Source of the DNA: a bacterium
GTDB taxonomy: Bacteria > Verrucomicrobiota > Verrucomicrobiae > Opitutales > Opitutaceae
Length of the DNA: 43,792 nt
Assembly: GCA_021780625.1 (NCBI GenBank)
Contig: JAJXYI010000569.1
Location: 1-43,792, forward strand
Direction of reading: 5' to 3'
Every line of letters starts with the position of its first letter. The first letter of the stretch is position 1. Of the stretch, positions 1 to 43,792 are shown piece after piece. The translations under genes and the position numbers were made by a program. The notes beneath the pieces were generated by a model, which saw only the letters and a list, made by a program, of their open reading frames with translations, was not told where the DNA came from and searched no databases.

Positions 1-42
1 ACCCGCCGGGTGAAGCTCTTCTCCTCGCAGAACTGCGTCCAT
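1..42 (-). CDS. Possible 5' end of a minus-strand gene, cut by the window edge
   Basis: An ATG on the minus strand opens a frame that stays open for 14 codons (MDAVLRGEELHPAG) to the window edge. A purine-rich GAGGAAAG sits about seven bases upstream of it, a plausible ribosome binding site. Too little is visible to name a product. The alternative is that this is non-coding flank of the integrated element. Confidence 0.25.
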   Translation of the reverse strand, partial: MDAVLRGEELHPAG

Positions 43-139
43 GGGGCTTTCCTCAAGCAAGTTCCGTGTCAGTCACTGTGTCCAAATGCTGTTTTTAGGG
101 TCAATGGCGGCTCCCCAGTTTATGGTGCAGAACAAGCGT

Positions 140-168
140 TTTCAGCCCCGACGTGGCAGTCTCCCGCC
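140..168 (+). repeat. Direct repeat copy 1
   Basis: This 29-base stretch beginning TTTCAGCCCCGACGTGGCAG is repeated with a few mismatches at 205-233, a 65-base period. The two copies are separated by a near-palindrome. It may be a dispersed intergenic repeat of this genome; that needs the rest of the genome to judge. Confidence 0.6.
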
Positions 169-204
169 TTCCGCCTACGCCAAGGCTACGGCGTGACGAG
201 TCGC

Positions 205-233
205 TTTCAGCCTCGACGTGGCAGTCTTCGCCC
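205..233 (+). repeat. Direct repeat copy 2
   Basis: Second copy of the repeat at 140-168. The central CGACGTGGCAGTCT is identical and the mismatches are near the ends. Confidence 0.6.
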
Positions 234-323
234 TTGCGATCTGATTCCGCTTTCCCAAGTCCTTACTCGGTCCGCGCGCTGGCCGGGCTTCGTATCGCCT
301 CCGGCGATGACTATGCCCGGCAG

Positions 324-345
324 GCTACTGGACTCGAACCAGTGA
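324..345 (-). repeat. attL: Left attachment repeat (tRNA-Val T-arm copy)
   Basis: These 22 bases are identical to 11297-11318 and in the same orientation. On the minus strand they read as the T-stem and T-loop plus the first acceptor bases (ACTGG TTCGAGT CCAGT AGC). Identity stops at the acceptor: the tRNA continues GTCC, this copy continues CTGC. The outer flank therefore does not restore a functional tRNA 3' end. Confidence 0.8.
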
Positions 346-379
346 AACGCTTGCGCAGTGCGACCCATCGCTTTTCTCC

Positions 380-407
380 TATGAAATGCATTTCAAAAAG
401 TTTCATA
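380..407. promoter_or_regulatory. Nested palindrome upstream of the integrase
   Basis: A perfect 14-bp palindrome, TGAAATGCATTTCA, lies at 382-395, nested in a wider inverted pair (TATGAAA 380-386, TTTCATA 401-407). It sits in an AT-rich patch between the attachment repeat and the integrase start at 455, where an excisionase or repressor operator, or an integrase arm site, would be expected. Function is inferred from symmetry and place only. Confidence 0.45.
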
Positions 408-454
408 AATCATCCTTGAAGGTTGAGATTATTGTTGAGACATTGGCGGACGTC

Positions 455-1618
455 ATGGCTTCACTACGGAAATTTCCCGGTAGTCCATTCTGGTTCGCTT
501 GCTTCACCCTTCCCGACGGTCGGCGGACTCAGAAATCCACCAAGCAGAGTGACCGACGCCGAGCCCTTGCGGTAGCCATGGCCTTTGAAAAAGCCGCGAA
601 GCTCGGAGCCGAGAAACGCCTAGGGGAGGCGCAGGCCCGACGCGTACTCAGCGAGATCTACGAGACGGTCAACAATGCTCCGCTTCCATCGAAGACGGCC
701 CGCGTCTTCTTGTACGAATGGTCAGCAAGCCGAAAGGTCGACACAAGCGCCAGGACTGCGGCAGCCTATGCACAAGTCGCGCGCGATTTCACCGCTAGCC
801 TCGGGCCACGGGCCGACATCGACGTTTCGATGCTGACGAAGGCCGACGTGGCGAAATACCGCGACGAGGTTCGGAACCGTACCTCTGTCGCAACCTCGAA
901 CAAATCGCTCAAATATCTCAGAGTTGCCCTAGGCGCAGCGTACAAAGACGGCCTCGCCCAGGATAATCCGGCGACGAAGTTGGACGTGCTGACTCGCGTC
1001 GCTGAAGGACGGACAGAGCGGCGGGCGTTCACCCTAGAGGAGCTCAAGGTCCTATACCGAGTCGCGACAGGCGAATGGCGCGGCCTCATATTGTTCGGCC
1101 TCTATGCCGCAGGCCCACGTCTCAAGGATCTCGCGATGTTGACCTGGGCCAACGTCGACTTGGAGGTTCACGAATTGCGCTTTGTCACAAGGAAAACCGG
1201 TCGGCGCATGCGGATCCCGCTGAAAGACGCGCTTGAACGGTATCTCGCCGAGATTCCAGCGGCGGATGATCCAAACGCCCCACTTTTCCCACAGGCACAC
1301 GCAATCGCCTGCAGGGGTGGTAGTGACTCGACCCTTTCGATACAATTTCATCGTCTGCTTGAAGCCGCAGGGCTGGCGGAGCCGCGGAGCAAGGCCTCAA
1401 CCGGGCGGGGACGTAGCCTGCGCCGCCAGGTGTCCGAGCTCTCGTTCCATTCACTCCGCCACACCGCAACCAGTTTTCTTAAGAGCGCAGGTGTTGCTCA
1501 TATCGTCGCTCAAGATCTGGTCGGGCACGATTCTGAAGCAGTCAGCCGGCGGTATTCGCACGTCGATGACGACGCAAAGAGGAGGGCAATTGATGCCTTA
1601 CCGGACATTTTGGGGTAG
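455..1618 (+). CDS. int: Tyrosine recombinase / phage integrase
   Basis: It should catalyse integration and excision of the element at the tRNA-Val T-arm. The 387-residue product has the tyrosine recombinase layout: an N-terminal DNA-binding region, a SAM-like core-binding domain (about 80-180) and a catalytic domain (about 190-380). The catalytic set is visible: Arg222 in AAGPRLKDLAMLTW, Lys247 in the beta hairpin (TRKTGRR), His332 and Arg335 in HSLRHT, His358 in LVGHDS, and nucleophile Tyr367 in RRYSHVD. An in-frame ATG lies 69 bases upstream at 386, but it is inside the palindromic region and encodes an atypical leader, so I prefer MASLRKFPGSPFW at 455. No strong ribosome binding site precedes either start. 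The gene reads inward from the left attachment repeat. It appears complete. Confidence 0.92.
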   Translation: MASLRKFPGSPFWFACFTLPDGRRTQKSTKQSDRRRALAVAMAFEKAAKLGAEKRLGEAQARRVLSEIYETVNNAPLPSKTARVFLYEWSASRKVDTSARTAAAYAQVARDFTASLGPRADIDVSMLTKADVAKYRDEVRNRTSVATSNKSLKYLRVALGAAYKDGLAQDNPATKLDVLTRVAEGRTERRAFTLEELKVLYRVATGEWRGLILFGLYAAGPRLKDLAMLTWANVDLEVHELRFVTRKTGRRMRIPLKDALERYLAEIPAADDPNAPLFPQAHAIACRGGSDSTLSIQFHRLLEAAGLAEPRSKASTGRGRSLRRQVSELSFHSLRHTATSFLKSAGVAHIVAQDLVGHDSEAVSRRYSHVDDDAKRRAIDALPDILG

Positions 1619-1704
1619 CTCATTGAATTTGCTTGCGCAACCGGCCAGCGATTCCTTCACAGACCTTATCGCACCGCATGGAGAAACTCTGGCGGGGCGG
1701 TTCA

Positions 1705-1734
1705 CCCGAACACGAACACGAATTCGAACGCGAG
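1705..1734 (+). repeat. YGAANN hexamer repeat cluster 1
   Basis: Four consecutive hexamers beginning CGAA (CGAACA CGAACA CGAATT CGAACG) run at exact 6-base period from 1707. Similar clusters occur at 2200-2223 and 2645-2680, so clusters lie before, between and after the first two helix-turn-helix genes. They could be operators or iterons; simple-sequence drift is the alternative. Confidence 0.55.
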
Positions 1735-1812
1735 ACGTAGGTTCCTTTCGCCAGTCGGCGACGAAAGGGGCGTGAGTCCATTGCCGAGCGACAATCCTTT
1801 GTTCGTATTCAA

Positions 1813-2097
1813 ATGACCGATTCACCCATTTCCGCGGCGCCCCAAGACGCCATTTCCCGCATTCAATCAGGTGTTCCTGAGTTCGCCCGCCTTCCTCGGC
1901 GGGGCGCTTGTCCTTGGACTGGCCTCAGCCGCTCGTCGCTGCTCAATCTGGAGAAGGAGGGCTGTATCCACCTGCGGCGACTTCGCCGACCTGGGCGAAT
2001 TCGCGGGGTCGTTTTGATCCCGGTAGCCGAAGTAACAAGCTGGCTGCGGGCCAACACGACGACCAAACGCCCCCCCGAAATGCGATCGGCGGAGTGA
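1813..2097 (+). CDS. Small helix-turn-helix protein (excisionase/AlpA-like)
   Basis: The 94-residue product is predicted to bind DNA. A winged helix-turn-helix of the AlpA/MerR-like excisionase kind covers about residues 25-80: PWTGLSRSSLLNLEKEG would be the helix-turn-helix, followed by a basic LRRLRRPGRIRG wing and a VVLIPVAEV strand-helix. It is clearly paralogous to the protein at 6070-6291 (GLSRSS, R-G-x-x-LIP). It sits just downstream of the integrase and between repeat clusters, which fits a directionality factor or repressor of the element. Such proteins are common in integrative elements, but which operator it uses cannot be read from sequence. Confidence 0.65.
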   Translation: MTDSPISAAPQDAISRIQSGVPEFARLPRRGACPWTGLSRSSLLNLEKEGCIHLRRLRRPGRIRGVVLIPVAEVTSWLRANTTTKRPPEMRSAE

Positions 2098-2135
2098 ACC
2101 TTTTCACCGGATATGGCCCCGGCTTGGCATGGCCT

Positions 2136-2160
2136 GCATGGCATGGCATGGCATGGCATG
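2136..2160 (+). repeat. (GCATG)5 tandem repeat
   Basis: Five perfect tandem copies of GCATG, preceded by two degenerate copies (GGCAT, GGCCT). The tract lies in the gap between two helix-turn-helix genes, inside a frame that runs openly into the second one. Repeat-number change would shift that frame by two bases per unit. Confidence 0.85.
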
Positions 2161-2199
2161 GGTCGGGGCGCTGCGCCGATAAAAAGGCGCACCAATTTC

Positions 2200-2223
2200 C
2201 GAACCTGAATCCGAACCCGAAAA
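2200..2223 (+). repeat. YGAANN hexamer repeat cluster 2
   Basis: Four hexamers with YGAA at 6-base period (CGAACC TGAATC CGAACC CGAAAA). It lies between the two helix-turn-helix genes, about 90 bases upstream of the second. Same pattern as clusters 1 and 3. Confidence 0.5.
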
Positions 2224-2315
2224 GAAACGACCTCGATTGCATTCATGGGCGGCAGGTGCCCGGTGCGCATCTGCCGCTCTACGACAAAATGCACCGCCAC
2301 AACCTACAGATTCGG

Positions 2316-2642
2316 ATGAATTACCAAACTCAAAAGTCTGCTCCCAACGCTCCGGTCGCCGGTCTCCCGCCAGCCGAGAGGTTCCTGAAGACTGCTCAGG
2401 AAGTCGCCTTTGCTGTCGGGGTGAGCCGGTGGACGGTGCAGGCAGTCAAACGAGCCTCCAAAGGCAAGCCAGACTGCCCATGGACGGGTCGGTTCACCAC
2501 CGCGAGGCGTTTCCAACGGTGGATATTTGATCACCCGGATTTTGTCGCTTCCAACGTGATGCGCCCGCAACACACGGATGTCCGACACGGTCCCCGCTTG
2601 GATCGCCGCCGTGACGACCTCCGAATTTTGTCCAACGAGTAA
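2316..2642 (+). CDS. Probable helix-turn-helix DNA-binding protein
   Basis: This 108-residue frame carries a helix-turn-helix-like segment near residues 25-45 (FLKTAQEVAFAVGVSRWTV), followed by a basic stretch and PWTGRFTTARRFQRWIFDHP. The layout is that of a small phage regulator or excisionase, but it is not closely similar to the other two helix-turn-helix proteins of the element. The frame is open much further upstream, back to 1908, but that part overlaps the previous gene and crosses the GCATG tract. I therefore start at ATG 2316; 2289 is an in-frame alternative. No clear ribosome binding site is visible. It ends just before repeat cluster 3. Confidence 0.5.
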   Translation: MNYQTQKSAPNAPVAGLPPAERFLKTAQEVAFAVGVSRWTVQAVKRASKGKPDCPWTGRFTTARRFQRWIFDHPDFVASNVMRPQHTDVRHGPRLDRRRDDLRILSNE

Positions 2643-2644
2643 CC

Positions 2645-2680
2645 CGAAACGAACACGAATCTGAACCTGAAACGAATCTG
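2645..2680 (+). repeat. YGAANN hexamer repeat cluster 3
   Basis: Six YGAA units start at 2645, 2650, 2656, 2662, 2668 and 2673, so spacing is 5-6 bases. It lies directly after the stop codon of the second helix-turn-helix gene and before a terminator-like hairpin. Confidence 0.5.
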
Positions 2681-2687
2681 ACTTGAA

Positions 2688-2724
2688 AGCCCGCCTTCGT
2701 CCTGAGGGCGGGTTTTCTGTTTCT
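2688..2724 (+). terminator. Rho-independent terminator before the tape measure gene
   Basis: CCCGCC (2690-2695) pairs with GGCGGG (2707-2712) across an 11-base loop, followed by TTTTCTGTTTCTT. It would separate the early regulatory genes from the tape-measure gene. Confidence 0.75.
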
Positions 2725-2794
2725 TGATCGATCAGGATTCGATTTTTCTGGGCGTTTTTTGACAGCCAGACCGACGCTCGCCTGATCGGTAGGC

Positions 2795-5700
2795 ATGGAC
2801 GGTAGCACCCTGGTTCAGATCCTTTTCTCATCCGCTGGCGCCGAAGCCGTCACGGGCTCCATGGCGAAAATCCAGGAGGGCTCCGTCGATCTCGGCAAAG
2901 AGCTGCTCAGGCTTGCCGGAGCGACGCTCACGATCGACGGCGTTTTCGAGGGATTCAAGGGAGTGCTGGAGTTCGGCTCCCAACTGACGATCATGTCGGC
3001 GCGTGTCGGCGAGTCGGTATCGAACCTCGTTGTGCTCGGCCGGGCCTTCGAGAAGGTCGGCATGGGCGGCGAGGAGGTCGGGGCGATGGCCAATCGCCTT
3101 CAGCAGGCGATGTCAGGCGTCAATGCGATGGGGGCCAACACCAAGTCGGCCTTCGCAGCCCTCGGGACGTCAATCGACCAACTCCAGGGGAAGACCTTCA
3201 CCGAACAGCTCGAGAAACTGGGCGAAGGTTTCCGGCGGATCAATGACCCTGCCCAGCGCGCGGCGATCGCGATGGATCTCTTTGGCAGGTCTGGCGGCCA
3301 GATGCTGGCGATGCTTCAGCAGCGCGGTCTGCTAGGAGAAGCGGCGGACGATGTGGGGCGCCTGGGCGAGCGGATGCAGCAGGACGCTGGCGCGTTCAAC
3401 GAGGCCCAGGACAACCTGAAGCTGATCAACGACCGAATGAAGGAGATGTTCGTCGTCGCGACGGAGCAGCTTCTGCCGGTACTTAATTCGGTCGCCGACA
3501 TCATTCGAGGGATGAACCTCGCTCCGATCGGTGCGGCAATGCCAGGCATCGCGCTCGGATTCGGCTCGATCATGGCTAATTCTGTCGCTTCACGGCTGAA
3601 CACTTCGGTGATGGCCTGGGCTGAGAGTCAGTCGGCCGGCGCCACGTTCGCCGGCAGCATCATTCAGCCGATCACCGGCGGACTCAGCTCATTCTTTGGC
3701 GCTGCATTGCCGGCGCTGCTCGCTGTCGCGGTCGGCGGCGCGCTCGAGAACGCAATCGCTCAGGCGATGGTGGAGGGTATTGATACGGCGGATCAGATCC
3801 GAGGCGCTCACTCCAAAGAAACGCACGAAGCGGTCGCCGGCCTGTATCAGGCGAAAAACCAGACCGAATTCGACGCCGCGCGGAAGAGTGCCGAGGAAGC
3901 CCTGGCGAAGGCGAAGGAGGAGCTGGGGGGACTTCAGGCGTTCGTCGACAAGTACGCGAAGGTGACGGGCCGGGACAAGGATCCCAACAAGGATTTTGTC
4001 ACTAAACTGGCGTTCAGTAGCGACCAAGAGGCCCGCTTCACTGCCCTAAAGAAGGAGATCGCTGACATCCAGCACGCGCTCGACCAGAAGCCGAAATATC
4101 AGCTCTTCAGCATGAATCAGCTGAAGGCGGCGACAGAGCAGTGGCGAAACGCAACCGTCGACATCACGAAGCTTCGTGAGGAGCACGAGAAGTTCGTCTT
4201 CGAGCAGGAATCGGCGAAGCAGCAGCTCCAGGGGCTGACGGTGAAGCGCACGCAGATGGTCGAGGAGCACGCGCTCCAGCCGAAGCTTCTCGACGACGAC
4301 GCGGAGCATAAGCGTGAAGCCCAGTACCAGGTCGACCTCGACAACCTGGAGAAGCAGATCCTCGAGACGAAGAGGAAGGTCGCCGAGGAAGACCAAAAGG
4401 CGGTCGAAGCCCAGAAGAAGTTGGCGGAGCAGGCCGCCCGTCGACTGGGCATCGAGGATCAGATCAAATCGGCGGCGGCGCACGCGAATGGCAATCAGCA
4501 GCTCGAAGAGTCGATCAAGGAGCAGGTCGAGCGCTCACGTGTGATGAAGGAGGCCCTCGACGCCGGCATGAGCGAGAACCTGGCGAAGTCGGCAGCCGAT
4601 TCGATGGTCGCGGCGCTGCGCCGGGAGTTCACGAACGGTCAGACGGAGAAGGCGCTTCAGGACGCATCGTCGGCTCTGCGGGATCAGCTTTCGGCCAAGC
4701 AGACGGATCTTTCCGAGACCGAGGCCGACACGTCGAAGACTTCGACGGAGAAGTGGCTGGCAAAGCGTAGGATCCTCACTGAGGAGATCGCGCTCGAGAG
4801 CGAGTTCATCAAGCGCCTGGAACAGGAACAGGCGCTGGCGCAGAAGAGCGGCAACGATCAGCTCTACCACACGATTGGTCAGCGGATCGACAGCGCCAGC
4901 CAGCAGCGGTCGGGCACGCAGAAGGAGCTCCTGCAGACCGGCCCCGATCCGTCGTCGTTCGTCGCGCAGTGGACGAAGGGACTGACGCAGCTTCGGCAGG
5001 AGTGGACGGTGACCGGCGCCAGCATGGCTGAGTCGATGACGACCTTCATGGGTTCGATGGAGGGCGGCCTTCAGCACGGCCTGTTCGACGCCATGGAAGG
5101 CAAGGTCCGAAACCTTGGCCAGTTCTTCGGCACCGTCTGGCGTTCGGTCGGCGAGAGCGCGGCGCAGATGATGTCGCAGATGGGGGCGAAGTGGCTGATG
5201 GAGCACACGGTCATGGCAGCCGCATCGAAGCTCTTCCATGCCGGCGAGACGGCGACGCAGGCGGCGGCGACAGGCACGCAGGTGGCGATCCACGCCGGAG
5301 GAGAAGTCGCGAAGACCGGCGCAACGGCCGCAGGCACGGCAACCAGGAGCGGATTCAGCCTGGCGGAAACGATTTTCCACAACGCCCAAGTGGCGATCAG
5401 GACGGCGGCTCACATCGCGGGCGAGATTGGGAAAACAATGGTGTCGATGGCGCAAGGCGCCATCCGCATCGCCGTGATCATCGCCGAGTCGATGGCGTCA
5501 GTCATCCAGGCGGCGGTCGGTGCACTGTCGGCCATGGCATCGATCCCCTACGTCGGCCCGTTCCTGGCCGTCGGTGCGATGGCGGCGATCCTCGCGGCCG
5601 GCGGCGCACTGGTGAAAGGCGTCAGCAAGGGGTTCGCCGATGGTGGATACACAGGCGATGGCGGGAGATACGAGTCGGCCGGAACGGTTCACAAGGGTGA

Positions 5701-5959
5701 GTTCGTGTTTGCCGCTCCGGCGGTCCAGCGCATCGGACGTGCGACGCTCGAGGCGCAGCACACGGCGGCAATGAGCGGCTCGTCCACGACAGGCTCGGCT
5801 GCGGCCGTCGGACCAGCCGCCGGCCGGGGCGGCAAGGACTCGCCGGATGTGCATCTGGCGTTCTTCAACACTCAGCAGTCGGTCGAGCAGTATCTGCGGT
5901 CCCGGCAGGGTCGGCGCGTTATGGTCGACTTCATGAATCAGAACAAGAGCGAGGTTTGA
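2795..5959 (+). CDS. Phage tail tape measure protein
   Basis: Tape measure proteins set tail length and line the tail lumen; they help DNA pass into the new host. The 1054-residue product shows the family layout. An N-terminal helical region has a conserved block near residues 155-175 (AIAMDLFGRSGGQMLAML). A hydrophobic stretch lies at about 275-325. A long charged coiled coil covers about 335-760 (many E/K/Q). An alanine- and isoleucine-rich hydrophobic region ends near 945, and the C-terminal motif FADGGYTGDGGRYESAG is followed by VHKGEFVFAAPAV, typical of tape measure ends. Established rule: about 0.15 nm of tail per residue, which would suggest a siphovirus-like tail near 150 nm. It stands alone: no tail tube, tail chaperone, distal tail or baseplate gene is beside it, which is unusual. 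The frame is intact, so it is either recently orphaned or still under selection. Confidence 0.9.
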   Translation: MDGSTLVQILFSSAGAEAVTGSMAKIQEGSVDLGKELLRLAGATLTIDGVFEGFKGVLEFGSQLTIMSARVGESVSNLVVLGRAFEKVGMGGEEVGAMANRLQQAMSGVNAMGANTKSAFAALGTSIDQLQGKTFTEQLEKLGEGFRRINDPAQRAAIAMDLFGRSGGQMLAMLQQRGLLGEAADDVGRLGERMQQDAGAFNEAQDNLKLINDRMKEMFVVATEQLLPVLNSVADIIRGMNLAPIGAAMPGIALGFGSIMANSVASRLNTSVMAWAESQSAGATFAGSIIQPITGGLSSFFGAALPALLAVAVGGALENAIAQAMVEGIDTADQIRGAHSKETHEAVAGLYQAKNQTEFDAARKSAEEALAKAKEELGGLQAFVDKYAKVTGRDKDPNKDFVTKLAFSSDQEARFTALKKEIADIQHALDQKPKYQLFSMNQLKAATEQWRNATVDITKLREEHEKFVFEQESAKQQLQGLTVKRTQMVEEHALQPKLLDDDAEHKREAQYQVDLDNLEKQILETKRKVAEEDQKAVEAQKKLAEQAARRLGIEDQIKSAAAHANGNQQLEESIKEQVERSRVMKEALDAGMSENLAKSAADSMVAALRREFTNGQTEKALQDASSALRDQLSAKQTDLSETEADTSKTSTEKWLAKRRILTEEIALESEFIKRLEQEQALAQKSGNDQLYHTIGQRIDSASQQRSGTQKELLQTGPDPSSFVAQWTKGLTQLRQEWTVTGASMAESMTTFMGSMEGGLQHGLFDAMEGKVRNLGQFFGTVWRSVGESAAQMMSQMGAKWLMEHTVMAAASKLFHAGETATQAAATGTQVAIHAGGEVAKTGATAAGTATRSGFSLAETIFHNAQVAIRTAAHIAGEIGKTMVSMAQGAIRIAVIIAESMASVIQAAVGALSAMASIPYVGPFLAVGAMAAILAAGGALVKGVSKGFADGGYTGDGGRYESAGTVHKGEFVFAAPAVQRIGRATLEAQHTAAMSGSSTTGSAAAVGPAAGRGGKDSPDVHLAFFNTQQSVEQYLRSRQGRRVMVDFMNQNKSEV

Positions 5960-6069
5960 GCCCTTCGAGGAACGAAGGGTGATACGTCCCGATGCTGCCT
6001 GATTCGGGCTGAGTCGTTTTTTTCACGCAGAATTTGACGAGGTGCCCGCGCATCCGCGGACAGGATGCC

Positions 6070-6291
6070 ATGGACACTTCTACGCCCTTGTCATTCCCGG
6101 CGGCTATTCGTCTGCCGGCGCACGGTCGCCGCGACCCGTACTTCGGCCTGTCGCGGAGCTCGTGGTATCGCTTACACGCGCGCGGGTTGATCTCATTCCG
6201 GCGCACCAGCCCAACCGGATCTCAGCGGGGAGGATGTACGCTGATCCCCTTCGCTGATGCACGCCGAGCACTGCTCGGAGACGCCCCATAA
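6070..6291 (+). CDS. Small helix-turn-helix protein, paralogue of the gene at 1813
   Basis: The 73-residue product is a second AlpA/excisionase-like DNA-binding protein. Its core (YFGLSRSSWYRLHARGLISF, then GGCTLIPFADARR) matches the protein at 1813-2097 motif by motif. That points to duplication within the element or capture of related regulators. ATG 6070 is preceded by AGGA four bases upstream; a TTG 36 bases earlier in frame is a weaker alternative. It lies between the tape measure and rep genes and is followed by a GC-rich hairpin, so it may control the replication gene. Confidence 0.65.
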   Translation: MDTSTPLSFPAAIRLPAHGRRDPYFGLSRSSWYRLHARGLISFRRTSPTGSQRGGCTLIPFADARRALLGDAP

Positions 6292-6300
6292 AAACGAAGC

Positions 6301-6330
6301 GCCCGCCGGGTGGTAGCAACCTCGGCGGGC
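6301..6330 (+). promoter_or_regulatory. GC-rich hairpin upstream of rep
   Basis: GCCCGCCG (6301-6308) pairs with CGGCGGGC (6323-6330), an 8-bp stem with a 14-base loop. There is no T-run behind it, so it may be an attenuator or RNA-stability element rather than a simple terminator. It begins 10 bases after a stop codon and ends 15 bases before the rep start. Confidence 0.5.
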
Positions 6331-6344
6331 TAGGAACTGAGAAG

Positions 6345-7727
6345 ATGTTGGGGAATCACACGATCACCGGCCGCGGCGTCGAGTTTTTTCGACGAGATTC
6401 GGCGCGTCCGCCCGCCGTGCTCTTGTCTGAGTTTCAGGGAGCTAAGTCGGAAATTGCCGATACCTCCAACTTCGTCTCCTACGAACGGCACTACGGCCGC
6501 CAGCGTCTCGCCTTTGCGACGGTGACCTGGTCCGGCCCGGTCACTCTCGAGCGCGTCAAGCAATTGCTCGGCGCTCGACCAGCGCGGGGAATCTTGCGCA
6601 GCGCTGCCGTCGACTATCTCGCTGCCATCCATTGCGGTACCGCTGGCGGCAAGTGGCACCTGCACATACTGGCGCTTCTTCGCGACGACTTCAGCGATCG
6701 GCACCAAGCGTGGCTTGCCGATTTCCGGACAGTGCTTGGCGCCGGCTGGCGCTGTTCGATCGAACCGGTCCGGGAGTCTGCCAGGTCAGCAGTTGCCTAT
6801 CTGCATCGCGGCGTCGACTCGTCCCGGTCTGCGACAGCCAACGGCGCCCGCCTGCTCATCCGGCCGTCGGGGAACGAGGCGCAGGCCGGCCGCGTGGCCT
6901 CGTCGCGGTTCTCCTGGGTTTGCCGGAATGGCGCCAGCGCTAGGCATCGACGGTTTTTGACCGCGTGCGAGCGCAGCGGGATCTTCACGCAATTCGATAT
7001 CGAGCGGCTGCTCGGGAGGCGGTGGCGGGCAGTCGTGCGCGACCTTTGGTCTCGGGCGCCGAGCGACGACGCGGCCCGCCGACGACTGTCCGAACGGCTG
7101 GCGGATGCGCGGGCGTGGTGGGCGGCCGTCGAAGCGCCAGTCTCGCGCCCGCCGCAAGCCGCCAAGCAGCCCGCCCGAGCATCCACAGACGAAATCTTCG
7201 TCTGGCTGGCCGGAATGCTACGGCTGCCTAATCGAAGGCCGTCAGACGCGGCGCTGCGCCGGCTTGCCGGCAAGTTGCCACGCCAACGCATCCTGCGCCC
7301 GACCGCACATCGTGCCCGCGCCGGACCAGCGCCACCCGGCAGGCAACTGCACACCGTCTTTCCCAGAATATCCAATATCAACACATTCAGCAATGAACTA
7401 CAGATCCAAGAAACTGAACATAAGAGACTTGAACATCGCGACCGACACCGTCGTCCCGATCATCCGCGCTGGCCATCCGACCTACCGATCGCTGGGCGAG
7501 CTCGAGGTGGGCGACTTGGTATTTCGCCCCGACGAGACGCCGACGGAGGTCGTCGCGCTCGGACCTGTCGGGAGCGTCGGCTTGCGCTTGCACTTCACCG
7601 ACGGCGTCTCGCTCGACACGTCCGAGGAAACGCTCCTGCCCGTCCGCGACCGGGCGCGCTCCGAAGACATTACGATCGCGGCGGGACCGCTGTCCTGGCG
7701 ACGCACGATTCCCGGCTGGCGCATTAG
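6345..7727 (+). CDS. Probable HUH-type rolling-circle replication initiator (Rep)
   Basis: The N-terminal half has the three motifs of a Rep endonuclease in the right order. Motif I is a hydrophobic strand (LAFATVTWSGP, about 55-65). Motif II is His105-Leu-His107 (KWHLHILAL), the metal-binding HUH. Motif III carries Tyr152 in AVAYLHRGV, the expected nicking tyrosine. Such proteins nick one strand at the origin and stay covalently attached by the tyrosine. The remainder is arginine-rich and matches nothing I recognise. The 3' end is uncertain: the frame stays open to 7727 but overlaps the next gene by 335 bases, and the overlap part looks like an out-of-frame translation. A frameshift or sequencing error near 7300-7400 is possible. 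The motif reading is direct; the family assignment has no alignment behind it. Confidence 0.55.
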   Translation: MLGNHTITGRGVEFFRRDSARPPAVLLSEFQGAKSEIADTSNFVSYERHYGRQRLAFATVTWSGPVTLERVKQLLGARPARGILRSAAVDYLAAIHCGTAGGKWHLHILALLRDDFSDRHQAWLADFRTVLGAGWRCSIEPVRESARSAVAYLHRGVDSSRSATANGARLLIRPSGNEAQAGRVASSRFSWVCRNGASARHRRFLTACERSGIFTQFDIERLLGRRWRAVVRDLWSRAPSDDAARRRLSERLADARAWWAAVEAPVSRPPQAAKQPARASTDEIFVWLAGMLRLPNRRPSDAALRRLAGKLPRQRILRPTAHRARAGPAPPGRQLHTVFPRISNINTFSNELQIQETEHKRLEHRDRHRRPDHPRWPSDLPIAGRARGGRLGISPRRDADGGRRARTCRERRLALALHRRRLARHVRGNAPARPRPGALRRHYDRGGTAVLATHDSRLAH

Positions 7728-7902
7728 GTATGTTACGCGCAGGCGGTTCGTCCATCAAGGCCAGCGTAGGTTCGCGCGAGCCGCTGGGATCGTGGGGTTC
7801 CAAGACATCGAGGACCGTCCAGGACGAGGGGTCGTCGTTGCTGGCGGTGGCCTGTTCGTCGTCACCGACGCGTGGATTCCAGTCTTCGCAGCGGAAATCT
7901 GA
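7393..7902 (+). CDS. Stand-alone Hint/intein-like domain, catalytic residues missing
   Basis: The 169-residue product reads like a mini-intein of the phage-terminase kind. A block-A-like start (ATDTVVPI, then SLGELEVGDLVF) is followed by a block-B-like LHFTDGVSLDTSEETLLPV and a C-terminal strand pair (GVVVAGGGLFVVTDAWIPV). The residues needed for splicing are absent. Asn14 stands where Cys1 is expected. The block B histidine (usual DAEHLW) is replaced by Thr80 (EETLLPV). The end is FAAEI instead of His-Asn plus Cys/Ser. No flanking extein is visible, and the gene lies just upstream of the terminase genes, where inteins are often found inside TerL. It may be a domesticated intein or an unrelated beta-rich protein. 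ATG 7393 has no good ribosome binding site and overlaps the rep frame. Confidence 0.55.
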   Translation: MNYRSKKLNIRDLNIATDTVVPIIRAGHPTYRSLGELEVGDLVFRPDETPTEVVALGPVGSVGLRLHFTDGVSLDTSEETLLPVRDRARSEDITIAAGPLSWRRTIPGWRIRYVTRRRFVHQGQRRFARAAGIVGFQDIEDRPGRGVVVAGGGLFVVTDAWIPVFAAEI

Positions 7903-7946
7903 AGCCATTCCTTGACCAGGCGCCCAACGAAAAATCCATCAAATCC

Positions 7947-7975
7947 AGGCGGGTGGGGATGAACTTCACCCGCCT
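7947..7975 (+). promoter_or_regulatory. GC-rich hairpin upstream of terS
   Basis: AGGCGGGTG (7947-7955) pairs perfectly with CACCCGCCT (7967-7975), loop 11 bases, then TTCGAAGGATACC leading into the next start codon. It may end transcription of the Hint gene or act as an attenuator for the terminase genes. It shares the GGCGGG core with hairpins at 2690 and 6301. Confidence 0.55.
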
Positions 7976-7989
7976 TTCGAAGGATACCG

Positions 7990-8619
7990 ATGAAAGACGA
8001 CCAACTGGCAAACACGCCCGAATCACCTGTGCCCACGCGAGGCGGTGGGCGGAAACGCTCACTCTCCCAGCGCCAGGGGGATCTCGAGTTCATCGCCGAG
8101 AAGATTCTCCGCGGTTGGACGCATCAGAAGATTTCGGAGGAACTGGCCAAGGTCAGGCCGTACCGGATCAGTCGATCGATGGTCTCGCTCGATGTCGGCG
8201 AACTCCGGCGGGCTTGGCGTGCGGATGCCGCCGACTCATTCTCGGATCGGCAGTCTGTCGCGCTGAAGAAGCTCGCCCTGGTGGAAACTGAAGCCTGGGA
8301 GGCGTGGGATCGCTCGAAGGAGGACGGCAGTCCTGGCAACGTCGCTTTTCTGCGTGAGGTGCTGACTGCGATCGAACGTTGCTCGAAGATGCTCGGCCTC
8401 GATGCGCCGGTCCGCGCGGAGTTGTCAGGCCCAGATGGCAAGCCGCTGGAAATCGAGATCTCCGCCCCGCCTCCCGAACTGAATGACGAGCGGGTTCACG
8501 AACTCCTGACGCGGCACGCCATCCGGCTGGGAATCATCCCCGCCGCAAATACCAGTGAAGAAGCGCCGGGAGGAGCAGATGATGACGCAAGCGCAATCGC
8601 CGACGCTTCTGCCGGATGA
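7990..8619 (+). CDS. Terminase small subunit-like protein
   Basis: Small terminase recognises the packaging site and regulates the large subunit. The 209-residue product has an N-terminal basic helix-turn-helix region (about 25-75: RQGDLEFIAEKILRGWTHQK, then RISRSMVSLDVGELRRAW), a central helical oligomerisation segment and the typical REVLTAIERCSKMLGLDAP signature (near 120-140) found in many terminase small subunits. The tail is acidic and alanine-rich. GAAGGA lies just upstream of ATG 7990. The 3' end overlaps the start of the large subunit gene in another frame, so the two are probably translationally coupled. Position and the GLDAP signature carry the call; similarity is otherwise low, as usual for the family. 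Confidence 0.75.
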   Translation: MKDDQLANTPESPVPTRGGGRKRSLSQRQGDLEFIAEKILRGWTHQKISEELAKVRPYRISRSMVSLDVGELRRAWRADAADSFSDRQSVALKKLALVETEAWEAWDRSKEDGSPGNVAFLREVLTAIERCSKMLGLDAPVRAELSGPDGKPLEIEISAPPPELNDERVHELLTRHAIRLGIIPAANTSEEAPGGADDDASAIADASAG

Positions 8620-10012
8620 GGAGTACGAGCGGCTACTCTGTGCGTGCTGCAAGAATTCGCTGCTGACCTTCACCGAGGCGTTTGTTCGCAGCTACCGGGC
8701 GGCGCGCGTGCATGAGTTTCTTGCCGGCAAGCTCGAGGACTGCTTCGCCCGCAAGGTCCGACGACTGTGCATCTCGATGCCGCCGCGGAGTGGCAAATCT
8801 CAGCTTTGCTCGGTCGGCTTTCCAGCCTGGGCGCTCACGAAGTCCCCAGGCCTGCATGTCATTCAAGCGTCCTACGCGGCATCGCTGTCGGAAGGATTCA
8901 GCTTGGGGATCCGCCGGATCCTGCAGAGCGACTCCTACCGCAGGCTCTTCCCTCCGATACTCTCGCCGGAGATCAATCGGCAGCGAGCGTGGGCGACCTT
9001 GGGCGGCGGATCCTTCTTCGCGACTGGCACCGGCGGCGGCCTGGTCGGACGCGGCGCCGACATCCTGATCTGTGACGACCTCACGCGGGATCGCGCTGAA
9101 GCGAACAGTCAAACGCACCGCGACGACGTTTGGTCCTGGTTCACATCGGCGGCGCTCACTCGCTTGAGCCCAAACGGAGTCGCGATCGTCATTTCGGCGC
9201 GCTGGCACGAGGACGACCTGATCGGGCGTCTCACGTCGCCAGAGCGGAGGAAGGAATTCGAAGCTGCAGGTCTCCAGGATGAGTTGTTCGAGGTGGTGAA
9301 CCTCGAGGCCCTTTGCGAGCACCCCGAAACCGATCCACTCGGCCGCCAATACGGCGAGGCCCTTTGGCCGGAACGTTGGCCGGTTTCACAGTTGGAAGCC
9401 CGCAAGCTTCAGATCGGCGCGACCGAGTTCGCTGCGCAGTACCAAGGCCGGCCGTCTCCAGCCGGTGGTGACATCTTTCGCACGGGCAAGATCCGAATCA
9501 TCGACGCCGACGATGTGCCGGAGGACCTGCGCACGATGCGTGGATGGGACCTCGCACTCTCGACGAAGACGCAGGGCGACTACTCCTGCGGCGCCCGCGG
9601 TGGCCTGGATAAAGAGGGCAATTTCTGGCTCGTGCACATGGACCGCGGGAAACGTGCCTGGCCGGATCAGAAGCGGCGGATCATCGATTTTGCCAACGCT
9701 GAGGCGTCAGATGGAAGGATCGCAGTCGAGGCCGTGGCGGGCTTCAAGGTCGCGGTGGCGGAGCTCGAGACGGCACTACGCGGGCGCATGTCAGTACGAT
9801 CTATCTCGGTCACTTCTGACAAGATGACGCGTGCTCTGCCATGGAGCGCGAAGGTCGACGGCGGCATGTTCTACATCGTGCGCGGCCCGTGGAACGCCGA
9901 CTTCCTCGCAGAGCTTGGGTCATTCCCGAACGGCACACATGACGACCAAGTCGACGCTGTGTCCGTTCTCTGGGATGCGGTGCACAGGCAGAAGAAGCTC
10001 CTCATCGCGTGA
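8582..10012 (+). CDS. terL: Terminase large subunit
   Basis: TerL is the ATPase and nuclease that translocates and cuts phage DNA at the portal. The 476-residue product has Walker A MPPRSGKS (66-73), a Walker B-type ILICDD (161-166) and coupling region, the fold switch to a C-terminal RNase H-like nuclease with RGWDLAL (Asp323), and a late acidic motif GTHDDQVDAVS near 456, which supplies nuclease aspartates. Length is usual for the family and no key residue seems lost, so the protein looks active. I chose ATG 8582, six bases behind GGGAGGAG; ATG 8579 and GTG 8555 are in-frame alternatives. It overlaps terS. No portal gene follows, although in tailed phages one normally does. No intein interrupts this TerL. 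Confidence 0.93.
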   Translation: MTQAQSPTLLPDEEYERLLCACCKNSLLTFTEAFVRSYRAARVHEFLAGKLEDCFARKVRRLCISMPPRSGKSQLCSVGFPAWALTKSPGLHVIQASYAASLSEGFSLGIRRILQSDSYRRLFPPILSPEINRQRAWATLGGGSFFATGTGGGLVGRGADILICDDLTRDRAEANSQTHRDDVWSWFTSAALTRLSPNGVAIVISARWHEDDLIGRLTSPERRKEFEAAGLQDELFEVVNLEALCEHPETDPLGRQYGEALWPERWPVSQLEARKLQIGATEFAAQYQGRPSPAGGDIFRTGKIRIIDADDVPEDLRTMRGWDLALSTKTQGDYSCGARGGLDKEGNFWLVHMDRGKRAWPDQKRRIIDFANAEASDGRIAVEAVAGFKVAVAELETALRGRMSVRSISVTSDKMTRALPWSAKVDGGMFYIVRGPWNADFLAELGSFPNGTHDDQVDAVSVLWDAVHRQKKLLIA

Positions 10013-10161
10013 CTGGTACATAATCGCTTTCCACGAGTCTCTGACCAATCGGCATTGACGCTTCATCTTCACTTGGTTGGGCTTCCGATCACCAGCCGAC
10101 CGCGAAATACACCAGAGCAACCGCACGTTCTTCATGCTTGGTCCCCTCCAGCCTGCACAAA

Positions 10162-10626
10162 ATGAAACTCCAGCTCGCAATTCCTGCCTTGGTCATCTCC
10201 GCACTCGGATTCTCCGGATGCATGTCGATCGTGAAGGTCGCGCCCTACCCATCGCCCACCGCTTGGGATAATCCTGCCGTCAAAAAGCTTGGCCCCGTAA
10301 GCGCCGACTCCGGCACCTGGCCTCTCTCGCTGCATTCAGTTCCAGACTACACGATTCAATCGAACTTGAGGACAAACGCGTCGAACAAATACAAGGTACC
10401 GGTAGACCAAGTCGTCCTGAGCGAGGCAACCGTGCAGGTAGGCGCTGAGATGGACGGCACGATTCGGGACTGGAAAGCCACGGCCGAGGCCGGGCAACTG
10501 GCAAATGGTGGAACTGAGCAAACGCCAGCCCAGCAGCTGACCGAGCTGAAGAAGCTGCTCGACGCCGGCCTGATCTCGAAGGCCGACTACGAAGCCAAGA
10601 AGGCAACAATTTTGCAGAAGATGTGA
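10162..10626 (+). CDS. Lipoprotein with C-terminal SHOCT domain
   Basis: The 154-residue product starts with a lipoprotein signal (MKLQLAIPALVISALGFSGC) with Cys20 as the likely lipidated residue. The C-terminal segment (about 125-154: QQLTELKKLLDAGLISKADY, then EAKKATILQKM) is a classic SHOCT domain, a short helical oligomerisation or interaction module. The middle is unrecognised. A lipoprotein at the accessory end of a prophage-type element suggests lysogenic conversion or superinfection exclusion, as known for several phage lipoproteins; this is inference. The start is ATG 10162 because upstream in-frame residues would spoil the signal peptide. No stem-loop separates it from the next gene. 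Confidence 0.75.
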   Translation: MKLQLAIPALVISALGFSGCMSIVKVAPYPSPTAWDNPAVKKLGPVSADSGTWPLSLHSVPDYTIQSNLRTNASNKYKVPVDQVVLSEATVQVGAEMDGTIRDWKATAEAGQLANGGTEQTPAQQLTELKKLLDAGLISKADYEAKKATILQKM

Positions 10627-10639
10627 CGCCCATCCAGCT

Positions 10640-10852
10640 ATGAACCTGATCAAGTGCCCGGCTTGCCAGAAGGACATTTCGCCCAACGCCGTCGCCTGTC
10701 CTCATTGCGGCGAGCCGGTCAAGACCACCGTCGAGAAGGCTGCCGGAGGCGCCATCAACATGAGCGATCCGGTACACGTCGTCGGAATCGCCCTAGTGGT
10801 GATTATGGTGATCGGCATTGCGCTGTACGTCATCGTCGGCCTGGCCGGCTGA
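10640..10852 (+). CDS. Zinc-ribbon membrane protein
   Basis: A 70-residue protein with an N-terminal zinc ribbon (CPACQK at 6-11 and CPHCGE at 20-25, two C-x2-C pairs) and one C-terminal transmembrane helix (about 45-67, VHVVGIALVVIMVIGIALYV). The start ATG follows the lipoprotein stop by 13 bases, so the two are probably cotranscribed and may act together at the envelope. Zinc-ribbon plus one membrane helix is a common small-protein design with no fixed function; none is assigned here. Confidence 0.7.
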   Translation: MNLIKCPACQKDISPNAVACPHCGEPVKTTVEKAAGGAINMSDPVHVVGIALVVIMVIGIALYVIVGLAG

Positions 10853-10911
10853 TCGCCATGAGCTCAGAACCGAAGAGGCTACTTCGACTCTCCACCAGTT
10901 CGGGCTAATCG

Positions 10912-11034
10912 TTGGAAGTCCTGATCGACTACAGCGAGGAGGACGGCTGCTACCTCGCCCGCGTGCCGGCGCTCAAATTCTGCATATCCCTCGGCGCGAC
11001 CTACGAGGAAGGGGCACGCCGTAACGTGTGGTGA
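10912..11034 (+). pseudogene. HicB antitoxin remnant
   Basis: The frame from TTG 10912 reads LEVLIDYSEEDGCYLARVPA then LKFCISLGATYEEGARR before a stop. It matches the N-terminal beta-strand domain of HicB antitoxins, including the D-G-x-Y-x-A-x-V-P core and the G-x-T-x-E-E-A stretch. Only about 40 residues remain: the second half and DNA-binding tail are missing, and no hicA is next to it. It has neither ATG nor a convincing ribosome binding site. I read it as the leftover of a toxin-antitoxin pair at the element's right end. Confidence 0.55.
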
Positions 11035-11246
11035 AGGCTGAAATCGCGAGTTTCTCGAATGACTTAACGCGTTGCCTGATCGTTTCCTGCGACGGAATGA
11101 AGTTCACGCCGGAGAAGAAGCAAAAAGCTGCATTTGGTTCAAGTGTTTGGGAGTTTAGCGCCCGCTACGCGTGCAACAACCGTGGCAACGCTGGGCATTC
11201 ATGGATCGGGCAGAACGTCCTTGAACTTGTTGAGAGTGAAGGTTGA
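11028..11246 (+). CDS. Small open frame of unknown function
   Basis: A 72-codon frame starting GTG at the end of the HicB remnant. The product is not recognised and has no clear membrane segment or motif. Its codon use is less GC-biased than neighbouring genes and no ribosome binding site is seen. It may be decayed sequence between the HicB remnant and the right attachment repeat. Confidence 0.2.
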   Translation: MVKAEIASFSNDLTRCLIVSCDGMKFTPEKKQKAAFGSSVWEFSARYACNNRGNAGHSWIGQNVLELVESEG

Positions 11247-11288
11247 GAGCTGACTTCAAATCTTACGCAAGTCATTACCCCTCAACCC

Positions 11289-11365
11289 TGGTGGACGCTA
11301 CTGGACTCGAACCAGTGACCCCTAGTGTGTGATACTAATGCTCTAACCAACTGAGCTAAGCGTCC
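11289..11365 (-). tRNA. tRNA-Val(CAC)
   Basis: The minus strand folds into a full cloverleaf. The acceptor stem is GGACGCT/AGCGTCC, the D-arm GCTC AGTTGGTTA GAGC, the anticodon stem TTAGT/ACTAG with loop ATCACAC (anticodon CAC, Val GTG codons), the T-arm ACTGG TTCGAGT CCAGT, then A and an encoded CCA. All stem pairs are Watson-Crick except one G-U. The T-arm is the integration site of the adjoining element. Confidence 0.95.
11297..11318 (-). repeat. attR: Right attachment repeat inside tRNA-Val
   Basis: Identical to 324-345. It covers the T-arm and the first three 3' acceptor bases of the tRNA. The tRNA 5' part (11319-11365) lies outside the element; the terminal acceptor bases and CCA (11289-11296) lie on the element side, so the intact tRNA depends on element-supplied 3' sequence. 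Confidence 0.8.
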
Positions 11366-11452
11366 ATTCAGGAGGGCGACACGTTTGAACGACCCGCCCG
11401 CACGAATCAACACCGTTTTTGGACGGATTCCGCCGCCCGCCAGCCAACCGGG

Positions 11453-12121
11453 CTATTTCCTCGTGCACACGGGCTTCCGTCGATTCGGGTAAAGCGCGCG
11501 GCACAGCTCGCACACCGTCCCATCGCAACCGCGCGCCGTGCAGTGCTCCCGTCCGTAGTGAATGATCCTGAGGTGAAGCTGGTTCCAAGTCCCCTCCGGA
11601 AATAGGGTCTTCAAGTCCGCCTCCGTCTGCTCCACGCTCCGCCCATCCGTCAGCCCCCAGCGCTGCGCGAGGCGGTGGATGTGGGTGTCGACCGGAAACG
11701 CCGGCACCCCGAAGGCCTGCGACATCACCACCGACGCCGTCTTGTGCCCCACCCCCGGCAGGGCCTCCAGCGCCTCAAAACTCGCCGGCACCTTGCCGCC
11801 GTGCTTCTCGACGAGTATCCGCGAAAGCTCCGCGATCGCGGTCGCCTTGCGCGGCGCAAGCCCGCAGGGACGCACGATGCGGTCGATGTCCGAGACGGAC
11901 ACCTTCGCCATCGCCTCGGGCGTGCGCGCCAGCGCGAACAGCGCCGGGGTGACCCGGTTCACCCGGACGTCCGTGCACTGCGCCGACAGCACCACGGCAA
12001 CGAGCAACGTGTACGCGTCGACGTGGTCCAGTGGTATCGGAGTTTCCGGATACAGTTCGGCCAGGCGCGCGGCGACAAGCGCCGCGCGGGCTGCGCGTCC
12101 GGAGAGAAGGGGCCTGCTCAT
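11453..12121 (-). CDS. nth: Endonuclease III, base-excision DNA glycosylase
   Basis: It removes oxidised pyrimidines and cuts the abasic site. The 222-residue product has the HhH-GPD fold: helix-hairpin-helix LPGVGHKTASVV with catalytic Lys127, and catalytic Asp145 in FPVDTHIHRLAQRWG. The C-terminal cysteine cluster is unusual: Cys194, 199, 204, 207 and 219, spaced x4, x4, x2 and x11, instead of the canonical C-x6-C-x2-C-x5-C. The iron-sulfur cluster may be ligated differently or absent. I start at ATG 12121; a GTG three codons upstream is possible. It is the last gene of a minus-strand run and lies next to tRNA-Val. Confidence 0.92.
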   Translation of the reverse strand: MSRPLLSGRAARAALVAARLAELYPETPIPLDHVDAYTLLVAVVLSAQCTDVRVNRVTPALFALARTPEAMAKVSVSDIDRIVRPCGLAPRKATAIAELSRILVEKHGGKVPASFEALEALPGVGHKTASVVMSQAFGVPAFPVDTHIHRLAQRWGLTDGRSVEQTEADLKTLFPEGTWNQLHLRIIHYGREHCTARGCDGTVCELCRALYPNRRKPVCTRK

Positions 12122-12167
12122 GCCCCGCACAGTGCCGCAGCCACGGCGGGATGCAAACGCGGCCCGC

Positions 12168-12536
12168 TCACAGCGCCCTCCACCAACGCCCCGCCAGGTA
12201 GAGCAGCATCCCCACCCGGATCGCCCCCTCGAAGGTCAGCACCACCAGGACCCATTTGAGCGCCAGCCTCCTGCGCAGGATCGAGCCGACAAGGCTGACC
12301 GCCAGCATGCACAGCGCCGCCGCCACCGCGCGTCGTTCGAAAAGCAGCAGCAGCATCCACAACCGCTCGACGAGTATCCCCAGGCTCCACACCGCCGCGC
12401 GACCCGACCCCATCGGCAGCAGCCGTGGATCGGTCCCCGCCGCGATCTGCGCCACACCCAGGTAACGCTCCGCCACGACGAGTTGCCATACCTCGAAGAC
12501 GATCCAAATCAGCGAGACAGCCAGGAGCGTTTCCAT
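12168..12536 (-). CDS. Small integral membrane protein, unknown function
   Basis: A 122-residue hydrophobic protein with about four predicted membrane helices (METLLAVSLIWIVFEVWQLV at the start, later WSLGILVERLWMLLLLF, AALCMLAVSLVGSIL and a last helix ending LYLAGRWW). No family is recognised. ATG 12536 is chosen because it starts immediately at the first membrane helix. It lies between hslR and nth on the same strand with short gaps (72 and 46 bases), so cotranscription is likely. Confidence 0.6.
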   Translation of the reverse strand: METLLAVSLIWIVFEVWQLVVAERYLGVAQIAAGTDPRLLPMGSGRAAVWSLGILVERLWMLLLLFERRAVAAALCMLAVSLVGSILRRRLALKWVLVVLTFEGAIRVGMLLYLAGRWWRAL

Positions 12537-12608
12537 CGTGCGCGTCGCTCTCCTCCTCCCACAAAGGCCCGCCAACCGCCATCCCAAACCCCGCCGGCCC
12601 GCGGCCGT

Positions 12609-13001
12609 TCAAAGCCCGAGCAGCCGGTCTATCGCGCGACGGTCGCGCTTGGTCGGACGTCCGCTCCCTTTTTCCCTCTCCAGCAAATGCTGCACGGGCT
12701 GCGAGCGCGCCTTTTCAAACTCGGAGGGCAGCGTCCGATCCTCGCAATAACCGGGCACCTGCTTCGCCGAAACACGCCCGGGCGGGCACCCGACGACCAC
12801 CACACTGCGCTGGACCAAACCCAACTTCACCCCGACCCGATCACCCGGACGAAGGTCGCGGGAAGCCTTCGCGGCGAGATCGTTGACGGTGACGCTTCCG
12901 GCGCGGCAGCTCGAAGCGGCCTGCGCACGGGTCTTAAAAAGGCGCACCGCCCATAGCCACTTGTCGAGCCGGGCGGTGCTGATTTCCGATGAGGTGGACA
13001 C
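12609..13001 (-). CDS. hslR: S4-domain RNA-binding protein, Hsp15-like
   Basis: Hsp15 binds 50S subunits that carry blocked nascent chains and helps recycle them. The 130-residue product has the S4 domain at residues 9-70 (RLDKWLWAVRLFKTRAQAA, then V-x-V-N). The basic C-terminal tail ends in GSGRPTKRDRRAIDRLLGL, a feature of the Hsp15 branch. Length agrees with the family (about 130). The gene follows the DUF3016 gene by 24 bases. Confidence 0.85.
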   Translation of the reverse strand: MSTSSEISTARLDKWLWAVRLFKTRAQAASSCRAGSVTVNDLAAKASRDLRPGDRVGVKLGLVQRSVVVVGCPPGRVSAKQVPGYCEDRTLPSEFEKARSQPVQHLLEREKGSGRPTKRDRRAIDRLLGL

Positions 13002-13025
13002 GCGGCGTTTGAAACGCCTCGGATC

Positions 13026-13583
13026 CTAGCTCTTCGACGGCGATACGTTCAAGTTCGAGTCGAGCCAGTCACCGAGAATGTCTTTTTCGATGTAGAGCTC
13101 GTCGGACCGATTGATGACCAGACGGCTCATGAAGTTCAGATCCGTCAGGTTCTCCTTGCCGGAACTGATGACGGCCCCGGTCTTGGAGTTCGTGATCTTG
13201 TAGGTGAAGTTGAATCGAGGCGGATAGATGTCCTTGACCACACGGATATTGTCCGCGGGGGGGGTGCGCCAAGGTTCGAATTCGCCGGCGAGATCGATGT
13301 CGGTGAACGTGATCTCAAACGAATCTCCCGGAGGCAGGTCGTGCAGCGCACGACGGTCGATGAAGGACTTGAACTCGGCCAATATCGCATCGCGACCCTG
13401 GTCTGTGGCCATTACCGAGTCCTTCACGTCCCTGAAATTCTCAGGGTGGCTGAAGACCACTTGGACGCGCGGCTCGGAAGAACTTGTTTGAACGCTTTTT
13501 GCAGAGTCCGCAGCAAATGCCGGGGAGACGGAGAGAAGTCCCGTCAGCGCGGCAAACGCAAGGGCTAGGTGTGTCGGTTTCAT
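13026..13583 (-). CDS. Secreted DUF3016 protein
   Basis: The 185-residue product has a clear signal peptide (cleavage after SPAFA, about residue 24) and the DUF3016 pattern. It opens with a strand and VFSHPENFRDVKDS, has a central F-x-I-T-F-T-D-I-D-L-A-G-E-F-E-P-W block, and a late GKENLTDLNFM. The family is periplasmic or extracellular and of unknown function. I chose ATG 13583 because the longer frame adds residues before the signal peptide. It is divergent from malQ and leads the minus-strand run hslR - membrane protein - nth. Confidence 0.8.
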   Translation of the reverse strand: MKPTHLALAFAALTGLLSVSPAFAADSAKSVQTSSSEPRVQVVFSHPENFRDVKDSVMATDQGRDAILAEFKSFIDRRALHDLPPGDSFEITFTDIDLAGEFEPWRTPPADNIRVVKDIYPPRFNFTYKITNSKTGAVISSGKENLTDLNFMSRLVINRSDELYIEKDILGDWLDSNLNVSPSKS

Positions 13584-13740
13584 GGCGGCAGCGACAAGGA
13601 ATTGCATCTATTGTTCCGGGAGGGACCGGAGGGGAAGTCGGGGGGGTGACAGAGCCTCGGACGAGGGTGATCGGACGCTCGCCAAGGTGGGCGGCAACCG
13701 TATGGTTACCCAACGAATATTCGGATTTTCCGCAAGCTTC

Positions 13741-15321
13741 ATGAGTCTCTCCCACCACGTTCCAAGTCCCGAAGAACCTCTTTTCAACTGGTTGACCCAA
13801 CGCGCCGGCGGGTTGCTGGTCCACCCGACCGCTCTGGACGGCGATCAGGGCATCGGAACCTTCGAACCCGGACCCATCAGCCGATTGCTCGAATTCATGT
13901 CCGCCAGCGGCCTCAACCACTGGCAGGTCTGCCCCCTCGGACCGACCGGCTACGGCGATTCGCCGTACCAATGTTTTTCGGCCTTCGCGGGCAATCCCTA
14001 TCTCATCGACCTGAAAGCCCTTGTGCAGGCGGACCTGCTCGAGGCCGCCGATATCGAGCCGCTCGCCAGGCTGAATCGGGATCGCGTCGACTATGGCCGT
14101 ATCTGGGAACTTAAATGGCCGCTCCTGTTCAAGGCGCACCGCCGGTTCCGGGAGCTGGGCAGCCCGGTTCTTCGCTACGGAAATTTCGAGTCCTTCCAGA
14201 TCAAGCATGCCTCCTGGCTTGAAGCGTACACCTGTTTCCGTGCGTTCAAGGATCACTTCAACGGTGCTCCCTGGTGGGAGTGGCCCGCGGAGCAGCGGCG
14301 CGCCGGCAGCGCCCTGCAGTCCCGGCTTCGCGGCGACCTGGAGACTGCGATCGAGGCGCACGCCTTTTTCCAATATCTGTTTTTCGGCCAGTGGGCCCAG
14401 GTGCGCGCGTCGGCCGCCGCACTCGACATCAAAGTCATCGGCGACCTGCCCATCTTCGTGGCGCTCGACAGCGCCGACAGCTGGTCCCAGCCGCGGCTCT
14501 TCGAACTCGACGAGGCCACCGGCCTGCCCACGGCCGTGGCGGGTGTCCCTCCCGACTATTTTTCCGCGGACGGCCAGCTCTGGGGAAATCCGCTTTACCG
14601 CTGGGAAACCCACCTGGCCGACGGCTTTGCGTGGTGGCATTCGCGGCTGCACGCGATGTTTGACCAGTGCGACATCGTGCGCATCGACCACTTCCGGGCC
14701 TTCGACGAATACTGGCGCATCCCGTCGGGGGCCAGGACGGCGAAGACCGGCGCCTGGATGGCCGGGCCGGGGCTCGATTTTTTCCGCTCGCTCAAGAGCG
14801 CCTTCCCGCAGGCCAGGATCATCGCCGAGGACCTGGGCAACATCGGCCCCTCCGTGCGCGACCTGCGCGACCGCGCGGGCCTGCCCGGCATGGCGATCCT
14901 CCAGTTCGCCTTCGGAGGCGACGCCGGAAATCTGTATCTGCCCCACAACCACACCGCCAACTGTGTCGTGTACCCAGGAACCCATGACAACGACACGGCC
15001 GTGGGCTGGTACGCCGGCGCGGACGAGAAGACCCGCGACCACGTGCGCCGCTACCTGCGCGTGCCCGGCCATGAGATAGGCTGGGACCTCATCCGCGCCG
15101 CCTGCTCCTCGGTGTGCCGCCTCGCGGTATTCCCGCTCCAGGACATTCTCTCGCTCGGGCGGGAGGCCCGTTTCAACAGTCCGGGCATGGCCGAAGGCAA
15201 CTGGCAATGGCGCTACAGGGCCGACGCGCTCGAACACGTGAGCGGCGGCACGGCCCGCTACCTGCGGGAACTCGGCGAACTGTACGGACGCACGCCTCCC
15301 CTGGCGGCGGCCAACCTCTGA
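13741..15321 (+). CDS. malQ: 4-alpha-glucanotransferase (amylomaltase, GH77)
   Basis: It transfers alpha-1,4-glucan segments between maltodextrins in the cytoplasm, in glycogen or maltose metabolism. The 526-residue product carries the GH77 active site: nucleophile Asp316 in CDIVRIDHFRAFDEYW, acid/base Glu363 in IIAEDLG, and stabiliser Asp416 in PGTHDNDT. The N-terminal block (GGLLVHPTALDG, then HWQVCPLGPTGYGDSPYQ) is typical of the short bacterial/plant-type enzyme. The frame is open upstream to 13582, but ATG 13741 fits the family start. An acylase-family gene follows after 24 bases, probably in one transcript. Confidence 0.95.
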   Translation: MSLSHHVPSPEEPLFNWLTQRAGGLLVHPTALDGDQGIGTFEPGPISRLLEFMSASGLNHWQVCPLGPTGYGDSPYQCFSAFAGNPYLIDLKALVQADLLEAADIEPLARLNRDRVDYGRIWELKWPLLFKAHRRFRELGSPVLRYGNFESFQIKHASWLEAYTCFRAFKDHFNGAPWWEWPAEQRRAGSALQSRLRGDLETAIEAHAFFQYLFFGQWAQVRASAAALDIKVIGDLPIFVALDSADSWSQPRLFELDEATGLPTAVAGVPPDYFSADGQLWGNPLYRWETHLADGFAWWHSRLHAMFDQCDIVRIDHFRAFDEYWRIPSGARTAKTGAWMAGPGLDFFRSLKSAFPQARIIAEDLGNIGPSVRDLRDRAGLPGMAILQFAFGGDAGNLYLPHNHTANCVVYPGTHDNDTAVGWYAGADEKTRDHVRRYLRVPGHEIGWDLIRAACSSVCRLAVFPLQDILSLGREARFNSPGMAEGNWQWRYRADALEHVSGGTARYLRELGELYGRTPPLAAANL

Positions 15322-15345
15322 TCCGGCCCGCACGCCGCCTGCGCC

Positions 15346-17772
15346 ATGGGAAAAACGCGAAGGATTCTCCGGCGCACCCTGGCGACAATCGCCGCCGCGG
15401 TGGCGATCGCGGCTCTGGCCGCAGGGTTGTGGGTGCACCAGCGGCTCAGCGCCTGCCTTCCCAGACTCGAGGGATCTGCGGCGCTTGAGGGCCTGTCGTC
15501 CACCGTCCACATCGACCGCGATGCCAGGGGAGTGCCCACCGTGCACGCGGCCAACCGGCTCGATGCCGCACGCGCGCTGGGCTGGCTTCACGGCCAGGAC
15601 CGCTTCTTCCAGATGGACCTGATGCGCAGGCGGGCCGCAGGCGAGCTGGCGGAGCTGATCGGCCCGAAAGCCCTGCCGTTCGACACCGCCACGCGGCCCT
15701 TTGAGTTCCGCCGATATGCCGAACAAGCCTACCGTGCGCTCCCTCCCGGACAGCGGGCTCTCCTCGAAGCCTACGTCTCAGGCGTGAACCAAGGCCTGCG
15801 CGCACTCAACGCTCCGCCCTGGGAGTACGCCGTGCTCCGCGAAGCCCCGAAACCATGGACCGGGCCCGACAGTCTGCTCACCGGCTATTCGATGATTCTC
15901 GTCCTGGACGATGCGGGCCGCTACGAGGCCTCGCTCGCGCTCCTGCGCGATCTGCGCGGCAGGGCCGTCACCAATTTCTTCGCTCCGCTGATCGGCCCCG
16001 ACGACAACGCCTTTGATGGCACCCGAGCCGCGCTGCCTCCCGTGCCGGGACCGGGGTCCATCGACCTGCGCCTCCGTGCAGCCGGGCAGGCCAGCCTCCG
16101 CACCACGGGTCGCCACGCCGCGCCCCTGGCGGTGGGCTCCAACGCCTTCGCACTATCGGGAGCACACACCGACCACGGGGCGGGCATCCTCGCGAACGAC
16201 ATGCACCTGTCGCTCGCCGTCCCCTGCACCTGGTATCAGGCCGCGATCGACTATCGCGCCTCCAACGGCCACCGGATCCACCTCGCGGGCCTCACGCTGC
16301 CCGGTTCTCCCTCCCTTGTCGCCGGAAGCAACGGTCGCGTCGCCTGGGGGCTCACCAACAGCTTCGCCGACACCTGCGACCTGATCCCGGTGGATTTCCT
16401 TCGGGGAAGCCAAACGCATTACCGCACCGGCACCGGGGAAGCCACGCTGGTGATGCACCGACACACAATCCAGGTGCGGGGCGCCCCGCAGGTCGTGATC
16501 GACACGCCCTGGACGATCTGGGGCCCTCTGCACGGACGCGACGCGCAAGGCCGGCCCTACGCACTCGCCTGGACCGCCGAGAACCGCCGGGCCATCGACC
16601 TTGGATTCGACGACCTGGCAAATGTGGCAACGGTCGCCGAGGCCCTGGCCGTCGCGCAGCGCAGCGGCGTGCCCACGCTCAACTTCGTCGCGGCCGACCG
16701 CGACGGTTCGGTTGGATGGACCATTGCCGGGCCCCTTCCCCGCCGTGTGGGATACGAAGGACGATTCCCAAAGGCCCGCTCCGGTGGAGGCGTCGGCTGG
16801 AATGGCTGGCTCTCGCCGGCCGAACACCCCTCGGTCCTGAACCCGCCCTCGGGCTGCTTCAGCTCGGCCAACGAACGCCTGTTCGGCGGAACCACGCTGG
16901 AGGTTCTGGGCGACGGTGGCTACGAGACGGCCTATCGCGGCGCTCAGCTTCGCAACGACCTCGCAACCCTCGCAACGCGCACCGAGCCCAAGGCGACCCC
17001 GGCGGACCTGCTGGCCATCCAGCTCGACGACCGCGCGCTCCATCTCGAACGCTGGCGACAGCTGCTGCTGCACAGCCTTCCGGCGGATGCCACGATCGGC
17101 AACCCGGAGCGGACCCGGCTGCGGGATCTTGTGACGCAGTGGCGGGGGCGCGCCGTCGCCTCGTCCGTGGCCTACACCCTTGTGCGCGACTTCAGGGACC
17201 ACGTCGTGGCCCGGGTGCTCGGGCCCGTTTTCGAGCCCTGTGTCGCGACGGACCCCCACTTCGAGTGGTGGAAATTCCACTACGAACCCGCGGTGTGGCG
17301 CCTGCTCGAGCGACGCCCCCTCAACCTCCTCGCCCCATCATACAGAAATTGGGACGATCTGCTGCTGGCGGCCGTCGACGACGTCATCCGCGAGGACCGC
17401 CCGCTGGGCCGGGCGGCGTGGGGCCGGCGCAACCGCGCGCACATCGTCCACCCCTTTGCCGCCCTGCTGCCCGGTTTTCTGGCGAGAGCAATCTCGATGC
17501 CCGAGGTGGCGCTGGATGGAGACCGGGACATGCCCCGCGTCACCGCTCCGTCTTTCGGGGCGAGCGAACGCCTGGTCGTAGAACCCGGCCGCGAGGAGGA
17601 GGGCATCCTGGAGATGCCCGGCGGCGACAGCTCGAATCCGCTCTCGCCGTTTTTCCGCTCCGGTTTCAACGCCTGGGTTGAGGGCAGCCCCTCGCCCCTG
17701 CTGCCCGGACCCGCCCGGTACCGCCTCGAGCTCGCGCCGGCGCGGTCCCTTCCTCAACTATCCCACCCCTAA
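15346..17772 (+). CDS. Penicillin acylase family N-terminal-nucleophile hydrolase (S45)
   Basis: Members cleave amide bonds of acylated compounds (beta-lactams, acyl-homoserine lactones, others) after self-processing into two chains. The 808-residue product starts with a basic stretch and a membrane helix (residues 8-30) that works as an uncleaved anchor or signal. The A-chain segment contains GWLHGQDRFFQMDLMRRRAAG. The autocleavage site is Gly264-Ser265 in AVGSNAF, so Ser265 would be the B-chain nucleophile; DMHLSL follows. Its substrate cannot be read from sequence. Quorum-quenching or peptide/antibiotic hydrolysis are both possible. It lies between malQ and upp with 24- and 7-base gaps, an unusual partnership. 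Confidence 0.88.
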   Translation: MGKTRRILRRTLATIAAAVAIAALAAGLWVHQRLSACLPRLEGSAALEGLSSTVHIDRDARGVPTVHAANRLDAARALGWLHGQDRFFQMDLMRRRAAGELAELIGPKALPFDTATRPFEFRRYAEQAYRALPPGQRALLEAYVSGVNQGLRALNAPPWEYAVLREAPKPWTGPDSLLTGYSMILVLDDAGRYEASLALLRDLRGRAVTNFFAPLIGPDDNAFDGTRAALPPVPGPGSIDLRLRAAGQASLRTTGRHAAPLAVGSNAFALSGAHTDHGAGILANDMHLSLAVPCTWYQAAIDYRASNGHRIHLAGLTLPGSPSLVAGSNGRVAWGLTNSFADTCDLIPVDFLRGSQTHYRTGTGEATLVMHRHTIQVRGAPQVVIDTPWTIWGPLHGRDAQGRPYALAWTAENRRAIDLGFDDLANVATVAEALAVAQRSGVPTLNFVAADRDGSVGWTIAGPLPRRVGYEGRFPKARSGGGVGWNGWLSPAEHPSVLNPPSGCFSSANERLFGGTTLEVLGDGGYETAYRGAQLRNDLATLATRTEPKATPADLLAIQLDDRALHLERWRQLLLHSLPADATIGNPERTRLRDLVTQWRGRAVASSVAYTLVRDFRDHVVARVLGPVFEPCVATDPHFEWWKFHYEPAVWRLLERRPLNLLAPSYRNWDDLLLAAVDDVIREDRPLGRAAWGRRNRAHIVHPFAALLPGFLARAISMPEVALDGDRDMPRVTAPSFGASERLVVEPGREEEGILEMPGGDSSNPLSPFFRSGFNAWVEGSPSPLLPGPARYRLELAPARSLPQLSHP

Positions 17773-17779
17773 GCTTACC

Positions 17780-18397
17780 ATGCCCCTGCATCTGCTTCAG
17801 CATCCCCTTGCCTCGCATCTGGTGACCCACCTGCGCGACAAGACGACCAAACCCGCGCAGTTCCGCACCCTCGCCTTTCGCCTGAGCCAGCTGCTCGCCA
17901 TCGAGGCAACCCGGGACCTGGCGACCGCCGTCCGGCACATCGAGACCCCGCTGGAGCCGACCGACGGGCTCGTGCTGGCGCACTCGATCGTCGTCGTGCC
18001 CATCCTCCGGGCCGGCTTGGGGATGGTCGAACCGTTCCTCGAGCTGTTTCCGGATGTGAGTGTGGGCTACATCGGCCTCGAACGGGATCATCAGACGGCG
18101 CGGGCCCATAGCTACTACTGCAAGCTGCCCCCGCTCGAAGCACGGAGGGTCTTCGTCGTCGACCCCATGCTGGCGACCGGCGGTTCGGCCGTGCAGGCCC
18201 TGTCGGCCGTGAAAGCCAACGGAGCCGTCGATCCGCGCCTGATCTGCATCGTCGCGGCCCCCGAAGGAGTCGCTGAGGTGGAGCGGGTGCACCCCAACGC
18301 CACCATCCATGCAGCCGCCCTGGACCGCTGCCTCGATTCCCGAAAATACATTCTGCCGGGCCTGGGGGACTTTGGGGACCGCCTCTACGGAACCTAG
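17780..18397 (+). CDS. upp: Uracil phosphoribosyltransferase
   Basis: It converts uracil plus PRPP to UMP in pyrimidine salvage. The 205-residue product is of normal length (about 208). It has VVVPILRAGLGM, the PRPP-binding loop VVDPMLATGGSA and a C-terminal uracil-binding LPGLGDFGDRLYGT. The start ATG lies seven bases behind the stop of the acylase gene and has no strong ribosome binding site, so coupled translation is likely. The pyrH gene 3.5 kb downstream makes the next step (UMP to UDP) but is on the other strand. Confidence 0.95.
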   Translation: MPLHLLQHPLASHLVTHLRDKTTKPAQFRTLAFRLSQLLAIEATRDLATAVRHIETPLEPTDGLVLAHSIVVVPILRAGLGMVEPFLELFPDVSVGYIGLERDHQTARAHSYYCKLPPLEARRVFVVDPMLATGGSAVQALSAVKANGAVDPRLICIVAAPEGVAEVERVHPNATIHAAALDRCLDSRKYILPGLGDFGDRLYGT

Positions 18398-18528
18398 GAA
18401 TAATGCGCGGAGAGTTGCCTGCCGGCCGAAGCCCGCTTCGTTTGGCGTGAAACTATTCGAATCGTCCATCCTTACCCGATCAATCAGCTTGCATCATAAG
18501 GGCCGCGCGCGTCCGATACGACCACCTC

Positions 18529-19386
18529 ATGGCAGCAACCAGTGCCTTTTCCCGCGAAAAACTCTTTGAGATCGCCCGCACCCTGCCGGCGGCCCCACGG
18601 GTTTTGGCCAGCCTTAGCGAGCTGCTTCAGGACCTCAATGTGGGCCTCGACGAGGTCGCCAACCTGATCAAGCGCGACGCCTCCCTCTCCACCCGCATCA
18701 TCCGGATCAGCAACAGCGTGGTGTATGGCGGCAGCGGCGGGGTGCGCATTGGCGCGATCGACGAAGCCGTCAACCGCGTGGGCTTCAGCGAGGTGTACCG
18801 CCTAGTGGGCCTGGTCGCCAGCGACCGCCTGTCCGAACGCAATCTCCAGTTCTACGGGGTCGGCCCCCAAACCATGCGCGAACACATGCTGTTCAGCGCG
18901 CTGGCCGCCGAAATGCTCGCGGAGGAATGCGGCCTCGATCCGAGGCACGCCTACACCGCGGGGCTCCTGCGCACCATCGGGATGCTCGTGCTCGACCGCG
19001 TCGCCGAGCGGCTCACCGGGTGCGAGGTCTACGATCACGCCCGCTTTGGCACCTATCTCGCCTGGGAAGGCGTCATGTTCGGCGTGGCCAACACCGAGGT
19101 CGCAGGCATGGTCCTCACCGACTGGCGGTTTCCCCCAGAGATCATCTCCGCGATCCGCGATCATTACCTCTCCTCCCAGTCCGACTATCAAAATCGTTTT
19201 GCCTGCCTGCTCAACGTCTCCGGCCGCATGGTCGGGGATGCGGGCCACGCGCTACCCGGAGATCGGAAATTCTGGGAATTCAACGCCCGCAAGGACGAGG
19301 TGCTCGGCGTGACCGAGGAGCACATCCAGCGGGCCACCGACCGCGCTCACGAGCTGTTCGAGCGCTTGCGGACCTCGCTCGCCTAG
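18529..19386 (+). CDS. HDOD-domain signalling protein
   Basis: HDOD domains are non-catalytic relatives of HD phosphohydrolases found in bacterial signalling and cell-cycle control. The 285-residue product contains most of one HDOD domain (about 15-215): LPAAPRVLASLSELLQDLN, DASLSTRIIRISNSVVYGG, AVNRVGFSEVYRLV and AGLLRTIGMLVLDR are characteristic. No metal-binding HD pair is seen and no receiver or output domain is attached. There are 131 bases without a gene upstream and no clear ribosome binding site. Confidence 0.85.
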   Translation: MAATSAFSREKLFEIARTLPAAPRVLASLSELLQDLNVGLDEVANLIKRDASLSTRIIRISNSVVYGGSGGVRIGAIDEAVNRVGFSEVYRLVGLVASDRLSERNLQFYGVGPQTMREHMLFSALAAEMLAEECGLDPRHAYTAGLLRTIGMLVLDRVAERLTGCEVYDHARFGTYLAWEGVMFGVANTEVAGMVLTDWRFPPEIISAIRDHYLSSQSDYQNRFACLLNVSGRMVGDAGHALPGDRKFWEFNARKDEVLGVTEEHIQRATDRAHELFERLRTSLA

Positions 19387-19398
19387 AGCGCCCGCGCC

Positions 19399-20511
19399 CT
19401 AGAGGAGCACGAGGTCGTTGCGATGCACGACCTCCAGGCGCTTGCGCTGCGGATAAAGGGCCTGCATGGCCTCGTTCTTGAGGCCGGAGAGCGCCGCGAA
19501 CTCATCGCTTGCGAACGCGGACTTGCCGCGCGCCACCGGCTGACCACCCGGACCGCAGATATTGACGACCTCCCCTGCGGCGAACTGCCCCTCGGCGCCG
19601 GTGACCCCCACCGCAAGCAAGCTGCGACCCTGTTCGCGCAGGGCACGCACGGCGTTGGTATCTACGAACACAACGCCGCGGGGCCGCTGGAAATAGGCGA
19701 GCCAGCGCTTCTTCGCCTCCATGGGAAGGCCACTGGGAACAAAAAAGGTGCCGGGCGCCGTGCCTTCGAGCAGGCGGGGGACGATATCGGGCTCGGCGCC
19801 GCTCGCGATAAACACCCCGCATCCGGCGCGCACGGCCACCTTTGCAGCCGAAATCTTGCTGATCATGCCGCCCACCGCGGTCTCACTGGTCGTGCCACCC
19901 GCCATCGCCTCGATCTCGGGCGTGATGCGCTCGACCAGCGGCACGATGCGACCGGTGCCCTTCATGTCGATCAGGCCGGGGGCCGTCGAGAGGATGAACA
20001 GATGGGTCGCCTCGATCAAACTCGCCACCATGGCCGACAGCGTGTCGTTGTCGCCAAACTTGAGCTCCGCGGCGCTGACCGTGTCGTTCTCGTTGATGAC
20101 CGGAACGATGCCGTAACCGATGAGCAGCCTCAGCGTTTCCTTCACACCCAGGTAGCGGGAGCGGATGCGCAGGTCCTCATGCGTGAGCAACACCTGGGCG
20201 ACCGTGATCGCGTGCGGCGCAAATCCGTCCTGCCAAGTCTGCATCAGGCGGCTCTGCCCAACCGCCGCGCAGGCCTGCTTCTTGGAAAGTTCGCGCGGCC
20301 GTTTGACCAACCCCAGCGCCCCCATGCCAAGCCCGACGGCGCCGGAGGAGACGACAATGACCTCGCTGCCCTGCGCACGCATCGCAGCCACCTGCGCACA
20401 GATGCCGGCAATGCGCTCGGTATTGAGCTGTCCGATACCGGACGTCAGCACTCCCGTGCCCAGCTTCACGACGATGCGGGCCGGGCGGGAAAGAGGGGAC
20501 GGGCGGGCCAT
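19399..20511 (-). CDS. proB: Glutamate 5-kinase
   Basis: It phosphorylates glutamate in the first step of proline synthesis. The 370-residue product has an amino-acid kinase domain (RIVVKLGTGVLTSG at the start, VIVVSSGAVGLGMGAL, VINENDTVS, FGDNDTLSAMVA) and a C-terminal PUA domain (about 280-365: GVVFVDTNAVRALREQG, then G-V-x-x-A-E-G-x-F). ATG 20511 is preferred over the upstream in-frame ATG 20541. It follows frr by 42 bases, probably in one operon. No proA is visible here. Confidence 0.94.
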   Translation of the reverse strand: MARPSPLSRPARIVVKLGTGVLTSGIGQLNTERIAGICAQVAAMRAQGSEVIVVSSGAVGLGMGALGLVKRPRELSKKQACAAVGQSRLMQTWQDGFAPHAITVAQVLLTHEDLRIRSRYLGVKETLRLLIGYGIVPVINENDTVSAAELKFGDNDTLSAMVASLIEATHLFILSTAPGLIDMKGTGRIVPLVERITPEIEAMAGGTTSETAVGGMISKISAAKVAVRAGCGVFIASGAEPDIVPRLLEGTAPGTFFVPSGLPMEAKKRWLAYFQRPRGVVFVDTNAVRALREQGRSLLAVGVTGAEGQFAAGEVVNICGPGGQPVARGKSAFASDEFAALSGLKNEAMQALYPQRKRLEVVHRNDLVLL

Positions 20512-20553
20512 GGGCGGAATCTTCGCTGGAAGGCGGGCCAACGCGCGGGCGCC

Positions 20554-21102
20554 TCACACCGTGAGCAGTTCCTTCTCCTTCGAGGCGACATGGTCGCCGA
20601 TGTCCTTGATCGCCTTGTCGGTCAAAGTCTGGATCTCCTTCTCGACGCGCTTGTTCTCGTCCTCGGGAAGTTTGGCCTTCTTGAGCACCTCGATCATGTC
20701 GCGGCGCACGTTGCGAATGTGCACCTTGCCCTCCTCGGCCATCTTGTGCGCCACCTTCACGAATTCTGCACGGCGCTCGCGACTCATCTCGGGAAGCGGC
20801 ACGCGCACGATCTTGCCGTCAATCATGGGATTGAACCCGATGTTCGCGATCTGGATGCCCTTCTCGATGGCCTTCACGAGGCCGGCATCCCAGGGCTGAA
20901 TGACGATCATCCGGGAATCGGGGGTGCTGATCGCAGCACAATCCTTGATGCGCATCTGACTGCCATAGGCATCGACCATGACACCCTCGACCATCGCGGG
21001 CGACGCCTTGCCTGTGTGGATGGTGCTGAACTCGTGGAGGGTGTGGTCAATGGCCTTTTTCATTCGGGCCTGAGTGTCGGAGACGATGGGATGAGCGGAC
21101 AT
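20554..21102 (-). CDS. frr: Ribosome recycling factor
   Basis: It splits post-termination ribosomes together with EF-G. The 182-residue product has the family pattern: start MSAHPIVSDTQARMKKAI, GKASPAMVEGVMVDAYGS, IQPWD, then LPEMSRERRAEFVK and HIRNVRRDMIEVLKKAK. Length is normal (about 185). It lies 66 bases downstream of pyrH and 42 upstream of proB on the same strand. The pyrH-frr order is widely conserved in bacteria. Confidence 0.97.
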   Translation of the reverse strand: MSAHPIVSDTQARMKKAIDHTLHEFSTIHTGKASPAMVEGVMVDAYGSQMRIKDCAAISTPDSRMIVIQPWDAGLVKAIEKGIQIANIGFNPMIDGKIVRVPLPEMSRERRAEFVKVAHKMAEEGKVHIRNVRRDMIEVLKKAKLPEDENKRVEKEIQTLTDKAIKDIGDHVASKEKELLTV

Positions 21103-21168
21103 GGTGATACTGGGGTTGGAAATGGAGGCGCTGAAAGGGTGGCGAGTATGGGCTGGTCCCAAAGGGGA

Positions 21169-21909
21169 TCAACCCTGGACCAGCGTGCCGACCCGCTCGC
21201 CGGTAACGGCCTTCAGGATCGCCTGCGGATCATTCAAATCAAAAACGATGATCGGAATATTGTTGTCCAGGCAGAGCGAAAACGCGGTGGAATCCATGAC
21301 GTTGAGCCGCTGGCGCAAGGCATCGATGAATGAGATCTGCTCGTATTTCACGGCATCGGGGTACTTCTTAGGATCCTTGTCGTAGATTCCATCGACCTTG
21401 GTCGCCTTCATGATCACCTCGGCGTGAATCTCGCTGGCGCGCAGCGCTGCAGTGGTGTCGGTTGAAAAATAGGGATTTCCCGTGCCCGCGACGAAGATGA
21501 CCACGCGGCCTTTCTCGAGGTGGCGCACGGCCCGGCGAAGAATGAAGGGCTCGGCGACCTGATTCATGGGTATGGCACTCTGCACGCGCGTGGTCACTCC
21601 CAGCTTCTCAAGGCAGTCCATGATCGCCATGCCGTTGATGACCGTGGCGAGCATTCCCATATAGTCGCCGGTCGTGCGGTCGACTCCGCGCTTCTCGCCG
21701 AGGACGCCGCGAAAGATGTTCCCGCCGCCAATCACAACTGCCATCTCGACGCCAAGGTCGTGGATCGCCTTCACCTGACGACAGATCCGCTCAAGCGTCG
21801 CACCATCGATGGCATCCCCCGTCTTTCCGCCGCGAAGAACTTCGCCGGAGAGCTTGAGAACGACACGTTTGAATTTCACCCGAGGGTCGACTGGCCGAAC
21901 ATCGTGCAT
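21169..21909 (-). CDS. pyrH: UMP kinase
   Basis: It phosphorylates UMP to UDP. The 246-residue product has an amino-acid kinase fold with [12 protein letters not shown], the glycine-rich [45 protein letters not shown] (here IFVAGTG), and [10 protein letters not shown]. The frame is open far upstream; ATG 21909 ([15 protein letters not shown]) fits the length of the family, with ATG 21981 an alternative. It heads pyrH-frr-proB; rpsB and tsf, frequently upstream elsewhere, are not here. Confidence 0.95.
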
Positions 21910-22261
21910 GGCCGGAGGAAACGAGCCGACGAAAACCTCGTCAATGCCCGAAGTGGATGCGCCCGCCTTCAAAAACAACATTAGCCGTTTTCCAACAATC
22001 GCTTCCAATCTCCACGACGACCGTGGGAAATGAAGGTCTCCACACCATCCGCCTTCTCCCGGTGCGAGCGCCGCGCCGACACTGTGACCCGATTTCCCAG
22101 CGCCGCGCCAGGCTTTCCCGGACTGTGTCACACCACTTTCACTACGTAATTCGTTAGTAATTTCATATCAATGCCCTACGACCAGGCCCGTCCGCGGCAC
22201 GAGGCATGCAGAATCAGGCGGCGTAGGACACAAATCAACGAACACACAAGGAGACATCACT
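21910..22261. promoter_or_regulatory. Divergent intergenic region between pyrH and hsp20
   Basis: No gene is seen in these 352 bases. An AT-richer patch at about 22130-22172 stands out from GC-rich surroundings and is a natural place for the hsp20 promoter. I find no CIRCE element (TTAGCACTC-N9-GAGTGCTAA). AAGGAG at about 22248 precedes the hsp20 start by eight bases or so. Confidence 0.35.
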
Positions 22262-22714
22262 ATGCACGTCATTCGCTATACTTATCCCGCCACCCGCAGT
22301 CTGACACCCGCCTTCCGCGTTTCCGGGCGCAGTCCCTGGAGCGGTTTGGAGAGTGAAATGGACCGCCTCTACGAATCCGCGCTGAGCGGCTTCGGCATGA
22401 ACCCGGTTGCTTCGTCGTTCCCGGTCGATCTTTACGAGGACAAAAACGCCACGTACGTCCGGGCCGAACTTCCGGGAGTCGAGCGCAAGGACATCGCCGT
22501 CGAAATGGTCGAGGGCGCCCTCACCATCCAGGCCGCCCGCAAGGACCAGTCGGGCGACAGCGAGCAAACCTTTTCGCTGAGCCGTTCGATCACGATCCCC
22601 AACGAGGTTGCCTCCGACAAGGTCACGGCCGCCTACGAAAACGGCGTGCTCACCGTCACCCTGCCCAAGCAGGAGGAATCGAAACCGCGCAAGATCACGA
22701 TCTCGGTCAACTGA
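22262..22714 (+). CDS. hsp20: Small heat-shock protein (Hsp20)
   Basis: An ATP-independent holdase that binds unfolding proteins. The 150-residue product has an alpha-crystallin domain (about 55-145): FPVDLYEDKNATYVRAELPG, VERKDIAVEMVEGALTIQA, then AAYENGVLTVTLPKQEES, the last being the A-x-x-x-n-G-V-L-x-v-x-x-P signature. It ends with KPRKITISVN, an I-x-I-type anchoring motif. AAGGAG stands about eight bases upstream of the ATG. A second Hsp20 follows 42 bases downstream. Confidence 0.95.
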   Translation: MHVIRYTYPATRSLTPAFRVSGRSPWSGLESEMDRLYESALSGFGMNPVASSFPVDLYEDKNATYVRAELPGVERKDIAVEMVEGALTIQAARKDQSGDSEQTFSLSRSITIPNEVASDKVTAAYENGVLTVTLPKQEESKPRKITISVN

Positions 22715-22756
22715 ACCCCGCACACACTCACTCAACCCTCTCCAAAGGACATCATC

Positions 22757-23161
22757 ATGACTCTATTCAATTCACTGATTCCGAACCTCAACCGCGCACT
22801 CAACCGCGAAGCTCAATCCACCGAGTCGGCCACCCTTCCCTCGATCAAGCCCGTCTATGAGGCCCGCGAAAGCGAGGACGCCTGGGGCCTGACGGTCCAA
22901 CTGCCCGGTGTGAAGAAGGAGACTCTGGAGGTCACCGTCGACGAGGCGCAGATCCGGATTCTCGGCAAACCCGCGTGGAAGCAGCCCTCCGAGTGGAGCC
23001 TGCTCTATCGCGAGTCGGCCGGAGTTCCCTTCGAGCTGGTCATCGACCACGACAACCTCGTGGACGCCGAAAAGATTCTCGCCGAGATCAAGGACGGCGT
23101 CCTGCGCGTCTCCCTCCCGAAGACGGCCGCGATCAAACCGAGGAAAATTTCGGTGAACTAA
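22757..23161 (+). CDS. Second, divergent Hsp20-family protein
   Basis: The 134-residue product has a shorter N-terminal arm and an alpha-crystallin domain (about 30-130): ESEDAWGLTVQLPGVKKETL, then EIKDGVLRVSLPKTAAIKP, ending RKISVN. It is distinctly diverged from the upstream Hsp20, and the pair probably forms mixed or specialised oligomers, as with IbpA/IbpB (inference). AAAGGA lies upstream of the ATG. It shares a transcript with the preceding gene and ends before a strong terminator at 23225. Confidence 0.9.
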   Translation: MTLFNSLIPNLNRALNREAQSTESATLPSIKPVYEARESEDAWGLTVQLPGVKKETLEVTVDEAQIRILGKPAWKQPSEWSLLYRESAGVPFELVIDHDNLVDAEKILAEIKDGVLRVSLPKTAAIKPRKISVN

Positions 23162-23224
23162 GGGGCCGGCCGTCGGTCGCACTTGTAAACACCGATCGAA
23201 TACATCCTCGACTCCCAACTCACA

Positions 23225-23271
23225 ACCCGGCGCTCACGGCTTTCAATAGCGTGGCGCCGGTTTTCTTTTTG
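23225..23271 (+). terminator. Rho-independent terminator after the Hsp20 pair
   Basis: CCGGCGC (23227-23233) pairs with GCGCCGG (23254-23260), followed by TTTTCTTTTT. It closes the Hsp20 operon before the MscS gene. Confidence 0.75.
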
Positions 23272-23322
23272 CACACGAGGCCGCGACGGACGGGGAGTTG
23301 ACTCCCCCGGGGGCCGGGGACA

Positions 23323-24588
23323 ATGAAGGCCTCGCACTTCCCTATGTCCCTCAGACGCCTCCTTCTGTCGGCACCGATCCTCTGCCTGGCAACCCTTGCC
23401 CACGCGGCGGCCACGGCTGCGGTTACCCCGGCCCACGGAGCAGTTGCGGCCACGCCCGACCTGCCCGAGCGCCTGGTCGATCTTCTTCTGGCCAAATTCG
23501 GCGTGAGCTCCAATGGCAACACGCCAACCCACTGGACCATCTTCGCGTGCGTCCTGATCATCTCCTGGATACTCAGGAAATTCGTGACGACCGCGATCTT
23601 CGCGGTCCTCAAGCGGCTTGCTGCACACACCGAGACGACCTTCGACGACCGCCTTTTCCCGGCGCTCGAAGAGCCCTTCAAGAGTCTCGTCTTTGTCATG
23701 GGTAGCTACGCCGCCCTGAAGGTGCTGCGGATGCCTCCGGCGCTCAGCCACGCGGTGGACGTCACCTATAAAGTCGCCTTCCCGATCGTGATCTTCTGGG
23801 GAGTGCTCAGGACCATCGACGCGGTGGTCGAGCATCTCGGGGCCGTCGCCAACAAGAAGGGACTCGGAATCGCCGCCTTCCTGCCGCTGATCAAGAAGAC
23901 GGTGATCGTGCTGTTCGTGATCGTCGCGACGCTCACCATCATCGAAAGCTTCGGCTACGACGTGAGGACCTTCCTGACGGGACTGGGCATCGGCGGCCTG
24001 GCCTTCGCTCTCGCGGCACAGGATACGCTCGCAAACCTCTTCGGATCGCTCGTGGTCGCCGTCGACCAGCCCTTCCGCGTCGGCGACTTTGTCCAGATCG
24101 GCGCCCATACGGGCACCGTCGAGGATATCGGCATGCGGTCGACGAAGGTGCGGACGGCGGCGCGCACCCTCATCGCCCTGCCAAACCGCACCGTCGCCAA
24201 CGAAGCCGTCATCAACTTCAGCCGCATGCCCCAGAGGCGCATCGACCAGACGCTGGGGCTAAGCTACGACACCACACCCGAGCAGATGGAGCAGTTCCTC
24301 GCCGATCTGCGCAACCTGCTCCAGGCCGACCCCGATCTGCACCGCGAGTCGATTTGGATCTGTTTTTCAGGCTACGGCGACTCGACGCTCGACATTGAGA
24401 TGATCTATTTCACCGCGAGCCCGAGCTGGGAAAAGCACCTTGAGATCAAGGAGCGGATCAACCTGAAGATCATGCGGCTGGTGGCTGCGCGTCGCCTGAG
24501 CTTCGCCTTCCCCACGCGCACCATCCAGCTCGACCCGGGCACGGTCCGGGCCATCCGCGCGCCGAGGGTGCCGACGGCAAACGGGTGA
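23323..24588 (+). CDS. MscS-family mechanosensitive channel
   Basis: It should open under membrane tension to release solutes. The 421-residue product begins with an export signal (MSLRRLLLSAPILCLATLAH, before about residue 30), then a periplasmic stretch and about five membrane helices. The pore helix and MscS core follow at about 215-300: GLGIGGLAFALAAQDTLANL, FGSLVVAVDQPFRVGDFVQI, then GTVEDIGMRSTKVRT. The C-terminal domain follows. It has two helices more than minimal MscS. ATG 23323 is used; ATG 23344 (MSLRRLL) would give a cleaner signal peptide. Confidence 0.92.
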   Translation: MKASHFPMSLRRLLLSAPILCLATLAHAAATAAVTPAHGAVAATPDLPERLVDLLLAKFGVSSNGNTPTHWTIFACVLIISWILRKFVTTAIFAVLKRLAAHTETTFDDRLFPALEEPFKSLVFVMGSYAALKVLRMPPALSHAVDVTYKVAFPIVIFWGVLRTIDAVVEHLGAVANKKGLGIAAFLPLIKKTVIVLFVIVATLTIIESFGYDVRTFLTGLGIGGLAFALAAQDTLANLFGSLVVAVDQPFRVGDFVQIGAHTGTVEDIGMRSTKVRTAARTLIALPNRTVANEAVINFSRMPQRRIDQTLGLSYDTTPEQMEQFLADLRNLLQADPDLHRESIWICFSGYGDSTLDIEMIYFTASPSWEKHLEIKERINLKIMRLVAARRLSFAFPTRTIQLDPGTVRAIRAPRVPTANG

Positions 24589-24598
24589 CTCATCGGGC

Positions 24599-25597
24599 TC
24601 AGGCCTGCTGCACGCCGACCGCCTTCGGCCGCGGGGCGAGCTGGAGCAGGATGTTTGCAGCCGTGATGAGTCCTCCGCCCACAAGCAGGGGCCAGGCAAG
24701 CGTTTCGTTGGCATAGTCGATCCCGGCCATCCGCGAGAACCAGGCGGGCAGCACCAGAGCCATGGCCGAGCCAAAGATCGGCTCCACGCAATAGATCAGC
24801 CCCGCCTCGGTGGCCGTGATCTTCGGCTGCCAGGTATTCATCAATAGAAACGCCCCGAGGGTGCAGAACACCGTCAACAGTGCGTTGAACGTCAGCAACG
24901 GGGCCGATCGCCACGGCAGCGCGAGGGCCGCAGCCGAGGGCGCCGTCGCAGCCGACAGTGCCAAGAAGATGAGCGCCTCCGTGGCAAACAACACCAGTGT
25001 GATCCGCTCGGGACGGTTTTCCCGGAACTGCGGCGCCTCCAGCGTCAGGATCTGCCCCATGAAAAACAGCGAGCTGGCCAGCGTCTCGAGCTCCCCGCGT
25101 CCCAGACGAAGCGCATGCCAGTCGAAACGCCCAAGAATGGCCGACCCCGCCATCACCAGCAGGCAGCACACCCACACCCGCGCCCCAGGATTGCGCCGAC
25201 TGCGCACGGCGAGGTAAACGGGGATCAGGATCGCGTAAAACTGGGTCAGGAATGCGGAGGTCGACGCGGCCGTGAACTGCAGACCGTCGTTCTGCAGCAA
25301 CATTCCGCATCCCGCGAACAGTCCCATGATCACCCCCTGCCTCAGTTCAGCGGCCGTCGTGGAGGCGAGATCGCGCGCCTGGAAAATCAAGAGCACACCG
25401 GCCGCCATCAGCATGCGTGGCATCACGCTCATCGCCGTGATGAACCAAGTCCCGCATCCCGGTGCCAGGCGCTCGAATGCGAGCGTCATCGCCTTGATCG
25501 TGGGGAAGCTCAGCCCCCAGAACAAATTGGCCAGCAGCAGCATCGCGATCGCGCGCGTATGCCGGGGCGTTCCGGGAGCGGAATGGGTCGAGGTCAT
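24599..25597 (-). CDS. EamA/DMT-family transporter
   Basis: A 332-residue inner-membrane protein with about ten helices and two EamA repeats: N-terminal AIAMLLLANLFWGLSFPTIK and C-terminal AFLLMNTWQPKITATEAGLI then YCVEPIFGSAMALVLPAWF. The family exports amino acids, metabolites or nucleotide sugars; the substrate is unknown here. ATG 25597 is chosen because the upstream extension is low-complexity. It converges with the MscS gene (11-base gap). Confidence 0.9.
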   Translation of the reverse strand: MTSTHSAPGTPRHTRAIAMLLLANLFWGLSFPTIKAMTLAFERLAPGCGTWFITAMSVMPRMLMAAGVLLIFQARDLASTTAAELRQGVIMGLFAGCGMLLQNDGLQFTAASTSAFLTQFYAILIPVYLAVRSRRNPGARVWVCCLLVMAGSAILGRFDWHALRLGRGELETLASSLFFMGQILTLEAPQFRENRPERITLVLFATEALIFLALSAATAPSAAALALPWRSAPLLTFNALLTVFCTLGAFLLMNTWQPKITATEAGLIYCVEPIFGSAMALVLPAWFSRMAGIDYANETLAWPLLVGGGLITAANILLQLAPRPKAVGVQQA

Positions 25598-25664
25598 GGA
25601 ATCGGAGCCCTGCACCCTGCCTGCCCCCCCGGGCGCCCGCAAGACCCGCCCGGCCTCACCCGAC

Positions 25665-25697
25665 AAAAAAACCGCCGGCGCGGGTGCGACGGCGGTT
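25665..25697 (-). terminator. Rho-independent terminator of the SWIB gene
   Basis: On the minus strand CCGCCG (25695-25690) pairs with CGGCGG (25677-25672) and is followed by seven T residues (25671-25665). It begins 22 bases after the SWIB stop codon. Confidence 0.85.
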
Positions 25698-25718
25698 CGG
25701 AGTGGAAAAGCTGAAAAA

Positions 25719-25988
25719 TCAGGAAACGTGACCCGAGACGAGCTTGGTCATCTCGAACATGCTGACCTTCGCCTTGCCATTGAACACCGCCTTGAGCGCG
25801 GCGTCGGCATTGATCATCTTCTTGTCCTTCTTGTCCTGAAGACCGTTTTTCTTGATGTAGTCCCAGAGCTTCTTGGTGAGATCGGTCCGGGGGAGGGGCT
25901 TGGCTCCGACGACCGCGGCAAGGGCGGCATCAGGCTGCACGGGCTTCATGAATTGGGCGTTGGGTTTGCGTGCGGATTTTTTGGCCAT
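25719..25988 (-). CDS. SWIB/MDM2-domain protein
   Basis: The SWIB domain is best known from eukaryotic SWI/SNF subunits but occurs as a stand-alone small protein in Chlamydiae, Verrucomicrobiota and some other bacteria. The 89-residue product has a lysine-rich N-terminus and one SWIB domain (about 30-88: LPRTDLTKKLWDYIKKNGLQ, then MINADAALKAVFNGKAKVSM and FEMTKLVSGHV). Basic charge and size suggest a nucleoid-associated role; chlamydial SWIB proteins are linked to chromatin condensation. It is monocistronic, with its own terminator. Confidence 0.93.
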   Translation of the reverse strand: MAKKSARKPNAQFMKPVQPDAALAAVVGAKPLPRTDLTKKLWDYIKKNGLQDKKDKKMINADAALKAVFNGKAKVSMFEMTKLVSGHVS

Positions 25989-26136
25989 TGTGATAGTTGG
26001 GTTGATTGAAGATTCGCTTAAACTTTAAGCGATGTGCGTTCTAGAGCGAAAATCGCCCTCTTGCCGAGTGAAAAATCGCGTAGTTCTAGGGGACGAATCG
26101 GCCTTTACGAAAGCTTGACAGGCCGCATGGAGGGGA

Positions 26137-27975
26137 TCACGGCCCCGCATCGGCCCTGGCGAACTGCCTGTGGAGCCTGGCGTAGTGCCCGTTTTGCGAC
26201 AGCAGTTCGGGGTGTGTACCCGATTCTATGATACGCCCGGCCTCGAGAACCAGCACCAGGTCGGCGCTCCGGACCGTCGACAGGCGGTGCGCCACCACGA
26301 AGCTCGTGCGGCCCTTGAGCAGCTCCGCGAGCGCGCCCTGGAGGCGGGCCTCGGTGAGCCCGTCGATCGAGCTGGTCGCCTCGTCGAGGATAAGCAGCCT
26401 GGGGTCCGCGATCATGGCCCTGGCGAAGCACACCAGCTGGCGCTGGCCCTGGGAAAGACCCGCGCCGCGTTCGCCCACCAACGTCTGCAGTCCGCGCGGA
26501 AGCGCCTCCACCAGGTCGCGGCACCCCAGCCGTTCGACCGCCTCGAGCACCTCCCCGTCCGTGGCCCCGGGCCGCGCGAGACGGATGTTGTCGGAGACGG
26601 TCCCCGCAAACAGGAAGTTCTGCTGCGGCACCATGCCCATCTGGCGGTGCAGCGAGCGCGATGACACGGAGCGCAGGTCCATGCCGTCGACGAGCACCAC
26701 GCCCTCGGTGGGAATGTAGAATTTGGATACAAGGTTGACGATCGTGCTCTTGCCGCTGCCCGTGTGCCCGACCAGCGCGATTGTCTGTCCCGGTGATGCC
26801 CGAAAACTCACGCCGGAGAGCACGGGACGCCCCGGATCGTACGCGAAGCCCACTTCCCGGAACTCGACCTCGACCCCGGTCCGGGCTGGCCTGGGGTCCG
26901 GAAGATCGGGAATGCCGGGCGCCTCCTCCCAGTCGGGTTCGGTGTCGAGCAGGCGGAACACGCGCTCGGCCCCCGCCATCGCCACGAGCGCCTGGTTGTA
27001 CTGGTTGCCGATGACGTTGATCGGCGAGAAGAACAGGTTCGCGAGGAAGAAGAACTGGATCAGGCTCGCCAGGGTCATCTCGTCGTGCGAGACGCGCCAG
27101 CCGCCGAAAACCAGCAGCACCGCAACGAAAAACTGGCTATTGAGCTCGAGCAGCGGAAGGAGGAAGGCCGATGTGCGCGCGAGCGCCACGTTGTAGCGCG
27201 AATGGTCGGCAAGCAGCGAGCGGAACAGGCCCGCGTTCGTGTCCTCCCGGACGAAGCCCTGGGTCACGCGGATGCCGTTGACGGATTCGGCGATGGTCGC
27301 GGTGATGCGCGAAAAACTTGCCTGCGCGGCACGGGATTCGCGGCTGAGTCGCCCGTGGAACCGCCGGTTCATGATCCAAAGCAGCGGCGCCATGCCCAGC
27401 ACCACGAAAAACAGCGGAAGGTCGCAGAACGCCATGATCGCGGAGGCAAACAGCATCTGCCCCCCCTGGACCGCACTCACGAAAAATACGTCCTGGATGC
27501 CCACGCGGAGGGCCTCCACGTCGCTCGTCACACGTCCGAGAATACGGCCCAGCTTCACGCGGTTGAAGAAACCCATCGGCATGGCCTGGACGTGGTCGAA
27601 GATCGCCTGGCGGAGGTTCTGGACCACGGTCTCGCCGATTTCGAGGGCGTACCGCTGCCTGAAATGGAACAACCCGTCGGTGGTCAGGGCGAGCGCCGCG
27701 TAGCCGAGCACACCGGCGGCGATCCCCGCGGCGTGATGCAGCGAGATCGGCCCGACGATCACGAGGCTCACCACCCAGGTGAGCGCCGGGAGCTGGATCG
27801 ACCGGATCAGGGTGAGCACGACCAGCGCCCTCACCCTGCTCTTCACCTCGACGGCGTAGGAGAACATCCGGCGGATCAGGTTCCAGTCGAGCGGGCGCAT
27901 CGCCATGTCGTCGTCCTCGTCGACGGCCGGGCGATGGGTGATCATGAAATCGCGCAGGGAGCGTCCGTCTTTCAT
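26137..27975 (-). CDS. ABC exporter half-transporter, canonical ATP site
   Basis: The 612-residue product has an N-terminal type IV exporter membrane domain (about 30-330) and a C-terminal ATPase. Walker A GHTGSGKST lies near 400-408, signature LSQGQRQLVCFARA near 505 and Walker B LLILDEATSSID near 527, with catalytic Glu present. The start ATG overlaps the stop of the upstream half-transporter as ATGA, so the two are coupled and probably form one heterodimer. Its signature motif (LSQGQ) is less standard than its partner's LSGGQ. The likely role is export of a drug, lipid or peptide; substrate unknown. Confidence 0.93.
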   Translation of the reverse strand: MKDGRSLRDFMITHRPAVDEDDDMAMRPLDWNLIRRMFSYAVEVKSRVRALVVLTLIRSIQLPALTWVVSLVIVGPISLHHAAGIAAGVLGYAALALTTDGLFHFRQRYALEIGETVVQNLRQAIFDHVQAMPMGFFNRVKLGRILGRVTSDVEALRVGIQDVFFVSAVQGGQMLFASAIMAFCDLPLFFVVLGMAPLLWIMNRRFHGRLSRESRAAQASFSRITATIAESVNGIRVTQGFVREDTNAGLFRSLLADHSRYNVALARTSAFLLPLLELNSQFFVAVLLVFGGWRVSHDEMTLASLIQFFFLANLFFSPINVIGNQYNQALVAMAGAERVFRLLDTEPDWEEAPGIPDLPDPRPARTGVEVEFREVGFAYDPGRPVLSGVSFRASPGQTIALVGHTGSGKSTIVNLVSKFYIPTEGVVLVDGMDLRSVSSRSLHRQMGMVPQQNFLFAGTVSDNIRLARPGATDGEVLEAVERLGCRDLVEALPRGLQTLVGERGAGLSQGQRQLVCFARAMIADPRLLILDEATSSIDGLTEARLQGALAELLKGRTSFVVAHRLSTVRSADLVLVLEAGRIIESGTHPELLSQNGHYARLHRQFARADAGP

Positions 27976-29861
27976 GCCGCACCTCCCTTGCCGGGTCGCC
28001 CCGGCAGTTCCTCCCCGAGCGTCGCGCCGTCGACGAGCTGGAGGCTGGCCACGTGGCGATAGGGACCGGGCACGCGCATCAGTTCCTCGTGGGTGCCACG
28101 CTGGACGATTCGGCCATCGTCGATGACGATCACGAAGTCGGCGCGACGCAGCGTGCTCAGACGGTGGGCGACGATGAAGGTGGTGCGGCCGGCGATCGCA
28201 CGGTCGAGCGCCTCGAAAATCTCGTGCTCGGTGTGGCTGTCGATGGCCGCCGTCGGGTCGTCGAGCAGCAGGATAGGCGGCTCAAGCAGCACCGCCCGCG
28301 CGATCGCGAGCCGCTGCCGCTGCCCGCCGGACAGGTTGTTTCCGCTCTCCCCGAGGATGGTGTCGTATCCCTGTGGCAGATCCTGGACGAAGTCGTGGGC
28401 GGCGGCGATGCGGGCCGCCTTCTCGATCTGCGCGGGGGTCGCCTCGGGATGCCCGAAGGCGATGTTGGCGGCCACCGAGTTGGAGAACAGGAAGCTCTCC
28501 TGAAAGACGATCCCGATGGCGCGGCGCAGCTCCTCGAGGTCGATGTTGCGCACGTCGTGACCGTCGATGAGCACCCGGCCGCGCGTCGGGTCGTAGAATC
28601 GCGGGATCAGGCTCATGAGCACGCTCTTGCCCGCACCGGTCGGCCCGAGAATCGCCACGCACTGGCCGGGAGCCACCTCGAGATCCACGTCGTGCAGCAC
28701 CGGATCGATGCCGTCGTAGGCGAAGCTCACCCGCTCGAAGCGCACGGCGCCGCGCAGGCGCAGCGAATGCAGCGCGTCCGGGGCGCTCTTCACCTCCACG
28801 GGCGCCGACAGGATCTCGTAGACGCGGCGGGCGCCGATGAGCGACTGCTGCACGGAGTTGACGATGTTGGCGACGTTGTTGACCTGCCCGGAGAACTGCT
28901 CGAGCAGCCCGGCGAACACGATCAGACCGCCGCCCAGGGCCAGCCGGTTCTGGATGACGAGCCAGCCGCCATAACCGAGCAGCGCCATCATGTTGATCCG
29001 CGTCATGAAACCGACCGCCGGCGAGTAGAGGCTGACCTGCCAGAAAATGTTCTTCTGTTGGGCGAGAATGGCCTGGTTCGCTCGCACGAAGCGGTCGCGA
29101 TTCTCGTCCTCCCGTCCAAACGCCTTCACCACGCCAATGCCCTGCACCGTCTCCGCGAGATGCTGGACCAGGTTTTCCACCAGACGTCGGTTCTCGGCAT
29201 AGCGCGGCTGGATGTGCCTTGAAAACCAGGCCGAGAGCAGCGCGAGCAGGGGCGTCGTCGCCAGACACGCGAGCGTGAGCGGCAGGCTCAGCCTGGACAT
29301 GTAGGCAATGTAGACCGTCAGGGAGATCAGCATGATCACGCTCGGGATCAGCACCTGGTCGACAAACATGCGCACCGCCTGCACGTCGCCGGTGACGCGC
29401 GTGATGATCGACCCCGTCGTGTTCGCGTCGAAGAACCGGAAACTCAACCGCTGCAGCTTCTCATAGACCTCGGCCCGCAGATGCACGACCAGGTTCTGCT
29501 GGACGAGCAGGTTGACCGTGATCGAGTGGATGTAGTTGAGGATCGACCGGAGGATGGCGAAGGCGAGGATGCAGCCGCCCAGCACGAGCAGCACCTTCTC
29601 CGTGGTCGCGCTGGCGAGGAACGAGGCGGGCAGCATTCCCGGCGTCAGCGGCACGCCCTGCACCTTGTGCCGGAGGTAGTCGATGGCGATGCCGGTGAAG
29701 CTCAGGCCGAAGAGGCCGAGCACGAGGAGAACCAGCTGCAGCCCCAACACCGTCAGGCAGCGCACGCGGTAACGCCAGGCCAGGCCGAACAGCCACCGGA
29801 TGAGGGTGCCGTTCGATGGACCGTCCTTGGACGACATCGCCATGGAGCGTTGGGGCGTCAT
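27972..29861 (-). CDS. ABC exporter half-transporter, degenerate ATP site
   Basis: The 629-residue product has a six-helix membrane domain (about 15-320) and an ATPase with GPTGAGKSVL (Walker A near 405), NLSGGQRQRLAIARA (near 507) and Walker B ILLLDDPTAAID (near 533). The residue after the Walker B aspartate is Asp, not Glu, as in the degenerate site of heterodimeric exporters such as BmrCD and TM287/288. With the partner gene overlapping by four bases, this is a textbook asymmetric pair. The start is uncertain: ATG 29861, 29843 and 29837 are all in frame and none has a strong ribosome binding site. Confidence 0.92.
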   Translation of the reverse strand: MTPQRSMAMSSKDGPSNGTLIRWLFGLAWRYRVRCLTVLGLQLVLLVLGLFGLSFTGIAIDYLRHKVQGVPLTPGMLPASFLASATTEKVLLVLGGCILAFAILRSILNYIHSITVNLLVQQNLVVHLRAEVYEKLQRLSFRFFDANTTGSIITRVTGDVQAVRMFVDQVLIPSVIMLISLTVYIAYMSRLSLPLTLACLATTPLLALLSAWFSRHIQPRYAENRRLVENLVQHLAETVQGIGVVKAFGREDENRDRFVRANQAILAQQKNIFWQVSLYSPAVGFMTRINMMALLGYGGWLVIQNRLALGGGLIVFAGLLEQFSGQVNNVANIVNSVQQSLIGARRVYEILSAPVEVKSAPDALHSLRLRGAVRFERVSFAYDGIDPVLHDVDLEVAPGQCVAILGPTGAGKSVLMSLIPRFYDPTRGRVLIDGHDVRNIDLEELRRAIGIVFQESFLFSNSVAANIAFGHPEATPAQIEKAARIAAAHDFVQDLPQGYDTILGESGNNLSGGQRQRLAIARAVLLEPPILLLDDPTAAIDSHTEHEIFEALDRAIAGRTTFIVAHRLSTLRRADFVIVIDDGRIVQRGTHEELMRVPGPYRHVASLQLVDGATLGEELPGRPGKGGAA

Positions 29862-29947
29862 GAGATCGGCGCAGAATCCCATTCCCGAGAAAAAGCGCAA
29901 CGCGGTTTCGGCGGCGGCATGCCTTTCCGAATACCGAGGAGGACGCG

Positions 29948-30520
29948 TCAGCGAGCCTGAGGGGGCGGCACGCCCTGGACACCCGGCTGGCGGGCCGCCC
30001 GCTGCTCCGCGGCCTGTTGCTGGCGCAGCAGACGACGACGACGGACCTCCGCCGCGAAAGCCTCCATGCGCCGCGCCTCATCAGCCGCCGTGGGATTGAG
30101 GATCACCGGGAACACGGGTCCGCGCGGGCCCATTTGCGGCATCGTCACCAGAGGCGCGTTTCCAATCTTGGGCCTGATCATCGCAAGGCGAATCATGCCC
30201 CCGCCCTGTTCAACGGAGATCATGTCGCCATTCGCCGTCACCTCATGAGCCTTCACGATAAACGGAGCGCCCGGCTGATTGAGCCGCACCCAGGCGGACT
30301 TCTTCGTGGTGAGGTCGGCGATGTTGAAATAGTCGACGCCGTCCATCTCGAAGATTCCTCGGAACTCCAGAGTCGCGTTGGCCCCCGGTCCGACCGACTG
30401 CGCTGAGGAGGGCGGCAGGAACGGGGAGTCCGTGTTCAGACCGGCCACGGCCTGCCCGGGCCATGCGAGCGCGGCCGCAATAACCGCGAGTACAAATGAT
30501 CGGTGGCCTACGGATGCCAT
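29948..30520 (-). CDS. Secreted protein of unknown function
   Basis: The 190-residue product has a signal peptide (MASVGHRSFVLAVIAAALAW, cleavage after QAVA about residue 26), a central beta-rich region with LEFRGIFEMDGVDYFNIADL, and a Q/A/R-rich C-terminal helix ending in a proline-rich tail. The tail suggests an extended or interaction segment. No family is recognised. It ends 87 bases upstream of the first ABC exporter gene on the same strand, which might put it in that transcript; whether it works with the exporter is unknown. Confidence 0.65.
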   Translation of the reverse strand: MASVGHRSFVLAVIAAALAWPGQAVAGLNTDSPFLPPSSAQSVGPGANATLEFRGIFEMDGVDYFNIADLTTKKSAWVRLNQPGAPFIVKAHEVTANGDMISVEQGGGMIRLAMIRPKIGNAPLVTMPQMGPRGPVFPVILNPTAADEARRMEAFAAEVRRRRLLRQQQAAEQRAARQPGVQGVPPPQAR

Positions 30521-30613
30521 GGGATGAAGTGAGTTAACTGACGCCTCGGCATGGGGTCAAGTGACGCGCTCATCCGGCTGCCTGTTTCCACCCCTCCCCG
30601 ACCGCTCCCTCGC

Positions 30614-33586
30614 TCACGATGGCGTTCCGCCGTCCTTGGGACCTTCGGATCCGCCCAGAACCTCCATGATCACGCCGATCAATTGCTGGATGTTGAAGGG
30701 CTTCAGGACGCGCGCGCAAAATCCGTAATCCTTGAAATTGGCGACGATCGGATCACTCGAGTATCCGCTAGCCACGATGGCGCGTACGTCCGGATTGATC
30801 TTTCGGATCGCGTCGAGCGCCTGGGCACCGCCCATGTCGCCGGGCACGGTGAGGTCCATCACGAGCACTTGGGGGGGGCGCCCCTCTTTCCAGGCCTCGT
30901 GGTAGTAGGCGACCGCCTCGGATCCGGTCGCCGTCAGGGCGACTTCCAGCCCGACACGCCGAAGCAGATGTGCGATCAGCGTGCGGATCGGTTCCTCATC
31001 ATCCATCACGAGCACCCGCCCCCGAAGTTTCGGCGTCGGAGCGACCTGGGCCTCGCCGGCCGCCGGCCTGTCCCCCCGCACGGCAGGCAAGCGCAGCACG
31101 AATTTAGCACCTCGCCCCTGCTCCGACTCCACGTCGATGCAGCCGCGGTGCCGGCGGATGATGGAATACACGGCGGCAAGACCCAGCCCGCTGCTCTTTG
31201 CCTTGGTCGTAAAGTAAGGCTCAAAAATCCGTCCGAGGTTCTCAGGGGCAATCCCGCTGCCCGTATCCTCGATCACGATCCGAACATAATCCCCCGGCCC
31301 GATCGGAAGGGGAGAGCCGATCCCTACCACCTCGTTGGTGGCCGAGAGCGTCACCAAGCCCCCCTCCGGCATCGCCTGCACAGCATTGACGACCAGATTC
31401 TGGATGATCTGCGTCAGCTGTCCGCGGTCGGCATTGGCCGGCCACAGCCCGGCGGCCAGATCGAACCGACAACGAACGGCCGAGCCTCTCACGGCATACT
31501 CCGCAGTCTCCGTCACCAGGTCTGGCAGCGGCACCGTGGACCGCACGGGCTCGCCGCCCTTGGCGAACGTGAGCAGCTGCTGGGTCAAACCCCGCGCGCG
31601 CTCGGCGGCGTGGTGGGCCTCCATGATGAACGACTCGCCGGCGGATCCCGCCTCGGTTTCCATCCGCGCAAGGCCAAGGTTTCCCATGATCGCCGTGAGG
31701 ATGTTGTTGAAATCGTGCGCGATTCCCCCGGCAAGCAGCCCGACCGACTCGAGTTTCGAGGCCCGCTGCAACTGCGCTTCGAGGCGGCGGCGGTCCGTCA
31801 CATCGCGCAGAACAACGACCGCCCCGAGCACGACTCCCTGAGAATCCCTCAGCGGCATCACGCAACCCTCGACGTCGACCGGACGGCGCCGCTCGGTGTG
31901 GATCGCGGCGCCGGAGGGAAGATCGGCGACGGCGCCCTCCCGAAGCACCGGCCTCACGGGCCACTCCAACTCGTCGCCGCTCGCGCTGTCCACCAGCCGG
32001 CAAACCTTCGTCACCGGACTCCCATGCACCTCCTCGGAACTCACGGCAAACAACTGCTCCGCCGCCCGGTTGATGTAGAGTACCGCTCCGTCGAGCCCGA
32101 GTGTGATCACGCCCTCTTCCATGGCCCGAAGCGTCACGGCAAGGCGCTCCTTTTCGGACGCGAGTTCACGCTCGGCTGTGCGCCGCTCTGTGATGTCGGT
32201 CACCACCCCCACCGCCTGCCACGCATTTGATCCCGTGGGCCTTATGGCAACCTGCTCATGAAGCCAGTGAACCCCTGAAGTCGAAAAGAAGCAGAATTCC
32301 TGCGCGTACCCCGGAGCTCCGGTGAGCAAGGCGCCCGTGCTCCGCTCGTCCATCGCCGCTATGTCGGGGACGTTCTGATCGCACCATAGCGCGTCCCCCT
32401 TGACCGACGGATCGCAGCCGAAGAGCTTGCGATATAGCAGCGAGTCCGGGAGCACGAAACGCCAGGTGAAGGCCCCCGATTCCTCCCGCGTGACGTTGGC
32501 CAGCCACAGCATGCACTCGAGGTCCATCAGGATGCGGTTCAGCTGCGCCTCCTTGTCACGCCGCGCGTCGTCCGCCTGATGCCGGGAGGTGACGTCGAGC
32601 ATCACCCCGCCAAGCTGCCAGCGCAGGGGGCCGTCGGACACGATGGACACCTGTTCCTGAATCCAGAAAATCTGACCGTCGGCCACGCGGATGATTTCGA
32701 ACTCCTGTTCGTATCCGGAGGCTCCCGACAACATGGCGCTCTGGCTCCGCCGATTGTTCTCCTCGAGCGCCGGGACGCGGTACCCCGCGTAAAAGCGCCG
32801 GGTCCTCACGATGTCGACCTCGCCGAAGATCCGCTTCCTCATGCCGGAAGGGGGGACGTCGAAGTCCCAGGTCCAGACACCCGACTCCATGGAAACGGAG
32901 GCATGCCAGATGAGGCAGTCGGCCCTCTCCAGAAAGCTCTTCACCTGCGCGGCGGCCCTGCGCGCCTCCTCCTCGATCCGGTGGTGTTCCGTGATGTCGG
33001 TGATCACGCCGAACAGGCGCCACGCGCGCGGCTTGAGGCGGTGGATGACAGTCTCCTCGTGAAGCCACGCCAGGCCGTCTTCGGTGCGTGCACGAAACTC
33101 GTGGTGGTAGCCAGGAGCCCCCGATTCGATCGCCTCGGTCGCGATGCGCCTTATCTCCTCGTGATCCGGAGTGCTGGCCAGGCTCCACGGGCCGTCCGCG
33201 CCGGAGGCTTGAGCAAGCCCGAGCATGCGACTTCCGCGGGATTCCGTGCGCACCGTCGTCCTCCACTTCAGCCGCCCATCCGCACCGGCACTGACGTCCG
33301 CCGACCACACGAGCACGCTGGCGCCTGCGAGCACTTCGTGCATCAGGGCCGCTTCTTCGAGTCGTTCGCGAGCCTCTGCCAGCGCGGCCCGCGATTTGAG
33401 CCATAGGAACACGAAAACCCCAACAGCCAGGAGCAGCGCACCGACTGCGAGGCTTGGCATTTTGTCCGCCAGCAAACCTGCCTCCGCGGCACGGCCCCCC
33501 CCGGGCATCGTAAACAGAGACCCGACACGGAGTGCCCACGTCAACGCCTTGCCCATGGCTGATGGAAAAAGGGGGTTGAGTGGCAT
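30614..33586 (-). CDS. PAS hybrid histidine kinase with C-terminal receiver
   Basis: The 990-residue product starts with a short membrane-anchored region (about 43-63, LAVGALLLAVGVFVFLWL) and several PAS domains. Three resemble each other (each with a W-x-F or W-x-W strand and a Y-x-x-E-F core; about 80-460), followed by a fourth (about 470-590). Next come a HisKA-like region with phospho-His624 in GGIAHDFNNILTAI, an HATPase_c domain (GSGIAPENLGRIFEPYFTTK, SSGLGLAAVY) and a receiver with phospho-Asp911 in VLVMDLTVPG. It has no neighbouring response regulator, so partner and signal are unknown. The start at 33586 is uncertain; ATG 33556 is an alternative. Confidence 0.92.
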   Translation of the reverse strand: MPLNPLFPSAMGKALTWALRVGSLFTMPGGGRAAEAGLLADKMPSLAVGALLLAVGVFVFLWLKSRAALAEARERLEEAALMHEVLAGASVLVWSADVSAGADGRLKWRTTVRTESRGSRMLGLAQASGADGPWSLASTPDHEEIRRIATEAIESGAPGYHHEFRARTEDGLAWLHEETVIHRLKPRAWRLFGVITDITEHHRIEEEARRAAAQVKSFLERADCLIWHASVSMESGVWTWDFDVPPSGMRKRIFGEVDIVRTRRFYAGYRVPALEENNRRSQSAMLSGASGYEQEFEIIRVADGQIFWIQEQVSIVSDGPLRWQLGGVMLDVTSRHQADDARRDKEAQLNRILMDLECMLWLANVTREESGAFTWRFVLPDSLLYRKLFGCDPSVKGDALWCDQNVPDIAAMDERSTGALLTGAPGYAQEFCFFSTSGVHWLHEQVAIRPTGSNAWQAVGVVTDITERRTAERELASEKERLAVTLRAMEEGVITLGLDGAVLYINRAAEQLFAVSSEEVHGSPVTKVCRLVDSASGDELEWPVRPVLREGAVADLPSGAAIHTERRRPVDVEGCVMPLRDSQGVVLGAVVVLRDVTDRRRLEAQLQRASKLESVGLLAGGIAHDFNNILTAIMGNLGLARMETEAGSAGESFIMEAHHAAERARGLTQQLLTFAKGGEPVRSTVPLPDLVTETAEYAVRGSAVRCRFDLAAGLWPANADRGQLTQIIQNLVVNAVQAMPEGGLVTLSATNEVVGIGSPLPIGPGDYVRIVIEDTGSGIAPENLGRIFEPYFTTKAKSSGLGLAAVYSIIRRHRGCIDVESEQGRGAKFVLRLPAVRGDRPAAGEAQVAPTPKLRGRVLVMDDEEPIRTLIAHLLRRVGLEVALTATGSEAVAYYHEAWKEGRPPQVLVMDLTVPGDMGGAQALDAIRKINPDVRAIVASGYSSDPIVANFKDYGFCARVLKPFNIQQLIGVIMEVLGGSEGPKDGGTPS

Positions 33587-33702
33587 TGCTTTGAAGGAAG
33601 GCGGGCGTCACCGAGGATCCTAGTCCGCCGGACCATTGGGTAATGGTTCGAACCTACATCGGGCTTGAGAAACCCGCAAACCCGTACGGAGCGGTATAAA
33701 CA

Positions 33703-33717
33703 CCTGTCCCGGACAGG
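33703..33717. promoter_or_regulatory. CCTGTCC-C-GGACAGG palindrome
   Basis: A 15-base palindrome, perfect around one central base, lies between the EamA gene and the next kinase gene on the same strand. There is no T-run, so it is not a simple terminator. It could be an operator for the kinase gene. Confidence 0.35.
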
Positions 33718-33748
33718 AACTTTACCCGTCGCCATCCAGGTGGATTTC

Positions 33749-34603
33749 TCACGCACAAGGCACTCGCCGCAAACGCAAGGCATGCACGGCGCGCAGCGTC
33801 ACGGCCCCCAGCACAAGCACTCCTCCGACGAGGGCCCATGCCGACGGTTTCTCGCCGCGGAAGACGAAAACCCACACAGGATTGAGCAGGGGCTCGATCA
33901 CCGGAATCAAAACCGCCTCCAGCGCCGTGACATGCCGGATCGCCCTTGCGTAGAGCCAGTAGGAGCACCCGAGTTGGACAATCCCCAACACGGCCAGCGC
34001 ACCCCACCCCACCGGGGACGGGGGCCGCGACGTCACCATCCACGGGATACTCACCAGAAACGTCAGCAGGTTGCCGAGGATGATCGACTCCACCGGCGAT
34101 CCGTCCTTCTGCCGGCGCAGCAGCATGGTCATCGCCGCGAAGGCCAGGCCGCTGCCCAGGGCGACGAGGTTGCCCAATGTATTCGTCCACTGGAGACCAC
34201 CGTCCGCGAAAAACAGTCCCATCCCGCCGATCACCACCGCGATCGTGAGCCAGTCCGCCCGCGTGGCCTTCTCACCCAGGAACCAGGAGCCGAACAGCGC
34301 GATCCACACGGGCGCGGTATACTGCAGGAGGATCGCGTTCGCGGCCGTGGTCAGCTTCGTCGCGGCAACGAAGGACGCCGTGCAGGCCGCGTAGGCCACG
34401 GCGGCCCCGACCTGAAGGGGAGTAAAGGTGAAGCGCAGCCTCCCGTTGGTGAGGAGCAGGAAGACCGCCGCGATCACACCCCGTCCACCCGCGACCGCAA
34501 GGGGCGGCCAGTCGACGGTTTTGATCAGGAGTCCACCCAGGCTCCACAGGAGCGCGGCGGCCACGAGCTGAAGCACAGCCCTCGGGTGAGCGCGTTCGCT
34601 CAT
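33749..34603 (-). CDS. EamA/DMT-family transporter
   Basis: The 284-residue product has about ten membrane helices and two EamA repeats (first AVLQLVAAALLWSLGGLLIK; second WGALAVLGIVQLGCSYWLYA then VIEPLLNPVWVFVFRGEKPS). The family exports small metabolites; substrate unknown. ATG 34603 is chosen because GGGGAGGGG lies about seven bases upstream; ATG 34624 is in frame too. It sits between two hybrid histidine kinases on the same strand and is unlike the EamA protein at 24599 beyond the fold. Confidence 0.9.
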   Translation of the reverse strand: MSERAHPRAVLQLVAAALLWSLGGLLIKTVDWPPLAVAGGRGVIAAVFLLLTNGRLRFTFTPLQVGAAVAYAACTASFVAATKLTTAANAILLQYTAPVWIALFGSWFLGEKATRADWLTIAVVIGGMGLFFADGGLQWTNTLGNLVALGSGLAFAAMTMLLRRQKDGSPVESIILGNLLTFLVSIPWMVTSRPPSPVGWGALAVLGIVQLGCSYWLYARAIRHVTALEAVLIPVIEPLLNPVWVFVFRGEKPSAWALVGGVLVLGAVTLRAVHALRLRRVPCA

Positions 34604-34728
34604 CGAGCGCCCCTCCCCAGCCATGCCCGGGGTGTGCCGGATTCAGTCCGTCGATTCATGCCCACCCCATGAAGATGCCTCCCGCGTTTGGCACGCGAAA
34701 AAGATGCCCGGGCCGGCCGGGGCCGCAC

Positions 34729-37587
34729 CTACCGCGCACCGAGCGCGCGAACCGGCGCCGAACGCACGTTCCAATGCTCGAGCTTCGCCTTCAGCTCCTC
34801 CGGATGGATCGGCTTGCTGAGATAATCGTCCATGCCCGCCGAGAGGCAGCGCTCCCGGTCTCCGGGCAGGGCGTTGGCCGTCAATGCGATGATGATCGGC
34901 TGGCGGTCGTGGGACACGCGCCGCCGTATTTCCTGGGTTGCGACCAGTCCATCCATCTCCGGCATTTGCATGTCCATCAGGACCATCTTGAAATCCCTCC
35001 GCTGCACGGCGTCGACTGCCTCGAGTCCGTTGACCGCCAGGGTCACGTGCCAGCCCATGCGCTTGAGCATGGTGATCGCCACACGCTGGTTCACGACGTT
35101 GTCCTCGGCGAGCAGGACCTCGGGATGTTCGGCGTCGGAGCCTTGCGCAGGCGGAGCAGGAGGGGCCGCAATCACGGACGGTACGGGAGGGGGCGCCGCA
35201 ACAGGGGCGGCAAACAGGCGTTCGAGCGCGGCGAGCAGCAGTCTCGGCTTGAGGGGCTTCGAAACACTCGCATCGGGCTCAAGCTGGGATTGGGCGGCCA
35301 TGCGTTCGCCCAACGGGCTGATCACCACGATGGGAACCTTCCTCGGCTTCGTCTTCTGGACGAGCACCCCGTGATCGGCCACGGCGGAATCGACGATCAC
35401 CGCGTCGATTCGTTTGGACGCCTGCAAGATCGCGACGGCATCGACGGCCGAGTCGGCGACCTTCACTTCGGCCCCCCAGTTTTCCAAATGCGCCCGCAAT
35501 AGGCGGCGCCCATTGCCCACCGGCAGCAGGAGCACCACGCCACGCCCCGCGATCGGCTTGGGCTGCGCTTCCCCGTCGGGAGGCTCCGCCATGCACGGCA
35601 GGACAAAGGTGAACGTGGACCCGATGCCCTGCATGCTCTCCGCCCAGATGCGCCCGTCCATGAACTCGACGAGTCGGCGGCAAATGGCCAGGCCCAGCCC
35701 TGTGCCGCCATACTGGCGGGTCGTCGAGGAATCCACCTGGCTAAACGATTTGAAGAGCCGGTCCATCCGGTCCGGCGGAATGCCGATGCCGGTGTCTCGA
35801 ACCGAAAATTCAACCTCCACCTGGGTGACGCCCGTCGGATCCGGCTCGTGTTGCTCGTCGACGATCTCCGGACGCAGCGGGCGTACCACGACCTCCAACT
35901 CGCCGCGCTGGGTGAACTTCACGGAATTTGCCAGGAGATTCACCAGGATCTGGCGCAGCCTCGTGACGTCACCGATGATGATCCCAGGCACCCCCGGGTC
36001 GATCCAGCAGTGCAAATCCAGCTTCTTCTCCGCGGCGCTCGACGCCACGATCTCGACCGCGGACTCCACGCACTCGGCCAGTGCGAAAGGCTGGCTCTCG
36101 AGTTCGATCCGGCCCGACTCGATCTTCGAGAAGTCGAGAATTTGATTGATGATCTGCAACAGCGATTCGCTCGCCGTGCGGATCGTGCTCGCGCAATCGC
36201 GCTGCTCGAGGTTCAGGCTCGAATCGAGCAGGAGACTCGCCATGCCGATGACCGCGTTGAGGGGCGTGCGGATCTCATGGCTCATGTTCGCGAGGAAATC
36301 GCTCTTGGCCCGCGCCGCGTCGAGCGCCTCGTCCTTGGCCTGGAGTATCTCCGTCTCCCAGCGCTTGCGCTCGGAGATGTCCTGAAACGTGCCGAAGACG
36401 CGCACGGGTTTGCCCCCGAACAAGTCGACCTTCCCGATCGCCCGCACCCACAGGCGCTTGCCCGCCGTCGTGTCGATCTGCAATTCGTAGTCCCAGCCCT
36501 GCCCGTTCTTGATCGAGCGCTCGAGCGAGTCGCGAATGATCTGGCGGTGCTCGGGCACGTAGAAATCGACGCCCATGCCCACGTCGACAGGCACATCCGT
36601 CGCCAGGCCGTGAATGTGGTAGGTCTCTTTCGACCAGGACAGTTTCTTGGTCTCGACGACGTACTCCCAGCTTCCAATGCGCGCCAGATGCTGCGCCTCG
36701 TTGAGCTGCGCCTCCGAGGCCCTCAGCCGCTGCTCGGCGAGGTATTTTTCCGTGATGACCTCAGAGAAGATCGTGATGCCGCCGATGTCGCCGTCGACGC
36801 GATACCAGGGATGGCATTCCCAGCGAATCCATTCCTCACGGCCGTCCGGCCTGGTGAACCGATCCTCATCGCGCCTCTCGACCGCCCCTCCTAGGCAACG
36901 CAGGTAGGCGTCGCGCCAGTGTCGGGGCAGATTCGGAAACATCTCCAGATGCGAACGTCCGCGAAGGTCCTGTTCTGGAAGCCCGTAGTCGGTCACCCAG
37001 CGATGCGAGGCGGCCACGTAACACAATTCACTGTCGAGCAGCGCGACCGCAGCAGGAGTGTGGTGGATGAACTCCTCGAGCTGGCGCTGCTTCGCCAGGA
37101 AGGCCTCCGTGGTGCGCTTCCTCGCCGAAATGTTGGTGACGGCGGCGAGGGTGCACTCGAACGGAGCCTGAAAGGTGCGCAGCTCGCCCAGCGACACCAT
37201 CGCAGGAAACGGCGTGCCGTCCTTGCGGCGCAGGGTCCATTCGCGAGACCGGCCATAGTGCCGCGCCGTCTGCGCGTGCAGGATCAGGGCATCGGAGGGC
37301 GACACCGAGCGCTGAAGCGCGATCGACACATCCGCCGCCAGGGCTGCAAGCTCCGCCGCGTCAAACAGAGTCGACGCGTGCAGCCTGCCCACCACCTCCG
37401 AAGAGCGGTAGCCAAACAAACGTTCCGCCGCCCGGTTCATCAGAAGCACGACTCCCTCCAGGCTCCACGCCAGTTGCGCCACCGACGCCTGCTCAAAGGC
37501 CGCACGCATCAAAGGAGCGCCATTGTCCGTCGACGAAGGCACTCCCGGCGCAGCTGGGGCGACGGTCGGGGGTGGGCGTGAGTCCAT
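34729..37587 (-). CDS. PAS hybrid histidine kinase with two receivers, one degenerate
   Basis: The 952-residue product has no membrane segment and should be cytoplasmic. Three PAS domains cover about 25-395 (LAWSLEGVVLLMNRAAERLF, FGYRSSEVVG; AAVALLDSELCYVAAS; a third with SWSKETYHIHGL). They are followed by HisKA with His437 in LANMSHEIRTPLNAVIG, and HATPase_c (about 545-670, FSVRDTGIGIPPDRMDRLFK, YGGTGLGLAICRRLV). A degenerate receiver-like segment follows (about 690-795, VVLLLPVGNGRRLLRAHLEN). It lacks the paired acidic residues at its start, while a later VIVDSAV keeps an Asp. The last receiver has phospho-Asp872 in MVLMDMQMPEMDG. ATG 37587 (MDSRPPP) is chosen over a 67-residue upstream extension that lies in the divergent promoter. 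Confidence 0.92.
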   Translation of the reverse strand: MDSRPPPTVAPAAPGVPSSTDNGAPLMRAAFEQASVAQLAWSLEGVVLLMNRAAERLFGYRSSEVVGRLHASTLFDAAELAALAADVSIALQRSVSPSDALILHAQTARHYGRSREWTLRRKDGTPFPAMVSLGELRTFQAPFECTLAAVTNISARKRTTEAFLAKQRQLEEFIHHTPAAVALLDSELCYVAASHRWVTDYGLPEQDLRGRSHLEMFPNLPRHWRDAYLRCLGGAVERRDEDRFTRPDGREEWIRWECHPWYRVDGDIGGITIFSEVITEKYLAEQRLRASEAQLNEAQHLARIGSWEYVVETKKLSWSKETYHIHGLATDVPVDVGMGVDFYVPEHRQIIRDSLERSIKNGQGWDYELQIDTTAGKRLWVRAIGKVDLFGGKPVRVFGTFQDISERKRWETEILQAKDEALDAARAKSDFLANMSHEIRTPLNAVIGMASLLLDSSLNLEQRDCASTIRTASESLLQIINQILDFSKIESGRIELESQPFALAECVESAVEIVASSAAEKKLDLHCWIDPGVPGIIIGDVTRLRQILVNLLANSVKFTQRGELEVVVRPLRPEIVDEQHEPDPTGVTQVEVEFSVRDTGIGIPPDRMDRLFKSFSQVDSSTTRQYGGTGLGLAICRRLVEFMDGRIWAESMQGIGSTFTFVLPCMAEPPDGEAQPKPIAGRGVVLLLPVGNGRRLLRAHLENWGAEVKVADSAVDAVAILQASKRIDAVIVDSAVADHGVLVQKTKPRKVPIVVISPLGERMAAQSQLEPDASVSKPLKPRLLLAALERLFAAPVAAPPPVPSVIAAPPAPPAQGSDAEHPEVLLAEDNVVNQRVAITMLKRMGWHVTLAVNGLEAVDAVQRRDFKMVLMDMQMPEMDGLVATQEIRRRVSHDRQPIIIALTANALPGDRERCLSAGMDDYLSKPIHPEELKAKLEHWNVRSAPVRALGAR

Positions 37588-37693
37588 GCTTGGGTTAATA
37601 TCGGTCTCCCGCCGAATCCCTTCAATCCCGGTTTTTGCGAAAAAACCCTTACCCCTTCCACAAGCGCAGAGGCTCGACGCGCAACGGAAAACC

Positions 37694-39712
37694 ATGATGA
37701 TCGCTGCCTCGATGCCCCCCCCGAGACGACTCCCCTCTTCGTCGGTTGCGCGGTCGAGCCGTTGTCGCATCACGCGCCGTTGCGGCAATGTCTTTCACCT
37801 GCGTCGTCCCCGGGTCGCACCCTTCATCCTGATCGTACTCTTCACCTGCCTGGGGAGCACCCGGCTCGCGGCACAGCCGCTGCATCCCGGCAAACATCCG
37901 CGCCTATTCTTCGGAGCCGAAGACGTGCCTGGAACGCTGTCCCGCCTAAATTCCCCCTTCGGACGCGAGGTGGACCGGCGGCTGGCAGCCCTCCGCACTG
38001 CCGGCGTGCCCCCGTGGCTCCAAACCAACCAGGCCGTCGGTTGGGCGCTGCGCTACGCGTGGAGAGGCGACAGCGCCGCCGCCCTCAAGGCGCTCGACCT
38101 GTGCGAGGAAAGCCTGAATGCCCCCGAACTCGGAGGCGACGGAAGCCTGCCTCTGTGCGAGACACATGCCTCCAAGGTCGTCGGCATCGCCATCTGCTAC
38201 GACCTGGCCCAGGCCGCCTGGCCACGCGCACGGCGCGATGCCATCGCCAGCGCCCTGCTCACCTTCGCCCTCAACCCAGTGCTCCCCGACTCCGTCTCCG
38301 CAAGAGTTCCCGCCGGCGGCGATTTCATCCTTGCCCAGGCAGCCTCGGGCCTCGCCGCCCTCGCCATCGAGGGCGACCCCGGCGTGCCGGCCGACGCCGC
38401 AAATGCGGCCTCCTCAGTCCGCGACCTCGTCGTCCGCTACCTCGCCTCCCTGGGCGACCATGGCTGGCCTCGAGAGGGTCTCAATCAACTCCGGATTCCG
38501 CTCAGCCAGGGGCTCGGCGCCTTCCTGATCGCCTGGCGCCGCAACCACGGAGAAGACCTCGTCGCGGCATCCTCCGCCCGGGGCTGGCCCGCCCTCTACA
38601 CCACTCTCCTGCTGCCACCGCCCTCGCCAGACCGCGTGCCCGATCTGCCTTTGTTCGGCCTCGCCCCCTCTCTCAACGGACGCGTGCCAGGCCCCCGCTG
38701 GATGGAAGGCCCTCTGGCCGGAGGCGACACCGCCCTTCTTATGGTCCTGGCCGATGCCGGCTCCCGCGCCGCCCTTCAATGGACCTACCAGCACTGCTTC
38801 GGACAGAACGGTGACGGCAATTTCGACGTCACCAAACCCTCCGACGCCATTTTTGCGCTCGAAGGCATGACGTCCTCTGAGCCCGCGGCCGCCCCCGACA
38901 CATTCATTCCAAGGGTATGGGCCGACTCCCAACAAGGCGTCTACCTGTTTCGCAATCGCTGGGAGGACTCCAACGACTCCATCGCGGCCATCACCGCCAA
39001 CGCCCGGCCCACACGCGGCCTCGCAAGCTTCGGAGACGCGGGCTCCTTCCGGCTGCTCGCCCTCGGAGGACGCTGGGCGGTGCAGCGCAACCGCGATATC
39101 GAGGATTTGGATACACCAGCCCCCGAGCGCGAGAACGTGGTGGTCATCCCGGGAACCCAGGGCTGGCTCCCCGGTAAGGTCCTGCGGGCCTCCGGCCTGC
39201 CCGACGGCTCGGGTTCGGTGAGCATCAATCTCGACGCGGTGTTCACCGTCGCTCCCACCAACCCGAACAGCCCCCGCCTCGAGCCAACTCAGGACATCGG
39301 CATCCGCGCCCTGCGCGCCTGGACCGTCGATTACTCCGGTGAATCCGGCGCCCCCGTGCTCATGGCCGTGGCCGACCACATCACCGGCGCCCCCGCCCGC
39401 CGCTGGCTCATGCACACCGAGGAAGGCGACATTCACCTGAAACCCGACGGTTTCGAACTGCAGGCGGCCAACGGCGCCACCCTGAAGGCCACCGTCATCT
39501 CGCCCTCCTCCCCCCGCATCAGCGTCGAACAGGGCCGCTGGTCCAACACCATCTCCATGGTGAGCAACCACGACTTTTTCGTGATCATGACCGTGGAGCC
39601 CGCCGGTCACTCCCACCCTCGCGTCAGCTGCACCGGCTCCGGCCTGGGCGCACGCGTGCACGTCGGCGGCAGCACCGTCTATTTCGACGGCCAGAACGTC
39701 GCCATCGAATGA
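37694..39712 (+). CDS. Secreted heparinase II/III-like protein
   Basis: The 672-residue product carries a basic N-terminus and a signal-like hydrophobic run (APFILIVLFTCLGSTRLAAQ). An N-terminal alpha-helical toroid follows (HPGKHPRLFFGAEDVPGTLS is typical of the heparinase II/III group), then a C-terminal beta-sandwich with VYLFRNRWEDSNDSIAAITA and FGDAGSFRLLALGGRWAVQR. Enzymes of this group cleave uronic-acid polysaccharides by beta-elimination. I cannot identify the substrate or all catalytic residues, so it may also be an inactive relative. ATG 37694 is chosen; longer frames overlap the divergent kinase gene. Its end converges with the ACT gene (7-base gap). Confidence 0.7.
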   Translation: MMIAASMPPPRRLPSSSVARSSRCRITRRCGNVFHLRRPRVAPFILIVLFTCLGSTRLAAQPLHPGKHPRLFFGAEDVPGTLSRLNSPFGREVDRRLAALRTAGVPPWLQTNQAVGWALRYAWRGDSAAALKALDLCEESLNAPELGGDGSLPLCETHASKVVGIAICYDLAQAAWPRARRDAIASALLTFALNPVLPDSVSARVPAGGDFILAQAASGLAALAIEGDPGVPADAANAASSVRDLVVRYLASLGDHGWPREGLNQLRIPLSQGLGAFLIAWRRNHGEDLVAASSARGWPALYTTLLLPPPSPDRVPDLPLFGLAPSLNGRVPGPRWMEGPLAGGDTALLMVLADAGSRAALQWTYQHCFGQNGDGNFDVTKPSDAIFALEGMTSSEPAAAPDTFIPRVWADSQQGVYLFRNRWEDSNDSIAAITANARPTRGLASFGDAGSFRLLALGGRWAVQRNRDIEDLDTPAPERENVVVIPGTQGWLPGKVLRASGLPDGSGSVSINLDAVFTVAPTNPNSPRLEPTQDIGIRALRAWTVDYSGESGAPVLMAVADHITGAPARRWLMHTEEGDIHLKPDGFELQAANGATLKATVISPSSPRISVEQGRWSNTISMVSNHDFFVIMTVEPAGHSHPRVSCTGSGLGARVHVGGSTVYFDGQNVAIE

Positions 39713-39719
39713 CCCGCGC

Positions 39720-40178
39720 TCAGCGCGAGATGTCGCGCTGGCATAGCACCTTGAACCCGCGATGGTTGAGGCTCTGCGCGGCGATCTCCGTGTCCTCGAC
39801 GTTGATCACCAGGGCCGACTTGCCCTCGGGACGCTTGATGAAGCTGTAGACGTAGTGAATGTTCACCTCCGCCTCCAACAGCGCCGCGAGCACGCCCTTC
39901 AGCTCCGATTCCGCCGAGATCTCCACCGCGAGAATCTCTGCCTCGTGAAAGGCAAAGCCACCGCTCGCAAGCAACTCGCGCGCCTTGTCGGGATCGTCCA
40001 CCACCAGCCGGATGATCGCGGAGTCGATCGTGTCCAGCACGGTGATCGCCATCACGTGGACTTCGTTTGCCTGCAACCGCACAATCAGGTCGCTCAGGCG
40101 ACCGACCCGGTTTTCCGCAAAAACCGAAAACTGCCGGACGGGGTCCGCGGCGATGGACGTGCTGGGAGACGGCAGCAT
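39720..40178 (-). CDS. Tandem ACT-domain protein
   Basis: ACT domains bind amino acids and regulate metabolism. The 152-residue product has two of them: the first about 10-75 (FSVFAENRVGRLSDLIVRLQ, typical ilvH-like start) and the second about 80-150 (LAVEISAESELKGVLAALLE). No catalytic domain is attached, so it is probably a regulatory protein or an enzyme subunit. ATG 40178 is preferred; the upstream extension is poor in character. It follows purE on the same strand by about 100 bases. Confidence 0.85.
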   Translation of the reverse strand: MLPSPSTSIAADPVRQFSVFAENRVGRLSDLIVRLQANEVHVMAITVLDTIDSAIIRLVVDDPDKARELLASGGFAFHEAEILAVEISAESELKGVLAALLEAEVNIHYVYSFIKRPEGKSALVINVEDTEIAAQSLNHRGFKVLCQRDISR

Positions 40179-40281
40179 GGCTATTCGGCAGACACTGGCA
40201 GGGGCACGACGACCGGTCAACGGTGCGTTGCCGGGCTGGGGGCGCAACGCGTCCGCGTCCCGTCCACCGTGCGTTTCCCGT

Positions 40282-40770
40282 TCAGGGGAGCTTGGACTCC
40301 GTCACCTTCTTGGTCTGCGCGGCACGGTACCCGTCGACGGCCGCTTTGACCTTCGGATCGGCAAGCCCGATCATGGCCCCGGCAAACAGCGCCGCATTGA
40401 CCGCTCCGGCCTTTCCGATCGCGAAGGTCGCCACCGGAATGCCGCCGGGCATCTGCACCATCGAAAGAAGGGAATCCATGCCCTTGAGCGACGCCGATTC
40501 CATCGGCACGCCAAGCACGGGCAGCGGCGTGAGCGCCGCCGCGACACCCGCCAGATGCGCCGCCCCGCCAGCTCCCGCGATGATCGTCTTGAGACCGCGG
40601 GACTCCGCGCTGCGACAATACTCAACCGCGAGATCCGGGGTGCGATGTGCGCTGATGACGCGCTTCTCAAAGGGGACCCCAAGCTGCTCAAGCGTGAGAG
40701 CCACGTGCTGCATGGTGTCCCAATCGGACGTGCTGCCCATGATGATTCCAACAAGAGGAGTGTTTGCCAT
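40282..40770 (-). CDS. purE: N5-carboxyaminoimidazole ribonucleotide mutase (PurE, class I)
   Basis: It moves the carboxyl group from N5 to C4 of the imidazole ring in purine synthesis. The 162-residue product has [20 protein letters not shown], the SAHRTPD motif and [19 protein letters not shown], all typical of class I PurE. Length is normal. No purK is seen next to it. It is divergent from the DUF2062 gene over a 120-base gap. Confidence 0.96.
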
Positions 40771-40890
40771 GACAGCGAGCCACTAGGTCCGATTTTACCC
40801 ATCCGCAAATCGATTCGCCCGATTGTCGAATCCGCACCAGTGCGGCGCCGCTTGACAGGCCGGCGCCGGCCACGAGCCTCGACGGATCTC

Positions 40891-41409
40891 ATGAATTTTC
40901 GCTGGACCTTACGACGGCTCAACCGCTGGGGCATTTCCCGAAGGAAGCTCCGAGGTGGCCGCCTGCATGGTCTGCTGGGAGACCGGTTCCTCGAACGCGA
41001 CCTGTGGGTCCCCTCGAGGGAGAGCCTCGCGCGCGCCTGGCTGGTGGGCATGATCGTAACCGCAGTCCCCTTCCTTCCGCTTCAATCCATCATCGCCTGC
41101 ACGATCGGCTTCCTCGTCGGCGCCAATCTCCCCGTCTGTTTCGTGCTCCAGTACCTTTCCAACCCCGCGACCGCCGTGATCCAGGTGCCCGCCTGCGTGT
41201 TCGTCGGACGGCTGCTGATGGGCGATCACCCCGGTGCCATCTTCGCACAGCTCCACCGGGACCCCATGGCCGTGCTCTCCGGAGGCAATATTCTGGCGCT
41301 TTACCTCGGAGCCATCGTGATCGGGCCCGTGCTCGGCGTCCTGGGGTACTTCCTCACACACCTCATCTGGCGGGAGCGCCCGCGCCCGCCCGCGGCGCCT
41401 CAGGCGTAA
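40891..41409 (+). CDS. DUF2062 membrane protein
   Basis: The 172-residue product has a basic N-terminus and about three membrane segments (ARAWLVGMIVTAVPFLPLQS, then IIACTIGFLVGANLPVCFVL, and a last one ending GVLGYFLTHLIW). The spacing and the P-x-N-P-x-T stretch (YLSNPATAVIQVPA) fit DUF2062, whose function is unknown. ATG 40891 fits the hydrophobic layout. Its 3' end overlaps the convergent oxidoreductase gene by ten bases. Confidence 0.85.
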   Translation: MNFRWTLRRLNRWGISRRKLRGGRLHGLLGDRFLERDLWVPSRESLARAWLVGMIVTAVPFLPLQSIIACTIGFLVGANLPVCFVLQYLSNPATAVIQVPACVFVGRLLMGDHPGAIFAQLHRDPMAVLSGGNILALYLGAIVIGPVLGVLGYFLTHLIWRERPRPPAAPQA

Positions 41410-42041
41410 CGGTCCTCCGTCCAGGGATCGGCGGTGTTCGAATACCCGCGCACTTCCCAAAATCCCAGCCGGTCGTGCGCGAGAAATTCGATGCCGTTGA
41501 CGAATTTTGCGCCCTTCCACGCATAGAGTTTCGGGATGATCACACGCGCCGGCGCGCCATGCTCCGCGGTGAGCGGCAATCCGTTGAAATGCGTCGCCAC
41601 CAACACGTCGTCATCCAGGCATCTTTCCAGCGGCACGTTCGTCGAATACCCGTCCGCCCCCGTAAAATACACGAATCGCGCCTCGGGCTTCGGTTTCACC
41701 CGCTCATAGAGCGTCGTGAACGCCACGCCACCCCACCGGCAGTCGTACCTGCTCCAGGTCGTCACGCAGTGAAAGTCGCTCACGTCCTCCACCTGCGGCA
41801 GCGCCCCAAATGCCGCCCAGTCGAGCACCTCCGGAGCCTCCACCAGGCCGCTGAGCGCCAGCGTCCAGGCCCGCGGCGACGCATCGGGCCTGACGCCCAG
41901 ATCGAGCACCGGAAATCCTTCGGTCAGCGTTTGTCCAGGGGGCAGCCTCTGCGCCGAACGCTCCTCGCTCGCACGCACGCCCGCGGCCTTCTGCTTCTCC
42001 GCCCACCGCTGCTTCGCCGCTATGTATCGCTCCTTGGACAT
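41400..42041 (-). CDS. Molybdopterin-dependent oxidoreductase, sulfite oxidase/YedY fold
   Basis: The 213-residue product has the molybdenum-cofactor fold of the sulfite oxidase family. The metal-ligand cysteine is Cys92 in SDFHCVTTWSRYD, followed by WGGVAFTTLYERV, YFTGADGYSTNVPLERCLDD and the late PARVIIPKLYAWKGAKFVNG. YedY/MsrP relatives are normally exported by the Tat system, but no signal peptide is seen here: the protein starts MSKERYIAAKQRW, so a cytoplasmic location is likely. No membrane partner of the MsrQ type is next to it. Substrate unknown. ATG 42041 is chosen; longer frames overlap the putA promoter region. Confidence 0.88.
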   Translation of the reverse strand: MSKERYIAAKQRWAEKQKAAGVRASEERSAQRLPPGQTLTEGFPVLDLGVRPDASPRAWTLALSGLVEAPEVLDWAAFGALPQVEDVSDFHCVTTWSRYDCRWGGVAFTTLYERVKPKPEARFVYFTGADGYSTNVPLERCLDDDVLVATHFNGLPLTAEHGAPARVIIPKLYAWKGAKFVNGIEFLAHDRLGFWEVRGYSNTADPWTEDRYA

Positions 42042-42161
42042 GGCATCAGGTCTGCCCGCGCCGGCCTTCCCCGTCCAGCCACCATATTCACCCGCGCGAC
42101 GGCCCGCCCCCGCTCTCCGCTTCTGGATGGAAATGGGCGCGCCAGACGGTACGCTCACACC

Positions 42162-43792
42162 ATGAATAATCTGCCCACCGTACGCACGGAGGCCGGTTTC
42201 CTCCCCTTCGACGAGGCGCTCGAGCGCGTGGTCGCTGCCCAGGGACAGGAGCTCTTCGCCCTGATGGCGAAACACCCGGCACCCGGCATCTTCTCAAGCA
42301 AGGGCGTCTATGCACGCCTCATGGAATGGTCCCTGCGGGACCCGGCCTTCAAGGCCAGGCTCTTCCGCTTCGTCGACGTCCTGCCCTCGCTCGACTCCCC
42401 CTCAGAGGTGGTCCGCCACCTGCGCGAATACCTCGGCGAAGACGCCGCCACCCTCAACCCAGCCCTGCGCATGGGGCTCGGAGCCGCCTCGCTCGCACCA
42501 GGCCTCGTGGCCGGCCCGATCAAATCGCAGGTCGTTGCCATGGCCCGCCAGTTCGTGGCCGGAGAGACCCCCGACGATCTCCTGAAGCGGTTTCACCAGA
42601 ACACCCAGGCCGGTATCGCGACCACCGTCGACCTGCTCGGGGAAACCGTCGTGTCCGAGGCCGAGGCCGACCAGTTTCTCCAGCGCAATCTCGGCATCTT
42701 CTCGGCCTTCGACGAGGCGCTTCGCCACCACCCCAAACCCGGAGCGAGCGATCTCGGCCCCGGCGACAGCCCCCTGCCCAGGCTCAATCTCTCCGTGAAG
42801 ATCTCCGCACTCAGCCCCGACGTGCAGCCCGCCGACCCCGAAGGCTCGATCGCCGCGCTCAAGGGCCGCCTCCGCCCCATCCTCCGCCACGCCGCCGCAT
42901 CGGGCGCCTTCGTCAATTTCGACATGGAGAGTCATAAGCTCAAGGACCTCACGCTGGCCCTGTTTCGCTCCATCCTCGAGGAGGACGAATTTCACCACGC
43001 CCCTTCCGTCGGCATCGCGCTGCAGGCCTATCTGCGCGACTGCGAGAAGGACCTGCGCGAACTCATCGCCTGGGCGCGCACACGCAACCGCCGCATCGGC
43101 GTGCGTCTGGTCAAGGGCGCCTATTGGGACAGCGAGACGATCCTCGCCGGCCAGCGCGGCTGGCCCGTGCCCGTCTGGTCGCAAAAGGCCGAGACCGACG
43201 CCAACTACGAGCTGCTCACGCTCCGGCTGCTCGAGAACGTCGACCTCGTGGCCCCCGCCTTCGCCTCCCACAACGTGCGTTCCTGCGCCCATGCGATCGC
43301 CCGCGCCCGCGCCCTGGGCGTCGATCCACGCGCCTTCGAGTTCCAGGCGCTCTACGGCATGGCCGACGACCTCAAGTGGGCCCTGCGCCAGCTCGGGTAT
43401 CGCGTCCGCGAATACTGCGCCGTCGGCGACCTGCTCCCCGGCATGGCCTACCTCGTCCGCCGCCTGCTCGAGAACACCAGCAACGAGGGCTTCCTGCGCC
43501 AAAGCCAGCTCGGCGAGGCCTCGCGCGACCAGCTCCTGCGCAACCCCGCCTCCCTGCTCCGCGACACCTCCGCACCGCACGCCCGGCAGCCCCGGTCCTT
43601 CTCCAACGCTCCGGCCGCCGATTTCTCCCGCGAGGACTCGCGACGCCGTTATGCCGAGGGCCTCGCCACGGTATCCAGAATCCTTGGACGCGACTGGCCC
43701 CTCGTCATCGGCGCGCGCCGCGTGCGGCGCACCGGGGAGCTCGCCTCCCTCAACCCCGCGCGGCCCTCGCAGCTGATCGGACGCGCCGTGCG
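42162..43792 (+). CDS. putA: Bifunctional proline dehydrogenase / P5C dehydrogenase PutA, 3' end outside the window
   Basis: PutA oxidises proline to pyrroline-5-carboxylate and on to glutamate. The visible 543 codons cover the N-terminal helical arm and the proline dehydrogenase barrel: LNLSVKISALSPD, NFDMESHKLKDLTL, RIGVRLVKGAYWDSE, then FEFQALYGMADDLKW and REYCAVGDLLPGMAYLVRRL followed by LENTSNEGFL, the flavin-site signature. From about residue 475 the aldehyde dehydrogenase part begins (SFSNAPAADFSREDSRRRYA) and continues past the end. No DNA-binding ribbon-helix-helix is present at the N-terminus, so it is not an autorepressor of the E. coli type. Confidence 0.94.
   Translation, partial: MNNLPTVRTEAGFLPFDEALERVVAAQGQELFALMAKHPAPGIFSSKGVYARLMEWSLRDPAFKARLFRFVDVLPSLDSPSEVVRHLREYLGEDAATLNPALRMGLGAASLAPGLVAGPIKSQVVAMARQFVAGETPDDLLKRFHQNTQAGIATTVDLLGETVVSEAEADQFLQRNLGIFSAFDEALRHHPKPGASDLGPGDSPLPRLNLSVKISALSPDVQPADPEGSIAALKGRLRPILRHAAASGAFVNFDMESHKLKDLTLALFRSILEEDEFHHAPSVGIALQAYLRDCEKDLRELIAWARTRNRRIGVRLVKGAYWDSETILAGQRGWPVPVWSQKAETDANYELLTLRLLENVDLVAPAFASHNVRSCAHAIARARALGVDPRAFEFQALYGMADDLKWALRQLGYRVREYCAVGDLLPGMAYLVRRLLENTSNEGFLRQSQLGEASRDQLLRNPASLLRDTSAPHARQPRSFSNAPAADFSREDSRRRYAEGLATVSRILGRDWPLVIGARRVRRTGELASLNPARPSQLIGRAV

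Follow-up and report, generated by a model that had tools for sequence, protein, structure and literature searches.

A candidate phage satellite with its own terminase and tape measure protein at a tRNA-Val gene in a probable Verrucomicrobiota genome

The window analyzed here, i.e. the whole 43,792-nt stretch of DNA, carries an integrated element bounded by two 22-bp att repeats (GCTACTGGACTCGAACCAGTGA; 324–345 and 11297–11318) that are 100% identical and lie 10,973 bp apart, start to start. The right repeat falls within the integration site, a tRNA-Val(CAC) gene on the reverse strand (11289–11365; ARAGORN and Rfam), and the Rfam scan returns tRNA only. These repeats bear out the 11-kb element that a preliminary description of this DNA had placed at tRNA-Val, from 324 to 11318. 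At the left junction the expected tRNA remnant is missing, and the left side of the att repeat is fused to a repeat that is dispersed in the host genome. Relatives belong to Verrucomicrobiota, and the element DNA has zero matches among phage records.

All features described below lie on the forward strand. A 410-aa tyrosine integrase (386–1618; Pfam PF00589 Phage_integrase, 7e-14; phrog_1, 2e-44) is followed by the first of three copies of a period-6 repeat of the YGAANC type (1707–1736); the second copy (2200–2223) lies downstream of a 94-aa ORF (1813–2097) and the third (2650–2673) downstream of a 108-aa ORF (2316–2642). By eye, the 94-aa ORF may encode an HTH protein or an excisionase; its frame is not favored by codon use, and PHROG gives weak matches only (E = 0.065 and 0.073). 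The 108-aa ORF is HTH-like by eye and has no Pfam family, and an 85-aa ORF further along (6034–6291) is a possible HTH protein with Pfam HTH_17 at E = 0.23 only; for both, the codon-use score is the best of six frames while staying below zero. None of these small HTH-like ORFs has a confident Pfam or PHROG family that would make it an AlpA-type regulator. Ahead of the next large gene lies a terminator-like stem-loop of 15 pairs (2685–2717), for which a terminator role is suggested by stem length alone, since the whole region has fewer such sites (6) than expected from shuffles (8.6). Toward the right end are a SHOCT-domain protein (10138–10626; Pfam SHOCT, 6.5e-08), lipoprotein-like by eye, and a 70-aa zinc-ribbon protein (10640–10852; Pfam Zn_Ribbon_1, 1e-05). 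Small ORFs at this end look broken.

The gene at 2795–5959 encodes a 1054-aa tail tape measure protein (TMP), identified by phrog_2854 (1.2e-19), by its homologues, and by its position in a tree; it matches no Pfam family. Its composition predicts 31.6 stops for such a frame, and the probability of its being open is ~1e-14. The TMP and TerL protein searches, which scored only candidates sharing most words with the query and may thus give incomplete lists, return for TMP a protein from another metagenome (P0002) at 79% identity with 5 gap columns, and 4 others (P0003–P0006) at 36–39%. In the tree, the window TMP groups with those of the phages L022, L023, and L032. The idea that it imposes a changed tail length gains no support: it is as long as the TMPs of phages in the same clade (1038, 1086, and 1091 aa), so no change is predicted, and tail shortening is unsupported. 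Likelier uses would be excluding the helper TMP, evading tail-targeting defense, or conferring another DNA-entry specificity. TMP matches occur in 25 of 189 relative genomes. Among 20 TMP regions taken from 13 of these, 12 also match other reference phage proteins and 8 match TMP only; the ORF lists of 7 of these 8 include some that resemble Mu-type prophages. As to the proposed look for the same gene set elsewhere, contig L024, described below, has TMP and TerS-TerL, and these 20 regions hold no convincing second lone-TMP element.

The ORF at 6345–~7385 is a probable HUH Rep, a call that draws on an HxH motif, a low-confidence ferredoxin-like model, and codon use. The HxH lies at residues 105–107, on strand 103–112 of the model (block pLDDT 55–70), and Tyr 152 on modeled helix 146–155 (pLDDT < 50). 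Among the PDB matches of the model, HUH nucleases are mixed with unrelated proteins of ferredoxin fold, headed by ribosomal protein S6. This is the best-scoring frame by codon use, and it runs on without a stop to 7727, into the next gene. Pfam, PHROG, and NCBIfam assign it to no family, homologues are not found, and gene callers missed it; its 2 weak matches in 387 genomes both contain internal stop codons, and viral contigs contain none. The word "probable" in the preliminary description is therefore fair on motif, low-confidence core, and codon use.

The overlapping gene (7387–7902) encodes a free-standing Hint-like protein of 171 aa, which resembles an insert in the TerL P0055 (23 of 78 residues identical, E = 4e-10, in a single BLASTP comparison with a partner picked by eye) and, by eye, apparently lacks the splicing residues. 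It has no Pfam family and no match in viral contigs; its model is useless (pLDDT 29), and the best PDB match of the protein is an intein (E = 0.71). Codon use supports both Rep and this gene as real genes.

The terminase genes follow. TerS (7990–8619; 209 aa) is below the Pfam cut-off for any family, and its PHROG is labeled "Rnase E"; we identify it by its homology (35–36%) to the proteins encoded just before TerL in L003, L015, and L024. TerL (8579, or 8555, to 10012; 477 aa from 8579) matches phrog_38 (2e-97) and Pfam Terminase_6N and 6C, is 86% identical to P0016 from another metagenome, and contains the motif strings PPRSGKS, WDLA, VEAVAG, and HDDQ. Such a TerL is rarely found, differing cut-offs giving 6 of 189, 4 of 252, and 3 of 387 genomes; a search with alignment A4, for which the best 80 matches were kept, proved too generic. 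Signs of purifying selection are seen in TMP and TerL and relate to old, not recent, divergence. As first described, integrase, TMP, and TerL are full length, with Pfam or PHROG matches and, in TerL, the motif strings.

The element was also said to lack portal, capsid, protease, connector, tail tube, and baseplate genes, and this agrees with both searches made. A PHROG scan of 10 element ORFs detects none of them and, apart from TMP, no tail gene. When 16 reference proteins for capsid, protease, portal, connector, tube, chaperone, distal tail, and satellite regulators are compared with the whole window by tblastn, the best E is 0.024, from a portal query matching over 60 aa. The chaperone query, of the L022 type, finds no tail chaperone in the window. 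Lysis genes, likewise claimed to be absent, do not appear in the PHROG scan of the 10 ORFs, the sole test in their case. The element is integrated, with its own integrase and att sites, and does not carry the full gene set of a virion, as expected of a satellite; the portal, capsid, connectors, and tail of a prophage are not found. Its repeat-to-repeat length and its int at 386 match the ~10–15 kb and terminal integrase of PICIs. PICIs carry a pri/rep replication module, and neither a primase nor a PICI Rep family is seen in the element (Pfam, PHROG). The cf-PICIs have their own capsid and portal, and the window element shows neither.

A related 11.2-kb contig, L024, has the gene order TMP, capsid, prohead protease, TerS, TerL. 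Tblastn with 44 reference proteins, which include two portals as well as connector, tube, chaperone, and distal tail queries, reveals none of these five kinds of gene in it (for portal, nothing at E = 0.05), and no integrase is seen on this contig, whose ends may be cut. It has the own capsid, and shows no sign of the own portal, of cf-PICIs. Its TMP is 947 aa, ~10% shorter, and only 36% identical to that of the window, so the split between the two is old. Both share a frame of TMP, cassette, TerS, and TerL; the cassette holds HTH-like, Rep, and Hint-like genes in the window, and an ORF, capsid, and protease in L024. Capsid-TerS-TerL recurs in L003 and L037/G061, and all five L024-type contigs have a capsid, unlike the window element; the capsid search hits 1 of 189 relative genomes (G061, two copies).

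The phage contigs are arranged differently. L022 and L032 start with terminase, followed by portal, protease/capsid, connector, chaperone, TMP, and distal tail, and L072 and L078 have protease, capsid, connector, tube, chaperone, and TMP, whereas in the window TMP precedes TerS-TerL. Phage contigs whose capsid is of the same kind as that of L024 are ordered protease, capsid, connector, and tail. The TerLs of L022 and L032, the two compared, have no BLASTP similarity to that of the window (best E = 0.24), which, next to a TMP that groups with those of these phages, suggests mixed ancestry. Because gene order and ancestry differ, simple deletion from any phage contig found is rejected, and the relative that the preliminary description had named as decisive, one from which deletion alone yields this element, is not among them. 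An L022-type portal is absent from G000 and present in 8 of 95 relatives, strongly in 6. No helper phage for the element is found in these sequences.

We propose, with a probability of roughly 0.6, that the element is an integrated phage satellite with its own packaging motor and its own TMP, the latter going into the tail of a helper. The clean att repeats at tRNA-Val, the full-length integrase, TMP, and TerL, the persistence of TMP and TerL in other metagenomes, the TMP and TerS-TerL of L024, and the mixed ancestry point this way. Counting against it are the single complete example, the capsid that only the L024-type contigs have, the rare TerL, the lack of a visible helper, the odd left junction, the poor Rep model and overlapping Rep frame, and the broken right-end ORFs. 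When a helper infects or is induced, Int would excise the element, perhaps with a small HTH-like protein, and Rep would nick the circle to start replication. TerS-TerL would then select the DNA of the satellite and load it into heads built of helper portal and capsid, and the satellite TMP would replace that of the helper while the tail tube is built, giving a hybrid particle. The likely gain would be tails that serve only the satellite, evasion of tail-targeting defense, or another DNA-entry specificity, rather than tail length; L024, a sister element, would additionally supply its own capsid and protease. About evenly balanced is the wider proposal of a satellite lineage, probably of Verrucomicrobiota, with its own TMP and terminase around an exchangeable cassette. 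Both ends of its particles would be of mixed origin, with the satellite motor filling a borrowed or own head and the satellite TMP inside a borrowed tail.

The same genes could be what is left of a full temperate phage after most of its genes for head, tail, lysis, and control disappeared, the remaining set being due to chance. All large genes are of phage descent, and the broken small ORFs, the odd left junction, and the overlap of the Rep frame with the next gene would suit such decay. We nevertheless regard it as unlikely. The large genes are not truncated and keep their motif strings, L024 repeats the pairing of TMP with TerS-TerL without a recognized portal or further tail gene, deletion alone is insufficient to place TMP before TerS-TerL, and TMP and TerL bear the trace of old purifying selection; for these reasons, a satellite explains the element better. 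This preference was already voiced in the preliminary description.

Little weight goes to the element being a crippled derivative of a capsid-bearing, L024-like satellite, mobile or not, in which the cassette was lost or replaced. The shared frame with differing cassettes would fit; by contrast, tblastn detects neither a capsid nor a protease remnant in the window stretch from TMP to TerS, codon use backs the Rep and Hint-like genes, and the TMPs diverged long ago. It is also improbable that this is an anti-phage island that is not itself transferred, whose TMP and terminase would be decoys that spoil the tails and the packaging of incoming phages. Satellites and prophages are known to interfere with tail assembly as a defense, according to the available part of PMC11364771, and a lone TerL of the window family sits in G148 inside a defense-like island (its genes named by eye). 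However, integrase and probable Rep indicate mobility, and a PADLOC scan of 10 smaller ORFs, outside TMP, TerS, and TerL, has a best E of 0.059.

An integrated satellite of this kind has partial counterparts. In the available text of PMC12987554, the PLEs of Vibrio cholerae (PLE11, PLE1, and PLE4) are small integrated satellites with a TMP distinct from that of the helper, for a mostly borrowed tail, as proposed here. They are presented as the first known case of a satellite family that makes chimeric tails, tmp genes elsewhere being only predicted; deleting tmp lowers transduction by 96% to 99.9%, and a figure legend gives some cf-PICIs putative tmp genes. PLEs pair tmp with a tail chaperone gene, and PLE11 adds a baseplate hub gene, neither of which is found in the window by the searches above (for the chaperone, with an L022-type query); the PLE11 TMP differs by 95 aa from that of its helper and shortens the tail, whereas that of the window is of phage length. 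The window element also differs in its own TerS-TerL and its host, PLEs belonging to Vibrio with ICP1 as helper. As far as PMC11389934 and PMC12987554 describe them, cf-PICIs resemble L024 in having their own capsid, protease, and terminase, L024 having no tail gene beyond TMP; capsid and protease are missing in the window.

PICIs (PMC11364771) share with the window element the size, a left-end int, small regulators, a replication gene, and packaging genes, and differ from it in the probable HUH Rep, TerL besides TerS, and TMP. PICMIs, from the accessible part of PMC10803314, are likewise small integrated islands with int and their own replication gene; they have a core of int, alpA, and a primase beside fis and are not known to carry packaging genes, and of these hallmarks the window shows int only. 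The Pseudomonas satellite-helper pair AH14b/AH14a includes a small prophage-like element thought to use the capsids of another phage; in the available part of PMC4936722, AH14b is reported without structural protein genes, the tape measure belonging to the helper.

The gene combination, which the preliminary description did not recognize from earlier work, is indeed new, as is the probable host phylum, for which the literature searched by record listings yields no satellite paper. A satellite TMP itself is no longer unprecedented, being known in PLEs and putative in cf-PICIs (PMC12987554, in its available part). If the reading is correct, a TMP beside a complete terminase in this probable phylum would suggest that tail-assembly takeover arose more than once. 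TMP use would also be separated from tail length, because the window TMP is not shorter than those of its clade's phages.

Several features had escaped the preliminary description, namely the ORFs at 2316–2642 and 6034–6291, the Hint-like, SHOCT, and zinc-ribbon proteins, and the three period-6 repeats. In G000, from which the repeat-bearing part of the element is absent, the period-6 pattern has one match with one mismatch, vs 2 for the reversed control; the corresponding locus scan covered loci of at least 3 kb, listed without L131–L209. The TerS scan returns L003, L024, and L037 once more, plus L248/L249, and L248 encodes a portal-like protein alongside other phage-like ORFs.

The element at window positions 324–11318 is real and well delimited. 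Identical 22-bp repeats (324–345 and 11297–11318) flank it, and the right copy lies inside the T arm of a tRNA-Val(CAC) gene (11289–11365, minus strand), whose 3' end is contributed by the element side. Of three same-genus genomes searched, G001 and G002 keep this tRNA gene linked to its neighbor (nth-like by eye), and G003 has only short partial matches to the region. In the host assembly (G000), the element's right 556 bp are present at the edge of contig C69, and searches found neither the tail tape measure protein (TMP) nor the large terminase subunit (TerL). At the left end, the att core is directly fused to a repeat (268–330) that is dispersed in the host assembly; 12 of the 15 matches there to window 1–2800 overlap it. 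When 11 host loci were compared, the repeat continued beyond the switch to the att core in 10, and the eleventh, L224, stops at its contig end. In the window, the tRNA 3'-end remnant expected at the junction is absent. A small post-integration deletion is possible, as is recombination at a look-alike site.

All named genes are on the plus strand, in the order int, a pair of small HTH-like ORFs, a terminator-like stem, TMP, a third small ORF, a probable HUH replication protein (Rep), a Hint-like protein, the small terminase subunit (TerS), TerL, a SHOCT protein, and a zinc ribbon; HTH assignments are weak or were made by eye. PHROG profiles on 10 ORFs and tblastn of 16 reference proteins against the whole window (best E 0.024) recovered no portal, capsid, protease, connector, tube, chaperone, or distal tail gene, which confirms the lack of head genes and of tail genes other than TMP noted in the preliminary description. 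Searches of open-licence PMC papers for tape-measure satellites and for Verrucomicrobia/Opitutaceae satellites listed none that describes this gene set, as judged from titles, abstract starts, and selected passages.

The element is most likely a phage satellite, and a new variety of a recently recognized kind. Excerpts of PMC12987554 describe PLEs, satellites of Vibrio cholerae, that carry tmp and tac genes, with PLE11 building chimeric tails; there, a TMP difference of 95 aa accompanies tails ~10 nm shorter. The earlier claim of a TMP in the element is borne out, but a change in tail length is not expected, since this TMP is as long as those of phages. From the observed gene content, ends, homology, and gene order, we infer a cycle in which Int would excise the element, the probable Rep would drive its replication, TerS–TerL would package its DNA into a head of helper portal and capsid, and the satellite TMP would go into the helper tail. 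The weak points of the satellite reading are the single complete example, the unobserved helper, the low-confidence structural model of Rep, the weakly supported small ORFs, and the unexplained left junction.

A scan of viral contigs with the TMP yielded 14 loci, nine with partial matches, four with near-full-length matches at 36–40% (L022, L023, L024, and L032), and L025, likewise near full length, at 25%. L022 and L032, both partial phage contigs, encode terminase, portal, protease-capsid, head-tail adaptor, TMP, and distal tail, with a chaperone also in L022, and L023 is a shorter fragment of this kind of phage. L024 (11.2 kb), which shares metagenome number 3300046480 with L022, carries an HTH protein, TMP, a 117-aa ORF, an HK97-type capsid (Phage_capsid, 9.4e-6), a prohead protease (Peptidase_S78, 2.8e-16), TerS, TerL, and a Cro/C1-type regulator; at E 0.05, tblastn with 44 reference proteins gave no match to a portal, connector, tube, chaperone, distal tail, or integrase gene in this contig. 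The capsid-TerS-TerL arrangement recurs in L003 and L037, the latter identical in sequence to G061 contig C67. In the TMP tree (21 rows), a seven-row clade (support 100/100) unites the window with P0002, a homologous protein (100/100), P0003 with L024 (99/99), and phages L022, L023, and L032 (88/81), the branching order among these groups not being settled. The best PHROG match of TerL is phrog_38 for the window and L024 and phrog_2 for L022, and BLASTP between the two kinds gave a best E of 0.24.

Our best guess for a helper is a phage of the L068 kind. In this 6.6-kb phage fragment, a protease (57%) and a capsid (56%) of the L024 type stand in the usual phage order with connectors and a tail chaperone resembling that of L022 (39%), and L072 and L078 have the same gene order, extending to their own TMP. 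The name Opitutaceae carried by a related TerL (P0043, 50%) and the TMP match in L036, a Verrucomicrobiaceae MAG, suggest Verrucomicrobiota as the host phylum.

From composition, 31.6 stops are expected in the TMP frame. The protein is 79% identical to P0002 with 5 gap columns (six of eight alignment parts at 80–87%, two at 65–69%), and TerL is 86% identical to P0016. For both TMP and TerL, the window's own protein has 2 contigs on record. Estimates of dN/dS are 0.27 (L003), 0.24 (L024), and 0.19 (L015) for TerL and 0.31 (L024 and L022) for TMP, all from distant relatives and well-aligned blocks only; dS is close to saturation, and the block selection biases the ratio low. As read from these alignments, the values indicate old constraint on both proteins, not present function.

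L016 (G148 contig C2, about 681–18667) has a TerL 38% identical to that of the window, near a tRNA-Glu and surrounded by restriction, resolvase, deaminase, and integrase-like genes (named by eye), with no TerS or capsid recognized. A second L024-type capsid gene (L124, G061 contig C51), whose contig lacks any terminase match, and a C-terminal TerL fragment next to host-like genes (L126, G261 contig C61) are likely remnants of related elements.

Within the element, a free-standing Hint-like protein (7387–7902) lies immediately upstream of TerS; inteins or intein-like inserts are present in the related phage TerL proteins P0048 and P0055, and the Hint-like protein could be an intein, now retired, or could assist packaging. 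At the right end (10912–11246), two small genes look broken: a HicB-like start of 40 codons, identified by eye and without a Pfam family, and an ORF of 72 codons that had no PADLOC match. YGAANC-type period-6 repeats lie downstream of three genes near int, one after each (1707–1736, 2200–2223, and 2650–2673). They are possibly regulatory or recognition sites, and a pattern search of the host assembly did not find this family. Similar runs occur in L024 (23–52), L124 (from 3489), L068 (from 938), and once in L019, among the loci outside L131–L209.
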